A stretch of 64,000 bases of DNA from positions 88,559 through 152,558 of the forward strand of contig MKVQ01000016.1 of NCBI GenBank assembly GCA_001899635.1, read 5' to 3'. The stretch is from Myxococcales bacterium 68-20. Lineage in GTDB: Bacteria; Myxococcota_A; Polyangia; Polyangiales; Polyangiaceae. How positions within the stretch are numbered: position 1 is the first letter of the stretch; the number at the start of each line of letters is the position of its first letter. This document shows, piece by piece, positions 1 to 64,000 of the stretch. The notes below the pieces were generated by a model. The model searched no databases. It was not told the origin of the DNA and worked only from the letters and a program-made list of their open reading frames with translations. A program made the translations under genes and the position numbers.

Positions 1-482
1 GGCGGTGTTGGAACGGTTGCTGGCGGCGGCTCAGCGAGCTCCTCTGGCTCGGCGAGCTCCTCCGGCTCAGCTCGATCCTCTGGCTCGGCTCCCTCCTCTG
101 GCGGGCGGGCCACGGCGATCATCATCGCGAGGACGACGGACGTCGGCTTGGTGACCTCCTTGCAGCTCTGCCGTTCGACACGGACACTCCGCTCGCCGAG
201 GGCCTCCCCGGACGCGTCCTTCATCGCGAGCGTGACGACGAATCCACGGTCGTCCGCCCGCACCGTCCCTTGCACGAGCAGCTCGGGTGGAACGTCGGAC
301 GGGGATTCTCCGAGACGTGCTTGTGTCGCCTCGATCATCTCCTGTCGCGACGGGCAGCCGTCGGGCGCGGACCAGGAGAGATCGAAGGGCGCTCCGTTCG
401 CCGACGCCGGCCATAGCGCGACGGCGAGCGCGGTCTTGCTCGCCAACGCCCACGCACGCGTGCCGTTCAGCCTTGTGGGCAC
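1..482 (-). CDS. Partial exported protein, first gene of a fourth (left-edge) module copy; beta-barrel-like family
   Basis: Reverse-strand frame from GTG at 482-480 reads MPTRLNGTRAWALASKTALAVALWPASANGAPFDLSWSAPDGCPSRQEMIEATQARLG...DRGFVVTLAMKDASGEALGERSVRVERQSCKEVTKPTSVVLAMMIAV...; matches the N-termini of the module first genes (e.g. PLELTWDAPEGCPSSSFVRRRIEQIV...ASCSALAEAFAVVVAYVI). Runs off the window. Not in the ORF track, probably because of the GTG start. Confidence 0.6.
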   Translation of the reverse strand, partial: MPTRLNGTRAWALASKTALAVALWPASANGAPFDLSWSAPDGCPSRQEMIEATQARLGESPSDVPPELLVQGTVRADDRGFVVTLAMKDASGEALGERSVRVERQSCKEVTKPTSVVLAMMIAVARPPEEGAEPEDRAEPEELAEPEELAEPPPATVPTP

Positions 483-840
483 CCGTGACCTCGGCGCCCG
501 ATGGTACTCGACCGGATGACCAAGCCGAAACGGAACGCCCCCCGGCGCGCTCGGCGCGCTCGGCGCGCTCAGCAGTAGGTCGTGGGAGCCGAGTCTGAAA
601 CGCGAAAGGCGCCCCCGGCGCGGCGGTGCGGGCGGGCTGTCGTCCCACCAGGGTCGTGGAACGGGCACGTCCGGAGGGGCCTCTGCGTGCGGTTGGGACG
701 CGAGCCCCTGATTCAGCGCGTCGCCGTCCGGTGGTGACGCGGCGACCGGGGCAGGCGCCGGCGGTTGAGCTCGGCAGCCCGGCTCGTCGGCTCGCCCCGG
801 TGTAAGAGCCGGAGGTCGCCCCGCCTCGACGCGCTGACGA

Positions 841-984
841 TCGGATAGTGCGTCCCGGCGCCACCGTACGGATACATCCACGTGACTCCGACCGGGACAT
901 TGCTCTTCAGGCGGAACGCGTCGCCGATGCCGGAGCTGAAGAGCTGAAAGTCCGCTTCGAGCGCGGGCTCCGCCTCCGTCGGGC
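841..984 (-). pseudogene. Fragment of IgGFc-binding-domain-like lipoprotein gene
   Basis: 841-984 aligns without gaps to 3187-3330, inside the module A IgGFc-like gene, with 4 mismatches in 144 nt by hand alignment; encodes ...TEAEPALEADFQLFSSGIGDAFRLKSNVPVGVTWMYPYGGAGTHYP with no surrounding gene. Confidence 0.85.
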
Positions 985-1006
985 CCGGATACGCACTGCT
1001 ACGCGC

Positions 1007-1864
1007 TCATTTTAGGATCGACCAATCAACAGTGTGATCGCCATCGATGTCATCGAGTCCAGGGAGGCAAATGGAGTACTGTAGCGAGCCAAAACGTCGA
1101 TTGACGAGCAGATACAGGATTCCGAAACAGACCTGAGACCGCTGTTCGTCGACGTAGAGAGCGTGCAGTTGGAGATCTCCGTCCTTGGCGCGAGGATTGC
1201 CAATTACTTGAAACGGGTAGACGCGGAAGGTGTTCTTGCCATGAACGAAGGTGCCGGGTTCGGTACCGGAAAGTGCGTAACCATCTCCATCTACCTTGAA
1301 TCGAATGGGGGTGTTTGGCGGAATCGGGATGTCGAAGGCGGGCAGCGCAATCGACGCGGTGTAGGAGCCGTGAGTTTCGCTCCCCTGCCCAGTAGCGGGC
1401 TCGTCCGCGAGATCGTTTGCCGCTGTGCTCTCGTGGAAAACGTCGGTCATGGTGACGTTGCCATCATCGTCGATATCGACGTAAAGCCAGAGTATCCACA
1501 AGCGGTCCGGAGCGACGGCCCAGAACTGGTAGAGTACCTTGGACTCGAACGGTTGACGCTCGTAGATGAATGCCGGCAGCGTCGCTCCATCGATCTCGAC
1601 GGTCCCGACGTTGTTGGTGAACGAGAAAGCTCCGACGACGTTGGAGCCCCGGCCGGCAATCGTGAGCGCGAAGTCCGTCTCGAGCGAGCTGGACGTCGGG
1701 CCGAGAGCGATCCTCGTCGGAGTCGAGTCGTCCACGCCAGGCGCGTCCAGTCCCGCATCCATCGTAACGTCGGACACATTTTCGGCCGCGGGCGTGCTGA
1801 GCGCGCTCTCTTTGCAGCCGGCAACGAGCGCTACTATTGAGACGAGCCTTGTAAACCAACGCAT
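1007..1864 (-). CDS. Hypothetical lipoprotein
   Basis: Start MRWFTRLVSIVALVAGCKES with lipobox LVAGC; internal start chosen within the 1007..1984 ORF. Confidence 0.7.
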   Translation of the reverse strand: MRWFTRLVSIVALVAGCKESALSTPAAENVSDVTMDAGLDAPGVDDSTPTRIALGPTSSSLETDFALTIAGRGSNVVGAFSFTNNVGTVEIDGATLPAFIYERQPFESKVLYQFWAVAPDRLWILWLYVDIDDDGNVTMTDVFHESTAANDLADEPATGQGSETHGSYTASIALPAFDIPIPPNTPIRFKVDGDGYALSGTEPGTFVHGKNTFRVYPFQVIGNPRAKDGDLQLHALYVDEQRSQVCFGILYLLVNRRFGSLQYSICLPGLDDIDGDHTVDWSILK

Positions 1865-2044
1865 CGATAATCCTCTTCGCAAAAGTCCATGGGCGATATC
1901 CCTCCCATCGCCCAGCAGGTGGTGCACAGCCCGGCTGAAGTAACGCTCGGATTTCGCGCATCCGCGCGCCGTACCAAGGCGCAACTCAGTTGCGCCGATC
2001 CTGAAAAGGTAGATGGCCCTGATCGGATCGGTGGCAAAGACCGA

Positions 2045-2083
2045 GCATTGCGCTCGCCTCGCCCGTCAGGGCGAGCGCAATGC
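2045..2083. terminator. Candidate hairpin terminator downstream of module A
   Basis: Perfect 14-bp inverted repeat GCATTGCGCTCGCC (2045-2058) / GGCGAGCGCAATGC (2070-2083), 11-nt loop, about 60 nt beyond the module A stop codon; an alternative inner pairing TCGCCC/GGGCGA is possible. Confidence 0.6.
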
Positions 2084-2143
2084 TGGTCAATTCAAGCGAT
2101 CACGGCCATAGCTCACGTCGACGCGCGCGGTCGCCAATGGCGA

Positions 2144-3928
2144 TCACTTCACCAACGAGAGCGGCGTCTCGACGAGCTTGCGGAACGCCATGCCGCCCGG
2201 ATACGCGTAGCTCGCGGCCACGCCCCAGCCCCAGAGGGTCGCGGAGAACGCCCCCTCGCTCCGCATCCGCTGGAGACCCGTCCTGCACTGCTTGTCCCCG
2301 AACGAGTCGCCGGGTTTGAACCGGCGCGACAGATCGACACGCCTGTATTCGTACTGCCCCGCGTTGTCGATCGGCTTCCAGTCCGGCAGGTCGCCGGCGC
2401 ACTCGAGCCATACGTCCTTGAAGTCGCCGTGCGTCTTCTTGCGGACGATCACGAGCGAGTGCTCGGGGTACGTGGAGTCCGCGTAGAAGCTGTAGGAGCT
2501 CATGTACTGGCCCGTCGGGACGACGTTGACGAACTCCGGATCGCCCATGCTGTCGTATGGGATGCATCCCGTCATGTGCATGCCGAGGTAGAACGGATGT
2601 TCGGCGTCGCGTGAGCGGACGACGAAGGCGTCGTTCGTACGTGCAGTGAAGAGCGCCAGCTCGCCCGCCTCGAGCTTGAGCGGCGCCCCCGGAGGCTTGA
2701 CGGGATCGTACTCGAGCTCCGTGCCGTCGCGACCGCCGACCATGCGGTACCAGACCTCCTCGGCGGTGTTCTTGGTGCGCGGCCGGTAACCGACGCCGAC
2801 GTACTCCGACCCCCATTGTTCGAAGGGCGGGATCTGCTGCGCGAGCGTGTCGCAAGTCCCCACCCCCGTCGGCAAGAACACGCACTCCTGTCCGCCGAGG
2901 GTCACCGTCGGCTTGTTGGAGAAGACGAAGCTGCCGGTGAGCTCCTGGCTCTGGACGATCTGCGCGAACTGGCCCTTCGACAGCATGATCTTCGCCGGCA
3001 TCCCGGCCGCGGCGCCCGTGAAGCCGTCTCCACTCCCGACGTCCTTGTTCCCGAGGATCGTGACCTCAGTGTCATCCTCGGCAGCGAAGATCTGCGTCGC
3101 CGGCGTTCCAAAGCCCGATGTCTCCCATCCGTTGACGACGACGTGCTCCTTCGCCCATGCGCTCACCGGCAAGACGAGCGTCGCCGTCGGATAGTGCGTT
3201 CCGGCGCCACCGTAGGGATACATCCACGTGACGCCGACCGGGACATTGCTCTTCAGGCGGAACGCGTCGCCGATGCCGGAGCTGAAGAGCTGAAAGTCCG
3301 CTTCGAGCGCGGGCTTCGCCTCCGTCGGGCAAGGGCTATGCTCGCTTCTATCCCAGCTCTCGCGCTGTTTGGTGGGGTCCCAGTCGGCGACGAAGAGGAT
3401 CGCGCTCTCTCCTGGGGGGATGGGTCCTGCGAGCGGCTCGAGATCGGTGCTGTTCGGGACGGCTCGGAAGAGCGCACGCGACACGTCGAGCTCTTCACCT
3501 CGCAGCTCGAGAGACACCGTGGCCGGCTTGTTCGACGCGTTGACGACGAACGTTGCGAAGCACGAGGTGATGTCCGGTCTACGGTGCCTAGGCTTCGTGA
3601 AGTAGAAGTCGCAACCGTTCGAGCTTCGGTCGGCCTCCGCCGCTGCGCACGGCTCCTGACACTTGGCGGCGCCGCAGGCGAGATCGTCGGCGCACGTCTC
3701 GAGCACGCCGCCCGTACACGAGTCGATGATCGACCGACCGTCGAGCGAGCACTGGCGGAAACATGCCTCTGCGTCCGGAGCTCCTCCCTCGGGCTCCGTC
3801 TCGAACGTTCGATCGTCCTGGTTGAAGCCGCCGCGATCGTCACCGCAGGCCGCGATCAGCGCGACGATGAAGCCAGAGGCCGAAGCCACGGCGCCGAACG
3901 CGCCGAAGGAGAACCGCGCGCGCCTCAT
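2144..3928 (-). CDS. IgGFc-binding-domain-like lipoprotein (module A)
   Basis: MRRARFSFGAFGAVASASGFIVALIAACGDD lipobox; motifs FVVNASNKPATVSLEL, TVTLGGQECVFLPTGVGTCDTLAQQIPPFEQWGSEYVGVGYRPR; ATGA overlap with upstream gene. Confidence 0.85.
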   Translation of the reverse strand: MRRARFSFGAFGAVASASGFIVALIAACGDDRGGFNQDDRTFETEPEGGAPDAEACFRQCSLDGRSIIDSCTGGVLETCADDLACGAAKCQEPCAAAEADRSSNGCDFYFTKPRHRRPDITSCFATFVVNASNKPATVSLELRGEELDVSRALFRAVPNSTDLEPLAGPIPPGESAILFVADWDPTKQRESWDRSEHSPCPTEAKPALEADFQLFSSGIGDAFRLKSNVPVGVTWMYPYGGAGTHYPTATLVLPVSAWAKEHVVVNGWETSGFGTPATQIFAAEDDTEVTILGNKDVGSGDGFTGAAAGMPAKIMLSKGQFAQIVQSQELTGSFVFSNKPTVTLGGQECVFLPTGVGTCDTLAQQIPPFEQWGSEYVGVGYRPRTKNTAEEVWYRMVGGRDGTELEYDPVKPPGAPLKLEAGELALFTARTNDAFVVRSRDAEHPFYLGMHMTGCIPYDSMGDPEFVNVVPTGQYMSSYSFYADSTYPEHSLVIVRKKTHGDFKDVWLECAGDLPDWKPIDNAGQYEYRRVDLSRRFKPGDSFGDKQCRTGLQRMRSEGAFSATLWGWGVAASYAYPGGMAFRKLVETPLSLVK

Positions 3929-5376
3929 GGGAGCTTCACCTCCACCGGCTGGAGCACGCTTCCTTTCGGAAGTCCGGCGCCGAGCTGGCCGTAGAAGTTG
4001 CTTCCCCAGCAGTACACTTTGCCATTCGTCAGGATTGCACACGTCGAATAAGGCATGACCTTCACCTCGGCTGCCGGAGCCGGGAGACCGACGACCTGGA
4101 CGGGTTCGAGCGCGAACTGCTTCGTGCCGTTCCCCGCCTGGCCGGCATTGTTGAGTCCCCAGCAGTACACTGCGCCGCTCACCGACGTTGCGCACCAGCG
4201 ACGCCTGTCGAGATACGAAACGTTGTTCTCCCTCACGGACACCGATTGCGACGTTGCGATGCGCGTGATCGGCTCGGGAGTGTCGACCGCGATCGGCAGC
4301 GCACGTGCCAACGAGCCCGCGTTGTCGACATCGTTGCCGCCCCAGCACCAGCCGATCCCGTTCGCGACGGCGCACGCCTGATCGGTAACGGTGTCGATCA
4401 TCGAGACGTGGTCGAGCGCCACCTTCGCGGGTACCCCGCTGTAGTTGAGCGCGGTCGGGCGTCCAATGCTGCCGTTGTAACCCCAGCTCTTGAGCGTACC
4501 GTCGTCGTCGAGCACGAAGGTCGCGACCCCGAGGGCGATGTCCTTGGCTCCGAAGGCGCGCTCGATCGTCTGCGGCTGAGCGTTGAGCTCCGACCGCGAG
4601 ACGCCGACGCCGAGCTGCAGGTAGGAGTTCGAGCCCCAGCAGACCACGCTCCGATCGCGGAGGATGGCGCACCCGGCGCCGTCGTAGCTGCTGCTGCTGA
4701 ACGCGACCTTCGTCGCGGGACCAGGCAGCGGCAGCCGAACGGGCGTCGCTTCCACCGTCTGCGTCGACGCCTCGCTCTGGAGGAATGGGCCTCGTCCCCA
4801 GCAGAAGGCCGAGCCATCGCTGTCGACCGCGCACGTGTGGTCGAGCGCCGTGACCTTCGACAGTCCCGACACGCGCACTGGAACCGGACTGTAGCCGCTC
4901 GTGGCGGGGCGCCCCAGCTGCCCCTCTGCGTTCGCTCCCCAGCATGCCACGGTGCCGTCGTGGAGCAGCGCGCAATAGCCCTCGTCGTTCAGAATGGGGG
5001 AGGAGGACGTCGTGGTGGTCGTCGAGAGCGCGATCGCGCAGGGGGGCTCCTTGCACTCGATCGGCAGCGGCGCGCTGCCTTTGACCACGACATCCGCGAT
5101 GCCGGCGTCGATGACGTCTTCTCGATCGGCCTCGGGAGCGGCATCCGCCGAGCCGTCCGCGTCGCGAGGGTGGGGCTCTCGCGCGTCGCCGTCGCTGCTC
5201 GAGCAGCTCGTGCTCACGGCGACCACGGTCGCGAGGCTCGTGACGAGCGCGAGCAGCGCGGGACCGCGCGGGACGAATGGGCGACGCGTTCGCCGAGCAG
5301 CATCGGCGTCGCGTGGACACGGTTCAGCGACGCTGGACCGAGCCTCCGCTTCAAGGAGTCGTCTTGTGGTACGCAT
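3925..5376 (-). CDS. RCC1-repeat lipoprotein (module A)
   Basis: Repeated VYCWGxNxxGQLG / VCWGSNSYLQLG motifs; lipobox-like VSTSC; start chosen at MRTTRRLLEAEAR. Confidence 0.85.
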   Translation of the reverse strand: MRTTRRLLEAEARSSVAEPCPRDADAARRTRRPFVPRGPALLALVTSLATVVAVSTSCSSSDGDAREPHPRDADGSADAAPEADREDVIDAGIADVVVKGSAPLPIECKEPPCAIALSTTTTTSSSPILNDEGYCALLHDGTVACWGANAEGQLGRPATSGYSPVPVRVSGLSKVTALDHTCAVDSDGSAFCWGRGPFLQSEASTQTVEATPVRLPLPGPATKVAFSSSSYDGAGCAILRDRSVVCWGSNSYLQLGVGVSRSELNAQPQTIERAFGAKDIALGVATFVLDDDGTLKSWGYNGSIGRPTALNYSGVPAKVALDHVSMIDTVTDQACAVANGIGWCWGGNDVDNAGSLARALPIAVDTPEPITRIATSQSVSVRENNVSYLDRRRWCATSVSGAVYCWGLNNAGQAGNGTKQFALEPVQVVGLPAPAAEVKVMPYSTCAILTNGKVYCWGSNFYGQLGAGLPKGSVLQPVEVKLP

Positions 5377-6670
5377 GGCGGGCTCCGATTGCCCAGAGGT
5401 TTTGGTTCGAGGTGCCGCGGATCCTGTAGAACGGCGCATTGACCTGCGCGCCGCTGCGCGAGAGCGTCGAGACGGAGAACGTGCCGTCCTCGCTCTCGCG
5501 GAGAACGAGCCCCCACGATGTGAACCACGTCTCGCCGTCACCTCGCCAGAGCGCGCTCGCTCGCCTCAAGTAGGAGGCGGCCATGCTGTCGGCGATCTTC
5601 ACTGGGACGAGCGACTGTTCGAACGAATATCCATCGTCCGTGACGCGAATCGTCGTCGCGTAGGCGTCCTCGAATGAAGTGCCCTTCACTCGGTTGTAAA
5701 GCGCGACGTATTCGGTCGTCGACACCGGAGCGATGTCGACGAGCCACCCGCCTTTCCCTGGGCCGCCGATGAAGAGCGTCCCCGGACGTTCGGCACACGG
5801 CGTGTTGAAGTTGGTCGAGACGACGCCGTCGGCGACGCGCTCCCAGCCGGCAGCCGACTTCCGGACGACGAGCGGGCAGCTGAGGTACCCCCGAACGCGA
5901 GCGCCGACGAACCAGACGTCGTTCGGACCGCTCCCGTGGACGGACGCAAAGAAGATGTGCTCGTTGTCTGCCTCGAGATCGTCGGCGACGTTGACCGCGG
6001 CGAAGCTACCGCTGGCCGGATCACGGTGGAAGATCGTGTTGCTGTAGTACGCATAGACGTCTTCGGCGCCCGTTCCCCAGACGCCGAGCGTCGTGATCGG
6101 CTGCCCACCGCCGTACACATCAATCGGATTCCCGTGACTATCCGTGTGGCCGGCGATGTTGTCCGGGAGGGCCTGCTTCGTCCACGTCCACGTGCCACCG
6201 GAGCGTTTTCCGTGAAAGACGTGCGACGGTCCGACGGTGAAGTACACCTCGTCGGCGTTCGGGGCGTAGATGCGACCAGCGAACGTGCCGATGGGCGGCT
6301 CATTCTGCGTGCCATCGTCGATGTACTGCCACGTGTTCGTCGCCTTCGTCCACTCGAGGACTTTGATGCCCTCGATCCGGCTCTCGGCGATCGCGAAGGC
6401 CACCTCCTCGAAGGGCGCGATGTCACGGAAGACGAGGTCTTCGTCCGGGAAGCCGGTAATGCACCACCCGGCGGGGCTGCAGTCGGGAAGACGACTATCG
6501 GGGACGTCGACGTCGCTGTCTTCATCGCCGCCATCGTCATCACCGCTGTCGGGGACCTCCGACGGCGGCGGCGGATCGGTGCCGACCGAAGGTGCGTCTT
6601 CCGAGCGCGCGCAGGCAGAGGCGATCGCGACCGATGCAATGGCGGACGCGAGGACGATGATCGTTCTCAT
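5351..6670 (-). CDS. Beta-propeller-like lipoprotein, propeller 1 (module A)
   Basis: MRTIIVLASAIASVAIASAC lipobox; GWCITGFPDEDLVFRDI..VLEWTKATNTWQYIDD; shares layout with 46001..47278. Confidence 0.75.
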   Translation of the reverse strand: MRTIIVLASAIASVAIASACARSEDAPSVGTDPPPPSEVPDSGDDDGGDEDSDVDVPDSRLPDCSPAGWCITGFPDEDLVFRDIAPFEEVAFAIAESRIEGIKVLEWTKATNTWQYIDDGTQNEPPIGTFAGRIYAPNADEVYFTVGPSHVFHGKRSGGTWTWTKQALPDNIAGHTDSHGNPIDVYGGGQPITTLGVWGTGAEDVYAYYSNTIFHRDPASGSFAAVNVADDLEADNEHIFFASVHGSGPNDVWFVGARVRGYLSCPLVVRKSAAGWERVADGVVSTNFNTPCAERPGTLFIGGPGKGGWLVDIAPVSTTEYVALYNRVKGTSFEDAYATTIRVTDDGYSFEQSLVPVKIADSMAASYLRRASALWRGDGETWFTSWGLVLRESEDGTFSVSTLSRSGAQVNAPFYRIRGTSNQNLWAIGARHAYHKTTP

Positions 6671-7863
6671 GGTTTTCCTCCGAGCGACAACAGCGCTCCT
6701 CGTCCGGCGATCCAGACCTTTCCCGGCGACGGGATCCAGATGCGCTCGAGCCGCGGGCGTCGTCCGCCGAGGCCGGCGACCTTCACGCGCCTCCAGGCGG
6801 TGCCGTCGTAGTGAAAGACGGTGCCCTCGTCTCCGGCGATCCAGATGTCGCTCGGCGACGAGCCGGCGATCACGCGGAGGTGCTGCTTCGTCGGCACTTC
6901 GTCGTAGGTCTCGAAGAAGTGTGGATCCCCGCGCCAGCGACGCACCGTGCCGGTCGAGCCGACGGCCCAGACGTCGTTCGGCCCGGCGGCCCAGACGCTC
7001 TCGAGCGCGACGAGCGTGTCCGTCTCGAAGGCGGACAGCGTCGGCTCGTCGGCCTCGGCGTTCGTGACGCGGAACGCGGCACCTCGCGGCCCGACGGCCC
7101 AGACCTCGTCGGCGGAGCGACCGTGGATTCCATAGACCACCCCGCACGGGACGGTCGACCCGCACTTGTCGAGCGTCGCCGGCGTGAGGGCGAAGCTTCC
7201 GTCGGCGGCCCGCCGCAATCGCCAGAGGCCGCCACGGCGCTGCGTCGTCGCGCCGATCCAGAGTGACGTCGACTCCGCGTGAGCCCACGACGTGTAGACG
7301 CGCCCTTCGGCCCAGGCTGGATGAAGCTTCGCAGAGCCGAAGAGCGACCAACCACCAGCGGATGGAGCTCCCGCGTCGGTATCGAGCCTGCGCGTGTACA
7401 AGCGCTTCGGATTCTCGAAGGCGATCTCGGCCTCGCCGCGTACCCAGAGCGCGAGGAACGAATACTGCGTGTCCGTCACGGACGGCTTCCAGGACGTGCC
7501 ATCGAAGTGTGCGGCCGCGCCGGCGGAACCGACCAGCCATGCATCGGTCGGCGACCGGCCCGCGATCGCTCGAACGTGAGTGCGCACATCCAACATCTCC
7601 GGCGTCGCGACTGCGCCGAAGAGGGGACTTTCGCAGAGCGCGTCGTCGGAGCACTCGTCCGGGTAGTACTCGCAGTCGTCGGCGCAGACCGAGGCGTCTT
7701 CGCCGGTCTCTGCGTCACCACCTGCGTCGGGCTCAGCCGACGGCAAAGGCGTGCTCGCGTCGTCCGAGAGAGAGGTGGGCGTCTCACCGTCGGTCGCGCA
7801 TGCTGCCAGTATGGCGAGCGCGCACACAGTCCCGGTGACGGCAATGAACCAGGTAGTCTTCAT
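6667..7863 (-). CDS. Beta-propeller-like lipoprotein, propeller 2 with SxxDVWxVG motifs (module A)
   Basis: MKTTWFIAVTGTVCALAILAACATDG lipobox; GPNDVWAVGSTGTVRRW, SPSDIWIAGDEGTVFHYDGTAW repeats. Confidence 0.8.
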   Translation of the reverse strand: MKTTWFIAVTGTVCALAILAACATDGETPTSLSDDASTPLPSAEPDAGGDAETGEDASVCADDCEYYPDECSDDALCESPLFGAVATPEMLDVRTHVRAIAGRSPTDAWLVGSAGAAAHFDGTSWKPSVTDTQYSFLALWVRGEAEIAFENPKRLYTRRLDTDAGAPSAGGWSLFGSAKLHPAWAEGRVYTSWAHAESTSLWIGATTQRRGGLWRLRRAADGSFALTPATLDKCGSTVPCGVVYGIHGRSADEVWAVGPRGAAFRVTNAEADEPTLSAFETDTLVALESVWAAGPNDVWAVGSTGTVRRWRGDPHFFETYDEVPTKQHLRVIAGSSPSDIWIAGDEGTVFHYDGTAWRRVKVAGLGGRRPRLERIWIPSPGKVWIAGRGALLSLGGKP

Positions 7864-9110
7864 CGCGGCGGTCCTCCAGCATCCCGAAGCTCGTCGCACG
7901 GCTCGACCATGCATTGACCGTTGACGCATGCCTGACCGGCGATGCCGTCACAGACGACCCCGCACCCACCGCAGTTCTTCGGATCGGATGAAAGGTTGGT
8001 CTCGCAACCGTCATCGCGGCTGCCGTTGCAGTCGCCCCAGCCGGAGTTGCACGACCAGTCGCAACTTCCGTGGACGCAAGCCGCGATGGCGTGCGGCGCG
8101 TCGCGGGGACAAGGGGCCCCGCACGCGCCGCAGTGGTCCGGGTCCGAAGTGAGATCGCGGCAGTTGCCCATTCTCTCGACCTCGACGCCGCCTTGGGTCA
8201 CGGTAGCCCCGCAGAACGTCGTTCCCTTGGGGCACATGCACGCCGGGATGGCCCCGGCGATGCCCAGTGCCATCAGATCGCACGTCATGCCGTCCAGGCA
8301 TCGATTTCCGCACGTTCCGCAGTTGTCGTCGTTGTTACTGAGGTTGGTCTCGCAGCCGTTGTTTGGATTGAGGTCACAATCGCCCCAGCCGGACTTGCAT
8401 TTCAGCTTTCCGCACGCGCTCTCGAAGCAGCCGAAGTACGTGTTCGGCTGCGCCTCGCGGGTCCCGTCACCTTCGGGCGGACAGGCGTTGCCGCACGCAC
8501 CGCAGTTCTTGTCATCGTGGGACGGCTCGAGGCATTCTCCGAGGTCGGGATTGCCGAAGAGCCCTCCGCAGTAGAGCTCGCCCGGCTTGCAGCCACACTG
8601 AAAATCAGAAGTAAGAAGCCCACGGTCGATACACGGCTTGTCTGCGGGGCATTTATTCCCGCAGTATCCGCAATTGTCATTACTAAGAGGCTTCGCCTCA
8701 CAGCCGTTGTCCGGAACGCCGTCGCAGTCGAGCTCAGTCGCGCTGTTGCAGCTCAAGACGCAGCGGCCGTCGGCGCACATGGAGTTTTTCGACGGGCACT
8801 TGTTCCCGCATTCGCCGCAGTTGTTCAGATCCGTGAGGAGATCGACATCGCAGAGGAACTGCGAGGTCGGACACGTAGTGTGGCCCGGGGGACACCGGTT
8901 CGACGGGCAATAGGACCTGAGGTCGTTTTCTTCCCCGGTGACCGCGGCGTCAGCCTCCGGAACGACGAAGACGTTTCCGCCGTCGGACGGAATCTCTTCG
9001 CCGACACGAACCGACTGCGAACAACCCGAAGGAGCGGCAGCGGATATACAAAGAAGCAGAACCGCGCCTACCGCAGCGGCCTTGCCATTCAATCGATCAA
9101 TCCTCGTCAC
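7860..9110 (-). CDS. Cys-rich NCGxCG-repeat lipoprotein (module A)
   Basis: GTG start; signal ending AAPSGC; repeated NNCGECGNKCP.., DDNCGTCGNRC.., SGWGDCNGSRDDGCETNL. Confidence 0.8.
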   Translation of the reverse strand: MTRIDRLNGKAAAVGAVLLLCISAAAPSGCSQSVRVGEEIPSDGGNVFVVPEADAAVTGEENDLRSYCPSNRCPPGHTTCPTSQFLCDVDLLTDLNNCGECGNKCPSKNSMCADGRCVLSCNSATELDCDGVPDNGCEAKPLSNDNCGYCGNKCPADKPCIDRGLLTSDFQCGCKPGELYCGGLFGNPDLGECLEPSHDDKNCGACGNACPPEGDGTREAQPNTYFGCFESACGKLKCKSGWGDCDLNPNNGCETNLSNNDDNCGTCGNRCLDGMTCDLMALGIAGAIPACMCPKGTTFCGATVTQGGVEVERMGNCRDLTSDPDHCGACGAPCPRDAPHAIAACVHGSCDWSCNSGWGDCNGSRDDGCETNLSSDPKNCGGCGVVCDGIAGQACVNGQCMVEPCDELRDAGGPPR

Positions 9111-9898
9111 GGTGAACCTCCGACGAGTGCGTCGAGACGGGTGAGATGAGCCGAGCTCGGATACCGAGCGCGAAAGGCGTCGGCTCGCGCGCGTGATTCG
9201 CCCCTTCGTCCGAGCCGGACGAGCGCGTCGATCGCGACGATTTCGCGCTCCTGGTAGAGCGCTCCATGCGGAAATCGCAATGGATGGCCGTTGGCGAGCT
9301 CCAGCGCCTGCGCCGGATCCGACTTGAGCGCGGCGCGCGCGCGACGCAGATAGCTCACTTCGGTCTCGCTCTTTTCGGCGACGGCGGGCTCGCCCGGAAG
9401 CTGACTCGGGGGAGCGGGCTCCACGGGCAACGTCGGCTCCACAGGCAATGCGGGCTCCGCCGGCAATGCGGGCTCCTTCGATGGCCCCGTGAGCTCGCGC
9501 GGAGCGACGACGCGAACGGGCGGACGTGTCGTCGGCAGGAGCGTGGGCTCGTGCGTCGAAAGACGAGCGGGGCGAGTCGGCTCGTTCGCCAACGTCACGC
9601 GTTCGGATGCGACGACCGAACGACGCTCCTCCTTCACGCTCGCGACGCGATCGTCCTTCGACGAGATTTCGAAGACGCTGATGCCGAGCACCGCAAGCGA
9701 CGCACCGATCAACGGAAGGATTCGATGGATCCCGCGCGTCGCCTTCGCAGCCGCGTAGCCCTTCGATGCCGGCGAAGCGTTTTCGAGCCAGTTGTCGAAC
9801 CGATCTTCGAGCCGACGAAGCTGCGCATCGTCGGGATCGCTCCGCCCCGAACGCAGGAGCCGCTCGAGCGCCTGTTCCTCTTCTTGGCTGGTGCTCAT
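9107..9898 (-). CDS. Single-TM protein with TPR-like C-terminus, candidate anti-sigma factor (module A)
   Basis: Hydrophobic segment ILPLIGASLAVLGISVF near residue 60, Pro-rich linker, helical-repeat C-terminus; overlaps the ECF sigma gene by ATGA. Confidence 0.65.
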   Translation of the reverse strand: MSTSQEEEQALERLLRSGRSDPDDAQLRRLEDRFDNWLENASPASKGYAAAKATRGIHRILPLIGASLAVLGISVFEISSKDDRVASVKEERRSVVASERVTLANEPTRPARLSTHEPTLLPTTRPPVRVVAPRELTGPSKEPALPAEPALPVEPTLPVEPAPPSQLPGEPAVAEKSETEVSYLRRARAALKSDPAQALELANGHPLRFPHGALYQEREIVAIDALVRLGRRGESRARADAFRARYPSSAHLTRLDALVGGSP

Positions 9899-10485
9899 TT
9901 CGATTCCTTCGACATTCTGGAGAGCATCGCGAGCGCTTGTTTCTTCGCGGCGGCGAGGCGCGAGTACCCAGTCGCCACGGGACAGCCGACGATCTCTGCG
10001 ATCTCGGTCATCTCGAGGTGCTCGAGCTCGTGGAGGACGAAGACCGCGCGCTTGTCCTCGTCCAGACGAGCGATGACCTGCGCGAGCTGCCGACGCGCAT
10101 GGAGACGGTCGGCCTCCCCGCTGTCCGCCGACGCCGCGAGCTCGGGGACTTCATCGACGAGGACCTCGCGGTGGATGCGAAAACGCCGCCGGTAGCCGGC
10201 GGCTACGCGGACGGAGATCCCGTAGATCCACGCTCGAATCGAGCTCGACCGTTCGAGCTGCGCGAGCTTTTGAAAGATGATGATGAAGACCTCTTGGCTG
10301 ACATCCTCGAGGTCCCGCTCCGCCACGCCCTGATACCGAAGCGTCCGCCACACGAAGGCGCCGTACTGTCGAACGATCTGGCGAGCGGCGGCGTGAGCTT
10401 GCATGGCGACAGCGTCGACCGCGTCCGCGTCGACCGCCGATGCGTCCCCGAGATCGGGAACAGTCGCTCCTGTAGCCCAGGTCAT
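9895..10485 (-). CDS. RNA polymerase ECF-type sigma factor (module A)
   Basis: Region 2-like VWRTLRYQGVAERDLEDVSQEVFIIIFQKL and region 4-like LDEDKRAVFVLHELEHLEMTEIAEIVGCPVATGYSRLAAAKKQ. Confidence 0.92.
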   Translation of the reverse strand: MTWATGATVPDLGDASAVDADAVDAVAMQAHAAARQIVRQYGAFVWRTLRYQGVAERDLEDVSQEVFIIIFQKLAQLERSSSIRAWIYGISVRVAAGYRRRFRIHREVLVDEVPELAASADSGEADRLHARRQLAQVIARLDEDKRAVFVLHELEHLEMTEIAEIVGCPVATGYSRLAAAKKQALAMLSRMSKESK

Positions 10486-10519
10486 TCCCGGGAGCAGTGC
10501 GATGACGGTGCGGTCACTC

Positions 10520-11494
10520 TCAAAAAAAATCGAGCGCGACGCCGAAAGAGCCGATCCCCGTCACCGGTGAGCCGCGGTACAGGGACCGCTCGACCCGACG
10601 GTCGTCGAGGACCGTGAAGTCGCTCCGCTGAGGAGTCGCCGCGAAGCCGATCGCGGCGAAGGCGTGGACGCGCTCCCCGAGCCTGTACGTTGCGCTCGCC
10701 TGCGCCAGGCCCCCGAACCTGACCGCCATGCCGCTCCGATCTTTGCCGAAGCCGCTTCCCCACGCGACGGCGAGCTCAGCCTGAGGTCCGATGCACGCCG
10801 TCATCACGAAGCGTCCGGCCGGGATCGTCAGCGGACATACGCCGAGGCCAAACATCGTCCGGAAGAGCCGCACGGTTCGCCCTTCGGGCACCGACTCACC
10901 TTGGCCCCAGAAGAACGCATCGGCGATCAGAGGCCAGAAGCTCCCCGGCACGAGAACGACGGACGCATGAGCTCCGCCTCCTACGCCTCCGGAGGAGCTC
11001 ATGTCGACGGCCGCGCTCGGACCGAGCTTCCCGGTCGAGTGCCAGGGCACCCGACGCCTCTCTCGTTCGTCCGCCAGCTCCTCCGGAGTCGGCGGAAGAT
11101 CGATCATGAGGGCCAGCGCGAGGACGAGTGACTCCGATGCCTCCTCGCAGCTCTCGCTGTCGATCGTGAGGTCACGGCGCCCGAGATGGCGGCCGCTCGG
11201 CGTCGCAAGCGCGATCCGTGCAAGCCACTGAGGCGCAGCATCGGCTCTCTGGATCTCCACGCGAAGGACGCGATCGGCGTGCGCTTGGTCGGCGAATGCA
11301 CGACGCGCGAGCGAGCGCTCGACGTCCTCGATCAGCTCCGACTCCGAAGGACACGCATCTGCCCCCCGGCCCCGCGTCCACTCGAGAAGCACCAGCGATC
11401 GCGGTTGCTCTTCGGCGCCTTCAGCGATCCCCGTCGTGGCGAGACACGTGAGCGGAAGAGCAAGAAGGCACGACCACCACTGCCGTGCACGCAT
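10520..11494 (-). CDS. Exported beta-barrel-like protein, first gene of module A
   Basis: MRARQWWSCLLALPLTCLATTGIAEGA signal peptide; N-terminal ..CPSESELIEDVE..; C-terminus ..GSFGVALDFF ends in Phe as in many outer-membrane barrels. Confidence 0.65.
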   Translation of the reverse strand: MRARQWWSCLLALPLTCLATTGIAEGAEEQPRSLVLLEWTRGRGADACPSESELIEDVERSLARRAFADQAHADRVLRVEIQRADAAPQWLARIALATPSGRHLGRRDLTIDSESCEEASESLVLALALMIDLPPTPEELADERERRRVPWHSTGKLGPSAAVDMSSSGGVGGGAHASVVLVPGSFWPLIADAFFWGQGESVPEGRTVRLFRTMFGLGVCPLTIPAGRFVMTACIGPQAELAVAWGSGFGKDRSGMAVRFGGLAQASATYRLGERVHAFAAIGFAATPQRSDFTVLDDRRVERSLYRGSPVTGIGSFGVALDFF

Positions 11495-11605
11495 GAATCG
11501 GCAGGACGATAGCAGCTCGCACTGGAGCCCGCCCGCGTTCTCCGTGGCGGTAGCTTCTCCCCATTCGGTGGATGGGTGGACGGCCGAACGTCGATTGGCG
11601 ATAGG

Positions 11606-12169
11606 ATGCGCAGCGTGAAGCTCTATGTGATGCGCCACGGGCCTGCGGAGGACAACGCACCGACGGGGCGCGACGAAGATCGTGCCCTGACGCCCGCAGG
11701 CCGAGAGCGAACCCGCGCCGTCGCGCGCGCCTTGCTGGCAGCAGACGAAGCGCCGCTCACGATCATCGCGAGCCCCCTCGTCCGTGCGCTCCAGACCGCG
11801 GAGATCGTCGCCGCTGTGACCGATCTGGAGAAGCGGGTCCGCGAGGCGAAGGAGCCCGGCGGTGCATCCGGCGCGGTCGAGATCCGGCGGGAGATGGCGC
11901 CCGGAGGTGATGCGGTCGGCCTGATCCGCGAGCTGGTGCAGAGCGGCCGCAAGCGCGCCATGATCGTCGGCCACGAACCCGACCTCTCGATGCTCGTAGC
12001 GCGCCTGGTGAACCGTGCCCCTGAGCAAGGGATGCTCAAGTCGATGGTCGTGGGCGTGAAGGTCGAGCCAACACCGGCGGATGCGGCCAACGGCCGATCG
12101 GCGAGCAGCGTGAGCGCTGCGCTTCGCTTCATCCTCGACCCGAAGTCGCTCCACTGGCAGCGCGACTGA
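11606..12169 (+). CDS. SixA-like histidine phosphatase family protein
   Basis: MRSVKLYVMRHGPAEDNAPTGRDEDRALTPAGRERTRAVAR...MIVGHEPDLS; RHG and GHEPDLS motifs. Confidence 0.85.
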   Translation: MRSVKLYVMRHGPAEDNAPTGRDEDRALTPAGRERTRAVARALLAADEAPLTIIASPLVRALQTAEIVAAVTDLEKRVREAKEPGGASGAVEIRREMAPGGDAVGLIRELVQSGRKRAMIVGHEPDLSMLVARLVNRAPEQGMLKSMVVGVKVEPTPADAANGRSASSVSAALRFILDPKSLHWQRD

Positions 12170-12391
12170 CCACGCCGGCCACGCTCCGTGCTGCGGCGCT
12201 GCCCCTCCGGAGGCTCCCGGTCAAGCACTTCCGCGTAGGGTCATCCAAACATGGCCTAACGACACTTCCTTACGCCGGATTCGGGCCATTTGGGGGGATT
12301 TGACCCCGCATTCATGTGGCGGTAAATACAGGATAAATTGGGGTTCCTTGACACCTCGGGACCTGTCCCTTACCCCGCATAAGACCCCCCG

Positions 12392-13321
12392 ATGAGCGCG
12401 CGAACCTGCGTCCCCGAGCTCGATCAGTGGCTGGCTCCGCGCTGGTCACGCGGCGGCACGGGGGCCGCTCGGAGCTCGGTCGGGCGGGGCCGCTCGCTGG
12501 GGCCGATGCCCGCGGCGGCGATTCGCGTCCCCGAGCGGCTCAGCGCGCAGCTCGCGCTCGTCTTCCCTTCGGCGGCGCCGCAGTTGTTCGTTCACGAGGG
12601 CGCGCGCCAGGCGCTCGAGCGGCGGCTGAAGGCAGCTTGCCCGGGTCGTCCGGTGGTCCTCTCGATCACGGACAACCGCCACTCGATCATCTCACACGCG
12701 CTGAAGAACGGCGTCCTCCACGCCCGCGTCCACCACATGTTCCTGGATGCGCCGCCCCGGGTGGTCGACGCGCTCGTGCGCTACGTCACGCGTGACGACC
12801 GCGCGGCGAGCATTCTCGTCGGTCACTACATCGAGGCGAACGGCGCTCGCCTCGCTCGACGCCGGGCACGCGCCATCCCGCTCCACGCGAAGGGCGAGCA
12901 CCACGACCTGCTCTCGCTCTTCAACGACCTGAACGCGCGCTACTTCGACAACGCCTGCCACGCGCTCATCACGTGGGGCCGGCGCACGACGCGGAAGAAC
13001 GACGCGCCGCGCCGCGCGATCAAGCTCGGGAGCTACTCGAGCCTCGAGCGCTTGATCCGCATCCATCCCGTGCTCGATCGCGCCTGGGTGCCACGTTACT
13101 TCGTCGCGTACGTCGTCTACCACGAGATGCTCCATCACATGATCCCGTCGGCCCGCGGCAACGCGCGCCAGGCGAGCTCGAACATCGCATCCGCGAAGGG
13201 GCAGATCGCACGTCGCGTCCTCCACCCGCCGGAGTTCCTCGAGCGCGAGCGTCAGTTCCGCGGCTACGACCGCGCCCTCGACTGGGAGCGGCGTCACATC
13301 AATCGGCTTCTCAGCGGCTAG
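12392..13321 (+). CDS. SprT/M48-like zinc metallopeptidase-family protein
   Basis: YVVYHEMLHHMIP (HExxHH) and NDLNARYFDNACHALITWGRR. Confidence 0.7.
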   Translation: MSARTCVPELDQWLAPRWSRGGTGAARSSVGRGRSLGPMPAAAIRVPERLSAQLALVFPSAAPQLFVHEGARQALERRLKAACPGRPVVLSITDNRHSIISHALKNGVLHARVHHMFLDAPPRVVDALVRYVTRDDRAASILVGHYIEANGARLARRRARAIPLHAKGEHHDLLSLFNDLNARYFDNACHALITWGRRTTRKNDAPRRAIKLGSYSSLERLIRIHPVLDRAWVPRYFVAYVVYHEMLHHMIPSARGNARQASSNIASAKGQIARRVLHPPEFLERERQFRGYDRALDWERRHINRLLSG

Positions 13322-13376
13322 GCCGCACGCAGGTTCGCAGGCGGCACATCCGCGCGACGCGCTCCTAGCGGCCGGG

Positions 13377-13518
13377 CCCGAGGCTCGCCGCACGGCGAAC
13401 GCAGCGGCCCCACGAGGACGGCGTCCAGCTTGGACGACGGAGGCCACGGAAGTCGCCGAGGCTCGCCGGATGGCGAACGGCAGGGAACCGAGGCTCGCCG
13501 AATGGCGAATGCAGGGAA
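13377..13518. repeat. Three copies of a roughly 30-bp palindromic intergenic repeat
   Basis: CCGAGGCTCGCCGcaCGGCGAACGCAG (13377), CCGAGGCTCGCCGgaTGGCGAACGGCAGGGAA (13456), CCGAGGCTCGCCGaaTGGCGAATGCAGGGAA (13488). Confidence 0.7.
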
Positions 13519-13560
13519 CGTGGTAGCCTCCTCGCGAGTTCGGGGAGGAAGGTAGAGATC

Positions 13561-14040
13561 GTGCGCCCTGCTTCTGCATCTCGTCATGCTCCCCTCGCGG
13601 TGATCCTCGCGCTGTGCTCGTTCGCCTCGTTCGCGAGCGCCTGCGGCGGTGGAAAGCCCGACCCCGCCTCCAGCAAGAATGCCGCGCCGAAGAGCGACGC
13701 GGACGAGCACGCGACGGCCGACGCCGGGAGCGCCGAGCGCGCGTTTGCAGGCTCGCCGGCCGAGGCGACCACGTTGATCTCGGCGGAGGTCGACAAGAAG
13801 GGCTCGGAGATCGGTGCGTGCGTCCGCGAGTTCCGGGTGCGGAAGAACCTGGCCCGCGAGCGTGTCTCGATCTCGTTCGGGATCGACATGGAAGGGCGGC
13901 TCCTCGGCGTGACCTCGAAGGGAAAAGAAGACGACGAGCTCAAGCGCTGCGTGCAGCGCGCGCTCGACGGCGCACAGTTCCCGCGCAGCCATGCGGGCGT
14001 CATCACCGTCACGAAGACGTACCAGGAGCTCGTGCAGTGA
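13561..14040 (+). CDS. Lipoprotein with AgmX/TonB-C-like C-terminal domain
   Basis: Lipobox FASAC; IGACVREFRVRKNLARERVSISFGIDMEGRLLGVTSKGKEDDELKRCVQRALDGAQFP. Confidence 0.65.
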   Translation: MRPASASRHAPLAVILALCSFASFASACGGGKPDPASSKNAAPKSDADEHATADAGSAERAFAGSPAEATTLISAEVDKKGSEIGACVREFRVRKNLARERVSISFGIDMEGRLLGVTSKGKEDDELKRCVQRALDGAQFPRSHAGVITVTKTYQELVQ

Positions 14041-16697
14041 CCCGAAGCTTCCGCGCGACCCTCGCGCTGTCGCTCGCGGTCGCGGCCTGCGGTGGGAAGG
14101 AGGCGCTGTCCCCGGTCGGGACGGATGACGGGCGGCGCGCAGCGGTCGCGCGCAAGGCCAAGGTCGAGCCTCCGGTCGCCGGCCACATGGTCGCGTCGGT
14201 GGGAGAGCGGACGCTCGGTCCCTTCTTCGCGCGACGCGAATCGGGCCTCGCCGCGGCCGGTCTCGTTGCGTGGGTGACGGTCGCCGAAGGCCAGGGCCGC
14301 CGCGTCGTGGTGGTCCCGGTGGCTCCCGACGGCACGCCTCGCGGCGGCGAGACCATCGCCGCCCACGTCTCGGTCGACACCACGATGCTCGTGGTCCGGC
14401 CGTTGCGCGGTCCGGTGCCGGGCTTCCTCATCGCATGGACGTCGCTCACGGATCGCGGCAAGTCGCTGTGGGCGGTCGCCGTGAGCGATAACGGCATGCC
14501 GCGCGCGAAGCCCGTCGAGATCTCGCGGACGAACGACGACATCATCTGGGTCGACGTCATCCCCACCGACCACGGCGCGCTCTGCATGTGGGCGGAGGAG
14601 ACACGCGGAAGCGACGCGAACCTCATCGCCGCCGCGGTCGACACCGATGGCAAGGTGCAGGGCGTCCCGACGCGCGTGGCACGCGGCGTCGTCGGCTGGC
14701 ACGCGCTCGAGCTTCCGGGAGGAGTCGGCCTCTCCACCGTCGAGGCCGCGCCGGCGGATCCGAAGGCCAGGCCGACCGAGCACCGCCTCGTCCGCGATGC
14801 GCGCCCCGGCGGAGCCCTCTCCTTCCACCGCCTCGATGCCGAAGGACGCGAGATTGCTCCGCCGGTCACGGTGACCACGAAGCCGATCGTCAGCGGTGAC
14901 GTCGAGGTCGTGCGTGACGGCTCGCGCTTCGTCTTCGCGTGGACCGACCGCGGGGCCACCGAACCGGCCGTGACGATGGCCGCGATCGACGACAAGAACG
15001 TCGTCGAGCCTCCGCGAAAGGTCGCCGAGGCTCGAGGAGGCGCGTCGCTGCTCGCGCTCACGCGCGGTCCTGCAGGCGTCGCCGTGATGTTCGAGGCCCC
15101 TGCACGCCGGAAGGGCGAGACGCGACGCGTCCACGTCGCGCGTGTCGACAAAGGCCTCGTCCTCGATCGGAGCCCGCTCTCGCTCGAGGTCGTCGGCCGC
15201 GGACAGCCCGAGCTCGCCGCGACGTCGACCGGGTTCGCGGCGCTGGCGACGACCGCAGACTGCGAGCGTGACTCGGCCGCGTGCCTCAACGCGAATGCCG
15301 TCGCGACGCTCTTTCGTACGGACGCGAAGGGCACCGTCGTCCAGCGCGAGCCGCTCACCTTCACCTCGGATCCGGCGACGCTCGGCTGGGGCCTGACGTG
15401 TGACGGAGACTCGTGCTTCGCGCTCGCCGCGTCCCCGGGCCCGCCGGGAACGCCGTCGCGCATTCGCACCGCGACGCTCCGCCCGCGAACCAACGTGGCG
15501 CCCCCGCCGCCGAGGCCCGAAGACCCCCCGAAGGACGGTCCGCACATCACCGACATCACGGCCATCGCCTCCGGCGAGACCGTCGTCGACATCGCGACCA
15601 CACGCTTCGGCGAGGCGAACCTCGTCGCGATGTTGAGCTCCAAGGCGACCGACGGCGCCCGAAGAAGCACGGCGGACGAGGCGAAGACCACACCCTTCAC
15701 GCTCTCGACACGGATCGTCGGCGACGACGGCACCGTCTCCACACCGTCGATCATCTCGAACAAGGCGCTCCATGTCGGGAGCGTCGCGATCGCGGGCGCT
15801 TCGAGTCCCGAGGATGGCGGCGCAATCGCGTGGGTCGCTCGCGAGAACGGCGATCCGGAGGTGCACGTCACGCGGATCGACAAACGCGGCCGGCGCATGA
15901 ACGACGTCCAGCTCACCACGACGAAGGGCGACGCGGCCGACGTGACGATTACGTGGGCTGGCGGCGGATGGATCGTCGCATGGGTCGACAGTCGTGACGG
16001 TCGCGGAGAGGTCTACGCGACCAAGGTTTCGCCCGATCTCACGCGCGTCGCTCGCGAGGAGCGCATCACGAAGGCGCCGGGCGACGCGAGCGACCTCGTC
16101 GCGCTCGCCCACGGCGACGCGGTATGGCTCGCATGGGCCGACTCCCGCGAGAGCCCGAAGGACGGCGTCGCCGACATCTTCGTCTCGGCCGTGAAGATGC
16201 ACGATGCGAAGCGCCTCTTCGAAGAGCAGCGGCTCCTTCCGACGGCCGCGCACTCCCGAACGCCTCGCCTCGCGCTCGGACCGAACGGCATGCACGTCGC
16301 GTGGATCGAGGAGGCTCCGCTGGGCGCGGAGACGCCGAACACGAGCGGCTACGGCGCCTTCTGGACGACGCTCGACGAGGTGGGAAAGCCCAGCGCGAAG
16401 CCGTCACGTATCCCGCTCGCAGGCGAAGGCGCGGCGACCGCAGTCGCGTTCGAGTCGCGCCCCAGTCTCCGCGCCGTCGTCGCACGGAGCACGCCGGAGG
16501 TGATCTCGCTCGACGCCGTCGACCTCGTCGCGTCGCCGCCGAAGGTCTCGTCGCTGCTCGCCCTCGACGGTCCGCCGTCACTCGACATCGCGATGGTCTT
16601 CAACGACGATGTGCTCTACTTCAACGACGAGGGCCCTCACGCGCTCGACCGGCGCGCTCGTCGTGCCCGCATCGCGTGGACCCAGCAAACCAGATGA
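14037..16697 (+). CDS. Large lipoprotein, probable beta-propeller
   Basis: GTG start overlapping upstream stop (GTGA); MTRSFRATLALSLAVAACGG; repeated AWVDSRDGRGEVYATKVS, AWADSRESPKDGVADIFVS. Confidence 0.7.
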   Translation: MTRSFRATLALSLAVAACGGKEALSPVGTDDGRRAAVARKAKVEPPVAGHMVASVGERTLGPFFARRESGLAAAGLVAWVTVAEGQGRRVVVVPVAPDGTPRGGETIAAHVSVDTTMLVVRPLRGPVPGFLIAWTSLTDRGKSLWAVAVSDNGMPRAKPVEISRTNDDIIWVDVIPTDHGALCMWAEETRGSDANLIAAAVDTDGKVQGVPTRVARGVVGWHALELPGGVGLSTVEAAPADPKARPTEHRLVRDARPGGALSFHRLDAEGREIAPPVTVTTKPIVSGDVEVVRDGSRFVFAWTDRGATEPAVTMAAIDDKNVVEPPRKVAEARGGASLLALTRGPAGVAVMFEAPARRKGETRRVHVARVDKGLVLDRSPLSLEVVGRGQPELAATSTGFAALATTADCERDSAACLNANAVATLFRTDAKGTVVQREPLTFTSDPATLGWGLTCDGDSCFALAASPGPPGTPSRIRTATLRPRTNVAPPPPRPEDPPKDGPHITDITAIASGETVVDIATTRFGEANLVAMLSSKATDGARRSTADEAKTTPFTLSTRIVGDDGTVSTPSIISNKALHVGSVAIAGASSPEDGGAIAWVARENGDPEVHVTRIDKRGRRMNDVQLTTTKGDAADVTITWAGGGWIVAWVDSRDGRGEVYATKVSPDLTRVAREERITKAPGDASDLVALAHGDAVWLAWADSRESPKDGVADIFVSAVKMHDAKRLFEEQRLLPTAAHSRTPRLALGPNGMHVAWIEEAPLGAETPNTSGYGAFWTTLDEVGKPSAKPSRIPLAGEGAATAVAFESRPSLRAVVARSTPEVISLDAVDLVASPPKVSSLLALDGPPSLDIAMVFNDDVLYFNDEGPHALDRRARRARIAWTQQTR

Positions 16698-18163
16698 CCA
16701 CGAGATCCGAGCGCGGCCCTGCAGTGCTCGCCCTCTTCGCCCTCCCGCTCGCCCTCGCGGCATGCCCGTCCGCACCCGCGCCGATCGATCCGAGCAAGCC
16801 GAGCGCAAAGGCCTCGCACGAGGGTGCGTGCGCCGGGCTCGACTCCCCCGAGTGCGGGCGCGCGCAGGGGCTCCTCTCGGCGGCAGGCGCCTTCGGCAAC
16901 GTCCGCCACGAATACCTGCTCGATCCGGCGAGCGCGATGGTGCCGGGTCGTGGCGTCCAGCGCGGCGAAGCAGGCTCCTTCACGGTGCTTCCCACCCAGT
17001 GCGCCAGCTCGAGAACGCAGTCAGCAGAGCGCGCCGCGCGTGCGGACAAGGTCGATGCCTCGACGATCGACTTCTCGTACATCGGCGTCGCGATCGATCA
17101 GGCGCTCGTCTCGGCGGACGCCGATCTCGCCCCGTGGCTCTCGGCGGGGGCGGAGACGACGGAGCGCAAGATCAGCCTCGTGGCACTGGCGTTCGTACGC
17201 GACCTCGATCCCCAGTTCTTCAACGCCTCCGACGATGTCGCGTTCGGCGGCACGGCTTGCACGTGCGGGCGCGCGACCCACTTCGTCGGCTCGGTGAAGA
17301 TGGGCGGCCTGATCTCGTACGAGATGAGCGTGCGCGCCGGCGAGCTGCGCGGCCGCGCGCTCGACTTCGTCCGCGCGCGCGTCGCTGCGGGAGACACGCG
17401 CATCACGCAGACCGTCGTCGGCGGCCTTGAGGTCGACGGGCTCGACGGTGCATCGAGCACCGACACGAGCAAGCCGCTGACGTTCCGCGTGAAGACGCCC
17501 GTGCCCATCGCGTACGCGGTCTATCCGCTCGCCGACGTGTGCAAGTTCGCCTTCCCCGTGCCGGAGGTCTCGCCCGAGACGCTCGACTTCGGGGAAGTCC
17601 CTCACGGTCGCGAGGAGACCCGCCTCGTTCACATCGTCAATCGGGCGTCGCTCGACCTCCGCGCCACGCTCGGCGAGCAAACGTTCGCGATCCCCGCGCT
17701 CGGCAGCGTCGACGTCCCGCTCACGTGGCGTCCGACGGCACCGACGGCGGGCTGCCAGCCCCAGACACGCGAGGACACGCTCCAGTTCTACCCGCGGGAT
17801 GGGAGCGCGCCGGTCACTCCGAAGACACAGAGCGTCCGCGTCGTCTCGCGCGTGCGCACCGGCAAGGCGGACTTCAAGCGCCACGAGCACGTCGACAGCG
17901 GCTCGGGTCGGAAGCCCGACTACGCTTCGACACGTCGCGACTGGACCTGCCCCCCGGACTACGTGGTTGCGTCGTGCAGGACCGAGAAGGCCGAGTGCGG
18001 CGACGGTCGGTGCTCGACCGACGGCTACGCGGTCAACGCCGAGCCCGGCCAGAACGGCTGCCGCTTCAGCTGCAAAGGCCCGGAGAGCATCTTGCCCGGG
18101 CTCTCGTCGAACTACTGCCGCTTCGACGCACTGATGGAGTGTCGCCTCCGCTGTAGCCCGTGA
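16694..18163 (+). CDS. Lipoprotein with ASH/HYDIN-like domain
   Basis: MTTRSERGPAVLALFALPLALAAC; SPETLDFGEVPHGREETRLVHIVNRASLDLRATL; ATGA overlap with upstream gene. Confidence 0.65.
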   Translation: MTTRSERGPAVLALFALPLALAACPSAPAPIDPSKPSAKASHEGACAGLDSPECGRAQGLLSAAGAFGNVRHEYLLDPASAMVPGRGVQRGEAGSFTVLPTQCASSRTQSAERAARADKVDASTIDFSYIGVAIDQALVSADADLAPWLSAGAETTERKISLVALAFVRDLDPQFFNASDDVAFGGTACTCGRATHFVGSVKMGGLISYEMSVRAGELRGRALDFVRARVAAGDTRITQTVVGGLEVDGLDGASSTDTSKPLTFRVKTPVPIAYAVYPLADVCKFAFPVPEVSPETLDFGEVPHGREETRLVHIVNRASLDLRATLGEQTFAIPALGSVDVPLTWRPTAPTAGCQPQTREDTLQFYPRDGSAPVTPKTQSVRVVSRVRTGKADFKRHEHVDSGSGRKPDYASTRRDWTCPPDYVVASCRTEKAECGDGRCSTDGYAVNAEPGQNGCRFSCKGPESILPGLSSNYCRFDALMECRLRCSP

Positions 18164-18269
18164 GGGGGTTCCCAACTTTCTTGGCAACTCCTACGCCGCG
18201 CGGCCGATGAGGGTCCGCACAACGGGCATCGGGGATCCGAGGCCCTCGGCACAAGGAGACACTCGAGCC

Positions 18270-18797
18270 ATGGAACCCCGTACGATTTCCGCGCGTCCCG
18301 ACGTCGCTGTTGCGAGCACGTCCCCCCGTGTGACCCCCACCCCACCCCGCGCGTCGCGCTTTGGCGAGGTCCTCTCCAACACGGTCGTGCGCTCGGCGGA
18401 GTCGGCGATGCGCGTGCTGCCCGGCTCGCCGATGATGGCGGTCGCGGTCCGCGGCGCGACGGGGCCAGGCGCCGCGCTCGGCGTTCCGATGAGCCCGATG
18501 TCGGGCGGGATGTCGACCGCAGCAGGTCCGACCGTGGCCGGCGCGCAGGCCACCACCCCGAGCCTCTCCGGCGCGCTGGGTGCGCCCGGAGTCACGCCTT
18601 CGGGTACCGGAACCGGTGCTCCGGGAGGCGACGCCGCAGGCATCGAGGCGGCGCTCCAGCAGAGCCAGGACATGAACATCTACTACCTGCGCGTGCAGGA
18701 GAGCGTGAACGCCCAGAATCGCCAGTTCACGACGCTCTCGAACGTCCTCAAGGCGGAGCACGACACGGTGAAGACGGCGATCGGCAACATCCGCTGA
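18270..18797 (+). CDS. Hypothetical protein, Pro/Ala-rich N-terminus and helical C-terminus
   Basis: ORF with C-terminal GGDAAGIEAALQQSQDMNIYYLRVQESVNAQNRQFTTLSNVLKAEHDTVKTAIGNIR; start at MEPRTIS or at 18207. Confidence 0.6.
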   Translation: MEPRTISARPDVAVASTSPRVTPTPPRASRFGEVLSNTVVRSAESAMRVLPGSPMMAVAVRGATGPGAALGVPMSPMSGGMSTAAGPTVAGAQATTPSLSGALGAPGVTPSGTGTGAPGGDAAGIEAALQQSQDMNIYYLRVQESVNAQNRQFTTLSNVLKAEHDTVKTAIGNIR

Positions 18798-18883
18798 CCG
18801 CACGTCGACGGCAATCGAAGAGCTGGCCCGGATCGCGCCTGTCGCGCATCCGGGCCGACCTGCTGTAGAGTGAGGAGGTCCTC

Positions 18884-19267
18884 ATGGGCATCGATCGCAT
18901 CGGTAAGGGCGGCGCGCCGCCCGCGGCTCCCGAGACCCAAGGCTCGGGGTCGGTCGAGAAGAAGGGGTCGATCGAGAAGGCGTTCTCGGTCGAGCGTCCC
19001 GACGCGACGAAACAGGCCTGGCAGGCCGGTGCCGCCGAGGCCGCGCAGGGCTCGCAGGCGCTGGCGCGGCTCCGGGCCGGCGAGATCGACGTCGACGGCT
19101 ACGTCGACCTCAAGGTCGACGAGGCGACGCGAGGGCTCGAGGGCCTCTCGCCCGCCGAGCTCGAGGACATCAAGAAGGTGCTCCGCGATCAGATGTCGAC
19201 CGATCCGGGCCTCGTGGACCTCGTGCGTACGGCGACCGGCCAGACGCCGAAGATCCCCGAAGACTGA
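18884..19267 (+). CDS. Hypothetical protein
   Basis: Compact ORF MGIDRIGKGGAPPAAPETQ...IKKVLRDQMSTDPGLVDLVRTATGQTPKIPED. Confidence 0.55.
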   Translation: MGIDRIGKGGAPPAAPETQGSGSVEKKGSIEKAFSVERPDATKQAWQAGAAEAAQGSQALARLRAGEIDVDGYVDLKVDEATRGLEGLSPAELEDIKKVLRDQMSTDPGLVDLVRTATGQTPKIPED

Positions 19268-19327
19268 GCTCCTGACTCGAGGCGCGGAAGCACGAGGCTC
19301 CGCAGAGCCACGTGCTACCGTGCATGC

Positions 19328-20308
19328 GTGCTCGGGCGCAGGTCCTTCCTCCTCGGTCTCTCGCTCGCCGGTTGCTCGCGGTGCGACCGCGACGCGAGCG
19401 GCGCGCCGAGCGTGTCCGGAGCAGCCTCTGCGAGTTCGACGATCGCCGCGACGGTCCTTCCAGCAGTGGTCCCCGAGAAGCCCGAGATCACCGACGCCGG
19501 CGTCGGCGCGCGCGGCCAGGTGAAGACGGAGACGTGGACGCTGCCCGGAGACGGACGCGCGGTGGCGATCGTCCCGGCGTGGGCAAAGCCGGACGAGAAG
19601 CTGCCGATGCTCTTCGCGTTCCACGGTCGCGGCGAGGCGAACAAGGGCCCCGCGCTCGGCGTGATGGGCTGGCCGAAGGATTACGCGCTCCTTCGCGCGA
19701 TCGAGCGCGTGTGCACGCCGCCCCTCACGACTCAGGACTTCGAGGGAATGGTCGAGGCCAAGCGACTCGCCGCGCACAACGACGCGCTGCGCGCGCGACC
19801 GTTCGCGGGGCTCGTCGTCGTCTGCCCGTATTCGCCCGACGTCGATCTCCGCAAGCCGGCCCAGATCCGCGAGTACTCCGAGTACTTCATGAAGACGGTG
19901 CTGCCACGCGCGAAGAAGGAGCTGCCGGTCCTCGGTACACCTTCGTCGATCGGCATCGACGGCGTCTCGCTCGGCGGCGCGCTCGCCCTCCGGATCGGCT
20001 TCGGCAACCCGGAGGCCTTCGGCGCACTCGGGACGCTCCAGGCCGCGATCGGCGAAGACCAGGTCCCCGAGCTCACCGAGCTCGCGCGCGCTGCGCGCTC
20101 GAAGAACCCGAGCCTGAAGCTTCGCCTCCTCACGAGCGACAAGGACTACTTCCGAAGGGCGCTCCGGACCGCCTCGACCGCCTGGCGTGCCGCGGGGCTC
20201 GAGCACGATTTCGAGGACGTGCCCGGCGTGCACGACTACCCGTTCAATCGGGGCCCCGGCGCGATCGAGATGCTCCTCTGGCACGACCGGCTGCTCGCGA
20301 GGGCGTGA
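19328..20308 (+). CDS. Alpha/beta-hydrolase/esterase-like lipoprotein
   Basis: MLGRRSFLLGLSLAGCSRC; LFAFHGRGEANKG and IGIDGVSLGGALAL nucleophile-elbow-like motif. Confidence 0.65.
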   Translation: MLGRRSFLLGLSLAGCSRCDRDASGAPSVSGAASASSTIAATVLPAVVPEKPEITDAGVGARGQVKTETWTLPGDGRAVAIVPAWAKPDEKLPMLFAFHGRGEANKGPALGVMGWPKDYALLRAIERVCTPPLTTQDFEGMVEAKRLAAHNDALRARPFAGLVVVCPYSPDVDLRKPAQIREYSEYFMKTVLPRAKKELPVLGTPSSIGIDGVSLGGALALRIGFGNPEAFGALGTLQAAIGEDQVPELTELARAARSKNPSLKLRLLTSDKDYFRRALRTASTAWRAAGLEHDFEDVPGVHDYPFNRGPGAIEMLLWHDRLLARA

Positions 20309-20517
20309 GGGGCAACGTGTCTCCTCCGAATACGTAGACGAATCTGAAGCCGAGCTCGCGGAGGAGCCCGCTCTACCCGAGGAAAAACTCTCGCGCGTCC
20401 GGCGTCGCAAGCACATGCAGTCGTGACTGCTGGAAGCGCAGCGGCATGCGATGCATCGCCCCGATGGCGACATCGTCGAGCATCGGTGCGCTGGCAACGG
20501 GCGTATGCTCTCCGATC

Positions 20518-21294
20518 ATGAGCGCACCGCACGAATGGGATGCCGAGGCCTACCAGCGCCTCTCCGATCCGCAGTTCGCGTGGGGACTTCGCGTCCTCGA
20601 GCGTCTTCCGCTCAAAGGAGGAGAGACGGTGATCGACGCGGGCTGCGGCAGCGGTCGGCTCACCGGCGTCCTCGCGCAGAGGTTGCCTCGCGGGCACGTC
20701 ATCGCGGTCGATCGCTCGACGAACATGGTCGAGGAGGCACGGCGGCGCCTGGCGGAGCTCGGTGACCGCGTGACCTTCGTCTGCACCGACCTCACGACGT
20801 TCGTCTCGGACGTCCCCGTCGACGCGGTCTTCAGCACCGCCACATTTCACTGGCTGCACGATCACGATCGGCTGTTCGCGAGCATCCACCGATGTCTTCG
20901 CTCCGGAGGGCGCCTCGTGGCCCAGTGCGGCGGCGCAGGGAACCTGGAGCGGTTCCACGCGCACGCAGAGCGTGTCTGTCTCGACGAGCCCTTCGCGAAA
21001 TGGTTCGTCGACTTCGAGCCGGCGTGGAACTTCCAGGGCCCGGACGCCACCGCCGCACGCTTGCAGCGCGCGGGCTTCGTCGATGTCGCGTGCAATCTCG
21101 AGGATGCGCCGACGCCGTTCGCCGATGAGCCGACCTTTCGCGAGTTCGTCCGTACGGTGGTCCTCCGCCACCACCTTGCACGGCTCCCCTACGACGCGCT
21201 CCGCGCGCGCTACCTCGACGCGGTCGTCGCGCGCGTCGCCCCGTCATTCGAGCTCGACTACGTCCGCCTCAATCTGTCCGCGACGCGCGCTTAG
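20518..21294 (+). CDS. SAM-dependent methyltransferase (trans-aconitate methyltransferase-like)
   Basis: MSAPHEWDAEAYQRLSDPQFAWGLRVLERLPLKGGETVIDAGCGSGRLTGVLAQRLPRGHVIAVDRS. Confidence 0.8.
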   Translation: MSAPHEWDAEAYQRLSDPQFAWGLRVLERLPLKGGETVIDAGCGSGRLTGVLAQRLPRGHVIAVDRSTNMVEEARRRLAELGDRVTFVCTDLTTFVSDVPVDAVFSTATFHWLHDHDRLFASIHRCLRSGGRLVAQCGGAGNLERFHAHAERVCLDEPFAKWFVDFEPAWNFQGPDATAARLQRAGFVDVACNLEDAPTPFADEPTFREFVRTVVLRHHLARLPYDALRARYLDAVVARVAPSFELDYVRLNLSATRA

Positions 21295-21309
21295 AGCCCG
21301 AGAGCGATA

Positions 21310-21358
21310 CCCGGCTCCACACACCAATCCGTGAAGCGATTGGGGTGAAAGAGCCGGG
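21310..21358. terminator. Bidirectional hairpin between convergent genes
   Basis: CCCGGCTC (21310) / GAGCCGGG (21351) with nested ACCAATC / GATTGGGGT pairing, between 20518-21294(+) and 21381-22385(-). Confidence 0.6.
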
Positions 21359-21380
21359 CTGGACGAAACGCCGTTTCGGA

Positions 21381-22385
21381 TCAGAAGCGCAGCGAGTTCG
21401 AGCGGCTCACGAGGTCGTTGTAGTCTCGGCTCACCTTCGCCGTGCTGCCCTCGACCATCCATCCCGAGCCCGACTCGAGCATCCGGATCTCGCTGCTGGT
21501 GTAGGCCTTCTTGTCGCGCACGCGGCGCACGCGCTCCTTGAGCACCTTGAGATAGTCCTCGACCTTGCTCTCGAACATGGACCACATCATGACCTTTCCG
21601 GTCTCGTCCTTGTGCGAGCTGGCGTAGGTCTTCATCTCCTCGACCGCTTTTTCGTACGCGACCATGAGCGGCTCGAGCTCGATGAGCGGGGCCTTCTCTT
21701 CGGTAGCTACGCGGACGCTCGCCTTGGCGTGCTTCAGGACGTTGAGCTTGTGGAAGAGGAGGTTTCGTCCGTGCTGGGCTTCGACCTCCTTCAGCTCGGC
21801 TTCCATCCGGACGTCGTTCGCCTTCACGACGATCGCGCGGAAGTCGTGCGACACCTTGAAGAACTCCTCGGCCAGCGGCCAGAGCCTGGTGTGCAGCTCC
21901 TTGCCCTTGGCGAACTTGTCATCCTTGAAGTCCTTGCGGTCGTAATAGGTGTTCGCCTCGTTGATCACCGGAACGATCTTGTCGGCGACCGCCTTGAACT
22001 TCTCCGACGTGTCCTTGAATTCAGGCTTCGCGCTCGCGAGCTTCAGCCCCTTGTCACACGTGGTCATCTCGTGATCGGTGATCTTGTAGAGCCCCCAGAC
22101 GCTGGTCTCCTTGCCCGTGGGCCCGGGCTGCGGAGCGCCTTCCTTCGCGTCCGGCAACCAGCTCGTGTACCGCTCGAGGCTCTTGGAGATGGCGTGGTCG
22201 AGGCCGTTCAAGCAATCGACGAGACCATTGAGCGCTTCGTCCTCGTCGACGCTTGCGGCCTCCTTCGACGCGGTTTCGCCGCCGGCATCCAGGAGTCGGG
22301 CGCCGGTCTGGGCGAGCTTCTTGCAACCAAGCTGCGTAGAGAGAAGGGCGATGGCGATAGCCATCGCGTACGAAGTGTTTCTCAT
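21381..22385 (-). CDS. DUF3829/YiiG-like lipoprotein
   Basis: MRNTSYAMAIAIALLSTQLGCKK lipobox; LNGLVDCLNGLDHAISKSLERYTSW..FKAVADKIVPVINEANTYYDRKDFKDDKFAKGKELH. Confidence 0.65.
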   Translation of the reverse strand: MRNTSYAMAIAIALLSTQLGCKKLAQTGARLLDAGGETASKEAASVDEDEALNGLVDCLNGLDHAISKSLERYTSWLPDAKEGAPQPGPTGKETSVWGLYKITDHEMTTCDKGLKLASAKPEFKDTSEKFKAVADKIVPVINEANTYYDRKDFKDDKFAKGKELHTRLWPLAEEFFKVSHDFRAIVVKANDVRMEAELKEVEAQHGRNLLFHKLNVLKHAKASVRVATEEKAPLIELEPLMVAYEKAVEEMKTYASSHKDETGKVMMWSMFESKVEDYLKVLKERVRRVRDKKAYTSSEIRMLESGSGWMVEGSTAKVSRDYNDLVSRSNSLRF

Positions 22386-22572
22386 TGGCCCTGCAACCTA
22401 GATCCATCGCCGCTTCGGAACGAAGCGAAAGCAGCAGACACGTGTTGGCGATGATCCGCAGAGCGTGATCACCGTCACCTCAAGTCAACGAACGTGTGCT
22501 TGACAACCGGTGTGCGGATCGAACGAGGTCGCTCCACCGCGACGTAACGCCGCTCCGTCCGGTCACCCGACG

Positions 22573-24384
22573 TCAGTTGACCTCGACGCGGACCTTCGTC
22601 GCCGGGCGGCTGCCGGCGCCGGCGGGATAGCCGTAGCTCGCAAACGAATCGGTACCCCAGACGTAGAGCTCGAACGCGCCGGTGCTCGAGGCTTCGTGGC
22701 GGCCGTACTTGCAGGTGTTGCCGCCGACGCTGGTGCCCTTGCCGTCCTTCGTGAGCACCAGCCAGGTGTATTCGATCTTGCCGTCGGTACCGAGCGGCCG
22801 CCAGTCGCCTACGGTCCCGACGCAGTCCACGTCGACGTCCTGGAAGCCTTGCCCGTCGTTGCGGCGCACCAACGTCACCGAGGTGTTCGCGTAGGTGTGG
22901 TCGATGAAGAAGACGTAGTGATCCAGGAACTGCTCGTCGGGGATCAGGTTCACGAAGTCAGGGTCACCTTGACCGTTGACGTTGTAGCCGGGCTCGCCGT
23001 CATAGGGACTCGGATTGACCGTCCCGCTCATGTACACCGCCACGTAGATCGGATGATCGTTGTCCTGGCTGCGCACGATGAACGGATAGTCCGCTCGGAA
23101 CGTGACGGTCTCTCCACCTTGCATCGTCAGCGGAGCGCCGACCGGACGTGTCGGCTCGTAGTGCAGCGTCGTTCCGTCCTGCGCGCTGACGATGCGGTAG
23201 TGGACGTTCTCGCTGATCTCCAGGCCGTCGAGAGCCGTGCGTCGTGTGCGGTAGGGGACCGCCGAGTACCGTGAGCTCCACTGGCTCAGGGGCGGGATCT
23301 GTTGTTGGAGGGCGTCGCACGCAGCCCATTGCGCCGGAAGGTACGTGCACGGATTGCCCCCGAACACCGCCACAGGGCGGCTCGCTTCGAGCGCGCTCCC
23401 GACCAGACTCTCTCGCTGCGAGATCTCGAGGACCTGCCCGCGCTGAAGCAGCGTGCGACTCACCTCTCCGGCGGGCGTGAACTGGACCGGCGACGTCGAC
23501 GAGCTCGCGGTGATGTCCACCCGCGGGCGAACGAGAACCTCGGTATCGTCTTCTCGCGCGACGATCTGGACGAAGGACCTATCGTCGACACGCTTGTTGT
23601 TCCATCCGTCGACGAGCAGGTAGTTGGTGCCCCAGGACGTCGTCGGCAAGAGCAACGTGGCCGTGGGCATGAAGCTCTTCGCGCCGCCGTACGGGAAGAT
23701 CGAGTAAGCCGCCACCGGGCGATCGGTGAAGAGCTTGAACGTGTCGTAGATGCTCGTCCGGTGCTCGTTCACGATCACGCCGTAGTAGGCCTCCTTCACG
23801 CCCGGAGGACACGGTGTGGCAGTGCCGGTCGGGTCGGGCCCCTGCGCGAGGAAGACGACGCCGGCTTCTCCTACCGGAATCACGCCGTCGAGCGGTTCGT
23901 AGACGGGCGCTCCGTCCGGGCCGGACGTGACCCGATATACACTCTTCGACACGTCGAGCGGCGCGCCGGCGAGCTCGGCAGTGACGTGCACCGGCGTGGT
24001 CCAGGTATTGGACACGATCGCTGCAAAACAGCCTGGAGCTTTGTCCGCCGGAACGTCCGGCGGTACGGCTGCAAAGGAGCAGCCGATGGACCCTTGCGCG
24101 CCGGCCGCGCTGCTACAGGCCGGTACACATTCGCCGTCTGCGCAGCCGCTGTCCGAAGAACACGCTTCGAGCACCGCGCCGGTGCAATTGTCGAGCACGC
24201 TATGCAGGTCGCGTGAGCAACGGCGCCCTTCGCACGCCGCCGGCTCCGGCGCTCCCGCGTCGGTCACCAGGACACCGGACGTCGGCCCGAGATCTCGCGT
24301 CTTGGCGCTGCACGCGGCCAGACAGACCACCAGAGGAACACTCGCTACCGCGAGGCGGAATGACCACATCTCGATTCCCTTCAC
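22573..24384 (-). CDS. IgGFc-binding-domain-like lipoprotein (module B)
   Basis: LVVCLAACSAK lipobox; AVFGGNPCTYLPAQWAACDALQQQIPPLSQWSSRYSAVPYRTR; GTGA overlap with upstream gene. Confidence 0.85.
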   Translation of the reverse strand: MKGIEMWSFRLAVASVPLVVCLAACSAKTRDLGPTSGVLVTDAGAPEPAACEGRRCSRDLHSVLDNCTGAVLEACSSDSGCADGECVPACSSAAGAQGSIGCSFAAVPPDVPADKAPGCFAAIVSNTWTTPVHVTAELAGAPLDVSKSVYRVTSGPDGAPVYEPLDGVIPVGEAGVVFLAQGPDPTGTATPCPPGVKEAYYGVIVNEHRTSIYDTFKLFTDRPVAAYSIFPYGGAKSFMPTATLLLPTTSWGTNYLLVDGWNNKRVDDRSFVQIVAREDDTEVLVRPRVDITASSSTSPVQFTPAGEVSRTLLQRGQVLEISQRESLVGSALEASRPVAVFGGNPCTYLPAQWAACDALQQQIPPLSQWSSRYSAVPYRTRRTALDGLEISENVHYRIVSAQDGTTLHYEPTRPVGAPLTMQGGETVTFRADYPFIVRSQDNDHPIYVAVYMSGTVNPSPYDGEPGYNVNGQGDPDFVNLIPDEQFLDHYVFFIDHTYANTSVTLVRRNDGQGFQDVDVDCVGTVGDWRPLGTDGKIEYTWLVLTKDGKGTSVGGNTCKYGRHEASSTGAFELYVWGTDSFASYGYPAGAGSRPATKVRVEVN

Positions 24385-25631
24385 GGAAAGACGACGACTT
24401 GCGGCTCGGGATGGCGTCGCTCGTCACGACTGCCACGCCCGAGCTGGCCACGGGTGTTGTCGCCCCAGCACAGCACGCTGCCATCGCTGCGCAGGACACA
24501 CGACGAAGTATTGCCGACGGCGACCGCGACGACGGGCGGGCCTGCGGGAAGCATGACGCGCGTCGGCGCATAGACGCCTTGCTTGGCGACGAGCCCGAGC
24601 TCGCCGCGCGCATTCACGCCGCCCCAGCAGTACACGTCGCTCGTCGTGGTTCGCGCGCACGTATGCTGGTCGGCAGTGGCGACGTCGACCACGGCGATCG
24701 ATGCCGGCAACGCGACGGGCGTGGGCGTGACCTCGTCGCGCCAAAGCCCGCTCCCTAGCTGGCCCCTGCCCCCTCGCCCCCAGCAAGAGAGCTCCCCCGT
24801 CCCGGTGCGCGCACACGCATGACCGCTTCCGACAGCAAGGACCTCAGCGTCGATCAGGCCGAAGACTTGCCTCGGCTCGTCACCCCCATACTGGTGCGCG
24901 AGCTGAGGGCCGTACCCCCAGCTGACCAACCTGCCATCCGCGAGGGCGACCAGGCCGACCTCCTGTCCAAAGCGAACAGCGAGCGGCTTGGCACCTTGCA
25001 CCTGGCGGAGCCCCTGCCCGAGCGACCAGGACTCGCCCCAGCAGACCAGCTCGGACGAGGCGTCGAGGATGCAGCGAGTGATGCCGTCGGGGCCCACGAA
25101 CACGCGCCGTGCCGCTGGGATGTCGGGCACAGTCGTTGGCGTGCGCTGCCAGTCGCTCCAGCACGAGACGGCTCCGCTGGCAGAGACGACGCACGTTCCA
25201 GTGTTCGCCGCCGCGAGATCCACGACGGAGCCGAGCTCGAGCAGGGGCACTGGCTTGCCTGGCTCTGCTTCGGCGCCGCCATCGGCAGGCAGCGGGAGCG
25301 CGTTCGTGTCGCCCCAGCAGCGCACCGAGTGATCGTGCATCGTCGCGCAGTAGTGCTCGGCGCCGGCTGCCAGCGCGATCACGCAGGAGGGCCCGCCGCA
25401 CTGGACCGGGATCGGAGCGGCGTCGAAGGGAGCGGTCGCATCGACGACGTCGCTCGCCGCATCCGGGCTCTCGGTGACTTCGCCGGCGTCAGAGGCGTCC
25501 GCGGCATCCGCATCCGGAGCCGGCGCCTCGATCGGTCCGACGAACGATTCGTTGGAACAGCCCGCGAACGGCAACGTCGCGAGCAGCCCTGCGAGCGGTG
25601 ACACGAGGAGAATGAATCGCGACCGCGTCAT
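24381..25631 (-). CDS. RCC1-repeat lipoprotein (module B)
   Basis: VYCWGGVNARGELGLV, VLCWGDNTRGQLGRG repeats; lipobox PFAGC. Confidence 0.85.
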   Translation of the reverse strand: MTRSRFILLVSPLAGLLATLPFAGCSNESFVGPIEAPAPDADAADASDAGEVTESPDAASDVVDATAPFDAAPIPVQCGGPSCVIALAAGAEHYCATMHDHSVRCWGDTNALPLPADGGAEAEPGKPVPLLELGSVVDLAAANTGTCVVSASGAVSCWSDWQRTPTTVPDIPAARRVFVGPDGITRCILDASSELVCWGESWSLGQGLRQVQGAKPLAVRFGQEVGLVALADGRLVSWGYGPQLAHQYGGDEPRQVFGLIDAEVLAVGSGHACARTGTGELSCWGRGGRGQLGSGLWRDEVTPTPVALPASIAVVDVATADQHTCARTTTSDVYCWGGVNARGELGLVAKQGVYAPTRVMLPAGPPVVAVAVGNTSSCVLRSDGSVLCWGDNTRGQLGRGSRDERRHPEPQVVVFP

Positions 25632-26908
25632 TGCGTGACCGTCCGGTGCAGCGTGATGTTGTTACCGACGACCCATACGTCGCTCTGCGTGCCGTCGGTG
25701 ATGCCGTGCACGGAGTACATGGGACGCGCGATCGGGGTATCGGTATTGGTGATCCGAGAGACCGACCATGCCGTCCCGTCGAAGTGGCTCACCGACCCCT
25801 GTTTTCCGACGAGCCAGACATCGTCCGGGCGACTTCCCCAGATCGCGTTGACAGCGCGGTCTGCCACCATGACGACCGGGAAGACCGAAAAGGAGAGCTC
25901 GTCTGGAGAGCCGTCGACCGGCATCGCGTGCAAGGTCTGCAGGCAGTATCGGTCGCGACACATGACCTGCGCCTGACCGCCCGCGCTGCCGGAGGCCTTG
26001 GCTTGATAGAAGTCGATGTTGCCTCGGGGATCGAGTGCGACCGCCTTCCATGCGCCGCGCCGCGCGCTCGCGCCGCCATCGGCTACAGGCTCGACGCCGG
26101 CGTCGAGCTCGGTCGCGGGTGCGTTCGGGTCCCAGCGCACCAGCAATGCCCTCTGCGGACCATCGCAGTCGAAGCACGGGGCCGACCACTGGGCACCACT
26201 CCCCCAGAAGTCGTTCGGCCCAGTGCCCCAGAGGGAGTAGATGCGTCCGCCCACGATGACGTCAGACAGCGTCGTCGGCGGCGTCACCTCCGTCCATGGC
26301 TCGGCGGCGGCCTCTCCGTTCCAGCGGAACAGCCCTGCCCCCGAGGCCCAGACCTCACTCGCGCTCGCGCCCCACACCGTGCTCACCGGGCCCGGCGTGG
26401 GGACCTCGGCGAACGACCACACGTTTGCGGCGTTCTTCGTTCCACGGAAGAGACGCTGCGTCTCGGTGACGAGCCAGAGCTCGGTCGTGCTGGCACCCCA
26501 GATCCGCAGGAAGCGCGGCCCATCCGCGTAGATCTCTTTCCACGCGACGCCATCCCACGCGAGCACGTCACCGCCGTAGCTGGCCGCGAAGGCCTCGTGG
26601 TTCGGCGCGACCCAGACGGCGCGGAGGTCGTACTTCTTCGGGCTCTCGACCGACTTGGGCAGTGGCGTCGGGCACCAGTGGTCGTAGCTGCATGCACGCG
26701 TCGGCTCGAGCACGTCGGGAGCGTCACCGTCGGGGTCCTCGGGGACGACGGCGGCGTCATCGGGCACCGTCGGGACGACACCGCCGTCTTCGAGGCTCGG
26801 CGTCGTTTCGTGCCACTGCTCTTCTGCATTCGCACAGCCCGCCGCGACCCCCGAGACGGCCGCGGGCACGCCGAGCATCCACAACATGACCCTCACGCGC
26901 CGGCTCAT
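25628..26908 (-). CDS. Beta-propeller-like lipoprotein, propeller 1 (module B)
   Basis: MSRRVRVMLWMLGVPAAVSGVAAGCANAEE; SRPDDVWLVGKQGSVSHFDGTAW. Confidence 0.75.
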   Translation of the reverse strand: MSRRVRVMLWMLGVPAAVSGVAAGCANAEEQWHETTPSLEDGGVVPTVPDDAAVVPEDPDGDAPDVLEPTRACSYDHWCPTPLPKSVESPKKYDLRAVWVAPNHEAFAASYGGDVLAWDGVAWKEIYADGPRFLRIWGASTTELWLVTETQRLFRGTKNAANVWSFAEVPTPGPVSTVWGASASEVWASGAGLFRWNGEAAAEPWTEVTPPTTLSDVIVGGRIYSLWGTGPNDFWGSGAQWSAPCFDCDGPQRALLVRWDPNAPATELDAGVEPVADGGASARRGAWKAVALDPRGNIDFYQAKASGSAGGQAQVMCRDRYCLQTLHAMPVDGSPDELSFSVFPVVMVADRAVNAIWGSRPDDVWLVGKQGSVSHFDGTAWSVSRITNTDTPIARPMYSVHGITDGTQSDVWVVGNNITLHRTVTQ

Positions 26909-28095
26909 GGCCGCCTCCGATTCTGCTTCGAGCGGTGCAAAAGAACGCCGTTGCCACCAATCCACACGTCGTCCGGTCCGCTGCCCCACACTGCGTAGAG
27001 CTCCGCCTCGCTCCGGACCGGCGGTAGCCCCGACTCCGCGAGCGCCCAGCTTGCGCCGTCGTAGTGGAGCACCTGCCCTCGATCCCCCACCACCCAGACG
27101 TCGTCCTTCGCGCTGCCCCAGATGGCGTGCAAGTTCACGGCGACGACCGGCTCCTGCTGCTCCCAACGAGGCTCGCCCGCCGCGCCGAATCGGATGATGG
27201 AGCCGTTCGTGCCGACGGCCCACGCGTCGTCCGCATGCGTCCCCCAGACACCTTCGAAGGTCGTCATCAATGGAAGCGGATACGGCGTCCACGCGAAGGT
27301 GCCGGCATCTCCTCCCGCCTCGAGGCGAAATCCGCCTCCGACCCCCATCGCCCACGCCGACGTCGGGCCAAAGCTGTAGATTGCACGCAACTGCGGCCCG
27401 CAGGTGAGGAACGGCCGACAGTCCGTCAACGGGGACCGCCATGTGGCGCCACCATCTTCGTCGGTCACGAGCTGGCGGATGTTCTGGTTGAGCACCCAGT
27501 CGTCGGGGTAATCGGCCGGATCACCGACCAGCCAGACGGCGTCCTTGCTCCCTCCAATCGCCCGGCCTCGACCGACCTTCTCTTTCGGCCCTGGCCAGAC
27601 GTTGCCGGGCACGGGGCTAACCTCGCTCTCGCCGGCGGCGTTCACACGCACGCGGAGCGGCGCCTCGTTCAACGGCACGACCCACGCGACGTTGCGCTCG
27701 ACTCCCCACACGGCGATCAAGGCGTTGGGAAGTTGGGTATCGATCGCGCGAAGCTCTTTGCCGTCGTAGTGGAGGAGGGTGCCGCGAGAGCCGGCGAACC
27801 AGACGTCGTCCGGCGCCGTTCCCGAGATCGCGTTGACGGCGATCTGAGGAGTGACCGCGTTCGGCACGACGCAGAAGTCGGTGCTCTCGCACCCTACGGG
27901 TGCACAGGCATCGGCGGCATCGCAGTCGATGTCGACGTCCGCATCCGTCCGTGCGTCGGTGTCGATCACATACGACGCGTCTTCGCCGACGGTGACGGCG
28001 GCGTCATTCGTGTCAGCGTTGGCGCAGGCCACCCCGACGACCAGACTCGGGGACACGAAGAGAAGCCAGCGCCCCAGCGTTCGCGTGGACCTCAT
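26905..28095 (-). CDS. Beta-propeller-like lipoprotein, propeller 2 (module B)
   Basis: LVVGVACANAD lipobox; TAPDDVWFAGSRGTLLHYDG, SAKDDVWVVGDRGQVLHYDGASW, SGPDDVWIGGNGVLLH. Confidence 0.8.
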   Translation of the reverse strand: MRSTRTLGRWLLFVSPSLVVGVACANADTNDAAVTVGEDASYVIDTDARTDADVDIDCDAADACAPVGCESTDFCVVPNAVTPQIAVNAISGTAPDDVWFAGSRGTLLHYDGKELRAIDTQLPNALIAVWGVERNVAWVVPLNEAPLRVRVNAAGESEVSPVPGNVWPGPKEKVGRGRAIGGSKDAVWLVGDPADYPDDWVLNQNIRQLVTDEDGGATWRSPLTDCRPFLTCGPQLRAIYSFGPTSAWAMGVGGGFRLEAGGDAGTFAWTPYPLPLMTTFEGVWGTHADDAWAVGTNGSIIRFGAAGEPRWEQQEPVVAVNLHAIWGSAKDDVWVVGDRGQVLHYDGASWALAESGLPPVRSEAELYAVWGSGPDDVWIGGNGVLLHRSKQNRRRP

Positions 28096-29309
28096 TTCGT
28101 CGGCTCCTCACAAGGCTTGGTCAGGCATTGCCCGTTGACACACGGCTGGCCCGCCGCGATATCGCACTGGATCCCGCATCCGCCGCAATTGGTCGGGTCG
28201 CTCAGAACTTTGGCCTCGCAACCATCGAGGGGATTCTGATTGCAGTCGGAGAGCCCCTCGACACATTCGACCGTGCAGCGGCCTTTTACGCAGGCATTCT
28301 TGGTCCCGGTGTTGGAAATCGCTCCGTTGCACTGGTATCCGCACGCCCCGCAGTTGAACGGATCGTTGTCGAGATCGACACACGTGGTGTCGCATCGGGT
28401 CAGGCCGTCATCGCAGTTGCACGCCGGCGGCTTGTTGAAGGCCGTCGCGAAGCACAGCTTCCCGTCGGCACAGACATTCCCGCAGGCCCCGCAGTTGTTC
28501 CGATCGAGGAACGGACGACCATGCTCGGGATCGGGCGCGCCCAGGTCGACCTCACAGCCGTCGGCGAGGTCGCCATTGCAGTTGGCCCATGTGTGGTTGT
28601 TGTCTTTGACACACTTGAGCTCGCCGCATGTCCCGCCCCCGCAGCCGTAGTACATGTTCGGAGGCGGCTCGGGCAGGCCGGCATCGGACGGATTGGTGAG
28701 ACAATTGAAACGACACGCGCCGCAATGCCTGTCATCGCTGTTCAGGTCGACGCATCCGTCATTGCCGCAAGTGACCCGACCGGGAGGGCACCCACCACAA
28801 TAGAAGTTCAGACAGCGAACTCCGGCCGGGCAGACGATGCCGCATCCGCCGCAGTTGTTGGGGTCCTCACGGAAATACGCTTCACAGCCGTCGTCGACGA
28901 TGCCATTGCAATCGCCGTAGCCGTCATTGCAGCCGGTGCCGCGGCATTTACCTTGATGGCAGGCGACCGTCATGGCCCTGCCGTTGTCGCAAGTGTTGCC
29001 GCACTCGCCACAGTTGTTCTTGTCGTTGGCGAGGTCCGTACCGCAGCGGAACGTCGGCAGCGAACCGTCGTCCCCAGGGCATGTCGCGTACGGGTAGGTG
29101 CACTCGGTCGCCACGCATTGGTTCATCGGGTCGGTCGGAAGCGTCGGGGTGGACGCCTCGGACGCATCGGGCGCCTCGAAGATGGGACCAGGAGCGGCCG
29201 CGTCGGGCAGTCCGCCGCCGACGACGAACGCGCGTTCGCTGCTCGAGCACGCGACGGCGAGCACCGCGCCGAACACGAAGAGCGTCGAGCCGAGTCGAAT
29301 GTGCTTCAT
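28092..29309 (-). CDS. Cys-rich NCGxCG-repeat lipoprotein (module B)
   Basis: MKHIRLGSTLFVFGAVLAVACSSS; NNCGECGNTC, NNCGGCGIVC, NGIVDDGCEAYF, NPLDGCEAKVLSDPTNCGGCGIQC. Confidence 0.8.
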   Translation of the reverse strand: MKHIRLGSTLFVFGAVLAVACSSSERAFVVGGGLPDAAAPGPIFEAPDASEASTPTLPTDPMNQCVATECTYPYATCPGDDGSLPTFRCGTDLANDKNNCGECGNTCDNGRAMTVACHQGKCRGTGCNDGYGDCNGIVDDGCEAYFREDPNNCGGCGIVCPAGVRCLNFYCGGCPPGRVTCGNDGCVDLNSDDRHCGACRFNCLTNPSDAGLPEPPPNMYYGCGGGTCGELKCVKDNNHTWANCNGDLADGCEVDLGAPDPEHGRPFLDRNNCGACGNVCADGKLCFATAFNKPPACNCDDGLTRCDTTCVDLDNDPFNCGACGYQCNGAISNTGTKNACVKGRCTVECVEGLSDCNQNPLDGCEAKVLSDPTNCGGCGIQCDIAAGQPCVNGQCLTKPCEEPTK

Positions 29310-30109
29310 CGGGTCATCCCTACTGCTGCGCGCACCGGCTCGGCATAGGGGGAGCCAGGTCGCTTGGTCAGGAACTGTTCGGCCAACGCACGCGCTTCGC
29401 TCGTGCGTCCCAGCGCTGCCAGCGCGCGCACTTCGAGCGAGTCGGCCTCGTCGGCGAAGGATTGAGCCGAGTACTCGCGACGGTACGCCTTGACCTCCAC
29501 GAGAGTATCGGACGGCTTGCCCGAAGCGAGCAGACCGCGTGCGCGATCGATGCGCGCGAGCTCATCGTCGAGGCTCGTGTTCGAACGCTCCGCCTTGGCT
29601 GCAAGCGAGGAGGGAGCGAAGCGAGCGCTCGAGCCACCTGGAGCCGGCGACGGAGCACGTCTGGGCTCGCGGGGCGACGGCGGCAGCGCGGAGACATCGA
29701 TCGACGGCAGCGCGGAAGCCGGCTCCTGGACGTCGTTCGCCGGAGGGATGGGGGAGACCGCCGCGATCGGCGCCACGCGAGGCGTCGGCGCGGGCAATTC
29801 GACGTGCGCCGACGGCGCACCTCCGCGGGTGGATGGGGCGCGAGCCCCGAGCTCGTCCGAGGAGGCGTGCCATCCGAACGCGGCGAGGCCGACGGCGGCC
29901 GCCAACCCCGTGTAGACGACGGCGGCGCGCAGCGATCCGAAGCGCTGGGTGAGCGTGGGCATCATGGGCGGCGCGGCCTCGCCGAATCGCGCCATCAGCG
30001 TCGCGCTCTGCGCGGCGGGGTTCGGATGGACGTCTTCGTCTGCGGCGCGCAGCATCGACGCGATCTCTTCAGGAAGCTCGTCATCGAGCAGCGGACTGGG
30101 GTCCTTCAT
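29306..30109 (-). CDS. Single-TM protein with TPR-like C-terminus, candidate anti-sigma factor (module B)
   Basis: Start MKDPSPLLDDELPEEIASMLRAADED; TM AAVVYTGLAAAVGLAAFG; C-terminal RARGLLASGKPSDTLVEVKAYRREY..ALAALGRTSEARALAEQFL. Confidence 0.65.
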   Translation of the reverse strand: MKDPSPLLDDELPEEIASMLRAADEDVHPNPAAQSATLMARFGEAAPPMMPTLTQRFGSLRAAVVYTGLAAAVGLAAFGWHASSDELGARAPSTRGGAPSAHVELPAPTPRVAPIAAVSPIPPANDVQEPASALPSIDVSALPPSPREPRRAPSPAPGGSSARFAPSSLAAKAERSNTSLDDELARIDRARGLLASGKPSDTLVEVKAYRREYSAQSFADEADSLEVRALAALGRTSEARALAEQFLTKRPGSPYAEPVRAAVGMTR

Positions 30110-30696
30110 CGGTGGTTTTCCTGCGCGCCCTTTCGAGCGGCGGCCTGCATAAAGAGCTCTCGTGCACGGCGCAGACGCGACGCGACGGTTCCGACGGGAA
30201 GCTCGAGCAGCTCGGCGATCTGCACCGTGCTGAGGCGTTCGAGCTCGAACAAAATGAAGATGGCGCGCGGCTCTTCCGGGATCTTCTCGAGCATGCGCTG
30301 CAGGTCCTGACGCGCTTCCGACTGCGAGATCGCCTGCTCGGGCGTAATCCGAGGATCGATCTGTCGCTTCAGGAGCTCGTCGTCGTGGACTTCGCGCCGC
30401 CGCCGGATCGACCGACGCGCGTGCGAGGCGACGTACATGCACGCGCGAAACAGGAACCCACGCGCCGATGTGATGGAGGCGAGCCGCTTCGAGGCCTCGA
30501 GATAGACCTCCTGCACCGCGTCCTCGAGGTCGGCGTCGGGCACGCCGAGCCGGCGAAGGCTCCGCCAGACGAACTCGTGGTGCTCCAGGATGAGGCCCTC
30601 GACGGTGAGATTCGGGTCAGCCATCGTCGCGGTCACCGGCGCTTGCCCAGCACCGGCGGGGAGCTCGTGAAGCTGAAGAGCACGCGAGTTCGACAT
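30106..30696 (-). CDS. RNA polymerase ECF-type sigma factor (module B)
   Basis: FVWRSLRRLGVPDADLEDAVQEVYLEASKRL...IPEEPRAIFILFELERLSTVQIAELLELPVGTVASRLRRARELF. Confidence 0.93.
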   Translation of the reverse strand: MSNSRALQLHELPAGAGQAPVTATMADPNLTVEGLILEHHEFVWRSLRRLGVPDADLEDAVQEVYLEASKRLASITSARGFLFRACMYVASHARRSIRRRREVHDDELLKRQIDPRITPEQAISQSEARQDLQRMLEKIPEEPRAIFILFELERLSTVQIAELLELPVGTVASRLRRARELFMQAAARKGAQENHR

Positions 30697-30771
30697 CGGG
30701 GAGCTATAAGAAGCCCGGACCCCGCGCCAACGATCGACCTTTCTTCGGTCATGCCGCTTTTCGCGCCGAGC

Positions 30772-31863
30772 TCACTTCCAGCGTGTCGACACGGCAATGC
30801 CGAGCTGGCCGTCGACCGTGACCGGTGGCACTCGATGAGCTTGGCGGACAGGATCGATCAGCGTGAACTCCGGACGCTGAAAGGGGCTGAAGAGACCGAG
30901 CGCAAGCTCCACCCCGACGGGATCCAGGATGGTCACGCGGGTCCTCGCGATGAGGCCCCCCGCAGACCAGCCCGACTCCGCACGACCGCTCCGCGGCAAG
31001 CCTGAGCTTGCCACGGCGAGCTGACCGACCTCGAAGGCGCCGCAGAGAGAGGTGTGCGTGCGCCACCAGACGGTCCCGCCGCAGACTTCGGCACGTGCCG
31101 TTCGCAGCCGATAATCAATCTCGCCGCCACCGACGAGGGGACGGTCGAAGTCCGAGAATCCCCACGAGAGGCGCAGCGCCGGGACGATCGGGGTCGAGGC
31201 GAAGTGGCGAGACCACTCGGCCGACACGCGAGCGCCGAACGCGTCGTCGCCAGCTCTGCTGTATTGGGCTTGAATCCCCGAATCGAACTGCCAAACGCTC
31301 GGAGCAGCGGATTTCGCTCGGCGCGTCGGCGCCACACTCGGGCGTGTGGACTCCGGTCGTGGTGTTGAACGAGGCCGATCGAGCTGCCGCGGCGTGGCTG
31401 GCGTGGGTCGAGGGGCCTCGTCTTCCTTCGGAACAGAGGTCTGCGGAGCCGACTCGGAACGTTCGGCAAGAGCGAGGGCCACGAAGACGGCGAGTGAGCG
31501 CACGACGGTCGCGCAATCGGCGCTCCGCACCTGACGCGTTCCCACCGATCCCTCCTGAGCGACCGTGAGCTGACCTTCGAAGCCGCCATCCCGCTTTTCG
31601 ATGTGGACCGACAAGCGGCGTGGGTCGTCCGCGCCATCTCCGCTCCCACCTTGCGGAGCAGCTACCCGCTTGGCGAGCTCGGCAGCAAATGCCGACGCGT
31701 CGGGGCACTCGGGCGGGGCCGTGTATGGGACCTCCATTGGTGCCGTGTCCGCAGCAGCAACCGCAGCGTGGCCCATGCAGCAAGCAATCGTGCACAGCGC
31801 AACGAACCGCGCCCCCGCAGCTCTGATGCGCGCGTATGTGTCGCCAGCGTGTCGCCGATCCAT
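30772..31863 (-). CDS. Exported beta-barrel-like protein, first gene of module B
   Basis: MDRRHAGDTYARIRAAGARFVALCTIACCMGHAAVAAADTAPMEVPYTAPPECPDASAFAAELAKRV..; C-terminus LGIAVSTRWK. Confidence 0.6.
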   Translation of the reverse strand: MDRRHAGDTYARIRAAGARFVALCTIACCMGHAAVAAADTAPMEVPYTAPPECPDASAFAAELAKRVAAPQGGSGDGADDPRRLSVHIEKRDGGFEGQLTVAQEGSVGTRQVRSADCATVVRSLAVFVALALAERSESAPQTSVPKEDEAPRPTPATPRQLDRPRSTPRPESTRPSVAPTRRAKSAAPSVWQFDSGIQAQYSRAGDDAFGARVSAEWSRHFASTPIVPALRLSWGFSDFDRPLVGGGEIDYRLRTARAEVCGGTVWWRTHTSLCGAFEVGQLAVASSGLPRSGRAESGWSAGGLIARTRVTILDPVGVELALGLFSPFQRPEFTLIDPVRQAHRVPPVTVDGQLGIAVSTRWK

Positions 31864-32434
31864 GCGGGACCAGCACCACGCATCATTCGAGGATCGTCGA
31901 GAGCCGGAAATTCGAAGCATGTCTGCGGCGTCGGCGATATCGCACCCGTAAGGCGCCCCCGGTGCGCTGATCGTGAAGCGCACCGCAGTCTAGTGCGTCG
32001 GCGACGTCTTCCTCGCTGTCGACGTCTCCGAGCGCACGACCGTAGGGCAAAGACGCGCCATCTGGAACCGCGGCGGTGGGCCAGCCACAGCCGCTTGCGC
32101 GCATGCCTCTACTACCTCGACGAGGAAAGGAGGTAGTTGGCTCAGGGCTTGCACACCATCGGTTTCCCGCGAGCCGGCGCCCGTGGCCGTTGAGTCCTCT
32201 CGCTCGGGCAACGGTGTCGAGCGCTCTCGCGGCGCGATGCGTGGGCAGCACCGCGGGCGGTCACGAGGCGAGCGCCATCCCGACTTCGAGACGAGCCGGT
32301 GTGCGCGCCCTCGCCGTGCGGTTCGATGAGACGGACCTCCGCTACTGCAGAGCCTCGTACTGACCCACGGTGCCGCTCCCTGTCGCGCAATCATGCTCGA
32401 GCGTGAGGTCCCCCCGCACGCGAGGCTTGCTAGG

Positions 32435-35164
32435 ATGCGCCGCATGCCGGAGGCCGCTCTTCCCAAGACAGCGCGACGGTCGTCGGAGAGCCGATGGCTG
32501 CTCTCTCTCGATGACCTCATGCGCGACGAGAAGCTCGCGGAGCGCAAGAACGTCGGCGGCAAGGCGGCACGCCTCGCGTGGCTGCAGAACAACGGCTTCC
32601 TCGTCCCGCAGACCTGGGTGCTGTCCCAGAAGGCGTTCGCGTCGGCGATCCGGCAGCTCTCGCCGGCTTGCGAGCCTCGCTCACTCCTCCGCGCCGCCTC
32701 CGGACGCGCGGTCTACGCGCGCGCCGCGGACGCCCGCGAGGAGATCCTCCGTGCGCCGCTGCCGGATGGCCTCGAAGAAGAGCTTGCAGTGCTCTGGCGT
32801 GCAAACCAGGCAGACGCGCCCTGGGGCTTCGCCGTTCGATCGAGCGCGACCTGCGAGGACGGAGCGCTGGTCTCGATGGCCGGCCTCGCCGAGACGGTCC
32901 TCGGCGTCCGCGGGGCCGACGGGCTCGCGAAGGCCGTGCGTACCGTCTGGGCGTCGATCGCCTCGGGGCGCGCGCTCGGCTACCTCGCGGCGCACGGCGT
33001 GCGCGACGTCGGCATGGGCGTCGTCATCCAGCCGATGGTACGCGCTGTCGCGGCCGGGGTGATGTTCACGCGCAAGAGCAGGACGGCCGCGGACGAGCGC
33101 ATCGTCAACGCCGGCGTGGGCCTCGGCTCGCCGGTCGTCGACGGCGTCACCACGCCCGACATGCTCCGCATCGGCAAGAACGGCTCCGTCCTCGAGCAGA
33201 CGATCGCGCGAAAGGCACGCGCGACCGTGGTCGGCTCGACCGGGCTCGAGGAGCACGCCGTCGAACGCCCCGACGAGCCTGCGCTCTCGACCTCCCACGT
33301 GCTCGCCCTCGCCGAGATCGCGGAGAAGCTCGAGAAGCTCGAGGACGTTCCGTGGGACGTCGAGTTCGCGTGCGAAGGCGAACGCGTCTGGGTCGTGCAG
33401 GCACGGCACGTCACGGGCCTCGGATTCCCCGAGGGTGGCGATGCGAACACGGTGTGGAGCAGCGTCAACGTCGGCGAGGCCTTGCCCGGCGTCGCCACAC
33501 CCTTCACGTGGTCGGTCGCAGGCGCGTACAGCGACTCGGGCTTCCGCAAGGCGTTCGGCACGCTCGGCTGCGCCGTCCCGAAGAACGCGGTGCTCGTCGG
33601 CAACGTGCACGGGCGCTTCTACTTGAACCTGTCCGAGTTCATGCGCATCGCGGCGCAGGTCCCGTGGCTCGATCCGCGTACGCTCGTCGATCTCGGCGGA
33701 GGCTCGGGCGGCGACGAGCTCGCGATGCAAATCGGCGATGTATCGCGCAAGGGCTTCTACGCTCGCCTCCCCCTCACGACGACACGGCTCCTGAAGGAGC
33801 AGCTCCGCCTCGACGATCACGTCGCACGCTTCGAGGAAGAGGCCGAGCGCGCGCTCCGCGACCACAACGCACTCGACCTCGCGATCCTCCCGGACGAAGG
33901 CGTCGGCCGGAAGTTCCGTGACGTCCAGGCGCTCCTCGAGCGGACCGGCGACGTGATGCTCACGTGCGCCTCGAGCGCGCTCGGCTCGCACATCCTCCTC
34001 AAGGGCGCGCTGGCGCGAGTGGCGAAGACCCAGGGCGCCGACGCGCAGCGCCTCGCCCACGACCTCACGAGCGGGATCCGCGATCTCGAGAGCGCGCGGC
34101 CCGCGATCGGCGTGATGCGAATCGTCCATCTCGCACGTCGCGATCACGACGCGCGCGCGGTCCTCGAGCAGGAAGGCGCGACGATGGACTCGCTGCCGGA
34201 GGGACCGACCAAGCGAGCTCTCGCGAGCTTCCTCGATCTCTACGGCGATCGCGCGGTCCGCGAAGCGGAGATCTCGACGCCGCGCTGGAAGGAGGATCCG
34301 CGCCCGGTCTTCGCGATGATCCGCGTCGCGCTGCGCGCCGACGCCCGTGATGTCGAGCCCCAGCTCGCGCGCGCGAAGGCGGGCGCCGACGCCGAGATGC
34401 AACGCCTCTTCCGCGGCCTGAACTTCGCCGAGCAGACGGCGGTCCGCCATCTCGTCGCTCGCGCTCAGAAGGCCGCGCGCCTCCGCGAACGGATGCGCAC
34501 CTGGGTCACGCGCGTGCTCGGGATGATCCGCGACGTCGCGCTCGACGCCGATCGCCGCCTCCTGCGCCTCGTGCCCGATCTCGCGCACGACTGGGCCGCG
34601 CTGAAGTCCGGCGCCCCCCTGAACTCACGAGCGACGCAGCCCGAGACGTCCTCGCTCGCAAGCATCCACACCGTCTTCTTCCTCACCGTCGACGAGGTCG
34701 TCCAGGCGTTGCGTGCATCCCGCACGGACCTCGCCCCCCTCGTTCGCGCACGCCGCGCCGAGCTCGCCCGCGACCAGGCGCGCCCGGATCCGCCGCGCAC
34801 GTTCATCGGCGCACCGCCCCCGGTTCAGCTCCCGCCTTCGGGCGGCGCCGTGCTGCGTGGTACCGCCGCGAGCTCGGGCGTCGTCGAGGGCAACGCGCGC
34901 GTCCTCCTCTCCGCCTCGCAGATGAGCGAGCTCCTCCCCGGAGAGATCCTCGTCGTCCACACCACCGACGTCGGGTGGACACCGCTGTTCTGCATCGCAG
35001 CCGGAGTGGCAACCGAGCTCGGCGGCCCGCTGAGCCACGCCGCCGTCGTCGCGCGCGAGCTCGCGGTGCCGAGCGTCGTCAACGTCGACGGCGTGACGCG
35101 AGCGCTCAAGACGGGCGACCGCATCCGCCTCGACGGCGACGCGGGCGTCATCGAGCGGCTGTAG
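32435..35164 (+). CDS. PEP synthase/pyruvate phosphate dikinase-like protein
   Basis: LAERKNVGGKAARLAWLQNNGFLVPQTWVLS..WGFAVRSSATCEDGALVSMAGLAETVLGV..; C-terminal GEILVVHTTDVGWTPLFCIAAGVATELGGPLSHAAVVARELAVPSVVNV swivel domain. Confidence 0.85.
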   Translation: MRRMPEAALPKTARRSSESRWLLSLDDLMRDEKLAERKNVGGKAARLAWLQNNGFLVPQTWVLSQKAFASAIRQLSPACEPRSLLRAASGRAVYARAADAREEILRAPLPDGLEEELAVLWRANQADAPWGFAVRSSATCEDGALVSMAGLAETVLGVRGADGLAKAVRTVWASIASGRALGYLAAHGVRDVGMGVVIQPMVRAVAAGVMFTRKSRTAADERIVNAGVGLGSPVVDGVTTPDMLRIGKNGSVLEQTIARKARATVVGSTGLEEHAVERPDEPALSTSHVLALAEIAEKLEKLEDVPWDVEFACEGERVWVVQARHVTGLGFPEGGDANTVWSSVNVGEALPGVATPFTWSVAGAYSDSGFRKAFGTLGCAVPKNAVLVGNVHGRFYLNLSEFMRIAAQVPWLDPRTLVDLGGGSGGDELAMQIGDVSRKGFYARLPLTTTRLLKEQLRLDDHVARFEEEAERALRDHNALDLAILPDEGVGRKFRDVQALLERTGDVMLTCASSALGSHILLKGALARVAKTQGADAQRLAHDLTSGIRDLESARPAIGVMRIVHLARRDHDARAVLEQEGATMDSLPEGPTKRALASFLDLYGDRAVREAEISTPRWKEDPRPVFAMIRVALRADARDVEPQLARAKAGADAEMQRLFRGLNFAEQTAVRHLVARAQKAARLRERMRTWVTRVLGMIRDVALDADRRLLRLVPDLAHDWAALKSGAPLNSRATQPETSSLASIHTVFFLTVDEVVQALRASRTDLAPLVRARRAELARDQARPDPPRTFIGAPPPVQLPPSGGAVLRGTAASSGVVEGNARVLLSASQMSELLPGEILVVHTTDVGWTPLFCIAAGVATELGGPLSHAAVVARELAVPSVVNVDGVTRALKTGDRIRLDGDAGVIERL

Positions 35165-35217
35165 CCCGACCGGAGACGGCTCACGCTTCGACCGCGGCCC
35201 GGGCTAAGCTCCCGGCC

Positions 35218-36213
35218 GTGCGTGGTCGCCCTCGCGAGAAGATTTGGGTGGTCCGCCCCGGAGACGGCCGGACGGTCGCCGACATCGTGCGCCGTGCGGG
35301 CGAGAGCCCCGCGGCGATCGAGGATGGTCGCGTCTTCATCGGGAAGAAGCGCGTGACGCGAGCGGATCAGCTCGTGGCTGCCGGCGACGCCGTGCGCATC
35401 GGTCCGGGTCGCCCGCCGGAGTCGAGCCACGTCGCACCGAACGTCGAGATCCTCTTCCACGAAGGCGGCCTCGTCGCCTGCGTGAAGCCGGCCGGATTGC
35501 CGACTGTTCCCGACCACGCCGGGAGCGCGCACTCGCTCGTGGCGATCGTGGCGAGATCGATCGGCGCGAAGACGGAGTACCTCCGCGTCACGTCGCGCCT
35601 GGATCGTGACGTCAGCGGCGTCGTCGTCTTTGCCCTCGACCCGGCGGCAGAGGAGCGGCTCCGGACAGCACGAGCCGAGGGTCGCTACCAGCGCCGCTAC
35701 ATCGCGCTCGCGCTCACGCCCGCGGGCACGCTCGCAGGCGAAGGCATCTGGGACGCTCCGATCGGCCGGGCCCCCGATCCTCGGCTTCGCGCCGTTCGCG
35801 GCCCCGATGCGAAGGACGCAACGACCCGCTGGCGCACGATCGCGACCGGCGAAAGCAGTGCGACGAACGTGGGCCCGCAAGCAATCGCCGTCATGCTGGC
35901 CGTCGATCCGGTGACCGGACGCACGCACCAGATCCGCGTCCACGCGAGCAACGCGGGCGCGCCACTCATCGGCGATCGCGACTACGGCGGCCCGACCCGG
36001 ATCGTCCTCCCGAACGGGCGCATCCTCGCGCCGTCGCGGATCGCGCTCCACGCAGCACGCGTCATCGTTCCCGGCGCCCGTGGCCTGGTCGAAGCCCGCG
36101 CTCCGATCCCGGCCGAGCTCATGGAGACCTGGAGCGCGCTCGGCGGCGATGCCGGCGCGTGGGAGCGCGCGATCGCGAGCGAGACGCCTCCCCTCGACTC
36201 TCGCCACGCCTGA
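35218..36213 (+). CDS. RluA-family pseudouridine synthase with S4-like N-terminus
   Basis: TSRLDRDVSGVVVFAL catalytic motif, DPVTGRTHQIRVHASNAGAPLIGDRDYGG; GTG start. Confidence 0.85.
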   Translation: MRGRPREKIWVVRPGDGRTVADIVRRAGESPAAIEDGRVFIGKKRVTRADQLVAAGDAVRIGPGRPPESSHVAPNVEILFHEGGLVACVKPAGLPTVPDHAGSAHSLVAIVARSIGAKTEYLRVTSRLDRDVSGVVVFALDPAAEERLRTARAEGRYQRRYIALALTPAGTLAGEGIWDAPIGRAPDPRLRAVRGPDAKDATTRWRTIATGESSATNVGPQAIAVMLAVDPVTGRTHQIRVHASNAGAPLIGDRDYGGPTRIVLPNGRILAPSRIALHAARVIVPGARGLVEARAPIPAELMETWSALGGDAGAWERAIASETPPLDSRHA

Positions 36214-36317
36214 TCGTCACCTCGAGCGATGTGCGCAGGGCGAGCCGCCGGCGCACGATGCCGCAGGGCGAGCGTCACGCTTGGCGGCGCGGCTGAAGCG
36301 TGGAATAGAGCGTCCCG

Positions 36318-36950
36318 ATGGCACGTTCCGCCCGCCCCCCGAGGCGCCACCGGCGAAGTGTCGCGCTGATCGTCGGCGCGCTCGTCGCTGCGGGGGCGCT
36401 CGCTGCGCTGGGCGAGACCGGCGCCCATGCCGACGCCCGCCCACGCGCCGATGCGGGTAACGCGGGTGACGCCGGCGCCGCCGACGCGAAGGCCGACAGC
36501 TCGCAGGCCAGGATCCCTCCGGACCCGCCGGCGCTCTCGGAACGCGAGCAATGGGTGTTCGTCCTCCGCTGGGCGCAGAACGAGCCCTATCTCGTCTCGA
36601 TCCACAAGACGGACATGGGCGCATCGCACCCGACGCCGCGCGTGATGGGTCGCTTTGCCCTCGAGCTCTACGAGGGCCCGACGCTCATCGAGCGCGCACG
36701 GTTCAACTTCCCGATGCTCGGAGCCCCGGAGGCGTCCGACGCGGGGTGGAAGACGCCGCCGCGCTTCGAGCCCGGCCTGAAGACGCGCATCGGCGTCTTC
36801 TTCCCCGCGACCAAGCGCGGCACACGCCTCGAGCTCTGGGACCGGGCGACCGACCGGCGCTGGCCGCTCCCGTGGCCGCCGAAAGAAGCCGTCTTCTCCG
36901 ATCCTCCCACGCCTTCCGCCCCTCCGGACGCGTCCGCCGGCCCGACCTGA
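36318..36950 (+). CDS. Hypothetical exported protein
   Basis: N-terminal hydrophobic segment SVALIVGALVAAGALAAL; no recognised domain. Confidence 0.5.
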   Translation: MARSARPPRRHRRSVALIVGALVAAGALAALGETGAHADARPRADAGNAGDAGAADAKADSSQARIPPDPPALSEREQWVFVLRWAQNEPYLVSIHKTDMGASHPTPRVMGRFALELYEGPTLIERARFNFPMLGAPEASDAGWKTPPRFEPGLKTRIGVFFPATKRGTRLELWDRATDRRWPLPWPPKEAVFSDPPTPSAPPDASAGPT

Positions 36951-37110
36951 GCGTGGAGCATTCTACCTCTGCCGTGAAACGGCTCAGATCGGCGACGTTC
37001 CCCGTGCGTAGGACCGGCGTCTCCCCATGTCCCCCACCCCATATGCCTCGAGGCCTCGAGGCCTCCGTGGATCCTCTACAAACCTCGCGACTTGTGCGAC
37101 CCTTCTCCCG

Positions 37111-38697
37111 ATGACTCAGGCGCCTGACACGCAAGGCGACGAGCACCCGCTCGTCGGACAGACCATCGCCGGCAAGTACAAGGTCGTGCGCCTCCTCGGC
37201 GAGGGCGGCATGGGCTGCGTCTACCAGGGCGAGCAGATGCTCGGTACGACCGCCCGCAAGGTCGCGGTCAAGACCCTCCACAAGCACCTCTCGCACGACG
37301 AGTCGATCAAGGCGCGCTTCAAGCGTGAGGTCGGAACGGTCGCTGCCCTCGAGCACCCGAACACGATCCAGGTCTTCGACTTCGGCTCGATGGAGGACGG
37401 AACCCTCTACATCGTGATGGAGTTCGTCCAGGGCCGGAGCGTCGCCGACGTCCTCGAGAAGGACGGCGCAATGCCGCCCGAGCGCGTCCTCAACATCCTC
37501 CGCCAGGTCGTCGGCTCGCTGGAAGAAGCGCACGGACACGGCATCGTCCATCGCGACCTGAAGCCGGACAACGTGGTGCTCGCCGAGCGCGCGGGACAGA
37601 AGGACTGGGTCGAGGTCCTCGACTTCGGCATCGCGAAGCGCTCGAGCGAGCACGATCCGAACGAGGCCAAGCTCACGCAGCAGGGCATGGTCCTCGGGAC
37701 GCCGCCGTACATGAGCCCGGAGCAGTTCACCGGGCAGCCGATCGACGTCCGCTCCGACATCTACGCGCTCGGCGTCATGGCCTACGAGATGCTCACCGGC
37801 CGTCTCCCCTGGGAGGCGAATACCGCCTGGGAGTGGGCGTCGAAGCACATGACCGAGCCGCCGACGCCGCTCGAGCGCCAGCCGCTCGGACCGAACGTCC
37901 CGGACTCGATGCGAAGCGCGATCACCCGTGCGCTCGCGAAGAACAAGGACGAGCGCTTCGGCTCGGTGCGCGAGTTCTTCGACGCGTTCTCCGGCGGCGC
38001 AGTCGCGCCGGTGTCCGTTCCGACGGCCGCGGGAGCAAGCGCCGCGATCGCGAGCGCCGCGACCGCGATGATGGACGCAGCGCCCGCCGACAGCGGCGGC
38101 AACATCGCGCGCGCGAAGACGGAGATGGGCGCGCCCCTCATGAGTGGCGGTCCGTCGTCCGGCTCCTACGGGCCCGGTGCGAGCGCAGCGCCCGCAGTCG
38201 TACCTGCCGGGCCCGCACACGCTCCGAACGCGAACAAGAAGAGCGGTCCGCCGATGCTCGTCATCGGGCTCGGTGGGCTCGCGCTCCTGCTCTTCATCGG
38301 CGCCGGCATCGGCATCGCGATGAGCGGCAAGAAGACCCCGGCCACGACGACGGCGATCGACCTCGGTGGTACCGCGACCGCGACCGCGACCTCGGAGGCG
38401 TCGTCGATGCCCAGCGTCGACGAGCCCGCACCGCCCGTGACGTCGGCGGCTCCGCTCGATACGACGGACACGAAGATCCCGCCGGTGTCGAACAACACCG
38501 GCGGTGGCGGCGGGACGAAGCCGACGACGCCCTCGAACACGAAGCCGACGCCGACGCCCACCCCAGTGCCGACGCCCACGCCGAAGGCCGAGCCCGAGGT
38601 CTGCAAGCGGGCAAGGGACGCGCGCGCGCAGAAGCGCCCGGCCGCGGTCGTCACGGCGCTCGAGACGCAGTGCAAGAGCGCCGGCGGCACGCCCTGA
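37111..38697 (+). CDS. Serine/threonine protein kinase with C-terminal TM and low-complexity tail
   Basis: GKYKVVRLLGEGGMGCVYQGEQ, HRDLKPDNVVLAE, DFGIAKRS, GTPPYMSPEQF; TM MLVIGLGGLALLLFIGAGIGIAM. Confidence 0.93.
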   Translation: MTQAPDTQGDEHPLVGQTIAGKYKVVRLLGEGGMGCVYQGEQMLGTTARKVAVKTLHKHLSHDESIKARFKREVGTVAALEHPNTIQVFDFGSMEDGTLYIVMEFVQGRSVADVLEKDGAMPPERVLNILRQVVGSLEEAHGHGIVHRDLKPDNVVLAERAGQKDWVEVLDFGIAKRSSEHDPNEAKLTQQGMVLGTPPYMSPEQFTGQPIDVRSDIYALGVMAYEMLTGRLPWEANTAWEWASKHMTEPPTPLERQPLGPNVPDSMRSAITRALAKNKDERFGSVREFFDAFSGGAVAPVSVPTAAGASAAIASAATAMMDAAPADSGGNIARAKTEMGAPLMSGGPSSGSYGPGASAAPAVVPAGPAHAPNANKKSGPPMLVIGLGGLALLLFIGAGIGIAMSGKKTPATTTAIDLGGTATATATSEASSMPSVDEPAPPVTSAAPLDTTDTKIPPVSNNTGGGGGTKPTTPSNTKPTPTPTPVPTPTPKAEPEVCKRARDARAQKRPAAVVTALETQCKSAGGTP

Positions 38698-38709
38698 TCG
38701 CGTTCGGCC

Positions 38710-38779
38710 GCCCTCGCGCTCTCGGGCAATAGCTCGAGCCGCGAGGGCGCTGCGCGAGGGCACTGCGCGAGGGCACTGC
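38710..38779. repeat. Hairpin plus 3 x 13-bp tandem repeat between kinase genes
   Basis: GCCCTCGCG (38710-38718) / CGCGAGGGC (38740-38748), then GCGAGGGCgCTGC, GCGAGGGCACTGC, GCGAGGGCACTGC from 38741. Confidence 0.7.
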
Positions 38780-38838
38780 CAGGAACGGATCGATGGGCCG
38801 CTCCTACGTCCAAGTTTTGGTAGGCTAGCCCGCCGTCG

Positions 38839-40716
38839 ATGCAATGCCCGTCGTGTCACCAATACGTCCAGGGAACGCCGCCTTTTTGCGGCTCCTGTGG
38901 CGCCCCGCTGCCGCGTGAAGCTCCGCCGGATCCGCTGATCGGTCGCGTCATCCACGGCAAGTACAAGATCGTGAAGCTGCTCGGCGAGGGCGGCATGGGG
39001 GCGGTGTACGTGGGCGAGCAGATGCTCGGCGCGAACATCCGCAAGGTCGCGATCAAGACGCTCCACGCGCATCTCTCGCGCGACGAGACGATCCGGGCCC
39101 GGTTCCAGCGCGAGGTCGGCACGCTCGCGTCGCTCGAGCATCCGAACACGGTTCAGGTCTTCGACTTCGGCACGATGGAGGACGGCCACCTGTTCATCGT
39201 GATGGAGCTCGTGCAGGGACGGAGCGTCGCCGACGTCATCGACAAGGACGGGCCGCTCCAGGCCTCGCGTGTCGAACGGATCATCGATCAGATCGGCGGG
39301 TCGCTGGCCGAGGCACACTCGAAGGGGATCATCCACCGCGACCTCAAGCCGGACAACGTCATCCTCACGGACCGCGCCGGGCAGAGGGACTTCGCCAAGG
39401 TCCTCGACTTCGGGATCGCGAAGCGTAGCGGCGAAGAAGATCGCAACGAGGCCAAGCTCACGCAGCAGGGCATGGTGCTCGGAACGCCGCCGTACATGAG
39501 CCCGGAGCAGTTCACCGGGCAGGCGCTCGACGCGCGGAGTGACGTCTATTCGCTCGCGGTCATGGCGTACGAGATGCTGACCGGCACGCTGCCGTTCGAC
39601 GCGAGCTCGGCGTTCGAGTGGGCGACGCTGCACATGACGGCAGCGCCCAAGCCGATCGAGGCCGCGCCGAACGGCGCCTCGCTGCCCGAGTCGATGCGCA
39701 ACGCGATCATGCGCGCGCTCGCGAAGAACAGCGACCAGCGCTTCGCGACCATGAACGAGTTCGTCGAGCGCTTCACGGGCCGGTCGGGTCCGAGCGCCGC
39801 CGAGATCGCGCAGAAGGCCGCGACCCGCGGCGCGGTCGCCGCGCCTGCGCCGGGCATCGCCGCGTTTGCCAATGGCCCCGCCCCTGCGCTGGGCGCGGCG
39901 CCGGCGCCCGAGCCCGCCGGCGCGAGCCTCCGCGGCAAGACGCAGATGGGAGAGCCGCTCGACATGGGGGCTCCGGCAGCATTCAGCGGCGGAGACCCGA
40001 ACGCTTACGGCGCGCCGCGCGGCGGCACCGCGATGGGGGCACCGCTCGCCGCCCCGATGATCGCGCCGGCTGCAGCTCCGTATCCCGAGCCCGCCGCGGG
40101 CCACTACGCGGCGGCACCGGTCGTTGCTGCTCCACACGCGCCCCCGCGGGACAGCGGTGGGCGTAGCGGCGGAAACAAGGGCCTCATCCTCGGCGTCGCG
40201 GGCGTCGTGGGCGTGCTCAGCATCGTCGCCATCCTCTTCGGCGCGGGCGTCTTCGAGAGCTCGTCGACTCCGCCGGTGCCCCCGCTCGATCTCGGCGGAG
40301 GAACGCCGGCCCCGACCGACACATCGACCCCGACCGATCCGTCGACCCCGACCGCGCCGACGTTGACGAACACTGCTGCTCCGCCGCTGACGAACACGGT
40401 TGCTCCGCCGCTGCCGGGCCCGGCACCGGCTCCGGCTCCCAAGCCGAACCCGAACCCGAACCCGAACCCGAACCCCGCACCGACGCCGACGCCGACGCCC
40501 GCGCCGACGCCCACTCCGACGCCGACGCCAGCACCGACGCCGACGCCGACGCCTGCGCCGACGCCGACGCCGACTCCGAAGCCGCCGCCGAGCCCGACGC
40601 CCACGCCGGAGCCGCAAGCGTGTGCTCGCGCACGCGAGGCACGAGCGCAGAGGCGTCCGGAAGCGATCGTCAGGGCGCTCGAGGCTCAGTGCCGGAACGC
40701 TGGCGGCAATCCCTGA
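38839..40716 (+). CDS. Serine/threonine protein kinase with N-terminal zinc ribbon and Pro-rich repeat tail
   Basis: MQCPSCHQYVQGTPPFCGSCGAPLP; GKYKIVKLLGEGGMGAVYVGEQ; HRDLKPDNVILTD; GTPPYMSPEQF; tail PNPNPNPNPNPAPTPTPTPAPTPTP. Confidence 0.93.
   Translation: MQCPSCHQYVQGTPPFCGSCGAPLPREAPPDPLIGRVIHGKYKIVKLLGEGGMGAVYVGEQMLGANIRKVAIKTLHAHLSRDETIRARFQREVGTLASLEHPNTVQVFDFGTMEDGHLFIVMELVQGRSVADVIDKDGPLQASRVERIIDQIGGSLAEAHSKGIIHRDLKPDNVILTDRAGQRDFAKVLDFGIAKRSGEEDRNEAKLTQQGMVLGTPPYMSPEQFTGQALDARSDVYSLAVMAYEMLTGTLPFDASSAFEWATLHMTAAPKPIEAAPNGASLPESMRNAIMRALAKNSDQRFATMNEFVERFTGRSGPSAAEIAQKAATRGAVAAPAPGIAAFANGPAPALGAAPAPEPAGASLRGKTQMGEPLDMGAPAAFSGGDPNAYGAPRGGTAMGAPLAAPMIAPAAAPYPEPAAGHYAAAPVVAAPHAPPRDSGGRSGGNKGLILGVAGVVGVLSIVAILFGAGVFESSSTPPVPPLDLGGGTPAPTDTSTPTDPSTPTAPTLTNTAAPPLTNTVAPPLPGPAPAPAPKPNPNPNPNPNPAPTPTPTPAPTPTPTPTPAPTPTPTPAPTPTPTPKPPPSPTPTPEPQACARAREARAQRRPEAIVRALEAQCRNAGGNP
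40443..40614 (+). repeat. In-frame low-complexity microsatellite encoding PN/PT/AP repeats
   Basis: Runs of cccgaa and ccgacg/ccgacgccc units within the kinase gene. Confidence 0.85.
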
Positions 40717-40849
40717 GCCGGCGGCAACGCCTCGCCTCGGTGAGGCATTCGGGCTCGTGAGTGAGGCATTCAGGCGCGGCTCCCAGCGCGCCTAGCGGTG
40801 GGATTCCCACGGTTCAAGCGCGGGCACGATTCGAGCAATCCAACGACTC

Positions 40850-41998
40850 GTGATGCCTCACGAGACGCGTAGAGCTCCCTTGTCGCTGTGCAGCGGCGCG
40901 CAGAGGCTCCCGCTCGTCGAGGTCGACAGCTACAACGAAGAGCTCCGCGACGCAGATGGCTACGTCGGCGATCGCGCGAATTCCGGAGCCTTCCGCGCCA
41001 TCCTCGAGGAGTGGCGCGGGCACATGCGCGAGCTCGGCGAAGAGGATCCGCTCGGCGAGCAACCGAGCGGCGCGATCCCGAAGAAGGAGCTCGATCGCGT
41101 GCTCCGCAACGGCCGACCACTCGCGGCTGGGCTCGTCCATACAGCGATCGAAGACTTCGCCACCGAGCTCGCGACCGTCATCACTCGCTTCCTCAGGCTG
41201 AAGTCGTGGCGTGGAACAGAGCGAATCGTCATTGGCGGCGGGCTCCGCGGGAGCCGCGTCGGCGAGGTCGCGATTGGCCGCGCCGCCGTGCTCGTGAAGG
41301 CACGTGGCCACGCGATCGACATCGTGCCGATCCGCTACGCCCCCAACGAGGCCGGGCTCATCGGCAACGTACACCTCGCCCCGTCCTGGATCTTCCACGG
41401 CAGCGACGCGATGCTCGCGGTCGACATCGGCGGCTCGAACATCCGCGCGGGCGTGGTCGCGCTCCACCTCGCGAAAACGCCCGACCTCTCCGCGTGCAGG
41501 GTAATCGCCTCCGAGATCTGGCGTCATGCCAGCGAAGATCCACGACCGAAGCGCGAGGATGCCGTCGCACGGCTGGTGGAGATGCTGCAGACCCTCATCA
41601 AGGCCATGACCAAACAGGGCCTCACACTCGCGCCGTTGATCGGCGTCGCCTGCCCTGGGCGGATCGCCGAGAACGGCTCGATCGAGCGCGGCGGCCAGAA
41701 CCTCCCAGGGAACTGGGAGAGCAGCCGCTTCAATCTCGTGGCGCGGCTCTGCGAAGGAATCCCACGCGTCGGCAAGTACGAGACGCACGTCGTGATGCAC
41801 AACGACGCGGTCGTGCAAGGCCTCAGCGAAGCGCCCTTCATGAGGCACGTCCAGCGATGGGGCATCCTCACGATCGGAACCGGTCTCGGCAACGCGCGCT
41901 TCACGACCCGCTCCACGGAGGTCCGCTCCACGGCGAGCAAGGCGCCGGAGAGTGCGCGCGAGTCGGCCTCTTCGCGATCGCCCAACTGCCGAGCATGA
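40850..41998 (+). CDS. ROK-family-like protein with long N-terminal extension
   Basis: AMLAVDIGGSNIRAGVVALHL, GVACPGRIAENGSI, MHNDAVVQGLSEAPF, GILTIGTGLGNARF. Confidence 0.65.
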   Translation: MMPHETRRAPLSLCSGAQRLPLVEVDSYNEELRDADGYVGDRANSGAFRAILEEWRGHMRELGEEDPLGEQPSGAIPKKELDRVLRNGRPLAAGLVHTAIEDFATELATVITRFLRLKSWRGTERIVIGGGLRGSRVGEVAIGRAAVLVKARGHAIDIVPIRYAPNEAGLIGNVHLAPSWIFHGSDAMLAVDIGGSNIRAGVVALHLAKTPDLSACRVIASEIWRHASEDPRPKREDAVARLVEMLQTLIKAMTKQGLTLAPLIGVACPGRIAENGSIERGGQNLPGNWESSRFNLVARLCEGIPRVGKYETHVVMHNDAVVQGLSEAPFMRHVQRWGILTIGTGLGNARFTTRSTEVRSTASKAPESARESASSRSPNCRA

Positions 41999-42039
41999 TG
42001 ACGGGCGCGCTCGCGAGCTCGCCGTAGTAGCTTCACCCC

Positions 42040-42771
42040 GTGGCCTCCTTCTCGATCGACGACGTGCGCGCGATCGTCCATCGCTTGTTCATCGCGACGG
42101 AGGAAGCTTCGCTGCGCAAGGAGGACGAACAGAAGAGCAGAGAGGTCGCTGCGCTCGTCTCTCGGCTCGCGCGGATCCGCAAGGGCGCCCATCTGGTGGA
42201 CGCCGCTGCAGGCAAGGCGAGCGTCGGGCTCGTCGCCGCCGAGCTCCTTCCGCTCGGAAGGCTGACGGTCCTCGAACGTGACGCGCGAAGGGTCGAGGCC
42301 TGCCGCGCCGCGCAGGCGCGCGTGGAGCGATCGCTTCCGATCGACATCCGGCACGCCGACGTGGCCGACGATGCAGCGTGGCCCGCTTCACCCGACGCGG
42401 TCGTCGCGCTCCATGCGTGCGGGCCCGCGGCCGACCTCGTCATCGATCAAGCGATCCGCAGCCGTGCACGCTTCGTCTTCGTCGTCCCCTGCTGCTACGG
42501 CGATGCGATCCCGTTCGCCGCTCGAGCACGTGCCGTCGTCGCGGAGATGAGCTTCGTCGCCGACGACCTCATTCGCCAGCGCATGCGTGCGTCGCTCATC
42601 GACATGGAGCGAAAGCTCCGGCTCGAGGCCGCCGGCTACGAGACCGAGCTCACGGAGCTCGTCGGCGCGACGGTGACCCCGCACAACCTCCTCTTCTGCG
42701 GGCGCTGGACGGGCACCGCCGTCCGCATCGATCGCGCAAAGGCGCGCCTCGCAGCACTCCGCGGCGTGTAG
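42040..42771 (+). CDS. SAM-dependent methyltransferase-like protein
   Basis: GTG start; IRKGAHLVDAAAGKASVGLVAAELLPLGRLTVLERDARRVEACRAAQ..FVFVVPCCYGDAIPF. Confidence 0.65.
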   Translation: MASFSIDDVRAIVHRLFIATEEASLRKEDEQKSREVAALVSRLARIRKGAHLVDAAAGKASVGLVAAELLPLGRLTVLERDARRVEACRAAQARVERSLPIDIRHADVADDAAWPASPDAVVALHACGPAADLVIDQAIRSRARFVFVVPCCYGDAIPFAARARAVVAEMSFVADDLIRQRMRASLIDMERKLRLEAAGYETELTELVGATVTPHNLLFCGRWTGTAVRIDRAKARLAALRGV

Positions 42772-42776
42772 CGGGA

Positions 42777-42897
42777 ACTTCGGCCCCTCATCCCCCGCCG
42801 CGTGATAGACGCCGTCGAAGAACACCGCGTGCACGTGCGGATTGAGCGCAGGTCCGACGAGGTCCGCTCAACGACCAGCACCGCTCCGCTGACGCGC
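42777..42897 (-). pseudogene. Remnant of IS91/Y2-type transposase
   Basis: Reverse strand reads ..SGAVLVVER [frameshift] VGPALNPHVHAVFFDGVYHAAGDEGPKF, resembling the G-A-V-x-x-x-Q/E-R ... ALNPHxHxxxxDGVY core of Y2_Tnp transposases; no intact ORF. Confidence 0.65.
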
Positions 42898-42928
42898 GAC
42901 GGGTCGCGCCTTTGCGATCCTCGCCGCG

Positions 42929-44740
42929 TCATCTCGTAACGAGCGGCGTGCTGACGAGCTTCCGGGCGGCCATTCCACTCGGGATGGCGTAGCTGGCGGT
43001 GGTGTCCCAACCCCACAACGTCGCGGTAAACGGGCCTTCGCTCCGCAGGTGATGGGTGCCGTAGAAGCACGCCTTGTCGCCGGACTTGGCACCCGGTAGG
43101 CCAGCGGAAGAGATGTCGACGCGCGCAAACTCGTAGTCGCCGCGTGTGCCGATCGAAGCAAACCCCGTCACCGGACCACCGAGGCACTCGAGGCGGACGT
43201 CTTTGAACTCGCCGTCCGCTTTTGCCCGGACGATGACGAGCGACGTCTCCCCGTAGGTCGGATCGGCGTAGAAGCTCGCGGTGGTCAGATACTGCCCTGC
43301 CGGAACCACGTTCACGAACGCCGGGTCGCCCTTCCCACCGAAGTTGCGTCCGCTGCCCCAGTAGTCTCCGCCTGCGCCGCTCATGTAAGCAGCGACGTAG
43401 ATCGGATGCTCGGCGTCCTGCGTGCGAACGACGAACGCATCTCCGGTGCCGGAGGCGAACGTGGCCGTCTCGCCGGCGTTCAGCTCGAGAGGCGCCCCGC
43501 GCGGAACCTCCGGATCGTAGTCGAGACGCGTCCCGTCCCGCGCGGCGACGATACGGTAAGGCACGGGCTCGTGCTCGTCATTGAGGCGAGGGCGATAACC
43601 GACGCCGACGTACTCGGAGCCCCAGAGGGCAAAGGCAGGGATCTGCGCGGCCATGAGGTCGCAATTCAAGACGTCCGCCGGGACATTCCCGCAGACGTGC
43701 GCTCCGATGATGCTCGTGGGCTTCGTGGAGGTTACGAAGCTCCCCGTGAGCTCTTGCGGCTGGACAAGCTGCAAGAACTGGCCTTTCTGAAGCCGGTAGG
43801 TGGCCGGCACTCCAGCCGCCGATCCTACGACACCAATGCCATCTTGAATGTCGTTTTTCGGTAGGATGGTCACGTCCGTGTCGTCTTCGGATGCCATGAT
43901 CTGGGCACCCGGCGGATAGCTACGTCCGAGGCCCCACGCGTTGATCAGGATGTTCTCCTTCGACCACATCGAGACGGGCAAGAGCAGCGTCGCCGAAGGT
44001 ATTTGGGTCCACGCGCCGCCGAACGGAAAGATGGTGGCGGCGCTGACGGGGGCGTTCGCGCTCAGGTGAAAGGACGAACCGAACTGCGTCCCCTTCGGAT
44101 AATAGTCATAGAGATGTGCGGGGGTCACTCCGAACGGGCAACCCGCATACCTCAGGTTCTCTGCCGAAGGCCGGTCGGGTCGCAGCGGGCGGTCCGAGAC
44201 GAAGAGGATCACGCCGTCCCCTGGAGCAATCGGCCCGTGGTGCTGGACCAGCGTGGGTTCTCCGGGCGCCGTGCGGTACATCGACTTCGAGATGTCGAGC
44301 GCCGTCCCTTCGTACGCGAGCGCGACGTCGACGGGGATCGTCGAGGTGTTGACGACGTAGGCGGCGTAGCAGCTCTGTACCAGGTTGTTGCTGCTCTTGA
44401 GCAGCGGTGGTTGAAGATAGAACTCGCAGCCATTGGAGCTTCCCTCCGCGGCGGCGGCCGCGCACGGCGGCAGGCATCTTCCACCGCCACACGCGAGCTC
44501 GAGCGCGCACGCCTCGATCTGGCCCGAGCATTTGACGACCGCGCGGCCGTCGAGCGAGCAACGGTCCGCGCAGCTGCCGGCGTCGGCGTCGGGCTCACTG
44601 AAGACCTCCGGACCAGTCTCGACTGCGGCGCGATCCGATCCGCATGCACCGGCGGCGACGAAGAAGGCGAGACCGGCGAGCGCGGCCTTCGGCGAGCGTG
44701 ACCAGCGTGGCCCGCATGACAAGCGTGCGTATACGATCAT
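42929..44740 (-). CDS. IgGFc-binding-domain-like lipoprotein (module C)
   Basis: LAFFVAAGACGSD lipobox; AYVVNTSTIPVDVALAYEGTALDISKSMYRT; DLMAAQIPAFALWGSEYVGVGYRPR; ATGA overlap. Confidence 0.85.
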   Translation of the reverse strand: MIVYARLSCGPRWSRSPKAALAGLAFFVAAGACGSDRAAVETGPEVFSEPDADAGSCADRCSLDGRAVVKCSGQIEACALELACGGGRCLPPCAAAAAEGSSNGCEFYLQPPLLKSSNNLVQSCYAAYVVNTSTIPVDVALAYEGTALDISKSMYRTAPGEPTLVQHHGPIAPGDGVILFVSDRPLRPDRPSAENLRYAGCPFGVTPAHLYDYYPKGTQFGSSFHLSANAPVSAATIFPFGGAWTQIPSATLLLPVSMWSKENILINAWGLGRSYPPGAQIMASEDDTDVTILPKNDIQDGIGVVGSAAGVPATYRLQKGQFLQLVQPQELTGSFVTSTKPTSIIGAHVCGNVPADVLNCDLMAAQIPAFALWGSEYVGVGYRPRLNDEHEPVPYRIVAARDGTRLDYDPEVPRGAPLELNAGETATFASGTGDAFVVRTQDAEHPIYVAAYMSGAGGDYWGSGRNFGGKGDPAFVNVVPAGQYLTTASFYADPTYGETSLVIVRAKADGEFKDVRLECLGGPVTGFASIGTRGDYEFARVDISSAGLPGAKSGDKACFYGTHHLRSEGPFTATLWGWDTTASYAIPSGMAARKLVSTPLVTR

Positions 44741-46026
44741 GGCAAGATCACTTTCACGGGCTCGAGGCTCGGCCTTCGCATGAACCCATCGCCCAACTGC
44801 CCCAGATAGTTGTTGCCGACACAGTAGACGTCACCGCTCGTCACGAGGACGCACGTGGTGTCGTTCGTAGTTTTCACCTGCGCGGCGCGGCCGGGGAGAT
44901 CGACCATCCTCACCGGCCGATAGGCATGGTCCTTCGTACCGTCTCCGGCCTGGCCAGACCTGTTGTCACCCAAGCAATAGACCGCTCCCGAAGCCGCGGC
45001 CGCGCACCACCGCGAAGGCTTGAGGACATCATAGGGAGAGCGGGTATTCACGATCGTCTTCGTCGTGGAGATCTGCACGATTGGCTCGGGCATCGACACC
45101 CGCCGCGGGATTGCTCCGATGTCACCACCCCAGCAGAGCGCGTCACCATCCACCGCTGCGCAGGCGCGCTTCTCTACGACGTCGAGGGCGGTGATCTGCG
45201 CGAAGCTCGTGGGGGCCGGGTACGGATCGGGAGACAGCGACGACGCGCGCGCCAAGAGCGCGTTCGCTCCCCAGCTCTCGGACGTGCCATCCTCCCGGAC
45301 GATGAACGAGGCCTCGTTCACGGCGACCTCGAGGATGGCGGCTCCCGGGCCCAGCGCGATCACGCTCGGCGGGAGGGCTGGATCGGGGGACGCGTCGGGC
45401 GTCACTTGGGCGGACGCGTTCGATCCCCAGCAAAGGACCCCGTCGTCGACCACGGCGCACGCCGTTCGAGGGGAAGCGCTGACCTTCTTGGCCGGGGGGA
45501 TGCCGAGCTTGACGGGCGCGAGCTCCGTCGTGACGCCCGCGTCGCCCTGAAGGAAGGGGCCCGTTGCCCAGCAAAAGGCCGCGCCGTCCCCGTCGACTGC
45601 GCACGTGTGGTCGAGCGCGACGATGTTCGAAAGGCCGACGACCCGGGCCGCCGTCGCACTGCCGACGGACGTGTCTCCGCGGCCGAGCTGACCTTTGTCG
45701 TTGGCGCCCCAGCATGCCACCGTGCCGTCCTGTAGCCGTGCGCAGAAGCTCTCGTCGTGCGAGGTCGTGAGCTCCAAGGCGCACGAGGGAGACGCGCATT
45801 CGACGGGGAGCGGGCGGACAGGCGGGGCTGCGTCCGAGGAACGGTCCGTCACGGCGCCGTCTTCGATCGGGGTCGAAGCTTCGGGCGAGGCGTCTCGGTC
45901 GAACAGCTCGCGGCGCTCCTCTCCTTCGGTCCCGCAGTTGAGCGCTGCCACGGCGGCCGCCGCCGAGAGCAGCGCCACGGTGGACACCGACGAATACCGG
46001 TCAAGGAGTCGTCTTGTGGATCGCAT
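44737..46026 (-). CDS. RCC1-repeat exported protein (module C)
   Basis: VACWGANDKGQLGRGD, VYCVGNNYLGQLGDG repeats; LNCGTEG lipobox-like. Confidence 0.85.
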   Translation of the reverse strand: MRSTRRLLDRYSSVSTVALLSAAAAVAALNCGTEGEERRELFDRDASPEASTPIEDGAVTDRSSDAAPPVRPLPVECASPSCALELTTSHDESFCARLQDGTVACWGANDKGQLGRGDTSVGSATAARVVGLSNIVALDHTCAVDGDGAAFCWATGPFLQGDAGVTTELAPVKLGIPPAKKVSASPRTACAVVDDGVLCWGSNASAQVTPDASPDPALPPSVIALGPGAAILEVAVNEASFIVREDGTSESWGANALLARASSLSPDPYPAPTSFAQITALDVVEKRACAAVDGDALCWGGDIGAIPRRVSMPEPIVQISTTKTIVNTRSPYDVLKPSRWCAAAASGAVYCLGDNRSGQAGDGTKDHAYRPVRMVDLPGRAAQVKTTNDTTCVLVTSGDVYCVGNNYLGQLGDGFMRRPSLEPVKVILP

Positions 46027-47278
46027 GACGATCTCCTACGAGCCAGATGTTCGTGGCGGACGTGCCTCGGATCTGCGCGATGGTGCCTGCCGCCGGTGCG
46101 CCGTTTCGCGCTGTCCGCGAGTATTGATATTCGCCGGCGTCTGCGCCGATGTCGGCACGGACGACGACGCCCCAACCATCGTCGGTGAGATTGGCACCCG
46201 CCCACAGGCGATCGTCGGGATCCGTCCAGAACGTCCTCCACACGCGCGACGAGAGGCTCGTGCGGCTGACGGCATAGCCGCCGTCTCCCTCAGGGGCGAT
46301 CTGTTGGACGTCCCCCCCGATCAGGAAACGATGGCCGTCCGGCGACTGGAATTGCTGCGGCCATTGCGATTCGCTGCCGCCGAGGAGCAGCGGAACGTCG
46401 GCTCGTGCCGTGCAGGGCAGCCACAAAGCGTCCTGCTGGACACCATCGGCGATCCGCTGGTAGCTGCCGGACGTTTTGCGTACGACGACGTTGCAAGCGT
46501 AGTTATCTTCGTACCGTACGCCGGAAAACCATACGTCGTCGGCACGCGTGCCCGCCGCGCCGACGATGAGGAGGCGCTGCGCTGCCGTGTCCGGATCGTC
46601 CACGATGTACTCCGGCACCCATGAGACCGCGCCAGCGTCACCGATCTTTCGATGAAAGATCGTATTGGAATACCAAGCATAGACATCACCTTTGCCGGTT
46701 CCCCATACGCCGAGCGCCATGCGCTTTTGATCCGCAGTCATGCCAGGGGCGCCCTCGGGGCTGTTGTCCGGGAGACGTTCACTTCGCCAGGTCCACGCCG
46801 TGGCGGGCGGGACGGGGCGCGTGCCGTGATAGATCATCGCAGGCCCTGCCGAGTAGTAGACTTCGTCGACGTTGGGCGCCCAAATCTTCGAGGCGGACTC
46901 GGCGAGCGCTTCGTTCTGGCTGTTGTCGTCGATGTACCTCCACGTGGAGTCCTCGCGCGTCCACTCGAGGACTCGGATGCCGACGGTGGCGCTGTCCGCG
47001 ATGGCGAATGCCCGGTCCGGAAACGGCCAGACGTCACGCAGGAAGAGATCCCCGTCGGGGAGCAGCGTCTCGCACCACCCGTCCGCGCTGCAGAGGGGTG
47101 CGCGCGCTTCGGGGCCCGCGTCGCTGCCGACGACCACTTCACGCTCGGATGCGTCCGGCGTCGGGGCCGGAGACTCTGCGTCCGGCGAAGGCGCCGGCGG
47201 ATCGTCCCCCGTGGAGGCGCACGCGACCACGGTCAGGATCGCCGTCGCCACGCTGCCGACAAGTACGATGCGCCTCAT
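46001..47278 (-). CDS. Beta-propeller-like lipoprotein, propeller 1 (module C)
   Basis: MRRIVLVGSVATAILTVVACAS; GWCETLLPDGDLFLRDVWPF..VLEWTREDSTWRYIDDNSQNE (close to module A propeller 1). Confidence 0.75.
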   Translation of the reverse strand: MRRIVLVGSVATAILTVVACASTGDDPPAPSPDAESPAPTPDASEREVVVGSDAGPEARAPLCSADGWCETLLPDGDLFLRDVWPFPDRAFAIADSATVGIRVLEWTREDSTWRYIDDNSQNEALAESASKIWAPNVDEVYYSAGPAMIYHGTRPVPPATAWTWRSERLPDNSPEGAPGMTADQKRMALGVWGTGKGDVYAWYSNTIFHRKIGDAGAVSWVPEYIVDDPDTAAQRLLIVGAAGTRADDVWFSGVRYEDNYACNVVVRKTSGSYQRIADGVQQDALWLPCTARADVPLLLGGSESQWPQQFQSPDGHRFLIGGDVQQIAPEGDGGYAVSRTSLSSRVWRTFWTDPDDRLWAGANLTDDGWGVVVRADIGADAGEYQYSRTARNGAPAAGTIAQIRGTSATNIWLVGDRHAIHKTTP

Positions 47279-48483
47279 GGTTTTCCTCCAAGGGAGAGGA
47301 CGACTCCGTGGCCGCCGATCCAGACGTGACCAGGGCCGGCCGTCCAGACGGTGACGAGGTCAGGACGACGCTCGCCGAGTCCGGCGATCTTCACCCGCGA
47401 CCAACGCGCGCCGTCGTAGTGAAGGACGACCGCATCTTGGCCCACCGCCCAGATGTCGGAGGGGGACGAGCCCCACACGGCGTTGAGATGCGCTCCTGCC
47501 GGGACGTCTGAGACGACCTCCCAGCGGAGAGGATCGCCTGTGTAGTGCCGGATGGTTCCGTCGAATCCGACGGCCCATACGTCGGACGCGGAGGCCGCCC
47601 ATACACCGTACAGCGCGTTGCGCGTTTGGCTGTCGTAGGCCTTGATGCTCGGCGAATCGCCGCCCGCGCCGGTCACACGCACCGCCTTGCCGTTCATCCC
47701 TACGGCCCAGAAGTCGTCCGCGGAAGCGCCGTGAAGATCGTTCAACGTGCCGGTCGTGGTCGCCGCGATCTCGCCCGTGAACGAGCCCGGATCACCCACG
47801 CGCAAGCGAATGAGACCGGAGGGGGTCGACGCCGCGTTCGTCAATGGCCCCGTCGACAACCAGAACCAGTCTTCGCCGGGCGACGCCCACCCGGACGTGA
47901 CGGTCAGCGACGCGGGATTGATACGTGGCGCGGCGATGTTCAATGCACTGTTGTCCGTCCAGTCCCCGCCGGCGTCCGGCGGATCGACGAGGCCGCGCGA
48001 ATAGATCTGATTGAGCCCTTCGATCCCGACTTCATAGTCGGGCCCGAGCCAGAGCGTTCGCAGCGTTGACATGCGACCCTTCGGCGACGGGCCGCCGATG
48101 GGGAGCGCCACTCGCACCCACGACGTCCCGTCGAAGTGGGTGAGCGCCCCGAGCGCGCCGACGACCCAGACGTCGCTCGCGGAGCGGCCGCGAATGAGGT
48201 GGACGGTCGTGCGCACGTCGAACGAATCCGGTCCGCCGTTGGGCTTGGCGGGATCGAACAGGCCGTTGGGGCAGAGGACGTCGTCCGTGCACACCGGCGG
48301 GAAAAACTCGCAGTCGCGCGAGCACGGAGCGTCGGCAGGCGCATCCGAAGCATCGCTGGCTGTGATGACGATCTGGGATGCGTCGGGCGCGGCGAGGGAG
48401 CCCGGCTCGGTGTCGGCGCACGCGCTGAACGTGAAAGCACACGCGGCAACGATCGCCGCTCCTGCAAGGATTCTTGCTCTCAT
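47275..48483 (-). CDS. Beta-propeller-like lipoprotein, propeller 2 (module C)
   Basis: MRARILAGAAIVAACAFTFSACAD; SASDVWVVGALGALTHFDGTSW, SASDVWAVGFDGTIRHY, SPSDIWAVGQDAVVLHYDGARW. Confidence 0.8.
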   Translation of the reverse strand: MRARILAGAAIVAACAFTFSACADTEPGSLAAPDASQIVITASDASDAPADAPCSRDCEFFPPVCTDDVLCPNGLFDPAKPNGGPDSFDVRTTVHLIRGRSASDVWVVGALGALTHFDGTSWVRVALPIGGPSPKGRMSTLRTLWLGPDYEVGIEGLNQIYSRGLVDPPDAGGDWTDNSALNIAAPRINPASLTVTSGWASPGEDWFWLSTGPLTNAASTPSGLIRLRVGDPGSFTGEIAATTTGTLNDLHGASADDFWAVGMNGKAVRVTGAGGDSPSIKAYDSQTRNALYGVWAASASDVWAVGFDGTIRHYTGDPLRWEVVSDVPAGAHLNAVWGSSPSDIWAVGQDAVVLHYDGARWSRVKIAGLGERRPDLVTVWTAGPGHVWIGGHGVVLSLGGKP

Positions 48484-49691
48484 TGAGCGACCTCGCCCGA
48501 GCACGGTTCGACCACACATCTGCCGCCCGCACATGCTTGGCCGGCGGCGATATCGCAGGTGATCCCGCAGCCGCCGCAGTTCTGCGGATCGCTGAAGGTA
48601 TCGACCTCGCAATCATCGTCGACGTTGCCGTTGCAGTCGGCCCAGCGTCCCGTGCACTCGAGCTTGCATGTGCCGTACTGACAGACGCCTTTGCTGCGTA
48701 GCGTGACGCCGGGACACGCTAGTCCGCAACCGCCGCAGTTCTTCGCATTCGAGGCAAAATCGGCGCAGACGCCGAAGAAAGGTTCGGTGGTGGAGATTCC
48801 GCAAAAGTTCTGACCGGGAGGGCACCTGCACCCGAGGCCGACGTCCTCGAAGTCGGTCGAAAAGACGCAATCCATGCCGATTGCGCGGCAGTTGTCCCCG
48901 CAGGCCACGCAATTTTCGTGGCTCCCCAGGCGTACCTCGCATCCGTCGGACTCGGGTTGACCGAGGTCCATGTTGCAGTCGGCGTATCCGTCTTCACACT
49001 TGAGGCTGCCGCACTGCCCGAGACCGCATCCGTAGTAGGCGTTCGGCGGAGCGGGAGCGGCTCCCGCTCCGCCCGTGCGGTCGCATGCGTTGTCACACAC
49101 TCCACAATGCTCGTCGCTGAACCTCAAATCCTGGCACGTCGGGTAGGCGTTCGCGCAGTACGACTTGGGTTCAGTACATCCGCACGTTGGCGTGGAACCG
49201 CTGAATTCACTACATGGTTTCGTTTCAGGACACTTGTTCCCGCACGCGCCGCAACTGGCATTCTCGAGGTCGCTAGTTTCGCATCCAGTCTCGATGAGAC
49301 CATCGCAGTCCAGGTAGGGTCTCTCGCATCGCATGACGCAGCGACCTTCGAGGCAATCGAAGACCGCACCGGCTCCTTTTTGGGGGCAGGCCGCGCCGCA
49401 TGCGCCGCAGTTCTTCGGATCCGACCGGAGGTCCACGTCGCAAAGGAACTTCGAGTTAGGACACGTCGTAAACCCCGTGGGGCACTTGTTCGAAGCGCAG
49501 TAATTCGTCAGCTCCCGCGTCGAGGCTTCCGTCGATGCGTCGGGCGTGGGCGCGAGCGCCGGGGCGCGTTCGCAGAAGCCGTCGTCGCAGTCCTCGCCGA
49601 TGGCAAGGTCGCGGCTGCTCACGCACGCGGATAGCGCAGCGAGAGGGAGCAAGGCGATGACCCAGGAAAAGGGGGATGGGGATCGTTTCAT
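48480..49691 (-). CDS. Cys-rich NCGxCG-repeat lipoprotein (module C)
   Basis: MKRSPSPFSWVIALLPLAALSACVSS; KNCGACGAACP, ASCGACGNKCPETKPC, NCGGCGITCDIAAGQACAGGRC. Confidence 0.8.
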   Translation of the reverse strand: MKRSPSPFSWVIALLPLAALSACVSSRDLAIGEDCDDGFCERAPALAPTPDASTEASTRELTNYCASNKCPTGFTTCPNSKFLCDVDLRSDPKNCGACGAACPQKGAGAVFDCLEGRCVMRCERPYLDCDGLIETGCETSDLENASCGACGNKCPETKPCSEFSGSTPTCGCTEPKSYCANAYPTCQDLRFSDEHCGVCDNACDRTGGAGAAPAPPNAYYGCGLGQCGSLKCEDGYADCNMDLGQPESDGCEVRLGSHENCVACGDNCRAIGMDCVFSTDFEDVGLGCRCPPGQNFCGISTTEPFFGVCADFASNAKNCGGCGLACPGVTLRSKGVCQYGTCKLECTGRWADCNGNVDDDCEVDTFSDPQNCGGCGITCDIAAGQACAGGRCVVEPCSGEVAQ

Positions 49692-50449
49692 TCTCCGGCC
49701 TCTGGCGCGGGCTCGCCCGCGCAGCTCATTTCGACGCGGCGGGTGAGCGCGCCCTTCGTGCGCCCCTCGAGAAAGGCGGTTGCCTCCCGAACGGCATCAG
49801 CGCGGCGCCCCAGGCTGCAGAGGACAACGACGCGCTCGGCCGCGCGCTCGTTCGCGAGCCAGCCACGCGGGAAGGCGCGCGCGTGCTCGTCGAGGAGCGC
49901 GAGCGCACCGGCGCCGTCACCGTTCTTGAGGGCATGTCGGGCGTCCGCGAGGAGACGAGCTTCGCGCTCGAGCGTGTCGCTCGACGAAGGTGTGAGCTCG
50001 GATGCCGACGTCGACGCCGCCACCTTCGTCGCGGCCTTCTCCGTCCGCTGCACGGCCGCGGCGGTCGGAAGCGCATGGACGGAGATGGATGGGACGGCAG
50101 GAGCGCCCTCTCCTTCACGTGGAGCGTCGATCTCCCGCGGCGCAGTGGACGGTAGGGCGATCGTCGTCGGGGCGCTCGCAGGCGGCGGCTCGCGCAGCGT
50201 GATCGCGGCGGTGATCGCCAGAGCCATGCACGAGAGTCCGACGAGCAGGATGCTCTTCCCTTCCCAGGCCGCGGACGCTCGACCGACACTCGCCGTCGAA
50301 GGTCGGGCTGACGACGGGGTGCCGTCGAGCCCCTGCCCGAGTGAGGTCTGGAGCTTCGCGAACAGGCGCTCTGCCTGAGCCTGCGTCGGCCCGTACTCGT
50401 CCGCGAGCGGAGCCAGGAGCAGCGCCTTCTTCTCGGGTTCGACTTTCAC
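49688..50449 (-). CDS. Single-TM protein with TPR-like C-terminus, candidate anti-sigma factor (module C)
   Basis: TM SILLVGLSCMALAITAAITL; C-terminal EREARLLADARHALKNGDGAGALALLDEHARAFP; ATGA overlap with sigma gene. Confidence 0.65.
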   Translation of the reverse strand: MKVEPEKKALLLAPLADEYGPTQAQAERLFAKLQTSLGQGLDGTPSSARPSTASVGRASAAWEGKSILLVGLSCMALAITAAITLREPPPASAPTTIALPSTAPREIDAPREGEGAPAVPSISVHALPTAAAVQRTEKAATKVAASTSASELTPSSSDTLEREARLLADARHALKNGDGAGALALLDEHARAFPRGWLANERAAERVVVLCSLGRRADAVREATAFLEGRTKGALTRRVEMSCAGEPAPEAGE

Positions 50450-51105
50450 TTGTACCTCCAGCCGTCGCGAGCGCGATGTCTCGCCATCGCCGCCTCGACG
50501 GCCTCGCGCGCAAGCCGCAGCCTGCTCGAGACCGTGTTCACGTTGATCTCCAGGATCTCGGCGATCTCGATCAAAGGCTTTCCCTCCAGCTCCACCAGCA
50601 CGAGCACGGCTCGCTTCTCGGGATCGAGAGAGTCGAGGATCGCTTCGAGCAGACGCACGGTCTCACTCGTCTCGGCGCTTCTGTCCGGAGCGGCCGCAGG
50701 CGAGGCCGGAAAGGCGTCCAGGTCCATTCCGTCCTCGGTGAGCGCAGACCGCCTTCGAAACGATCGCCGGTGATGCAGGACGACGCGATAGACGGTCGCG
50801 AAGAGCCAGGCGCGCTCGGCCCCGAGCGTCTCGAACGTGGCGCTGCGGCGATGAGCCGTGAAGAACGTCTCCTGGACGACGTCTTCCACCTCGGCGTCCG
50901 TGACGCCGAGGCGACGGGCCGTCTTCCACACGTACGTGAGGTGCGTCCAGTAGAGCTCGGCGAAGCTGCTCGAGGCTCCGGATCTGCCTTCGCTACGCGC
51001 CACGTTCGCGACACCGGATGCGGGAGGAGGGGGGAGCGTCACTGCGTCGGGCACCACTGCCGACGCACGATCAGCGACGACCTCCGCGCTCCAATGAGCA
51101 ACCAT
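50446..51105 (-). CDS. RNA polymerase ECF-type sigma factor (module C)
   Basis: YVWKTARRLGVTDAEVEDVVQETFFTAHRR..LDPEKRAVLVLVELEGKPLIEIAEILEINVNTVSSRLRLAREAV. Confidence 0.93.
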   Translation of the reverse strand: MVAHWSAEVVADRASAVVPDAVTLPPPPASGVANVARSEGRSGASSSFAELYWTHLTYVWKTARRLGVTDAEVEDVVQETFFTAHRRSATFETLGAERAWLFATVYRVVLHHRRSFRRRSALTEDGMDLDAFPASPAAAPDRSAETSETVRLLEAILDSLDPEKRAVLVLVELEGKPLIEIAEILEINVNTVSSRLRLAREAVEAAMARHRARDGWRYK

Positions 51106-51151
51106 CGCCCCGAAAATTCCCGGGAGGGCCCCCCAGCGTCACGAAAAGCAC

Positions 51152-52180
51152 TCAGGGAATGACGAATTCGGCGCCCAAGCTGAACCTTAAGGCAAGCGAT
51201 GGAGGATCGTGCAAGCGCACGTCGTCGTTCCTCGTGGCAAGGATGAAGGTCGGAGGTCCGACGGGGAGAAGCAGATCGGTCCGCGCATACAGCCCGAGCC
51301 ATCGTGCGACGCGCGCTTCGACCCGAGCTCCGAGCACGGCGGTCAACCACCCTCCCGACGACGTCCACGGTCTCCGAATGCCGAAGCCTTGAAGCTGGAC
51401 GTACGTCGCCTCGATGTTCGCGCACGGCCCGAGCGCGAAGACGCCGAGCGGCACCATGTATCCGGCGAACGCGCCCACGTCGATCATGTCGAACGACGCG
51501 CCGGCGGGCCCATCGAAGTACCGGCGCTGACGAGACGAGATCGTCCCCAGCGCTCCGACACGAAGGCGGTGAAGGCGGAGCGCCGCAGTCGCGACGACGC
51601 CCGTGCTCGCCTGAGGCAGTGGCCCCGACGCGACCGAGGCGCCGAGCCCGAATGCGAACTGCGTGGCCGGTGGCCCGGACGGTAGCGCGTGCGGCCGAGG
51701 CGTCTTCTCCGGTTGGCCGACGTTCGGCGGTGCGGCCGATGGAGGCGCCTCTGCTGGGGCGAGTGGGGCGCCTGGACCTTGTGGATCAAAGAGCTCCTCC
51801 GCAGAGCCTGCTTCATCGATCCGAGCTGCGTCGCTCGATGGATCGATCACGTAGGCAACGACGACCGCAAACGCCTCGGCGAGCGCCGAACACGAAGCCG
51901 CCTCGACCGTTCGATGCTCCTCGACGTCACCGGTGCGCACGCTCAGCGTGACCTTGAGGCGCCCGTGTGCGCCGCCCTCGACCTTCGCCTCCGCGCGGGT
52001 CGGGGCGGTCTGCGGTCCCCGGACGATCTGCTCGATCCGGCGACGGACGAACGACGACGACGGGCAGCCCTCCGGCGCATCCCACGTGAGCTCGAGCGGG
52101 AGCGGCACAGTCTCCGCCATCGCGCGCCGAGGCGTGGTCGCGATCGCACCGATCGCAAGCAGCGACCACACCTTCGTCAC
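51152..52180 (-). CDS. Exported beta-barrel-like protein, first gene of module C
   Basis: Signal peptide WSLLAIGAIATTPRRAMAE; PLELTWDAPEGCPSSSFVRRRIEQIV; Gly/aromatic alternating C-terminal half, ..SLALRFSLGAEFVIP. Confidence 0.6.
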   Translation of the reverse strand: MTKVWSLLAIGAIATTPRRAMAETVPLPLELTWDAPEGCPSSSFVRRRIEQIVRGPQTAPTRAEAKVEGGAHGRLKVTLSVRTGDVEEHRTVEAASCSALAEAFAVVVAYVIDPSSDAARIDEAGSAEELFDPQGPGAPLAPAEAPPSAAPPNVGQPEKTPRPHALPSGPPATQFAFGLGASVASGPLPQASTGVVATAALRLHRLRVGALGTISSRQRRYFDGPAGASFDMIDVGAFAGYMVPLGVFALGPCANIEATYVQLQGFGIRRPWTSSGGWLTAVLGARVEARVARWLGLYARTDLLLPVGPPTFILATRNDDVRLHDPPSLALRFSLGAEFVIP

Positions 52181-52585
52181 GCGACGAGACTAGCGCGGCT
52201 CTCGGAGCGGCGGCGTTGCTTCCACACCGAACACACGCTCCGCTCCCTTGCGCATGCGCGTGCTCTTTCACGATGCCGCGAGACCGACATGCTGGAGCAC
52301 GCCGCGGCGGCCGGCGATGGCGCCGTTGCGGACGTACCTATCAGCGCGCGGAGGCGGCCCGCAGAGCTCAGCCTTTCCAGGCCGGACGCAGCGAGCACGA
52401 GTGTTCACCCGCAGATGTCGTGGCATCGCCAGCGGAGCAGGAACGCGGCGGATGCTTCGATAGGAGCGATCGCTGCATGGGCGGAGCGACACACTCGTTG
52501 GAAGACAGATGTCCGCTTCTTCAACTCCGGCCACGATCGATAGGGAGAGCCCGTCGGACACGGACCGCGATGAGGCAGGCCCCTG

Positions 52586-52765
52586 TCAGAGCCAGTAGCG
52601 CCGAAGCTCGATCGGCCCCGGACTGACCGGAGTGCGGAGGAGGCTCACCCGTCCACTCTCGGCGTCGACGACGAAGCCCTCTGCGCTCCCAGCGAGAGGA
52701 AGGACGCCGTCGCCGTCGAACGAGGGGTCGAGGCTTCCGTCCGGGTTGTAGCGTTTGAGAAAGGC
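52586..52765 (-). pseudogene. Remnant of delta-60-repeat protein gene
   Basis: FLKRYNPDGSLDPSFDGDGVLPLAGSAEGFVVDAESGRVSLL matches the delta-60 repeat signature (xxPDGSLDxSFxGDG); no full-length gene around it. Confidence 0.55.
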
Positions 52766-52886
52766 CCCCGATGCCACCCCGGCGCGTGCACGCCGTGAGA
52801 CCGGGCCGACCGGCGACCACATCGGCGCCATGGTGAACACCCGTGACGTTGAACCTGGCCGGTCGGCTGGGTAGCATTTCGGGTTG

Positions 52887-54410
52887 ATGGCGCAGCCAGC
52901 GTCCGTGCCGCCGCCGCCGCCTTCGCCGGTCCAACCGGGGGAGGTGGTCGCCGGAAAATACGTCGTCGACCGCGAGATCGCCGCGGGAGGGATGGGGCTC
53001 GTCTTCTCCGCCAAGCACGTCGAGCTCGATCAGGCGGTCGCCCTCAAGTTCATGCGCGCGGAGCTGCGCGGGCACATCTCGACCAGCCGGTTCACCCTCG
53101 AAGCGCGTGCCACCGCGAAGCTCCGGAGCGCACACGTCGCGCGGGTGTTCGATGTAGGCGTCATCGAAGACGGCACGCCGTTCATGGTGATGGAGCTCCT
53201 CGAAGGGATCGACCTCGAGCGGCTCGTCGAAGAACGCGGATGCCTCTCGCCCGAGGTCGCCGCCGAGCTCGTCACGCAGGCGTGCGAGGCGGTGGCCGAA
53301 GCCCACGACGCCGGCATCATCCATCGCGATCTCAAGCCCGCGAACCTCTTCCTCACGAAGACGCCGCAAGGGGCGCCGTTCGTGAAGGTGCTCGACTTCG
53401 GGATCTCGAAGGCGACGGTGGACGCCCCCACCCGCGCGACGGCCGCGGGCACCATCATGGGCTCGCCTCCGTACATGTCTCCGGAGACGCTCAAGTCGTC
53501 ACGCAACGCCGACGTACGAAGCGACATCTGGGCGCTCGGGGTCATCCTCTACGAGCTCGCGACCGGACAGCTCCCGTTCGACGGCGAAGGCGTCGGCGAC
53601 ATCGCGCTGAAGGTTCACAACGACGAGCCCGTCTGGCCGGCCGTCCTCGATCCGAACATCCCGAAGGAGTACGACGAGATCGTCCGGAACTGCCTCGAGA
53701 AGGACCCTTCGAAGCGCTACGGCTCGGTGATCGAGCTGCGTGATGCGCTCGTGGGGTTCGCCGCCTCTCGTGCCACCGACGGGATGACGCTCTCGATCCG
53801 TACGACGTCCCCGCGCATCGTCGTGGTCGACGAGCCGGCGCCGACCCCACCGACGACGCCTCGCACGGTCCGGGCACATCAGGAGCTCGCCGCGACGACC
53901 GTTACTCCCCCCCGCCCGCAAGGCGAGCTCCCTCGGCCCGGACCGAGCCGTCGTGTGCTCGCCGGCGCGCTCGCGATCGGCGCTGGCCTCACGGCCGCGA
54001 TCGCGTTCGTCGCGATGAGCCGAACCGCCGTCCCGCATGCGTCGGCATCGCCTCCCGAAGCTCCCGCCACCACCGCCCTCGCGGCGGCCGAGCCGGCAGC
54101 GGCGGCCGAGCCGGCAGCGACGGCCGAGCCGGCGGCGACGGCCGTACCTGGGGCTGCGCCCGCGGCCCCGCCCGAGACGGGAGTGACGGAGACGGGAGTG
54201 AGGGAGGCGACGCCTCCCTCCGCAACGACGAGCGGCTCCAAACGGGCCGCCGCTCCTCATCCACGCACACGCGCGAAATCGGCGGGAGCTGCGCCGGCAG
54301 TCGACGCTCCCGAGGCGCCCGCTGCTGCAACTTCGACATCCGCTCCGCCGGCGGTGCAGCCTCCCGCTGCACCCTCCACCGGACGGGCACTGAGGGACCG
54401 TGGCTTTTAG
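52887..54410 (+). CDS. Serine/threonine protein kinase with TM and Ala/Pro-rich tail
   Basis: GKYVVDREIAAGGMGLVFSAKH, HRDLKPANLFLTK, DFGISKA, GSPPYMSPETL. Confidence 0.92.
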   Translation: MAQPASVPPPPPSPVQPGEVVAGKYVVDREIAAGGMGLVFSAKHVELDQAVALKFMRAELRGHISTSRFTLEARATAKLRSAHVARVFDVGVIEDGTPFMVMELLEGIDLERLVEERGCLSPEVAAELVTQACEAVAEAHDAGIIHRDLKPANLFLTKTPQGAPFVKVLDFGISKATVDAPTRATAAGTIMGSPPYMSPETLKSSRNADVRSDIWALGVILYELATGQLPFDGEGVGDIALKVHNDEPVWPAVLDPNIPKEYDEIVRNCLEKDPSKRYGSVIELRDALVGFAASRATDGMTLSIRTTSPRIVVVDEPAPTPPTTPRTVRAHQELAATTVTPPRPQGELPRPGPSRRVLAGALAIGAGLTAAIAFVAMSRTAVPHASASPPEAPATTALAAAEPAAAAEPAATAEPAATAVPGAAPAAPPETGVTETGVREATPPSATTSGSKRAAAPHPRTRAKSAGAAPAVDAPEAPAAATSTSAPPAVQPPAAPSTGRALRDRGF

Positions 54411-55374
54411 AGCTCGAAAGACGGCTGCCGCAGCGCTGACGCTGCTTGCGCTCATGATCCCGCTCCGCGCAGGAGCAGAGCCCTCTCCGCAGGAGAAGGA
54501 GACGGCACGCGCGCTGATGGACCAGGGCGACGAGCGCTTCGAGGAGAAGAACTACGCCGCCGCGCTCCAGGCCTACGCCGGAGCGCATGCGATCATGCGC
54601 GTACCGACCACGGCGCTCGAGGTCGCGAAGGCGCAGGAGGCGCTCGGCAACCTCGTCGAGGCGCGCGACGCGCTCCTCGAGGCCGTTCGCTATCCCAAGT
54701 CACCGAGCGAACCGGCGGCCTACACTGCGGCACGCGTCGAAGCCGAACGACACGCGACGCTCCTCGGTGAGCGGATCCCGTCGATCGTCGTGAAGGTCGA
54801 CGGCCTCCCTCGGGGACAGGACCTCCATGTCTCCGTCGATGGCGTCGCGCTCCCACCGGCGGCAGCGCTCCTCCCGATCCGGGTGAACCCGGGACGCCAC
54901 CGGCTCGTCGCATCGAGCGACGTCACGCACGACGCGAGCAAGGACGTCGAGCTGTCGGAGCACCAGAACATCACCGTCGCTCTCTCGCTGAAGGCACGTC
55001 CGGCCTCCGAGACCACGGTCGCCGCGACCTCACCCGAGTCGTCAGGGAGCACGCTGCGTACGGTCGGGATGATCGGCGCGGGAGTGGGCTTCGCCGGGCT
55101 CGTCGTCGGGACGATGTTCGGGCTTCAGGCGAGCAGCAAGCAGGACGCCGCCGATTGTCCGAACAACGTCTGCAGGGACGACGCCGCGGCGAGCACCCTT
55201 CGCGCGGCGAACGACGCCGCTACGATCTCGACGGTCGCCTTCATCGCAGGCGGCGTCCTCACCGCCGGCGGCGCGACGCTCTGGCTCCTCGGCTCGAGCC
55301 GCTCCTCGAAGACCGCAACCGTGCGACTGACCCCTGCCGGTCCTGCCGGGCTGCTCGCCGTGGGCACGTTCTGA
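54400..55374 (+). CDS. Exported TPR/PEGA-like protein
   Basis: GTG start overlapping the kinase end; ARALMDQGDERFEEKNYAAALQAYAGAHAI; VKVDGLPRGQDLHVSVDGVALPPAAALLPIRVNPGRHRL; C-terminal TM segments. Confidence 0.65.
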   Translation: MAFRARKTAAAALTLLALMIPLRAGAEPSPQEKETARALMDQGDERFEEKNYAAALQAYAGAHAIMRVPTTALEVAKAQEALGNLVEARDALLEAVRYPKSPSEPAAYTAARVEAERHATLLGERIPSIVVKVDGLPRGQDLHVSVDGVALPPAAALLPIRVNPGRHRLVASSDVTHDASKDVELSEHQNITVALSLKARPASETTVAATSPESSGSTLRTVGMIGAGVGFAGLVVGTMFGLQASSKQDAADCPNNVCRDDAAASTLRAANDAATISTVAFIAGGVLTAGGATLWLLGSSRSSKTATVRLTPAGPAGLLAVGTF

Positions 55375-55425
55375 CGCGACGTCGTCGAGCGCGCTTCGCT
55401 TCGAGCGCGTGAACGAATCGGCGCG

Positions 55426-58400
55426 TCAGTCCTTCCAGCAGCGCGAGAGCTCCACCAGCATCTGCTCCGCGTTGACGAGGCCGTTCGCGGAGCCGTCGAA
55501 GCGGCGCGTGAGACGCATGTCCGGAGTGATCTTCCAGGGCGAGACCTTGCCCTTCACGAGGCCGAGGATCTTCTGGGCATCGAGCGGGGTGTCGTCGCGG
55601 AGATGGAGCGTGACGCTCTTGGCGTTGGCCTCGCATCCGAGGACGCGCATCCGCCTCAGCTCGCACTTGAGCGTCATCAGGCGGACGAGGCACTTCGCCT
55701 CCGCCGGAGGCGCGCCGAAACGGTCCTCCATCTCGACCGCGATCTGACCGACCTCGGCCTCGTCGCTCGCGCTCGCGAGGCGCTTGTAGATCGAGAGGCG
55801 AACGCCGACGTCGCCGACGTAGTCGTCCGGGAGGAGCGCAGTGACGTCGAACGACAGCTCCGGATCGACGTCGTGGACGATCGGCTCGCCGCGAAGCTCG
55901 TGCACCGCCTCGTCGAGCATCTGGCAGAAGAGATCGAGGCCGACGCTCGCCACGTTCCCGGACTGCTCGGCGCCGAGGAGATCGCCAGCGCCGCGGAGCT
56001 CGAGATCGAGGGACGCGATCTTGAAGCCGCTCCCGAGCTCGGTGTGGCGCTCGAGCGCCTCGATCCTCGCGCGCGCCTCGTCGGTCATCGTGTTCGGAGG
56101 CGGCACGATCAGGTAGCAATACGCGCGCTCCCTGCTCCGACCGACGCGGCCGCGGAGCTGGTAGAGCTGCGCGAGCCCGAAGAGGTCGGCGCGATCGATG
56201 ATGATCGTGTTCGCGCGCGGAATGTCGAGGCCGCTCTCGACGATCGCGGTGGCGCAGAGGATGTCACACTTGCCCTCCACGAAGTCGAGCATCGTCTTCT
56301 CGAGCGCGGTCTCGGTGCCCTCCTTGCTTCCGCCTTTGTTCACATCCCCACGAGTACGTGGGGACCCCTTCGGTCCCCCCATCTGGCCGTGGGCGACCGC
56401 GATGCGCGCGTTCGGGAAGAGCTGCTGGACCTTCTGCGCCTTCTCGTAGAGGCCCTCGACCCGGTTGTAGACGTAGAACACCTGACCGCCGCGCGAGAGC
56501 TCGCGGCCGATCGCCTCCTTGAGCACCTGATCGTCGAACGCCGTGACGAACGTGCGGACGGCGCGGCGATCGACCGGCGGGGTCGTGATGAGCGACAGGT
56601 CGCGGATCCCGGTCACGGCCATCTGCAGCGTGCGCGGGATCGGCGTGGCGGAGAGCGTGAGGACGTCGACGTTCGTGCGGAGCTGCTTGATGCGCTCCTT
56701 GTGGGTGACACCGAAGCGCTGCTCTTCGTCGACGACGAGCAGACCGAGGTTCTTGAAGTGAATGTCCTTCGAGAGGAGACGGTGGGTGCCGATCACGACG
56801 TCGGCCTTGCCGTCTTTCAGGAGCGCGAGCGCCTCGTCCTGCTCCTTCTTCGACTGGAAACGCGACAGCACCTTGAGCGAGATCGGGTAGTCGCGCATCC
56901 GCGCCTCGAAGGTGCGGTAGTGCTGCTGCGCGAGCACGGTCGTCGGACAGAGGACCGCGACCTGCTTGCCGCTCATCGCGACGCGGAACGCCGCCCGGAG
57001 CGCGACCTCGGTCTTGCCGAAGCCGACGTCTCCGCAGACGAGGCGATCCATCGGGCGCGGAGTCTCGAGGTCGCGGTTCACCTCTTCGATCGCGCGCGAC
57101 TGATCGTCGGTCTCGTCGAACGGGAACGTCGCCTCGAAGGCGCGGTAGTCGTCGTTCGCGGCCTCGATCGCGTCGCCGGGCTGCGCCTGGCGCTCGGCGT
57201 AGAGGCGGAGGAGCTCGTCCGCCATCTGGCGGACGGCCTTCTCCACGCGGGACTTCGTCTTCGCGAACGTCACGCCGCCGAGGCGATCGATCTTCGGCTC
57301 TCCCGCCTCACTGCCGGAGAATTTCTGGATCTGGTTGAGGCGATAGACCGGGAGGTAGAGCTTGTCGCCCCCGGAGTATTCGACCACGAGCAGATCGACG
57401 GTGAGCCCGCCGACGTCACGGTGGACGAGACCGGCATACCGACCGATGCCGTGCTCGACGTGGACGACGTAGTCGCCGACGTTCAAGCTGCGGAGGTCCT
57501 CGACGAACGGCCGCGCCGCATCGCGCGACCTCTTCTCGCGGGCGCGGTGCGCTCGGCCGCCGAAGATCTCCTCCTCGGTCACGATCGCGTAGCCCTCGCC
57601 CGGGAGGATCACACCGCGAGCGAGCGGACCGACGATCACCTCGGCGTCGTGATCGACGCCTCCGCTCTCCGAGAGCCAGGCCGGATCGAAGCCGGTGACG
57701 CGCACGCGGGTCGTGAGGCCCTGGTGCTGGAGGAGCGCGGCGAGACGTTCGGCCTGCGTTTGCGCGCGGGCGGTGAGGAAGACGCGGAGCCCGCTCTCCT
57801 TGAAGTGGACGATGCGTCGAGCGACCGGCGCGAGCGCGTTCGTCTTCCCCTTCGACGACCGCGCGGCCTTCACCGCTCGGGTGATGTCCGCGTGATCGGA
57901 GGCCGCCAGGTGGATCGGCTCGTGCGTGGTCTCGAACGCCGCGAGGCCTTCGCCGGCGCCCGCGATCGCCGTGCCGTGGAGGGCGACGACGCGACGCTTG
58001 CCGAGCTCGAGGGCAGCCTCGTCCTCGGAGAGGAAGTGCGCGGAGACGATGAAGCTCGGCTCCTCCGCCTTCGCGGCGTAGTCCTGCTCGGCGCGCGCGA
58101 GCTCGTCGCGAACGACGCGCGTGAGATCCGGCGGCGACGCGAGCACCACGCAAGCGTCGTCCGGGACGTAGTGCCAGAGCGGCGCGAGCTCCTCGTAGTA
58201 CGCCGGGAGAAACCCGTCGGCGCCGAAGAACGCTCGTCCGGTCGCGACGTCGTCGATGAGGACCCGCGTCTTCATCGTCGGCCAATCGATCATGTCGGAC
58301 AGGTTCGCGATCCGTCGCTTGGCGCGATCGACGAGGTCCTTCGCGAGAATGGCGTCGCGAGCCGGCGGGAGCCAGACCTCGGGGAGGCTCGCCTCCTCGG

Positions 58401-59223
58401 CCTTGTCCGTCTTGTCCGTCTTGTCGCGTTTGTCGCTCTCGTCACGTTTGCGCGCGAGGGAGCGCGTCGTCTGCGTCACCGGGTCGAACGGCTTGATCGA
58501 CACGACGAGATCGCCGTAGAGCTCGACGCGCGCGGGCTCGGGCGCGCCTGGTGCCCACACATCGAGCAGCGATCCGCGAACGGCGAACGTCCCCGGGTCC
58601 TCGACGACGGGTACACGGAGCCAACCGGCGTCCGCGAGATCACGCACGATGCGATCGCGATCGAGCTCCTCCTCGTGGACGATCCGTCGCGTATGCGCCT
58701 GGAGAGCGGACGGCGGAACGAGCTTGCGCACGAGGGCCGCCGCCGGGACGACGAGCACACGCCAGGGACGGCCGACCGCGAGATGCGCGAGCGTCGCCAT
58801 GCGCACCATCGCGCCGCGCCGGTCCGGGTTCACGTCGGCATACGGCGACGACTCGGCCATCGCCAGCACGAGCACGTCGCTCGTGTCCTCGAGGTCACCG
58901 GCGCGACCGCCGCGACCGAGCAAGAACGCGACGTCACCGGCGAGACGTCGGGCGGCGTCGGCGTCCTCGGCGATCACGACCGTCGGGGGTGCGCTCGGGT
59001 CGCGTACGAGCGCAGCGACGACCGCAGCGTCGGCGGAGCCACGGACGTCGGCCACGTCGACCCGCGCGTCGTTTCGCGCGGCGATCGCGGCGAGGCGCGT
59101 GACGACCACCCCCTCGGGAGGAAGGACGGAGGGGAGCGGATCGAGCTCTTCCGCCGACGTCCGGACGAGCGCGTCCGCGCCGCCGATGTGCTCACCGATG
59201 CTGGCCCGGAGGTCGTTCGACAT
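55426..59223 (-). CDS. mfd: Transcription-repair coupling factor
   Basis: [101 protein letters not shown]. Confidence 0.96.
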
Positions 59224-59316
59224 GCGTGACCGAGCCCGCGTATCTACCTCACGGGCGGTGCGTATGGGAGCCCTGCAGTGAGCTGATCGCCGCCTCGCTT
59301 GCCGGACGCTGCGCTT

Positions 59317-61779
59317 TCAGCTCGAGCGTGCTCGACCGCCGCCTCCCGGCACACCGGGCCTTTGGCGCTCCGCCAGCCGATACGCCGCCGGGACGACGAC
59401 GAGCGAGACGAGCACGCCCACAGTCGAGCCGATCGCTCCGACCTTGCCGACGTCGACGAGGCCGCCGAACCGACAGACGACGAGCGCCCCGAAGCCGGCG
59501 GCGGTCGTCAGAGCCGTGGCCATCCCGAGCGGCGCCTGCTCCGCGATCGCCTCCTCGATCGAAGTCCGCTCCGCCGCGGTGAGCAGGAACAGGACCTCGT
59601 CGAGTGTGATCCCGAGGAGGACGGGCAATACGAGCGCGTCGTAGACGTGCCAGCGAACCGAGAAGACACGCGCGAGGACGAGCACGATAGCGATCTCCGC
59701 CACGAGGACGCCGATCGCGAGGACCACACGCGATGCCCGCCTGAGCGAGGCCCCCAGCACGAGCACGACGATCCCGAGCGCGCCGGCGAGGACCCGAGGG
59801 AGGTCGTGCGCGAGCGTCCGCGCGAGACCGTGCTCGAGATCCGCGAAGCCCGTGATGATCGAGCCGGGATCCGCACCCTCCAGGATCGCACGCGCCGTGT
59901 CCTCCGCGCCCGGGATCGGCGCAACGCGCACGTAGGTGAGCGCGAGTGCCCCGTCGCCGTCCTCCGCGAGGTGACGGCGACGAAGCCACGACCACTGCGG
60001 GTCGTTGGGGCGCAGCCCCAAGTTGTCCGACGCGAGCACGTCGCTCGTGTCGGACTTCGGGTGCTCGAACGCATCGAGCGCAGGCGCGAGCTCTTCGAGC
60101 GCGAAGCCCTCCTCTGCGAGCACGCGCGCGAGGAGCGCGCGACGCGAAGGCAGGTCGAGCTTGTCGCGCTCGGCGAGACGCGTGCGCTGGACCTCGGGCG
60201 ACGGCGCCATGCGGGCCAGCGCATCGAAGCCCGCGATCGTCCCGCCCGCGGCAAGGCGCTCTGCCGCTTCGGCCACCGCGTCGGCGCGTGCGCGCGCGCG
60301 GTCGGGGTCTCGATCGGCCGAGACGACCATGAGCTGCCCGCGCGCACCACCGAACGTCGCGTAGATCGCGTCGTACGTCGCGAGCGCGGGGAGCGTACGA
60401 GCGTCGAGCTTCGCGACCCCTTGCTCGATCCGCGGCGGCCCCATCCAGACCGCACCGATCAGCGCGGCGATGACCGCAAGGACGGCGACGAACGCGCGTG
60501 CGCGCGTCCTGGTGAGCGCGATGATCCACGATGCACGCGGCGGTGCGGGCACCGCGCCTCGCTCGAGGAGCGCACCGAGCTCGGGCACGACGACGAGGAT
60601 CGCCACCGCGGTGAGCACCTCGCCGGCAGCACAGAGAACGCCGAGCTGGCGCATTCCTTCGATGTCCGAAAGCACCAGGCATCCGAAGGCGCCGCCCGCC
60701 GCGAGCGCAGCTCCGAGCGTCGGCCGCCACGTCTCACGACGTGCGACTTCTGCGGCGGCCCCGGGCGACAGGCCCTCGCGACGCGCGCGCAGGAGTCGAC
60801 CATAGACGTGAACGCCCGTGTCGACACCGACACCGATGACGACCGCGGCAAACGCCGTCGCGACCGCGCTGAGGCGTGGGTAGAGGAGCGCGGCCAGCGC
60901 CGTCGTCCAGAGCGTTCCGATGGCGAGCGGCGGGAGCACGCAGGCGAGCGCGCGCAGGCGGCGGAACGTCAGCGCGAACACGAGGGAGGCGAGCACCATC
61001 GAGAGCGCGCCGCTCTTCTCGAGATCGGAGCGCACGAGCGCCTCCGTCTGGCGAGCAACGACGTGACCTCCGGTGAGCTCGAGCGTCACGTGCGCCCCGC
61101 CCTCCTCCACACGCTTCGCTGCGCGCGCGAGGGCGGCCCCGGCCTCGTCGGTGAAGCGGGCCGCCTCTCCTGACTCGAAGGCGCGACCTCGCGGCTCCAC
61201 GACGACGAGGCGCGCGCGCCCGTCGGCGCTGACGAACGCTCCTCGCGGCTCGCCGAGGGCTCCCGCGCCCGCTCCGCGGACGCCGGCCGCGACCTCGATC
61301 TGGTCCTGCCACGGGATCATCGCGAGGCGCAGCGGGTCCCGCGCGATCGTGCTCGCGACGTCGGATGCGCCCGGTGCGAGGAGGAGCGCACGCGTCTCTC
61401 GCAGACGCTCGCGCATGCCGTCCTCCGTGACCGCTCGCGCGAGACGTTCGCGTGCCACCGGCCCTGCGAAGCGCCAGGCCTCCGTCGGATCGAGCGCCGC
61501 CGGCGCCGGCGCAGAAGTGATCGCGCCGGCGACGACGGACATGGCGCGGAGCTCCTCTGCGGCCACCTCTGCCGCACGCTCGACGCTCGACGGGTCCTCG
61601 CCTCGCACGAGGACGAGCGCGACGTCTCCCCCGCCGAACGCGCGCGTCACGCGCGCGAGGGCCTCGGCCGCCGGCGTTCGTGGAAAGAGCGTCGTGAGGT
61701 CGCTCGACAGCTGGAGGCGCGACGCAAGCCAGATCGCGGCGATCGTGAGGACGACGGTGACGATCCGGGCGAGCTTCAT
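59317..61779 (-). CDS. RND/MMPL-superfamily exporter
   Basis: Twelve-TM-like pattern, duplicated hydrophobic blocks (VVIGVGVDTGVHVYGRLL; PVLLGITLDEVLFLL). Confidence 0.8.
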   Translation of the reverse strand: MKLARIVTVVLTIAAIWLASRLQLSSDLTTLFPRTPAAEALARVTRAFGGGDVALVLVRGEDPSSVERAAEVAAEELRAMSVVAGAITSAPAPAALDPTEAWRFAGPVARERLARAVTEDGMRERLRETRALLLAPGASDVASTIARDPLRLAMIPWQDQIEVAAGVRGAGAGALGEPRGAFVSADGRARLVVVEPRGRAFESGEAARFTDEAGAALARAAKRVEEGGAHVTLELTGGHVVARQTEALVRSDLEKSGALSMVLASLVFALTFRRLRALACVLPPLAIGTLWTTALAALLYPRLSAVATAFAAVVIGVGVDTGVHVYGRLLRARREGLSPGAAAEVARRETWRPTLGAALAAGGAFGCLVLSDIEGMRQLGVLCAAGEVLTAVAILVVVPELGALLERGAVPAPPRASWIIALTRTRARAFVAVLAVIAALIGAVWMGPPRIEQGVAKLDARTLPALATYDAIYATFGGARGQLMVVSADRDPDRARARADAVAEAAERLAAGGTIAGFDALARMAPSPEVQRTRLAERDKLDLPSRRALLARVLAEEGFALEELAPALDAFEHPKSDTSDVLASDNLGLRPNDPQWSWLRRRHLAEDGDGALALTYVRVAPIPGAEDTARAILEGADPGSIITGFADLEHGLARTLAHDLPRVLAGALGIVVLVLGASLRRASRVVLAIGVLVAEIAIVLVLARVFSVRWHVYDALVLPVLLGITLDEVLFLLTAAERTSIEEAIAEQAPLGMATALTTAAGFGALVVCRFGGLVDVGKVGAIGSTVGVLVSLVVVPAAYRLAERQRPGVPGGGGRARSS

Positions 61780-61825
61780 GCGCGGCTCCCGGGCAGACCG
61801 GAGGCCGGCGCAGCCGCGGCGGCGC

Positions 61826-63148
61826 TCACGCTAGCGAGTCCGTCGCCGCCCTCGACACGCGAACGCGTACGCGCATGATGCGACGGCGGCTGACGCTCGT
61901 GACCTCGGCGGTCGCCTCGGCGCCGAGCTCCACCTTGTCACTGATGCGCGGGATACGTCCGAGCCGCGCGAGGACGACGGTCCCCACGGACTCCGCCCAC
62001 TCGTTCTCGTCGACCTGCACCCCGATACTGCGCAGCTCTTCGACCGTGGCACGGGCGTCCACGTCCCAGGCGCTGTCGTTGTTCGCCACCGGAACGACAC
62101 GCGCCGCCTCGACGTCGAGCTCGTCGCGGATCTCTCCGACGATCTCCTCGAGGAGATCCTCCATCGTGACGATCCCGCTCGTCCCACCGTACTCGTCGAC
62201 GACGACCGCGATCGGAATCTGCGCGAGCTGCATGTTGCGCAGCACGTCGAGCAGGCTCTGCGTCTCCGGCACGAAGAGGATGTCGCGGCGGACACTGGTG
62301 AGATCCGCGAGCTTCGACGCCGCCGGGTCCACGAGGAAGTCCTTCGCGTAGAGGTAACCGGCGATCTCGTCGACGCTGTGATCCCTCGTGAGGACGACGC
62401 GTGAGAACTGGTGCGTCCGGATCTGGCGCACCGCCTCCTCACCGGTCATCGAGATCTGGATCGTGAAGACGTCGACGCGCGGCACCATCGCGTGCCGCGC
62501 GGTGCGCTGCGCGAAGCGGAGGACACGCTCCACGAGCTCGGCCTTCGCTTTGCCGCCCGGGCTCCGTGCGGCGTTCGCCGCGAGGATGCCCACGAGCTCC
62601 TCTTCGGACAGCGTCCCCTCGCTCGCAGCGTCGGCGCTCATCCCCATCGAACGAAGGATGACCCGCGTCGCGCGCTCGAGGATGAACAGCAGCGGCCGGA
62701 AGACCACGTAGATCAGGTGGAGCGGCGCCGCCGACGAATAGGCGACCTTTTCGGACCGCTGGATCGCGACGAGCTTCGGTACGAGCTCGCCGAAGAGCAC
62801 GTGGCTGAACGTGAGGAGCGAGAAGGCGATGGCGATGGCGACGATCTGCGCGGCCCGCCCGGGCTCGTGACCGAGGGCGGACACGAAGGCGCCGTGAACG
62901 AGCCGCTCGAGCGCGGGCTCGCCGATCCAACCGAGGCCGAGACTGGCGAGCGTGATCCCGAGCTGGGTCACGGACAGATAGCGGTCGATCCTCGAGACGA
63001 TCGCGCGGGCACGGGCGACCCGAGGGTCTTCGCCGCGCGTCTTCTGCGTCCCGGCGAGGGTCGTCGATACCTTGACCAACGCGAATTCGGCCGCGACGAA
63101 GAAGCCATTCAGCGCGATGAACACCGCGGCAAGGAGGAGGCCGAGCAC
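61826..63148 (-). CDS. CNNM/CorC-HlyC family membrane protein with CBS domains
   Basis: LNGFFVAAEFALVKVS..; MVPRVDVFTIQ; PIAVVVDEYGGTSGIVTMEDLLEEIVGEI. Confidence 0.9.
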   Translation of the reverse strand: MLGLLLAAVFIALNGFFVAAEFALVKVSTTLAGTQKTRGEDPRVARARAIVSRIDRYLSVTQLGITLASLGLGWIGEPALERLVHGAFVSALGHEPGRAAQIVAIAIAFSLLTFSHVLFGELVPKLVAIQRSEKVAYSSAAPLHLIYVVFRPLLFILERATRVILRSMGMSADAASEGTLSEEELVGILAANAARSPGGKAKAELVERVLRFAQRTARHAMVPRVDVFTIQISMTGEEAVRQIRTHQFSRVVLTRDHSVDEIAGYLYAKDFLVDPAASKLADLTSVRRDILFVPETQSLLDVLRNMQLAQIPIAVVVDEYGGTSGIVTMEDLLEEIVGEIRDELDVEAARVVPVANNDSAWDVDARATVEELRSIGVQVDENEWAESVGTVVLARLGRIPRISDKVELGAEATAEVTSVSRRRIMRVRVRVSRAATDSLA

Positions 63149-63265
63149 GTGACCGCGGAACTCTACTCGATTTGCGGCCCGACACCACGCTGAGCGAAAA
63201 GGCGGCCCGAGAAGCCCCTCTGGCCCATCTGGCCCGTCGCTGGGGGGTGGTCGAGGCCGAGGCCC

Positions 63266-63985
63266 CTACTTCAGCTCGAGCCCGAGGGTCGGGACGCCTG
63301 CCTCTCCACGGTCCAGATAGCCGTAGCGGGCCATGTTCCCGAGAACGCGAGCGACGTAGCCGCGGGTCTCCAGGTACGGGATGGCCTCGACGAACACGTC
63401 GAGCGTCTCGCCCTTCGCATGGCCGAGCCATCGCTGGATGGCCTCCGGGCCCGCGTTGTAGGCCGCGACCGCGAGCGCGACGTTCTCACCGAACGTGTCC
63501 AGCATCTCGCGAAGGTAGAGCGAGCCGAGCGTGATGTTCTGAGCTGGGCTCGTGAGCATCGAGTCGTCGTGGACGAGGCGCGCCGTCTTCGCGGTCGTCC
63601 GTGCCGTCTCGGGCAAGAGCTGCATGAGCCCGACCGCACGCGCGGGGGAGACGACTTCGGGATCGAACGCGCTCTCCTGGCGCATCACTGACCAGACGAG
63701 GTCGGTCGTGATCCTCGAGCTCGCCGCCGCCGTCGTGACACTGCCGGCGTAGGGGCGCGGATAGAGGCACTCCCATGCGCTCCGGTTCTTCCCACCGGGC
63801 GCCGTCGCGAGCTCGCGCTGCGGAACCTGGAGCGAGATCTGATAGCGCCGCTTGCCCCGATCGAGCATCGCGTAGGCCGTGCACAGCGCCTCGGTCCCGC
63901 GCACCTCCGTCTTCGCGACGATCGCAGGCTCGCGCTCGCGGAGCATCAGCTCTGCTTCGCCGTCGAAGCCGATGCGTTGGAGCAT
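63266..63985 (-). CDS. Lytic murein transglycosylase, C-terminal part (probably truncated by window edge)
   Basis: VMRQESAFDPEVVSPARAVGLMQLLPETARTTA, AVAAYNAGPEAIQRW, FVEAIPYLETRGYVARVL. Confidence 0.85.
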   Translation of the reverse strand: MLQRIGFDGEAELMLREREPAIVAKTEVRGTEALCTAYAMLDRGKRRYQISLQVPQRELATAPGGKNRSAWECLYPRPYAGSVTTAAASSRITTDLVWSVMRQESAFDPEVVSPARAVGLMQLLPETARTTAKTARLVHDDSMLTSPAQNITLGSLYLREMLDTFGENVALAVAAYNAGPEAIQRWLGHAKGETLDVFVEAIPYLETRGYVARVLGNMARYGYLDRGEAGVPTLGLELK

Positions 63986-64000
63986 GTCGATCGGCGGCGG

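Follow-up and report, generated by a model that had tools for sequence, protein, structure and literature searches.

ECF sigma factors paired with a predicted two-helix, membrane-anchored anti-sigma factor carrying a BamD-like periplasmic domain

Results

Three sigma-partner modules in one genomic window

We analysed a stretch of 64,000 nucleotides of the Myxococcales bacterium 68-20 genome (hereafter the window), which encodes three modules named A, B and C. In each module the gene of an ECF sigma factor is followed by the gene of a membrane protein (the partner), whose 3' end overlaps by 4 nt the gene of a Cys-rich protein. A barrel-like protein is encoded upstream of each sigma factor. All modules are on the minus strand of the window and comprise the following genes.

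9895..10485, minus strand: module A ECF sigma factor, 196 aa (Pfam Sigma70_r4_2, 2.8e-11; region 2, 9.6e-7)
9107..9898, minus strand: module A partner, predicted anti-sigma factor, 263 aa, ATGA overlap of 4 nt with the sigma gene
7860..9110, minus strand: module A Cys-rich (STIG1/MXAN_6577-like) predicted lipoprotein (Pfam PF04885, 3.4e-7)
10520..11494, minus strand: module A upstream protein with a signal peptide and an N-terminal 'CPs' domain, probably an outer-membrane beta-barrel
30106..30696, minus strand: module B ECF sigma factor (Pfam r4_2, 4.9e-15)
29306..30109, minus strand: module B partner, predicted anti-sigma factor, 267 aa
28092..29309, minus strand: module B Cys-rich predicted lipoprotein (profile match)
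30772..31983, minus strand: module B upstream barrel-like gene, paralogue of those of A and C
50446..51105, minus strand: module C ECF sigma factor (Pfam r4_2, 2.8e-12)
49688..50449, minus strand: module C partner, predicted anti-sigma factor, 253 aa, GTGA overlap
48480..49691, minus strand: module C Cys-rich predicted lipoprotein (profile match)
51152..52180, minus strand: module C upstream barrel-like gene, paralogue of those of A and B

The three sigma factors matched the Pfam profiles of regions 2 and 4 (PF04542 and PF08281) above cut-off, as is typical of ECF sigma factors. The original prediction described an ATGA overlap between sigma and partner genes in all modules. The overlap is indeed 4 nt in all three, and it reads ATGA in A and B, but GTGA in C. 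The true start of the module B partner is the ATG at 30109; the longer open reading frame, up to 30442, is a GTG extension into the sigma gene. The Cys-rich lipoprotein of module A also matched NF041328 (3.7e-17, which is under the cut-off of that model), and the upstream barrel-like protein had no match in Pfam.

Each module heads a long same-strand run of genes encoding secreted-looking proteins (2144-11494, 24381-31983 and 42929-52180 of the window). These include Cys-rich STIG1-like, propeller-like and RCC1-repeat proteins, and in the run of module C also an IgGFc-binding protein (42929-44740; PF17517, 3.9e-93). Module C is adjoined by a gene on the plus strand (52884-54410) whose translation reads as a Ser/Thr protein kinase-like protein with a TM segment and an Ala/Pro-rich tail.

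Architecture of the partner protein

The partner had been described as a short N-terminal region, one TM segment, a Pro-rich linker and a TPR-like C-terminus. We recovered this layout in all three modules, with a helical bundle at the C-terminus. The partners of B and C have one TM segment each and are 26-29% identical to that of A, whose features are as follows.

9848..9886, minus strand: helix 1, residues 5-17 (AF2), predicted to bind sigma region 4; coupled residues L11, L14 and L15
9779..9829, minus strand: helix 2, residues 24-40 (AF2), predicted to bind sigma regions 2.1/2.2
9668..9730, minus strand: TM segment, about residues 57-77 (hydropathy; AF2 is not confident here)
9362..9667, minus strand: Pro-rich linker, residues 78-179, predicted disordered (AF2 pLDDT mostly 43-73)
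9119..9361, minus strand: predicted periplasmic TPR-like, BamD-like bundle, residues 180-260 (AF2 pLDDT about 97; Foldseek)

The AF2 model of partner A has exactly two N-terminal helices before the disordered region and the TM segment, and five helices at the C-terminus that are modelled with confidence (pLDDT about 97). A hydropathy peak above 1.4, at median residue 64, was found in 97% of the 326 members of the family (see below). The C-terminal bundle forms TPR-type hairpins, and its nearest fold is BamD (Foldseek 3tgo_B, E 4.8e-3, rmsd 2.2 over 84 columns), as is its nearest profile (9pxg_D, 1e-4). Pfam matches to TPR were weak in the window partners (E=0.01 in B, and 0.97, under the cut-off, in A), and 23 and 18 of 88 family members matched TPR_14 and YfiO, respectively.

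The linker often carries a motif, [VIL]x[VIL]xxLP, around 45 residues past the TM segment. It occurs in 98 of the 326 partners, where 12 are expected from shuffled sequences, e.g., 'IDVSALP' in B and 'ISVHALP' in C of the window, and 'RVEDLP' and similar sequences in the family members L096, L051 and L024. It may serve for cleavage by a protease or for docking.

Copy number and taxonomic distribution

The genome of the window (11.9 Mb, 98% complete) encodes at least 144 ECF sigma factors followed by a homologous partner. A BLAST search with partner C gave 116 matches in this genome, of which 99 lay at most 1200 bp downstream of a same-strand match to sigma region 4 (around 0.9 expected by chance). 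When sigma factors were picked without reference to the partner, i.e., with PF08281 only, 126 of 147 carried one among the matches listed. Together with 182 pairs from relatives, those of this genome (at least 144) made a set of 326, in 259 of which the offset between the two genes is exactly -4. The partner is therefore encoded directly with its sigma factor. With a mean sigma identity of 34%, and a median of 61% to the best paralogue in the same genome, the copies differ too much to result from assembly redundancy. Proteins with an HxxxCxxC motif follow only five of the other sigma factors of this genome, and zf-HC2 has nine matches in the whole genome.

By profile search, 43 of 57 genomes in the order encode the family, and other members of the genus have 0-47 copies each. 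It was found in 79 of 116 genomes of the class, commonly in 1-20 copies, although three class-level relatives had 30, 46 and 31. Across the phylum 43 of 189 genomes encode it; most belong to the same class, and those elsewhere have one to three copies. A search with a single protein found relatives in a Sandaracinaceae MAG and in one other MAG. We infer that the family spans the class Polyangia and is sharply expanded in this genome. Two profile-based locus searches found no conserved stretch, and a third found no relative.

Co-evolution of the partner with both sigma domains

We studied the co-evolution of sigma, partner N-terminus and TPR bundle by mean-field DCA on 324 cognate pairs (Meff 290). 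In the model of sigma and N-terminus, the top 11 inter-protein couplings (5.1-8.1 MAD) all fell within two coherent patches. The first links N-terminal columns 6, 9 and 10, in helix 1, with columns 119, 154, 155 and 158 of sigma4. The second links columns 18, 22, 23, 25, 26, 29 and 33, which have the spacing of a helix and correspond to helix 2, with columns 11, 12, 15, 29 and 33 of sigma 2.1/2.2. The coupled residues of helix 2 in partner A are Q26, L27, R29, L30, R33 and W37, with P22 just ahead of the helix. From the alignment, their counterparts in sigma A are G42, A43, W46, E60 and Q64, and those of helix 1 are F149, A184, L185 and L188. The coupled columns make chemical sense, pairing acidic residues with Arg (D29-R25, D12-R23), Phe with Leu (F119/F154-L10) and Trp with Pro (W15-P18).

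Random re-pairing inside genome sets produced couplings of at most 5.4 (12 shuffles). When each partner was replaced by that of the nearest sigma factor, a swap that largely preserves phylogeny, the couplings collapsed (from 7.3 to 3.3, and to no more than 3.0 for the others). Of the top 20 couplings, five recurred between independent halves of the data, i.e., this genome and the other genomes. The control block between sigma and TPR showed two isolated couplings of about 6.6-6.7 sd, and it is accordingly the pattern, not any single coupling, that is decisive. The N-terminus was no better than the TPR control at ranking cognate over non-cognate partners, so this ranking does not separate contact from co-inheritance. 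The evidence that the partner contacts both sigma2 and sigma4 is that of co-evolution.

In order- and class-level relatives we found nine natural fusions that encode sigma, N-terminus, TM segment and TPR in a single chain, with no Met at the junction (L312, L319, L325, L339, L314, L267, L343, L318 and L327). The AF2 model of L312 has the same two helices (178-189 and 193-206). With a pTM of 0.36, this model bears a weak likeness to the CnrH/CnrY arrangement (TMt 0.47, rmsd 7.3).

Which kind of anti-sigma factor

Given the co-evolution with both sigma domains, the two-helix structure, the natural fusions and the near-universal coupling with sigma genes, the partner is very probably an anti-sigma factor anchored in the membrane, of a minimal type that has two helices at the N-terminus and a BamD-like domain beyond the inner membrane. 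Anti-sigma domains of class I are three-helix bundles with a fourth helix (101 aa on average) that contact sigma4 and sigma2.1/2.2, and about 44% of them lack the zinc motif (PMC7406223). In class II, CnrY binds sigma4 with the first of its two helices and sigma2 with the last (PMC7406223). The AF2 and DCA results place the partner with the latter, with two helices within about 50 residues, the first facing sigma4 and the second sigma2. The best solved relative of the profile of sigma and fusions is CnrH (4cxf_A, 1.6e-28). CnrY and NepR were absent from the matches of the partner profile among PDB sequences; such domains are short and divergent. From the modelled helices and the couplings, the N-terminus would work like that of class II CnrY, which does not imply common descent.

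The suggestion that the partner is a divergent anti-sigma factor is thus strongly supported, with the qualification that its N-terminus is CnrY-like rather than a degenerate zinc or class I domain. The lack of HxxxCxxC on which it partly relied is real (none in the first 110 residues of the 326 partners), but it is a weak argument given the proportion of class I domains without the motif.

We considered other known types. A degenerate zinc anti-sigma factor was rejected on this absence of HxxxCxxC and of any zf-HC2 Pfam match among the partners, even if neither is required of every class I member. The three-helix bundle and helix 4 of class I do not fit the two helices of the AF2 model. A FecR-type protein was rejected since neither partner nor barrel had a Pfam match to FecR or to TonB receptors. 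A TPR sigma factor of the ECF42 type was rejected since the TPR lies past a TM segment and usually in a separate protein.

What the periplasmic domain might sense

The TPR domain had been proposed to sense the lipoproteins or the barrel encoded in the same operon. The Cys-rich lipoprotein gene is directly downstream of the partner in 121 of 141 modules of this genome, and in 33 of 176 modules of relatives. The barrel-like gene is upstream in 77 of 126 and in 45 of 72, respectively. Controlling for sigma and N-terminus, the distances between barrels correlated with those between TPR domains (partial correlation of 0.32, p at its floor of 0.003), whereas those of the Cys-rich proteins did not (0.018, p 0.2). 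Hence, the lipoprotein part of the proposal is not supported. Barrel distances also track sigma itself (0.44), so that the correlation indicates evolutionary linkage rather than contact. DCA showed no coherent patch between TPR and either barrel or Cys-rich protein (Meff about 140). Sensing of the barrel by the TPR domain, as suggested by these sequence comparisons, is a weak lead.

The Cys-rich family was amplified alongside the sigma pair, yet it has diverged with little relation to the pair, as if cargo genes had been exchanged between modules. GAAC-(15-18)-GTC sites were mildly enriched upstream of barrels (19 against 6.9 in shuffled sequences, a crude control, for all loci with room) and possibly reflect ECF autoregulation.

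Discussion

A model for the sigma-partner modules

We propose that every ECF sigma factor has its cognate anti-sigma factor in the adjoining partner, which is bound to the membrane. Helix 1 would pack on sigma region 4 and helix 2 would cover regions 2.1/2.2, as the computations support. The bound sigma factor would then be barred from RNA polymerase and held at the inner membrane. The BamD-like TPR bundle, on its long disordered periplasmic stalk, may receive an envelope signal, to which the product of the upstream gene, a probable outer-membrane barrel, is most likely linked. Release could proceed by regulated intramembrane proteolysis, i.e., a site-1 cut in the stalk and then a site-2 cut of the RseP type, or alternatively by a conformational change that frees sigma. 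The genome does encode M50 homologues of site-2 proteases, which are universal, and their presence is therefore only permissive. The freed sigma factor would transcribe its own translationally coupled operon, which encodes the barrel, the sigma and anti-sigma factors, and surface proteins of the Cys-rich and propeller types. About 144 such channels would operate in parallel in one genome. We regard this explanation as a whole, from a CnrY-like anti-sigma factor to an envelope signal received through the TPR and the release of sigma, as highly likely. A bolder version, in which the BamD-like TPR reads the assembly state of its own operon's barrel (the C-terminal signal of outer-membrane proteins), with about 144 mutually insulated channels in a single cell, seems to us rather improbable.

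The evidence of contact cannot by itself tell inhibition from chaperoning, and the partner might bind sigma mainly as an activator, or as a tether that delivers active sigma at the membrane. The fusions put both proteins in one chain, and PMC7509140 reports dual roles for RskA. However, helix 2 couples to sigma 2.1/2.2, which is the face that binds the beta'-clamp of RNA polymerase (PMC7406223), and a sigma factor bound in this way should not fit the core polymerase. We thus hold an activator or tether to be quite unlikely. It is even harder to believe that the partner is just a periplasmic TPR scaffold of a surface-protein operon, co-inherited with sigma, and that the couplings are a phylogenetic artefact. 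The distances of sigma and TPR do correlate strongly (0.56-0.70), and the TPR ranks partners as well as the N-terminus does. Yet the couplings vanish upon the phylogeny-preserving swap, they form two coherent helical patches that match known anti-sigma interfaces, five of the top 20 recur in independent halves, and sigma-partner fusions exist. Moreover, the partner follows sigma in relatives mostly without a Cys-rich gene.

That same rarity in other genomes bears on the possibility that the partner is an anti-sigma factor whose periplasmic domain senses the adjoining Cys-rich lipoprotein. The position of this gene in most modules of the window's genome, directly downstream and translationally coupled, would suit such a role, but its divergence does not track that of the TPR. 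We give little credit to this possibility and find it more likely that the lipoprotein gene is a target gene. Our preferred reading remains a CnrY-like anti-sigma factor that receives an envelope signal through its TPR.

With this reading, a large set of ECF sigma factors gains a specific predicted inhibitor and a residue-level interface that is open to a few point mutations. Furthermore, a cytoplasm shared by about 144 divergent cognate pairs offers an unusual natural dataset on how paralogous pairs of sigma and anti-sigma factors avoid cross-talk. The two-helix class, of which CnrY and NepR are the main illustrations, may dominate among the anti-sigma factors of this lineage.

Comparison with known systems

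The open literature we searched, which left out the main 2021 ECF classification, held no description of this family. The closest parallel is CnrY/CnrH of Cupriavidus metallidurans, which shares the short two-helix domain without zinc motif, helix 1 on sigma4 and helix 2 on sigma2. Unlike CnrY, the partner has a long Pro-rich stalk and a periplasmic TPR bundle, and we noticed no CnrX-like gene. Class I anti-sigma factors (RseA, RskA, ChrR, RsiW) have the same dual interface on sigma4 and sigma2.1/2.2, whereas the partner has two helices within about 40 residues.

As in FecI/FecR, a sigma factor and a membrane anti-sigma factor are encoded beside the gene of an outer-membrane barrel. Here, the barrel lacks a Pfam match to TonB-dependent receptors, and a TPR bundle makes up the periplasmic part. 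The IutY fusion of sigma and anti-sigma factor parallels the natural fusions of this family (PMC8999054; PMC5411451). In ECF42 a TPR is also linked to an ECF sigma factor, but as an extension of sigma itself with no TM segment (PMC8999054), whereas the TPR described here comes after one. Finally, BamD (YfiO) is a larger outer-membrane lipoprotein, whereas the BamD-like part of the partner is a small bundle on an inner-membrane stalk.
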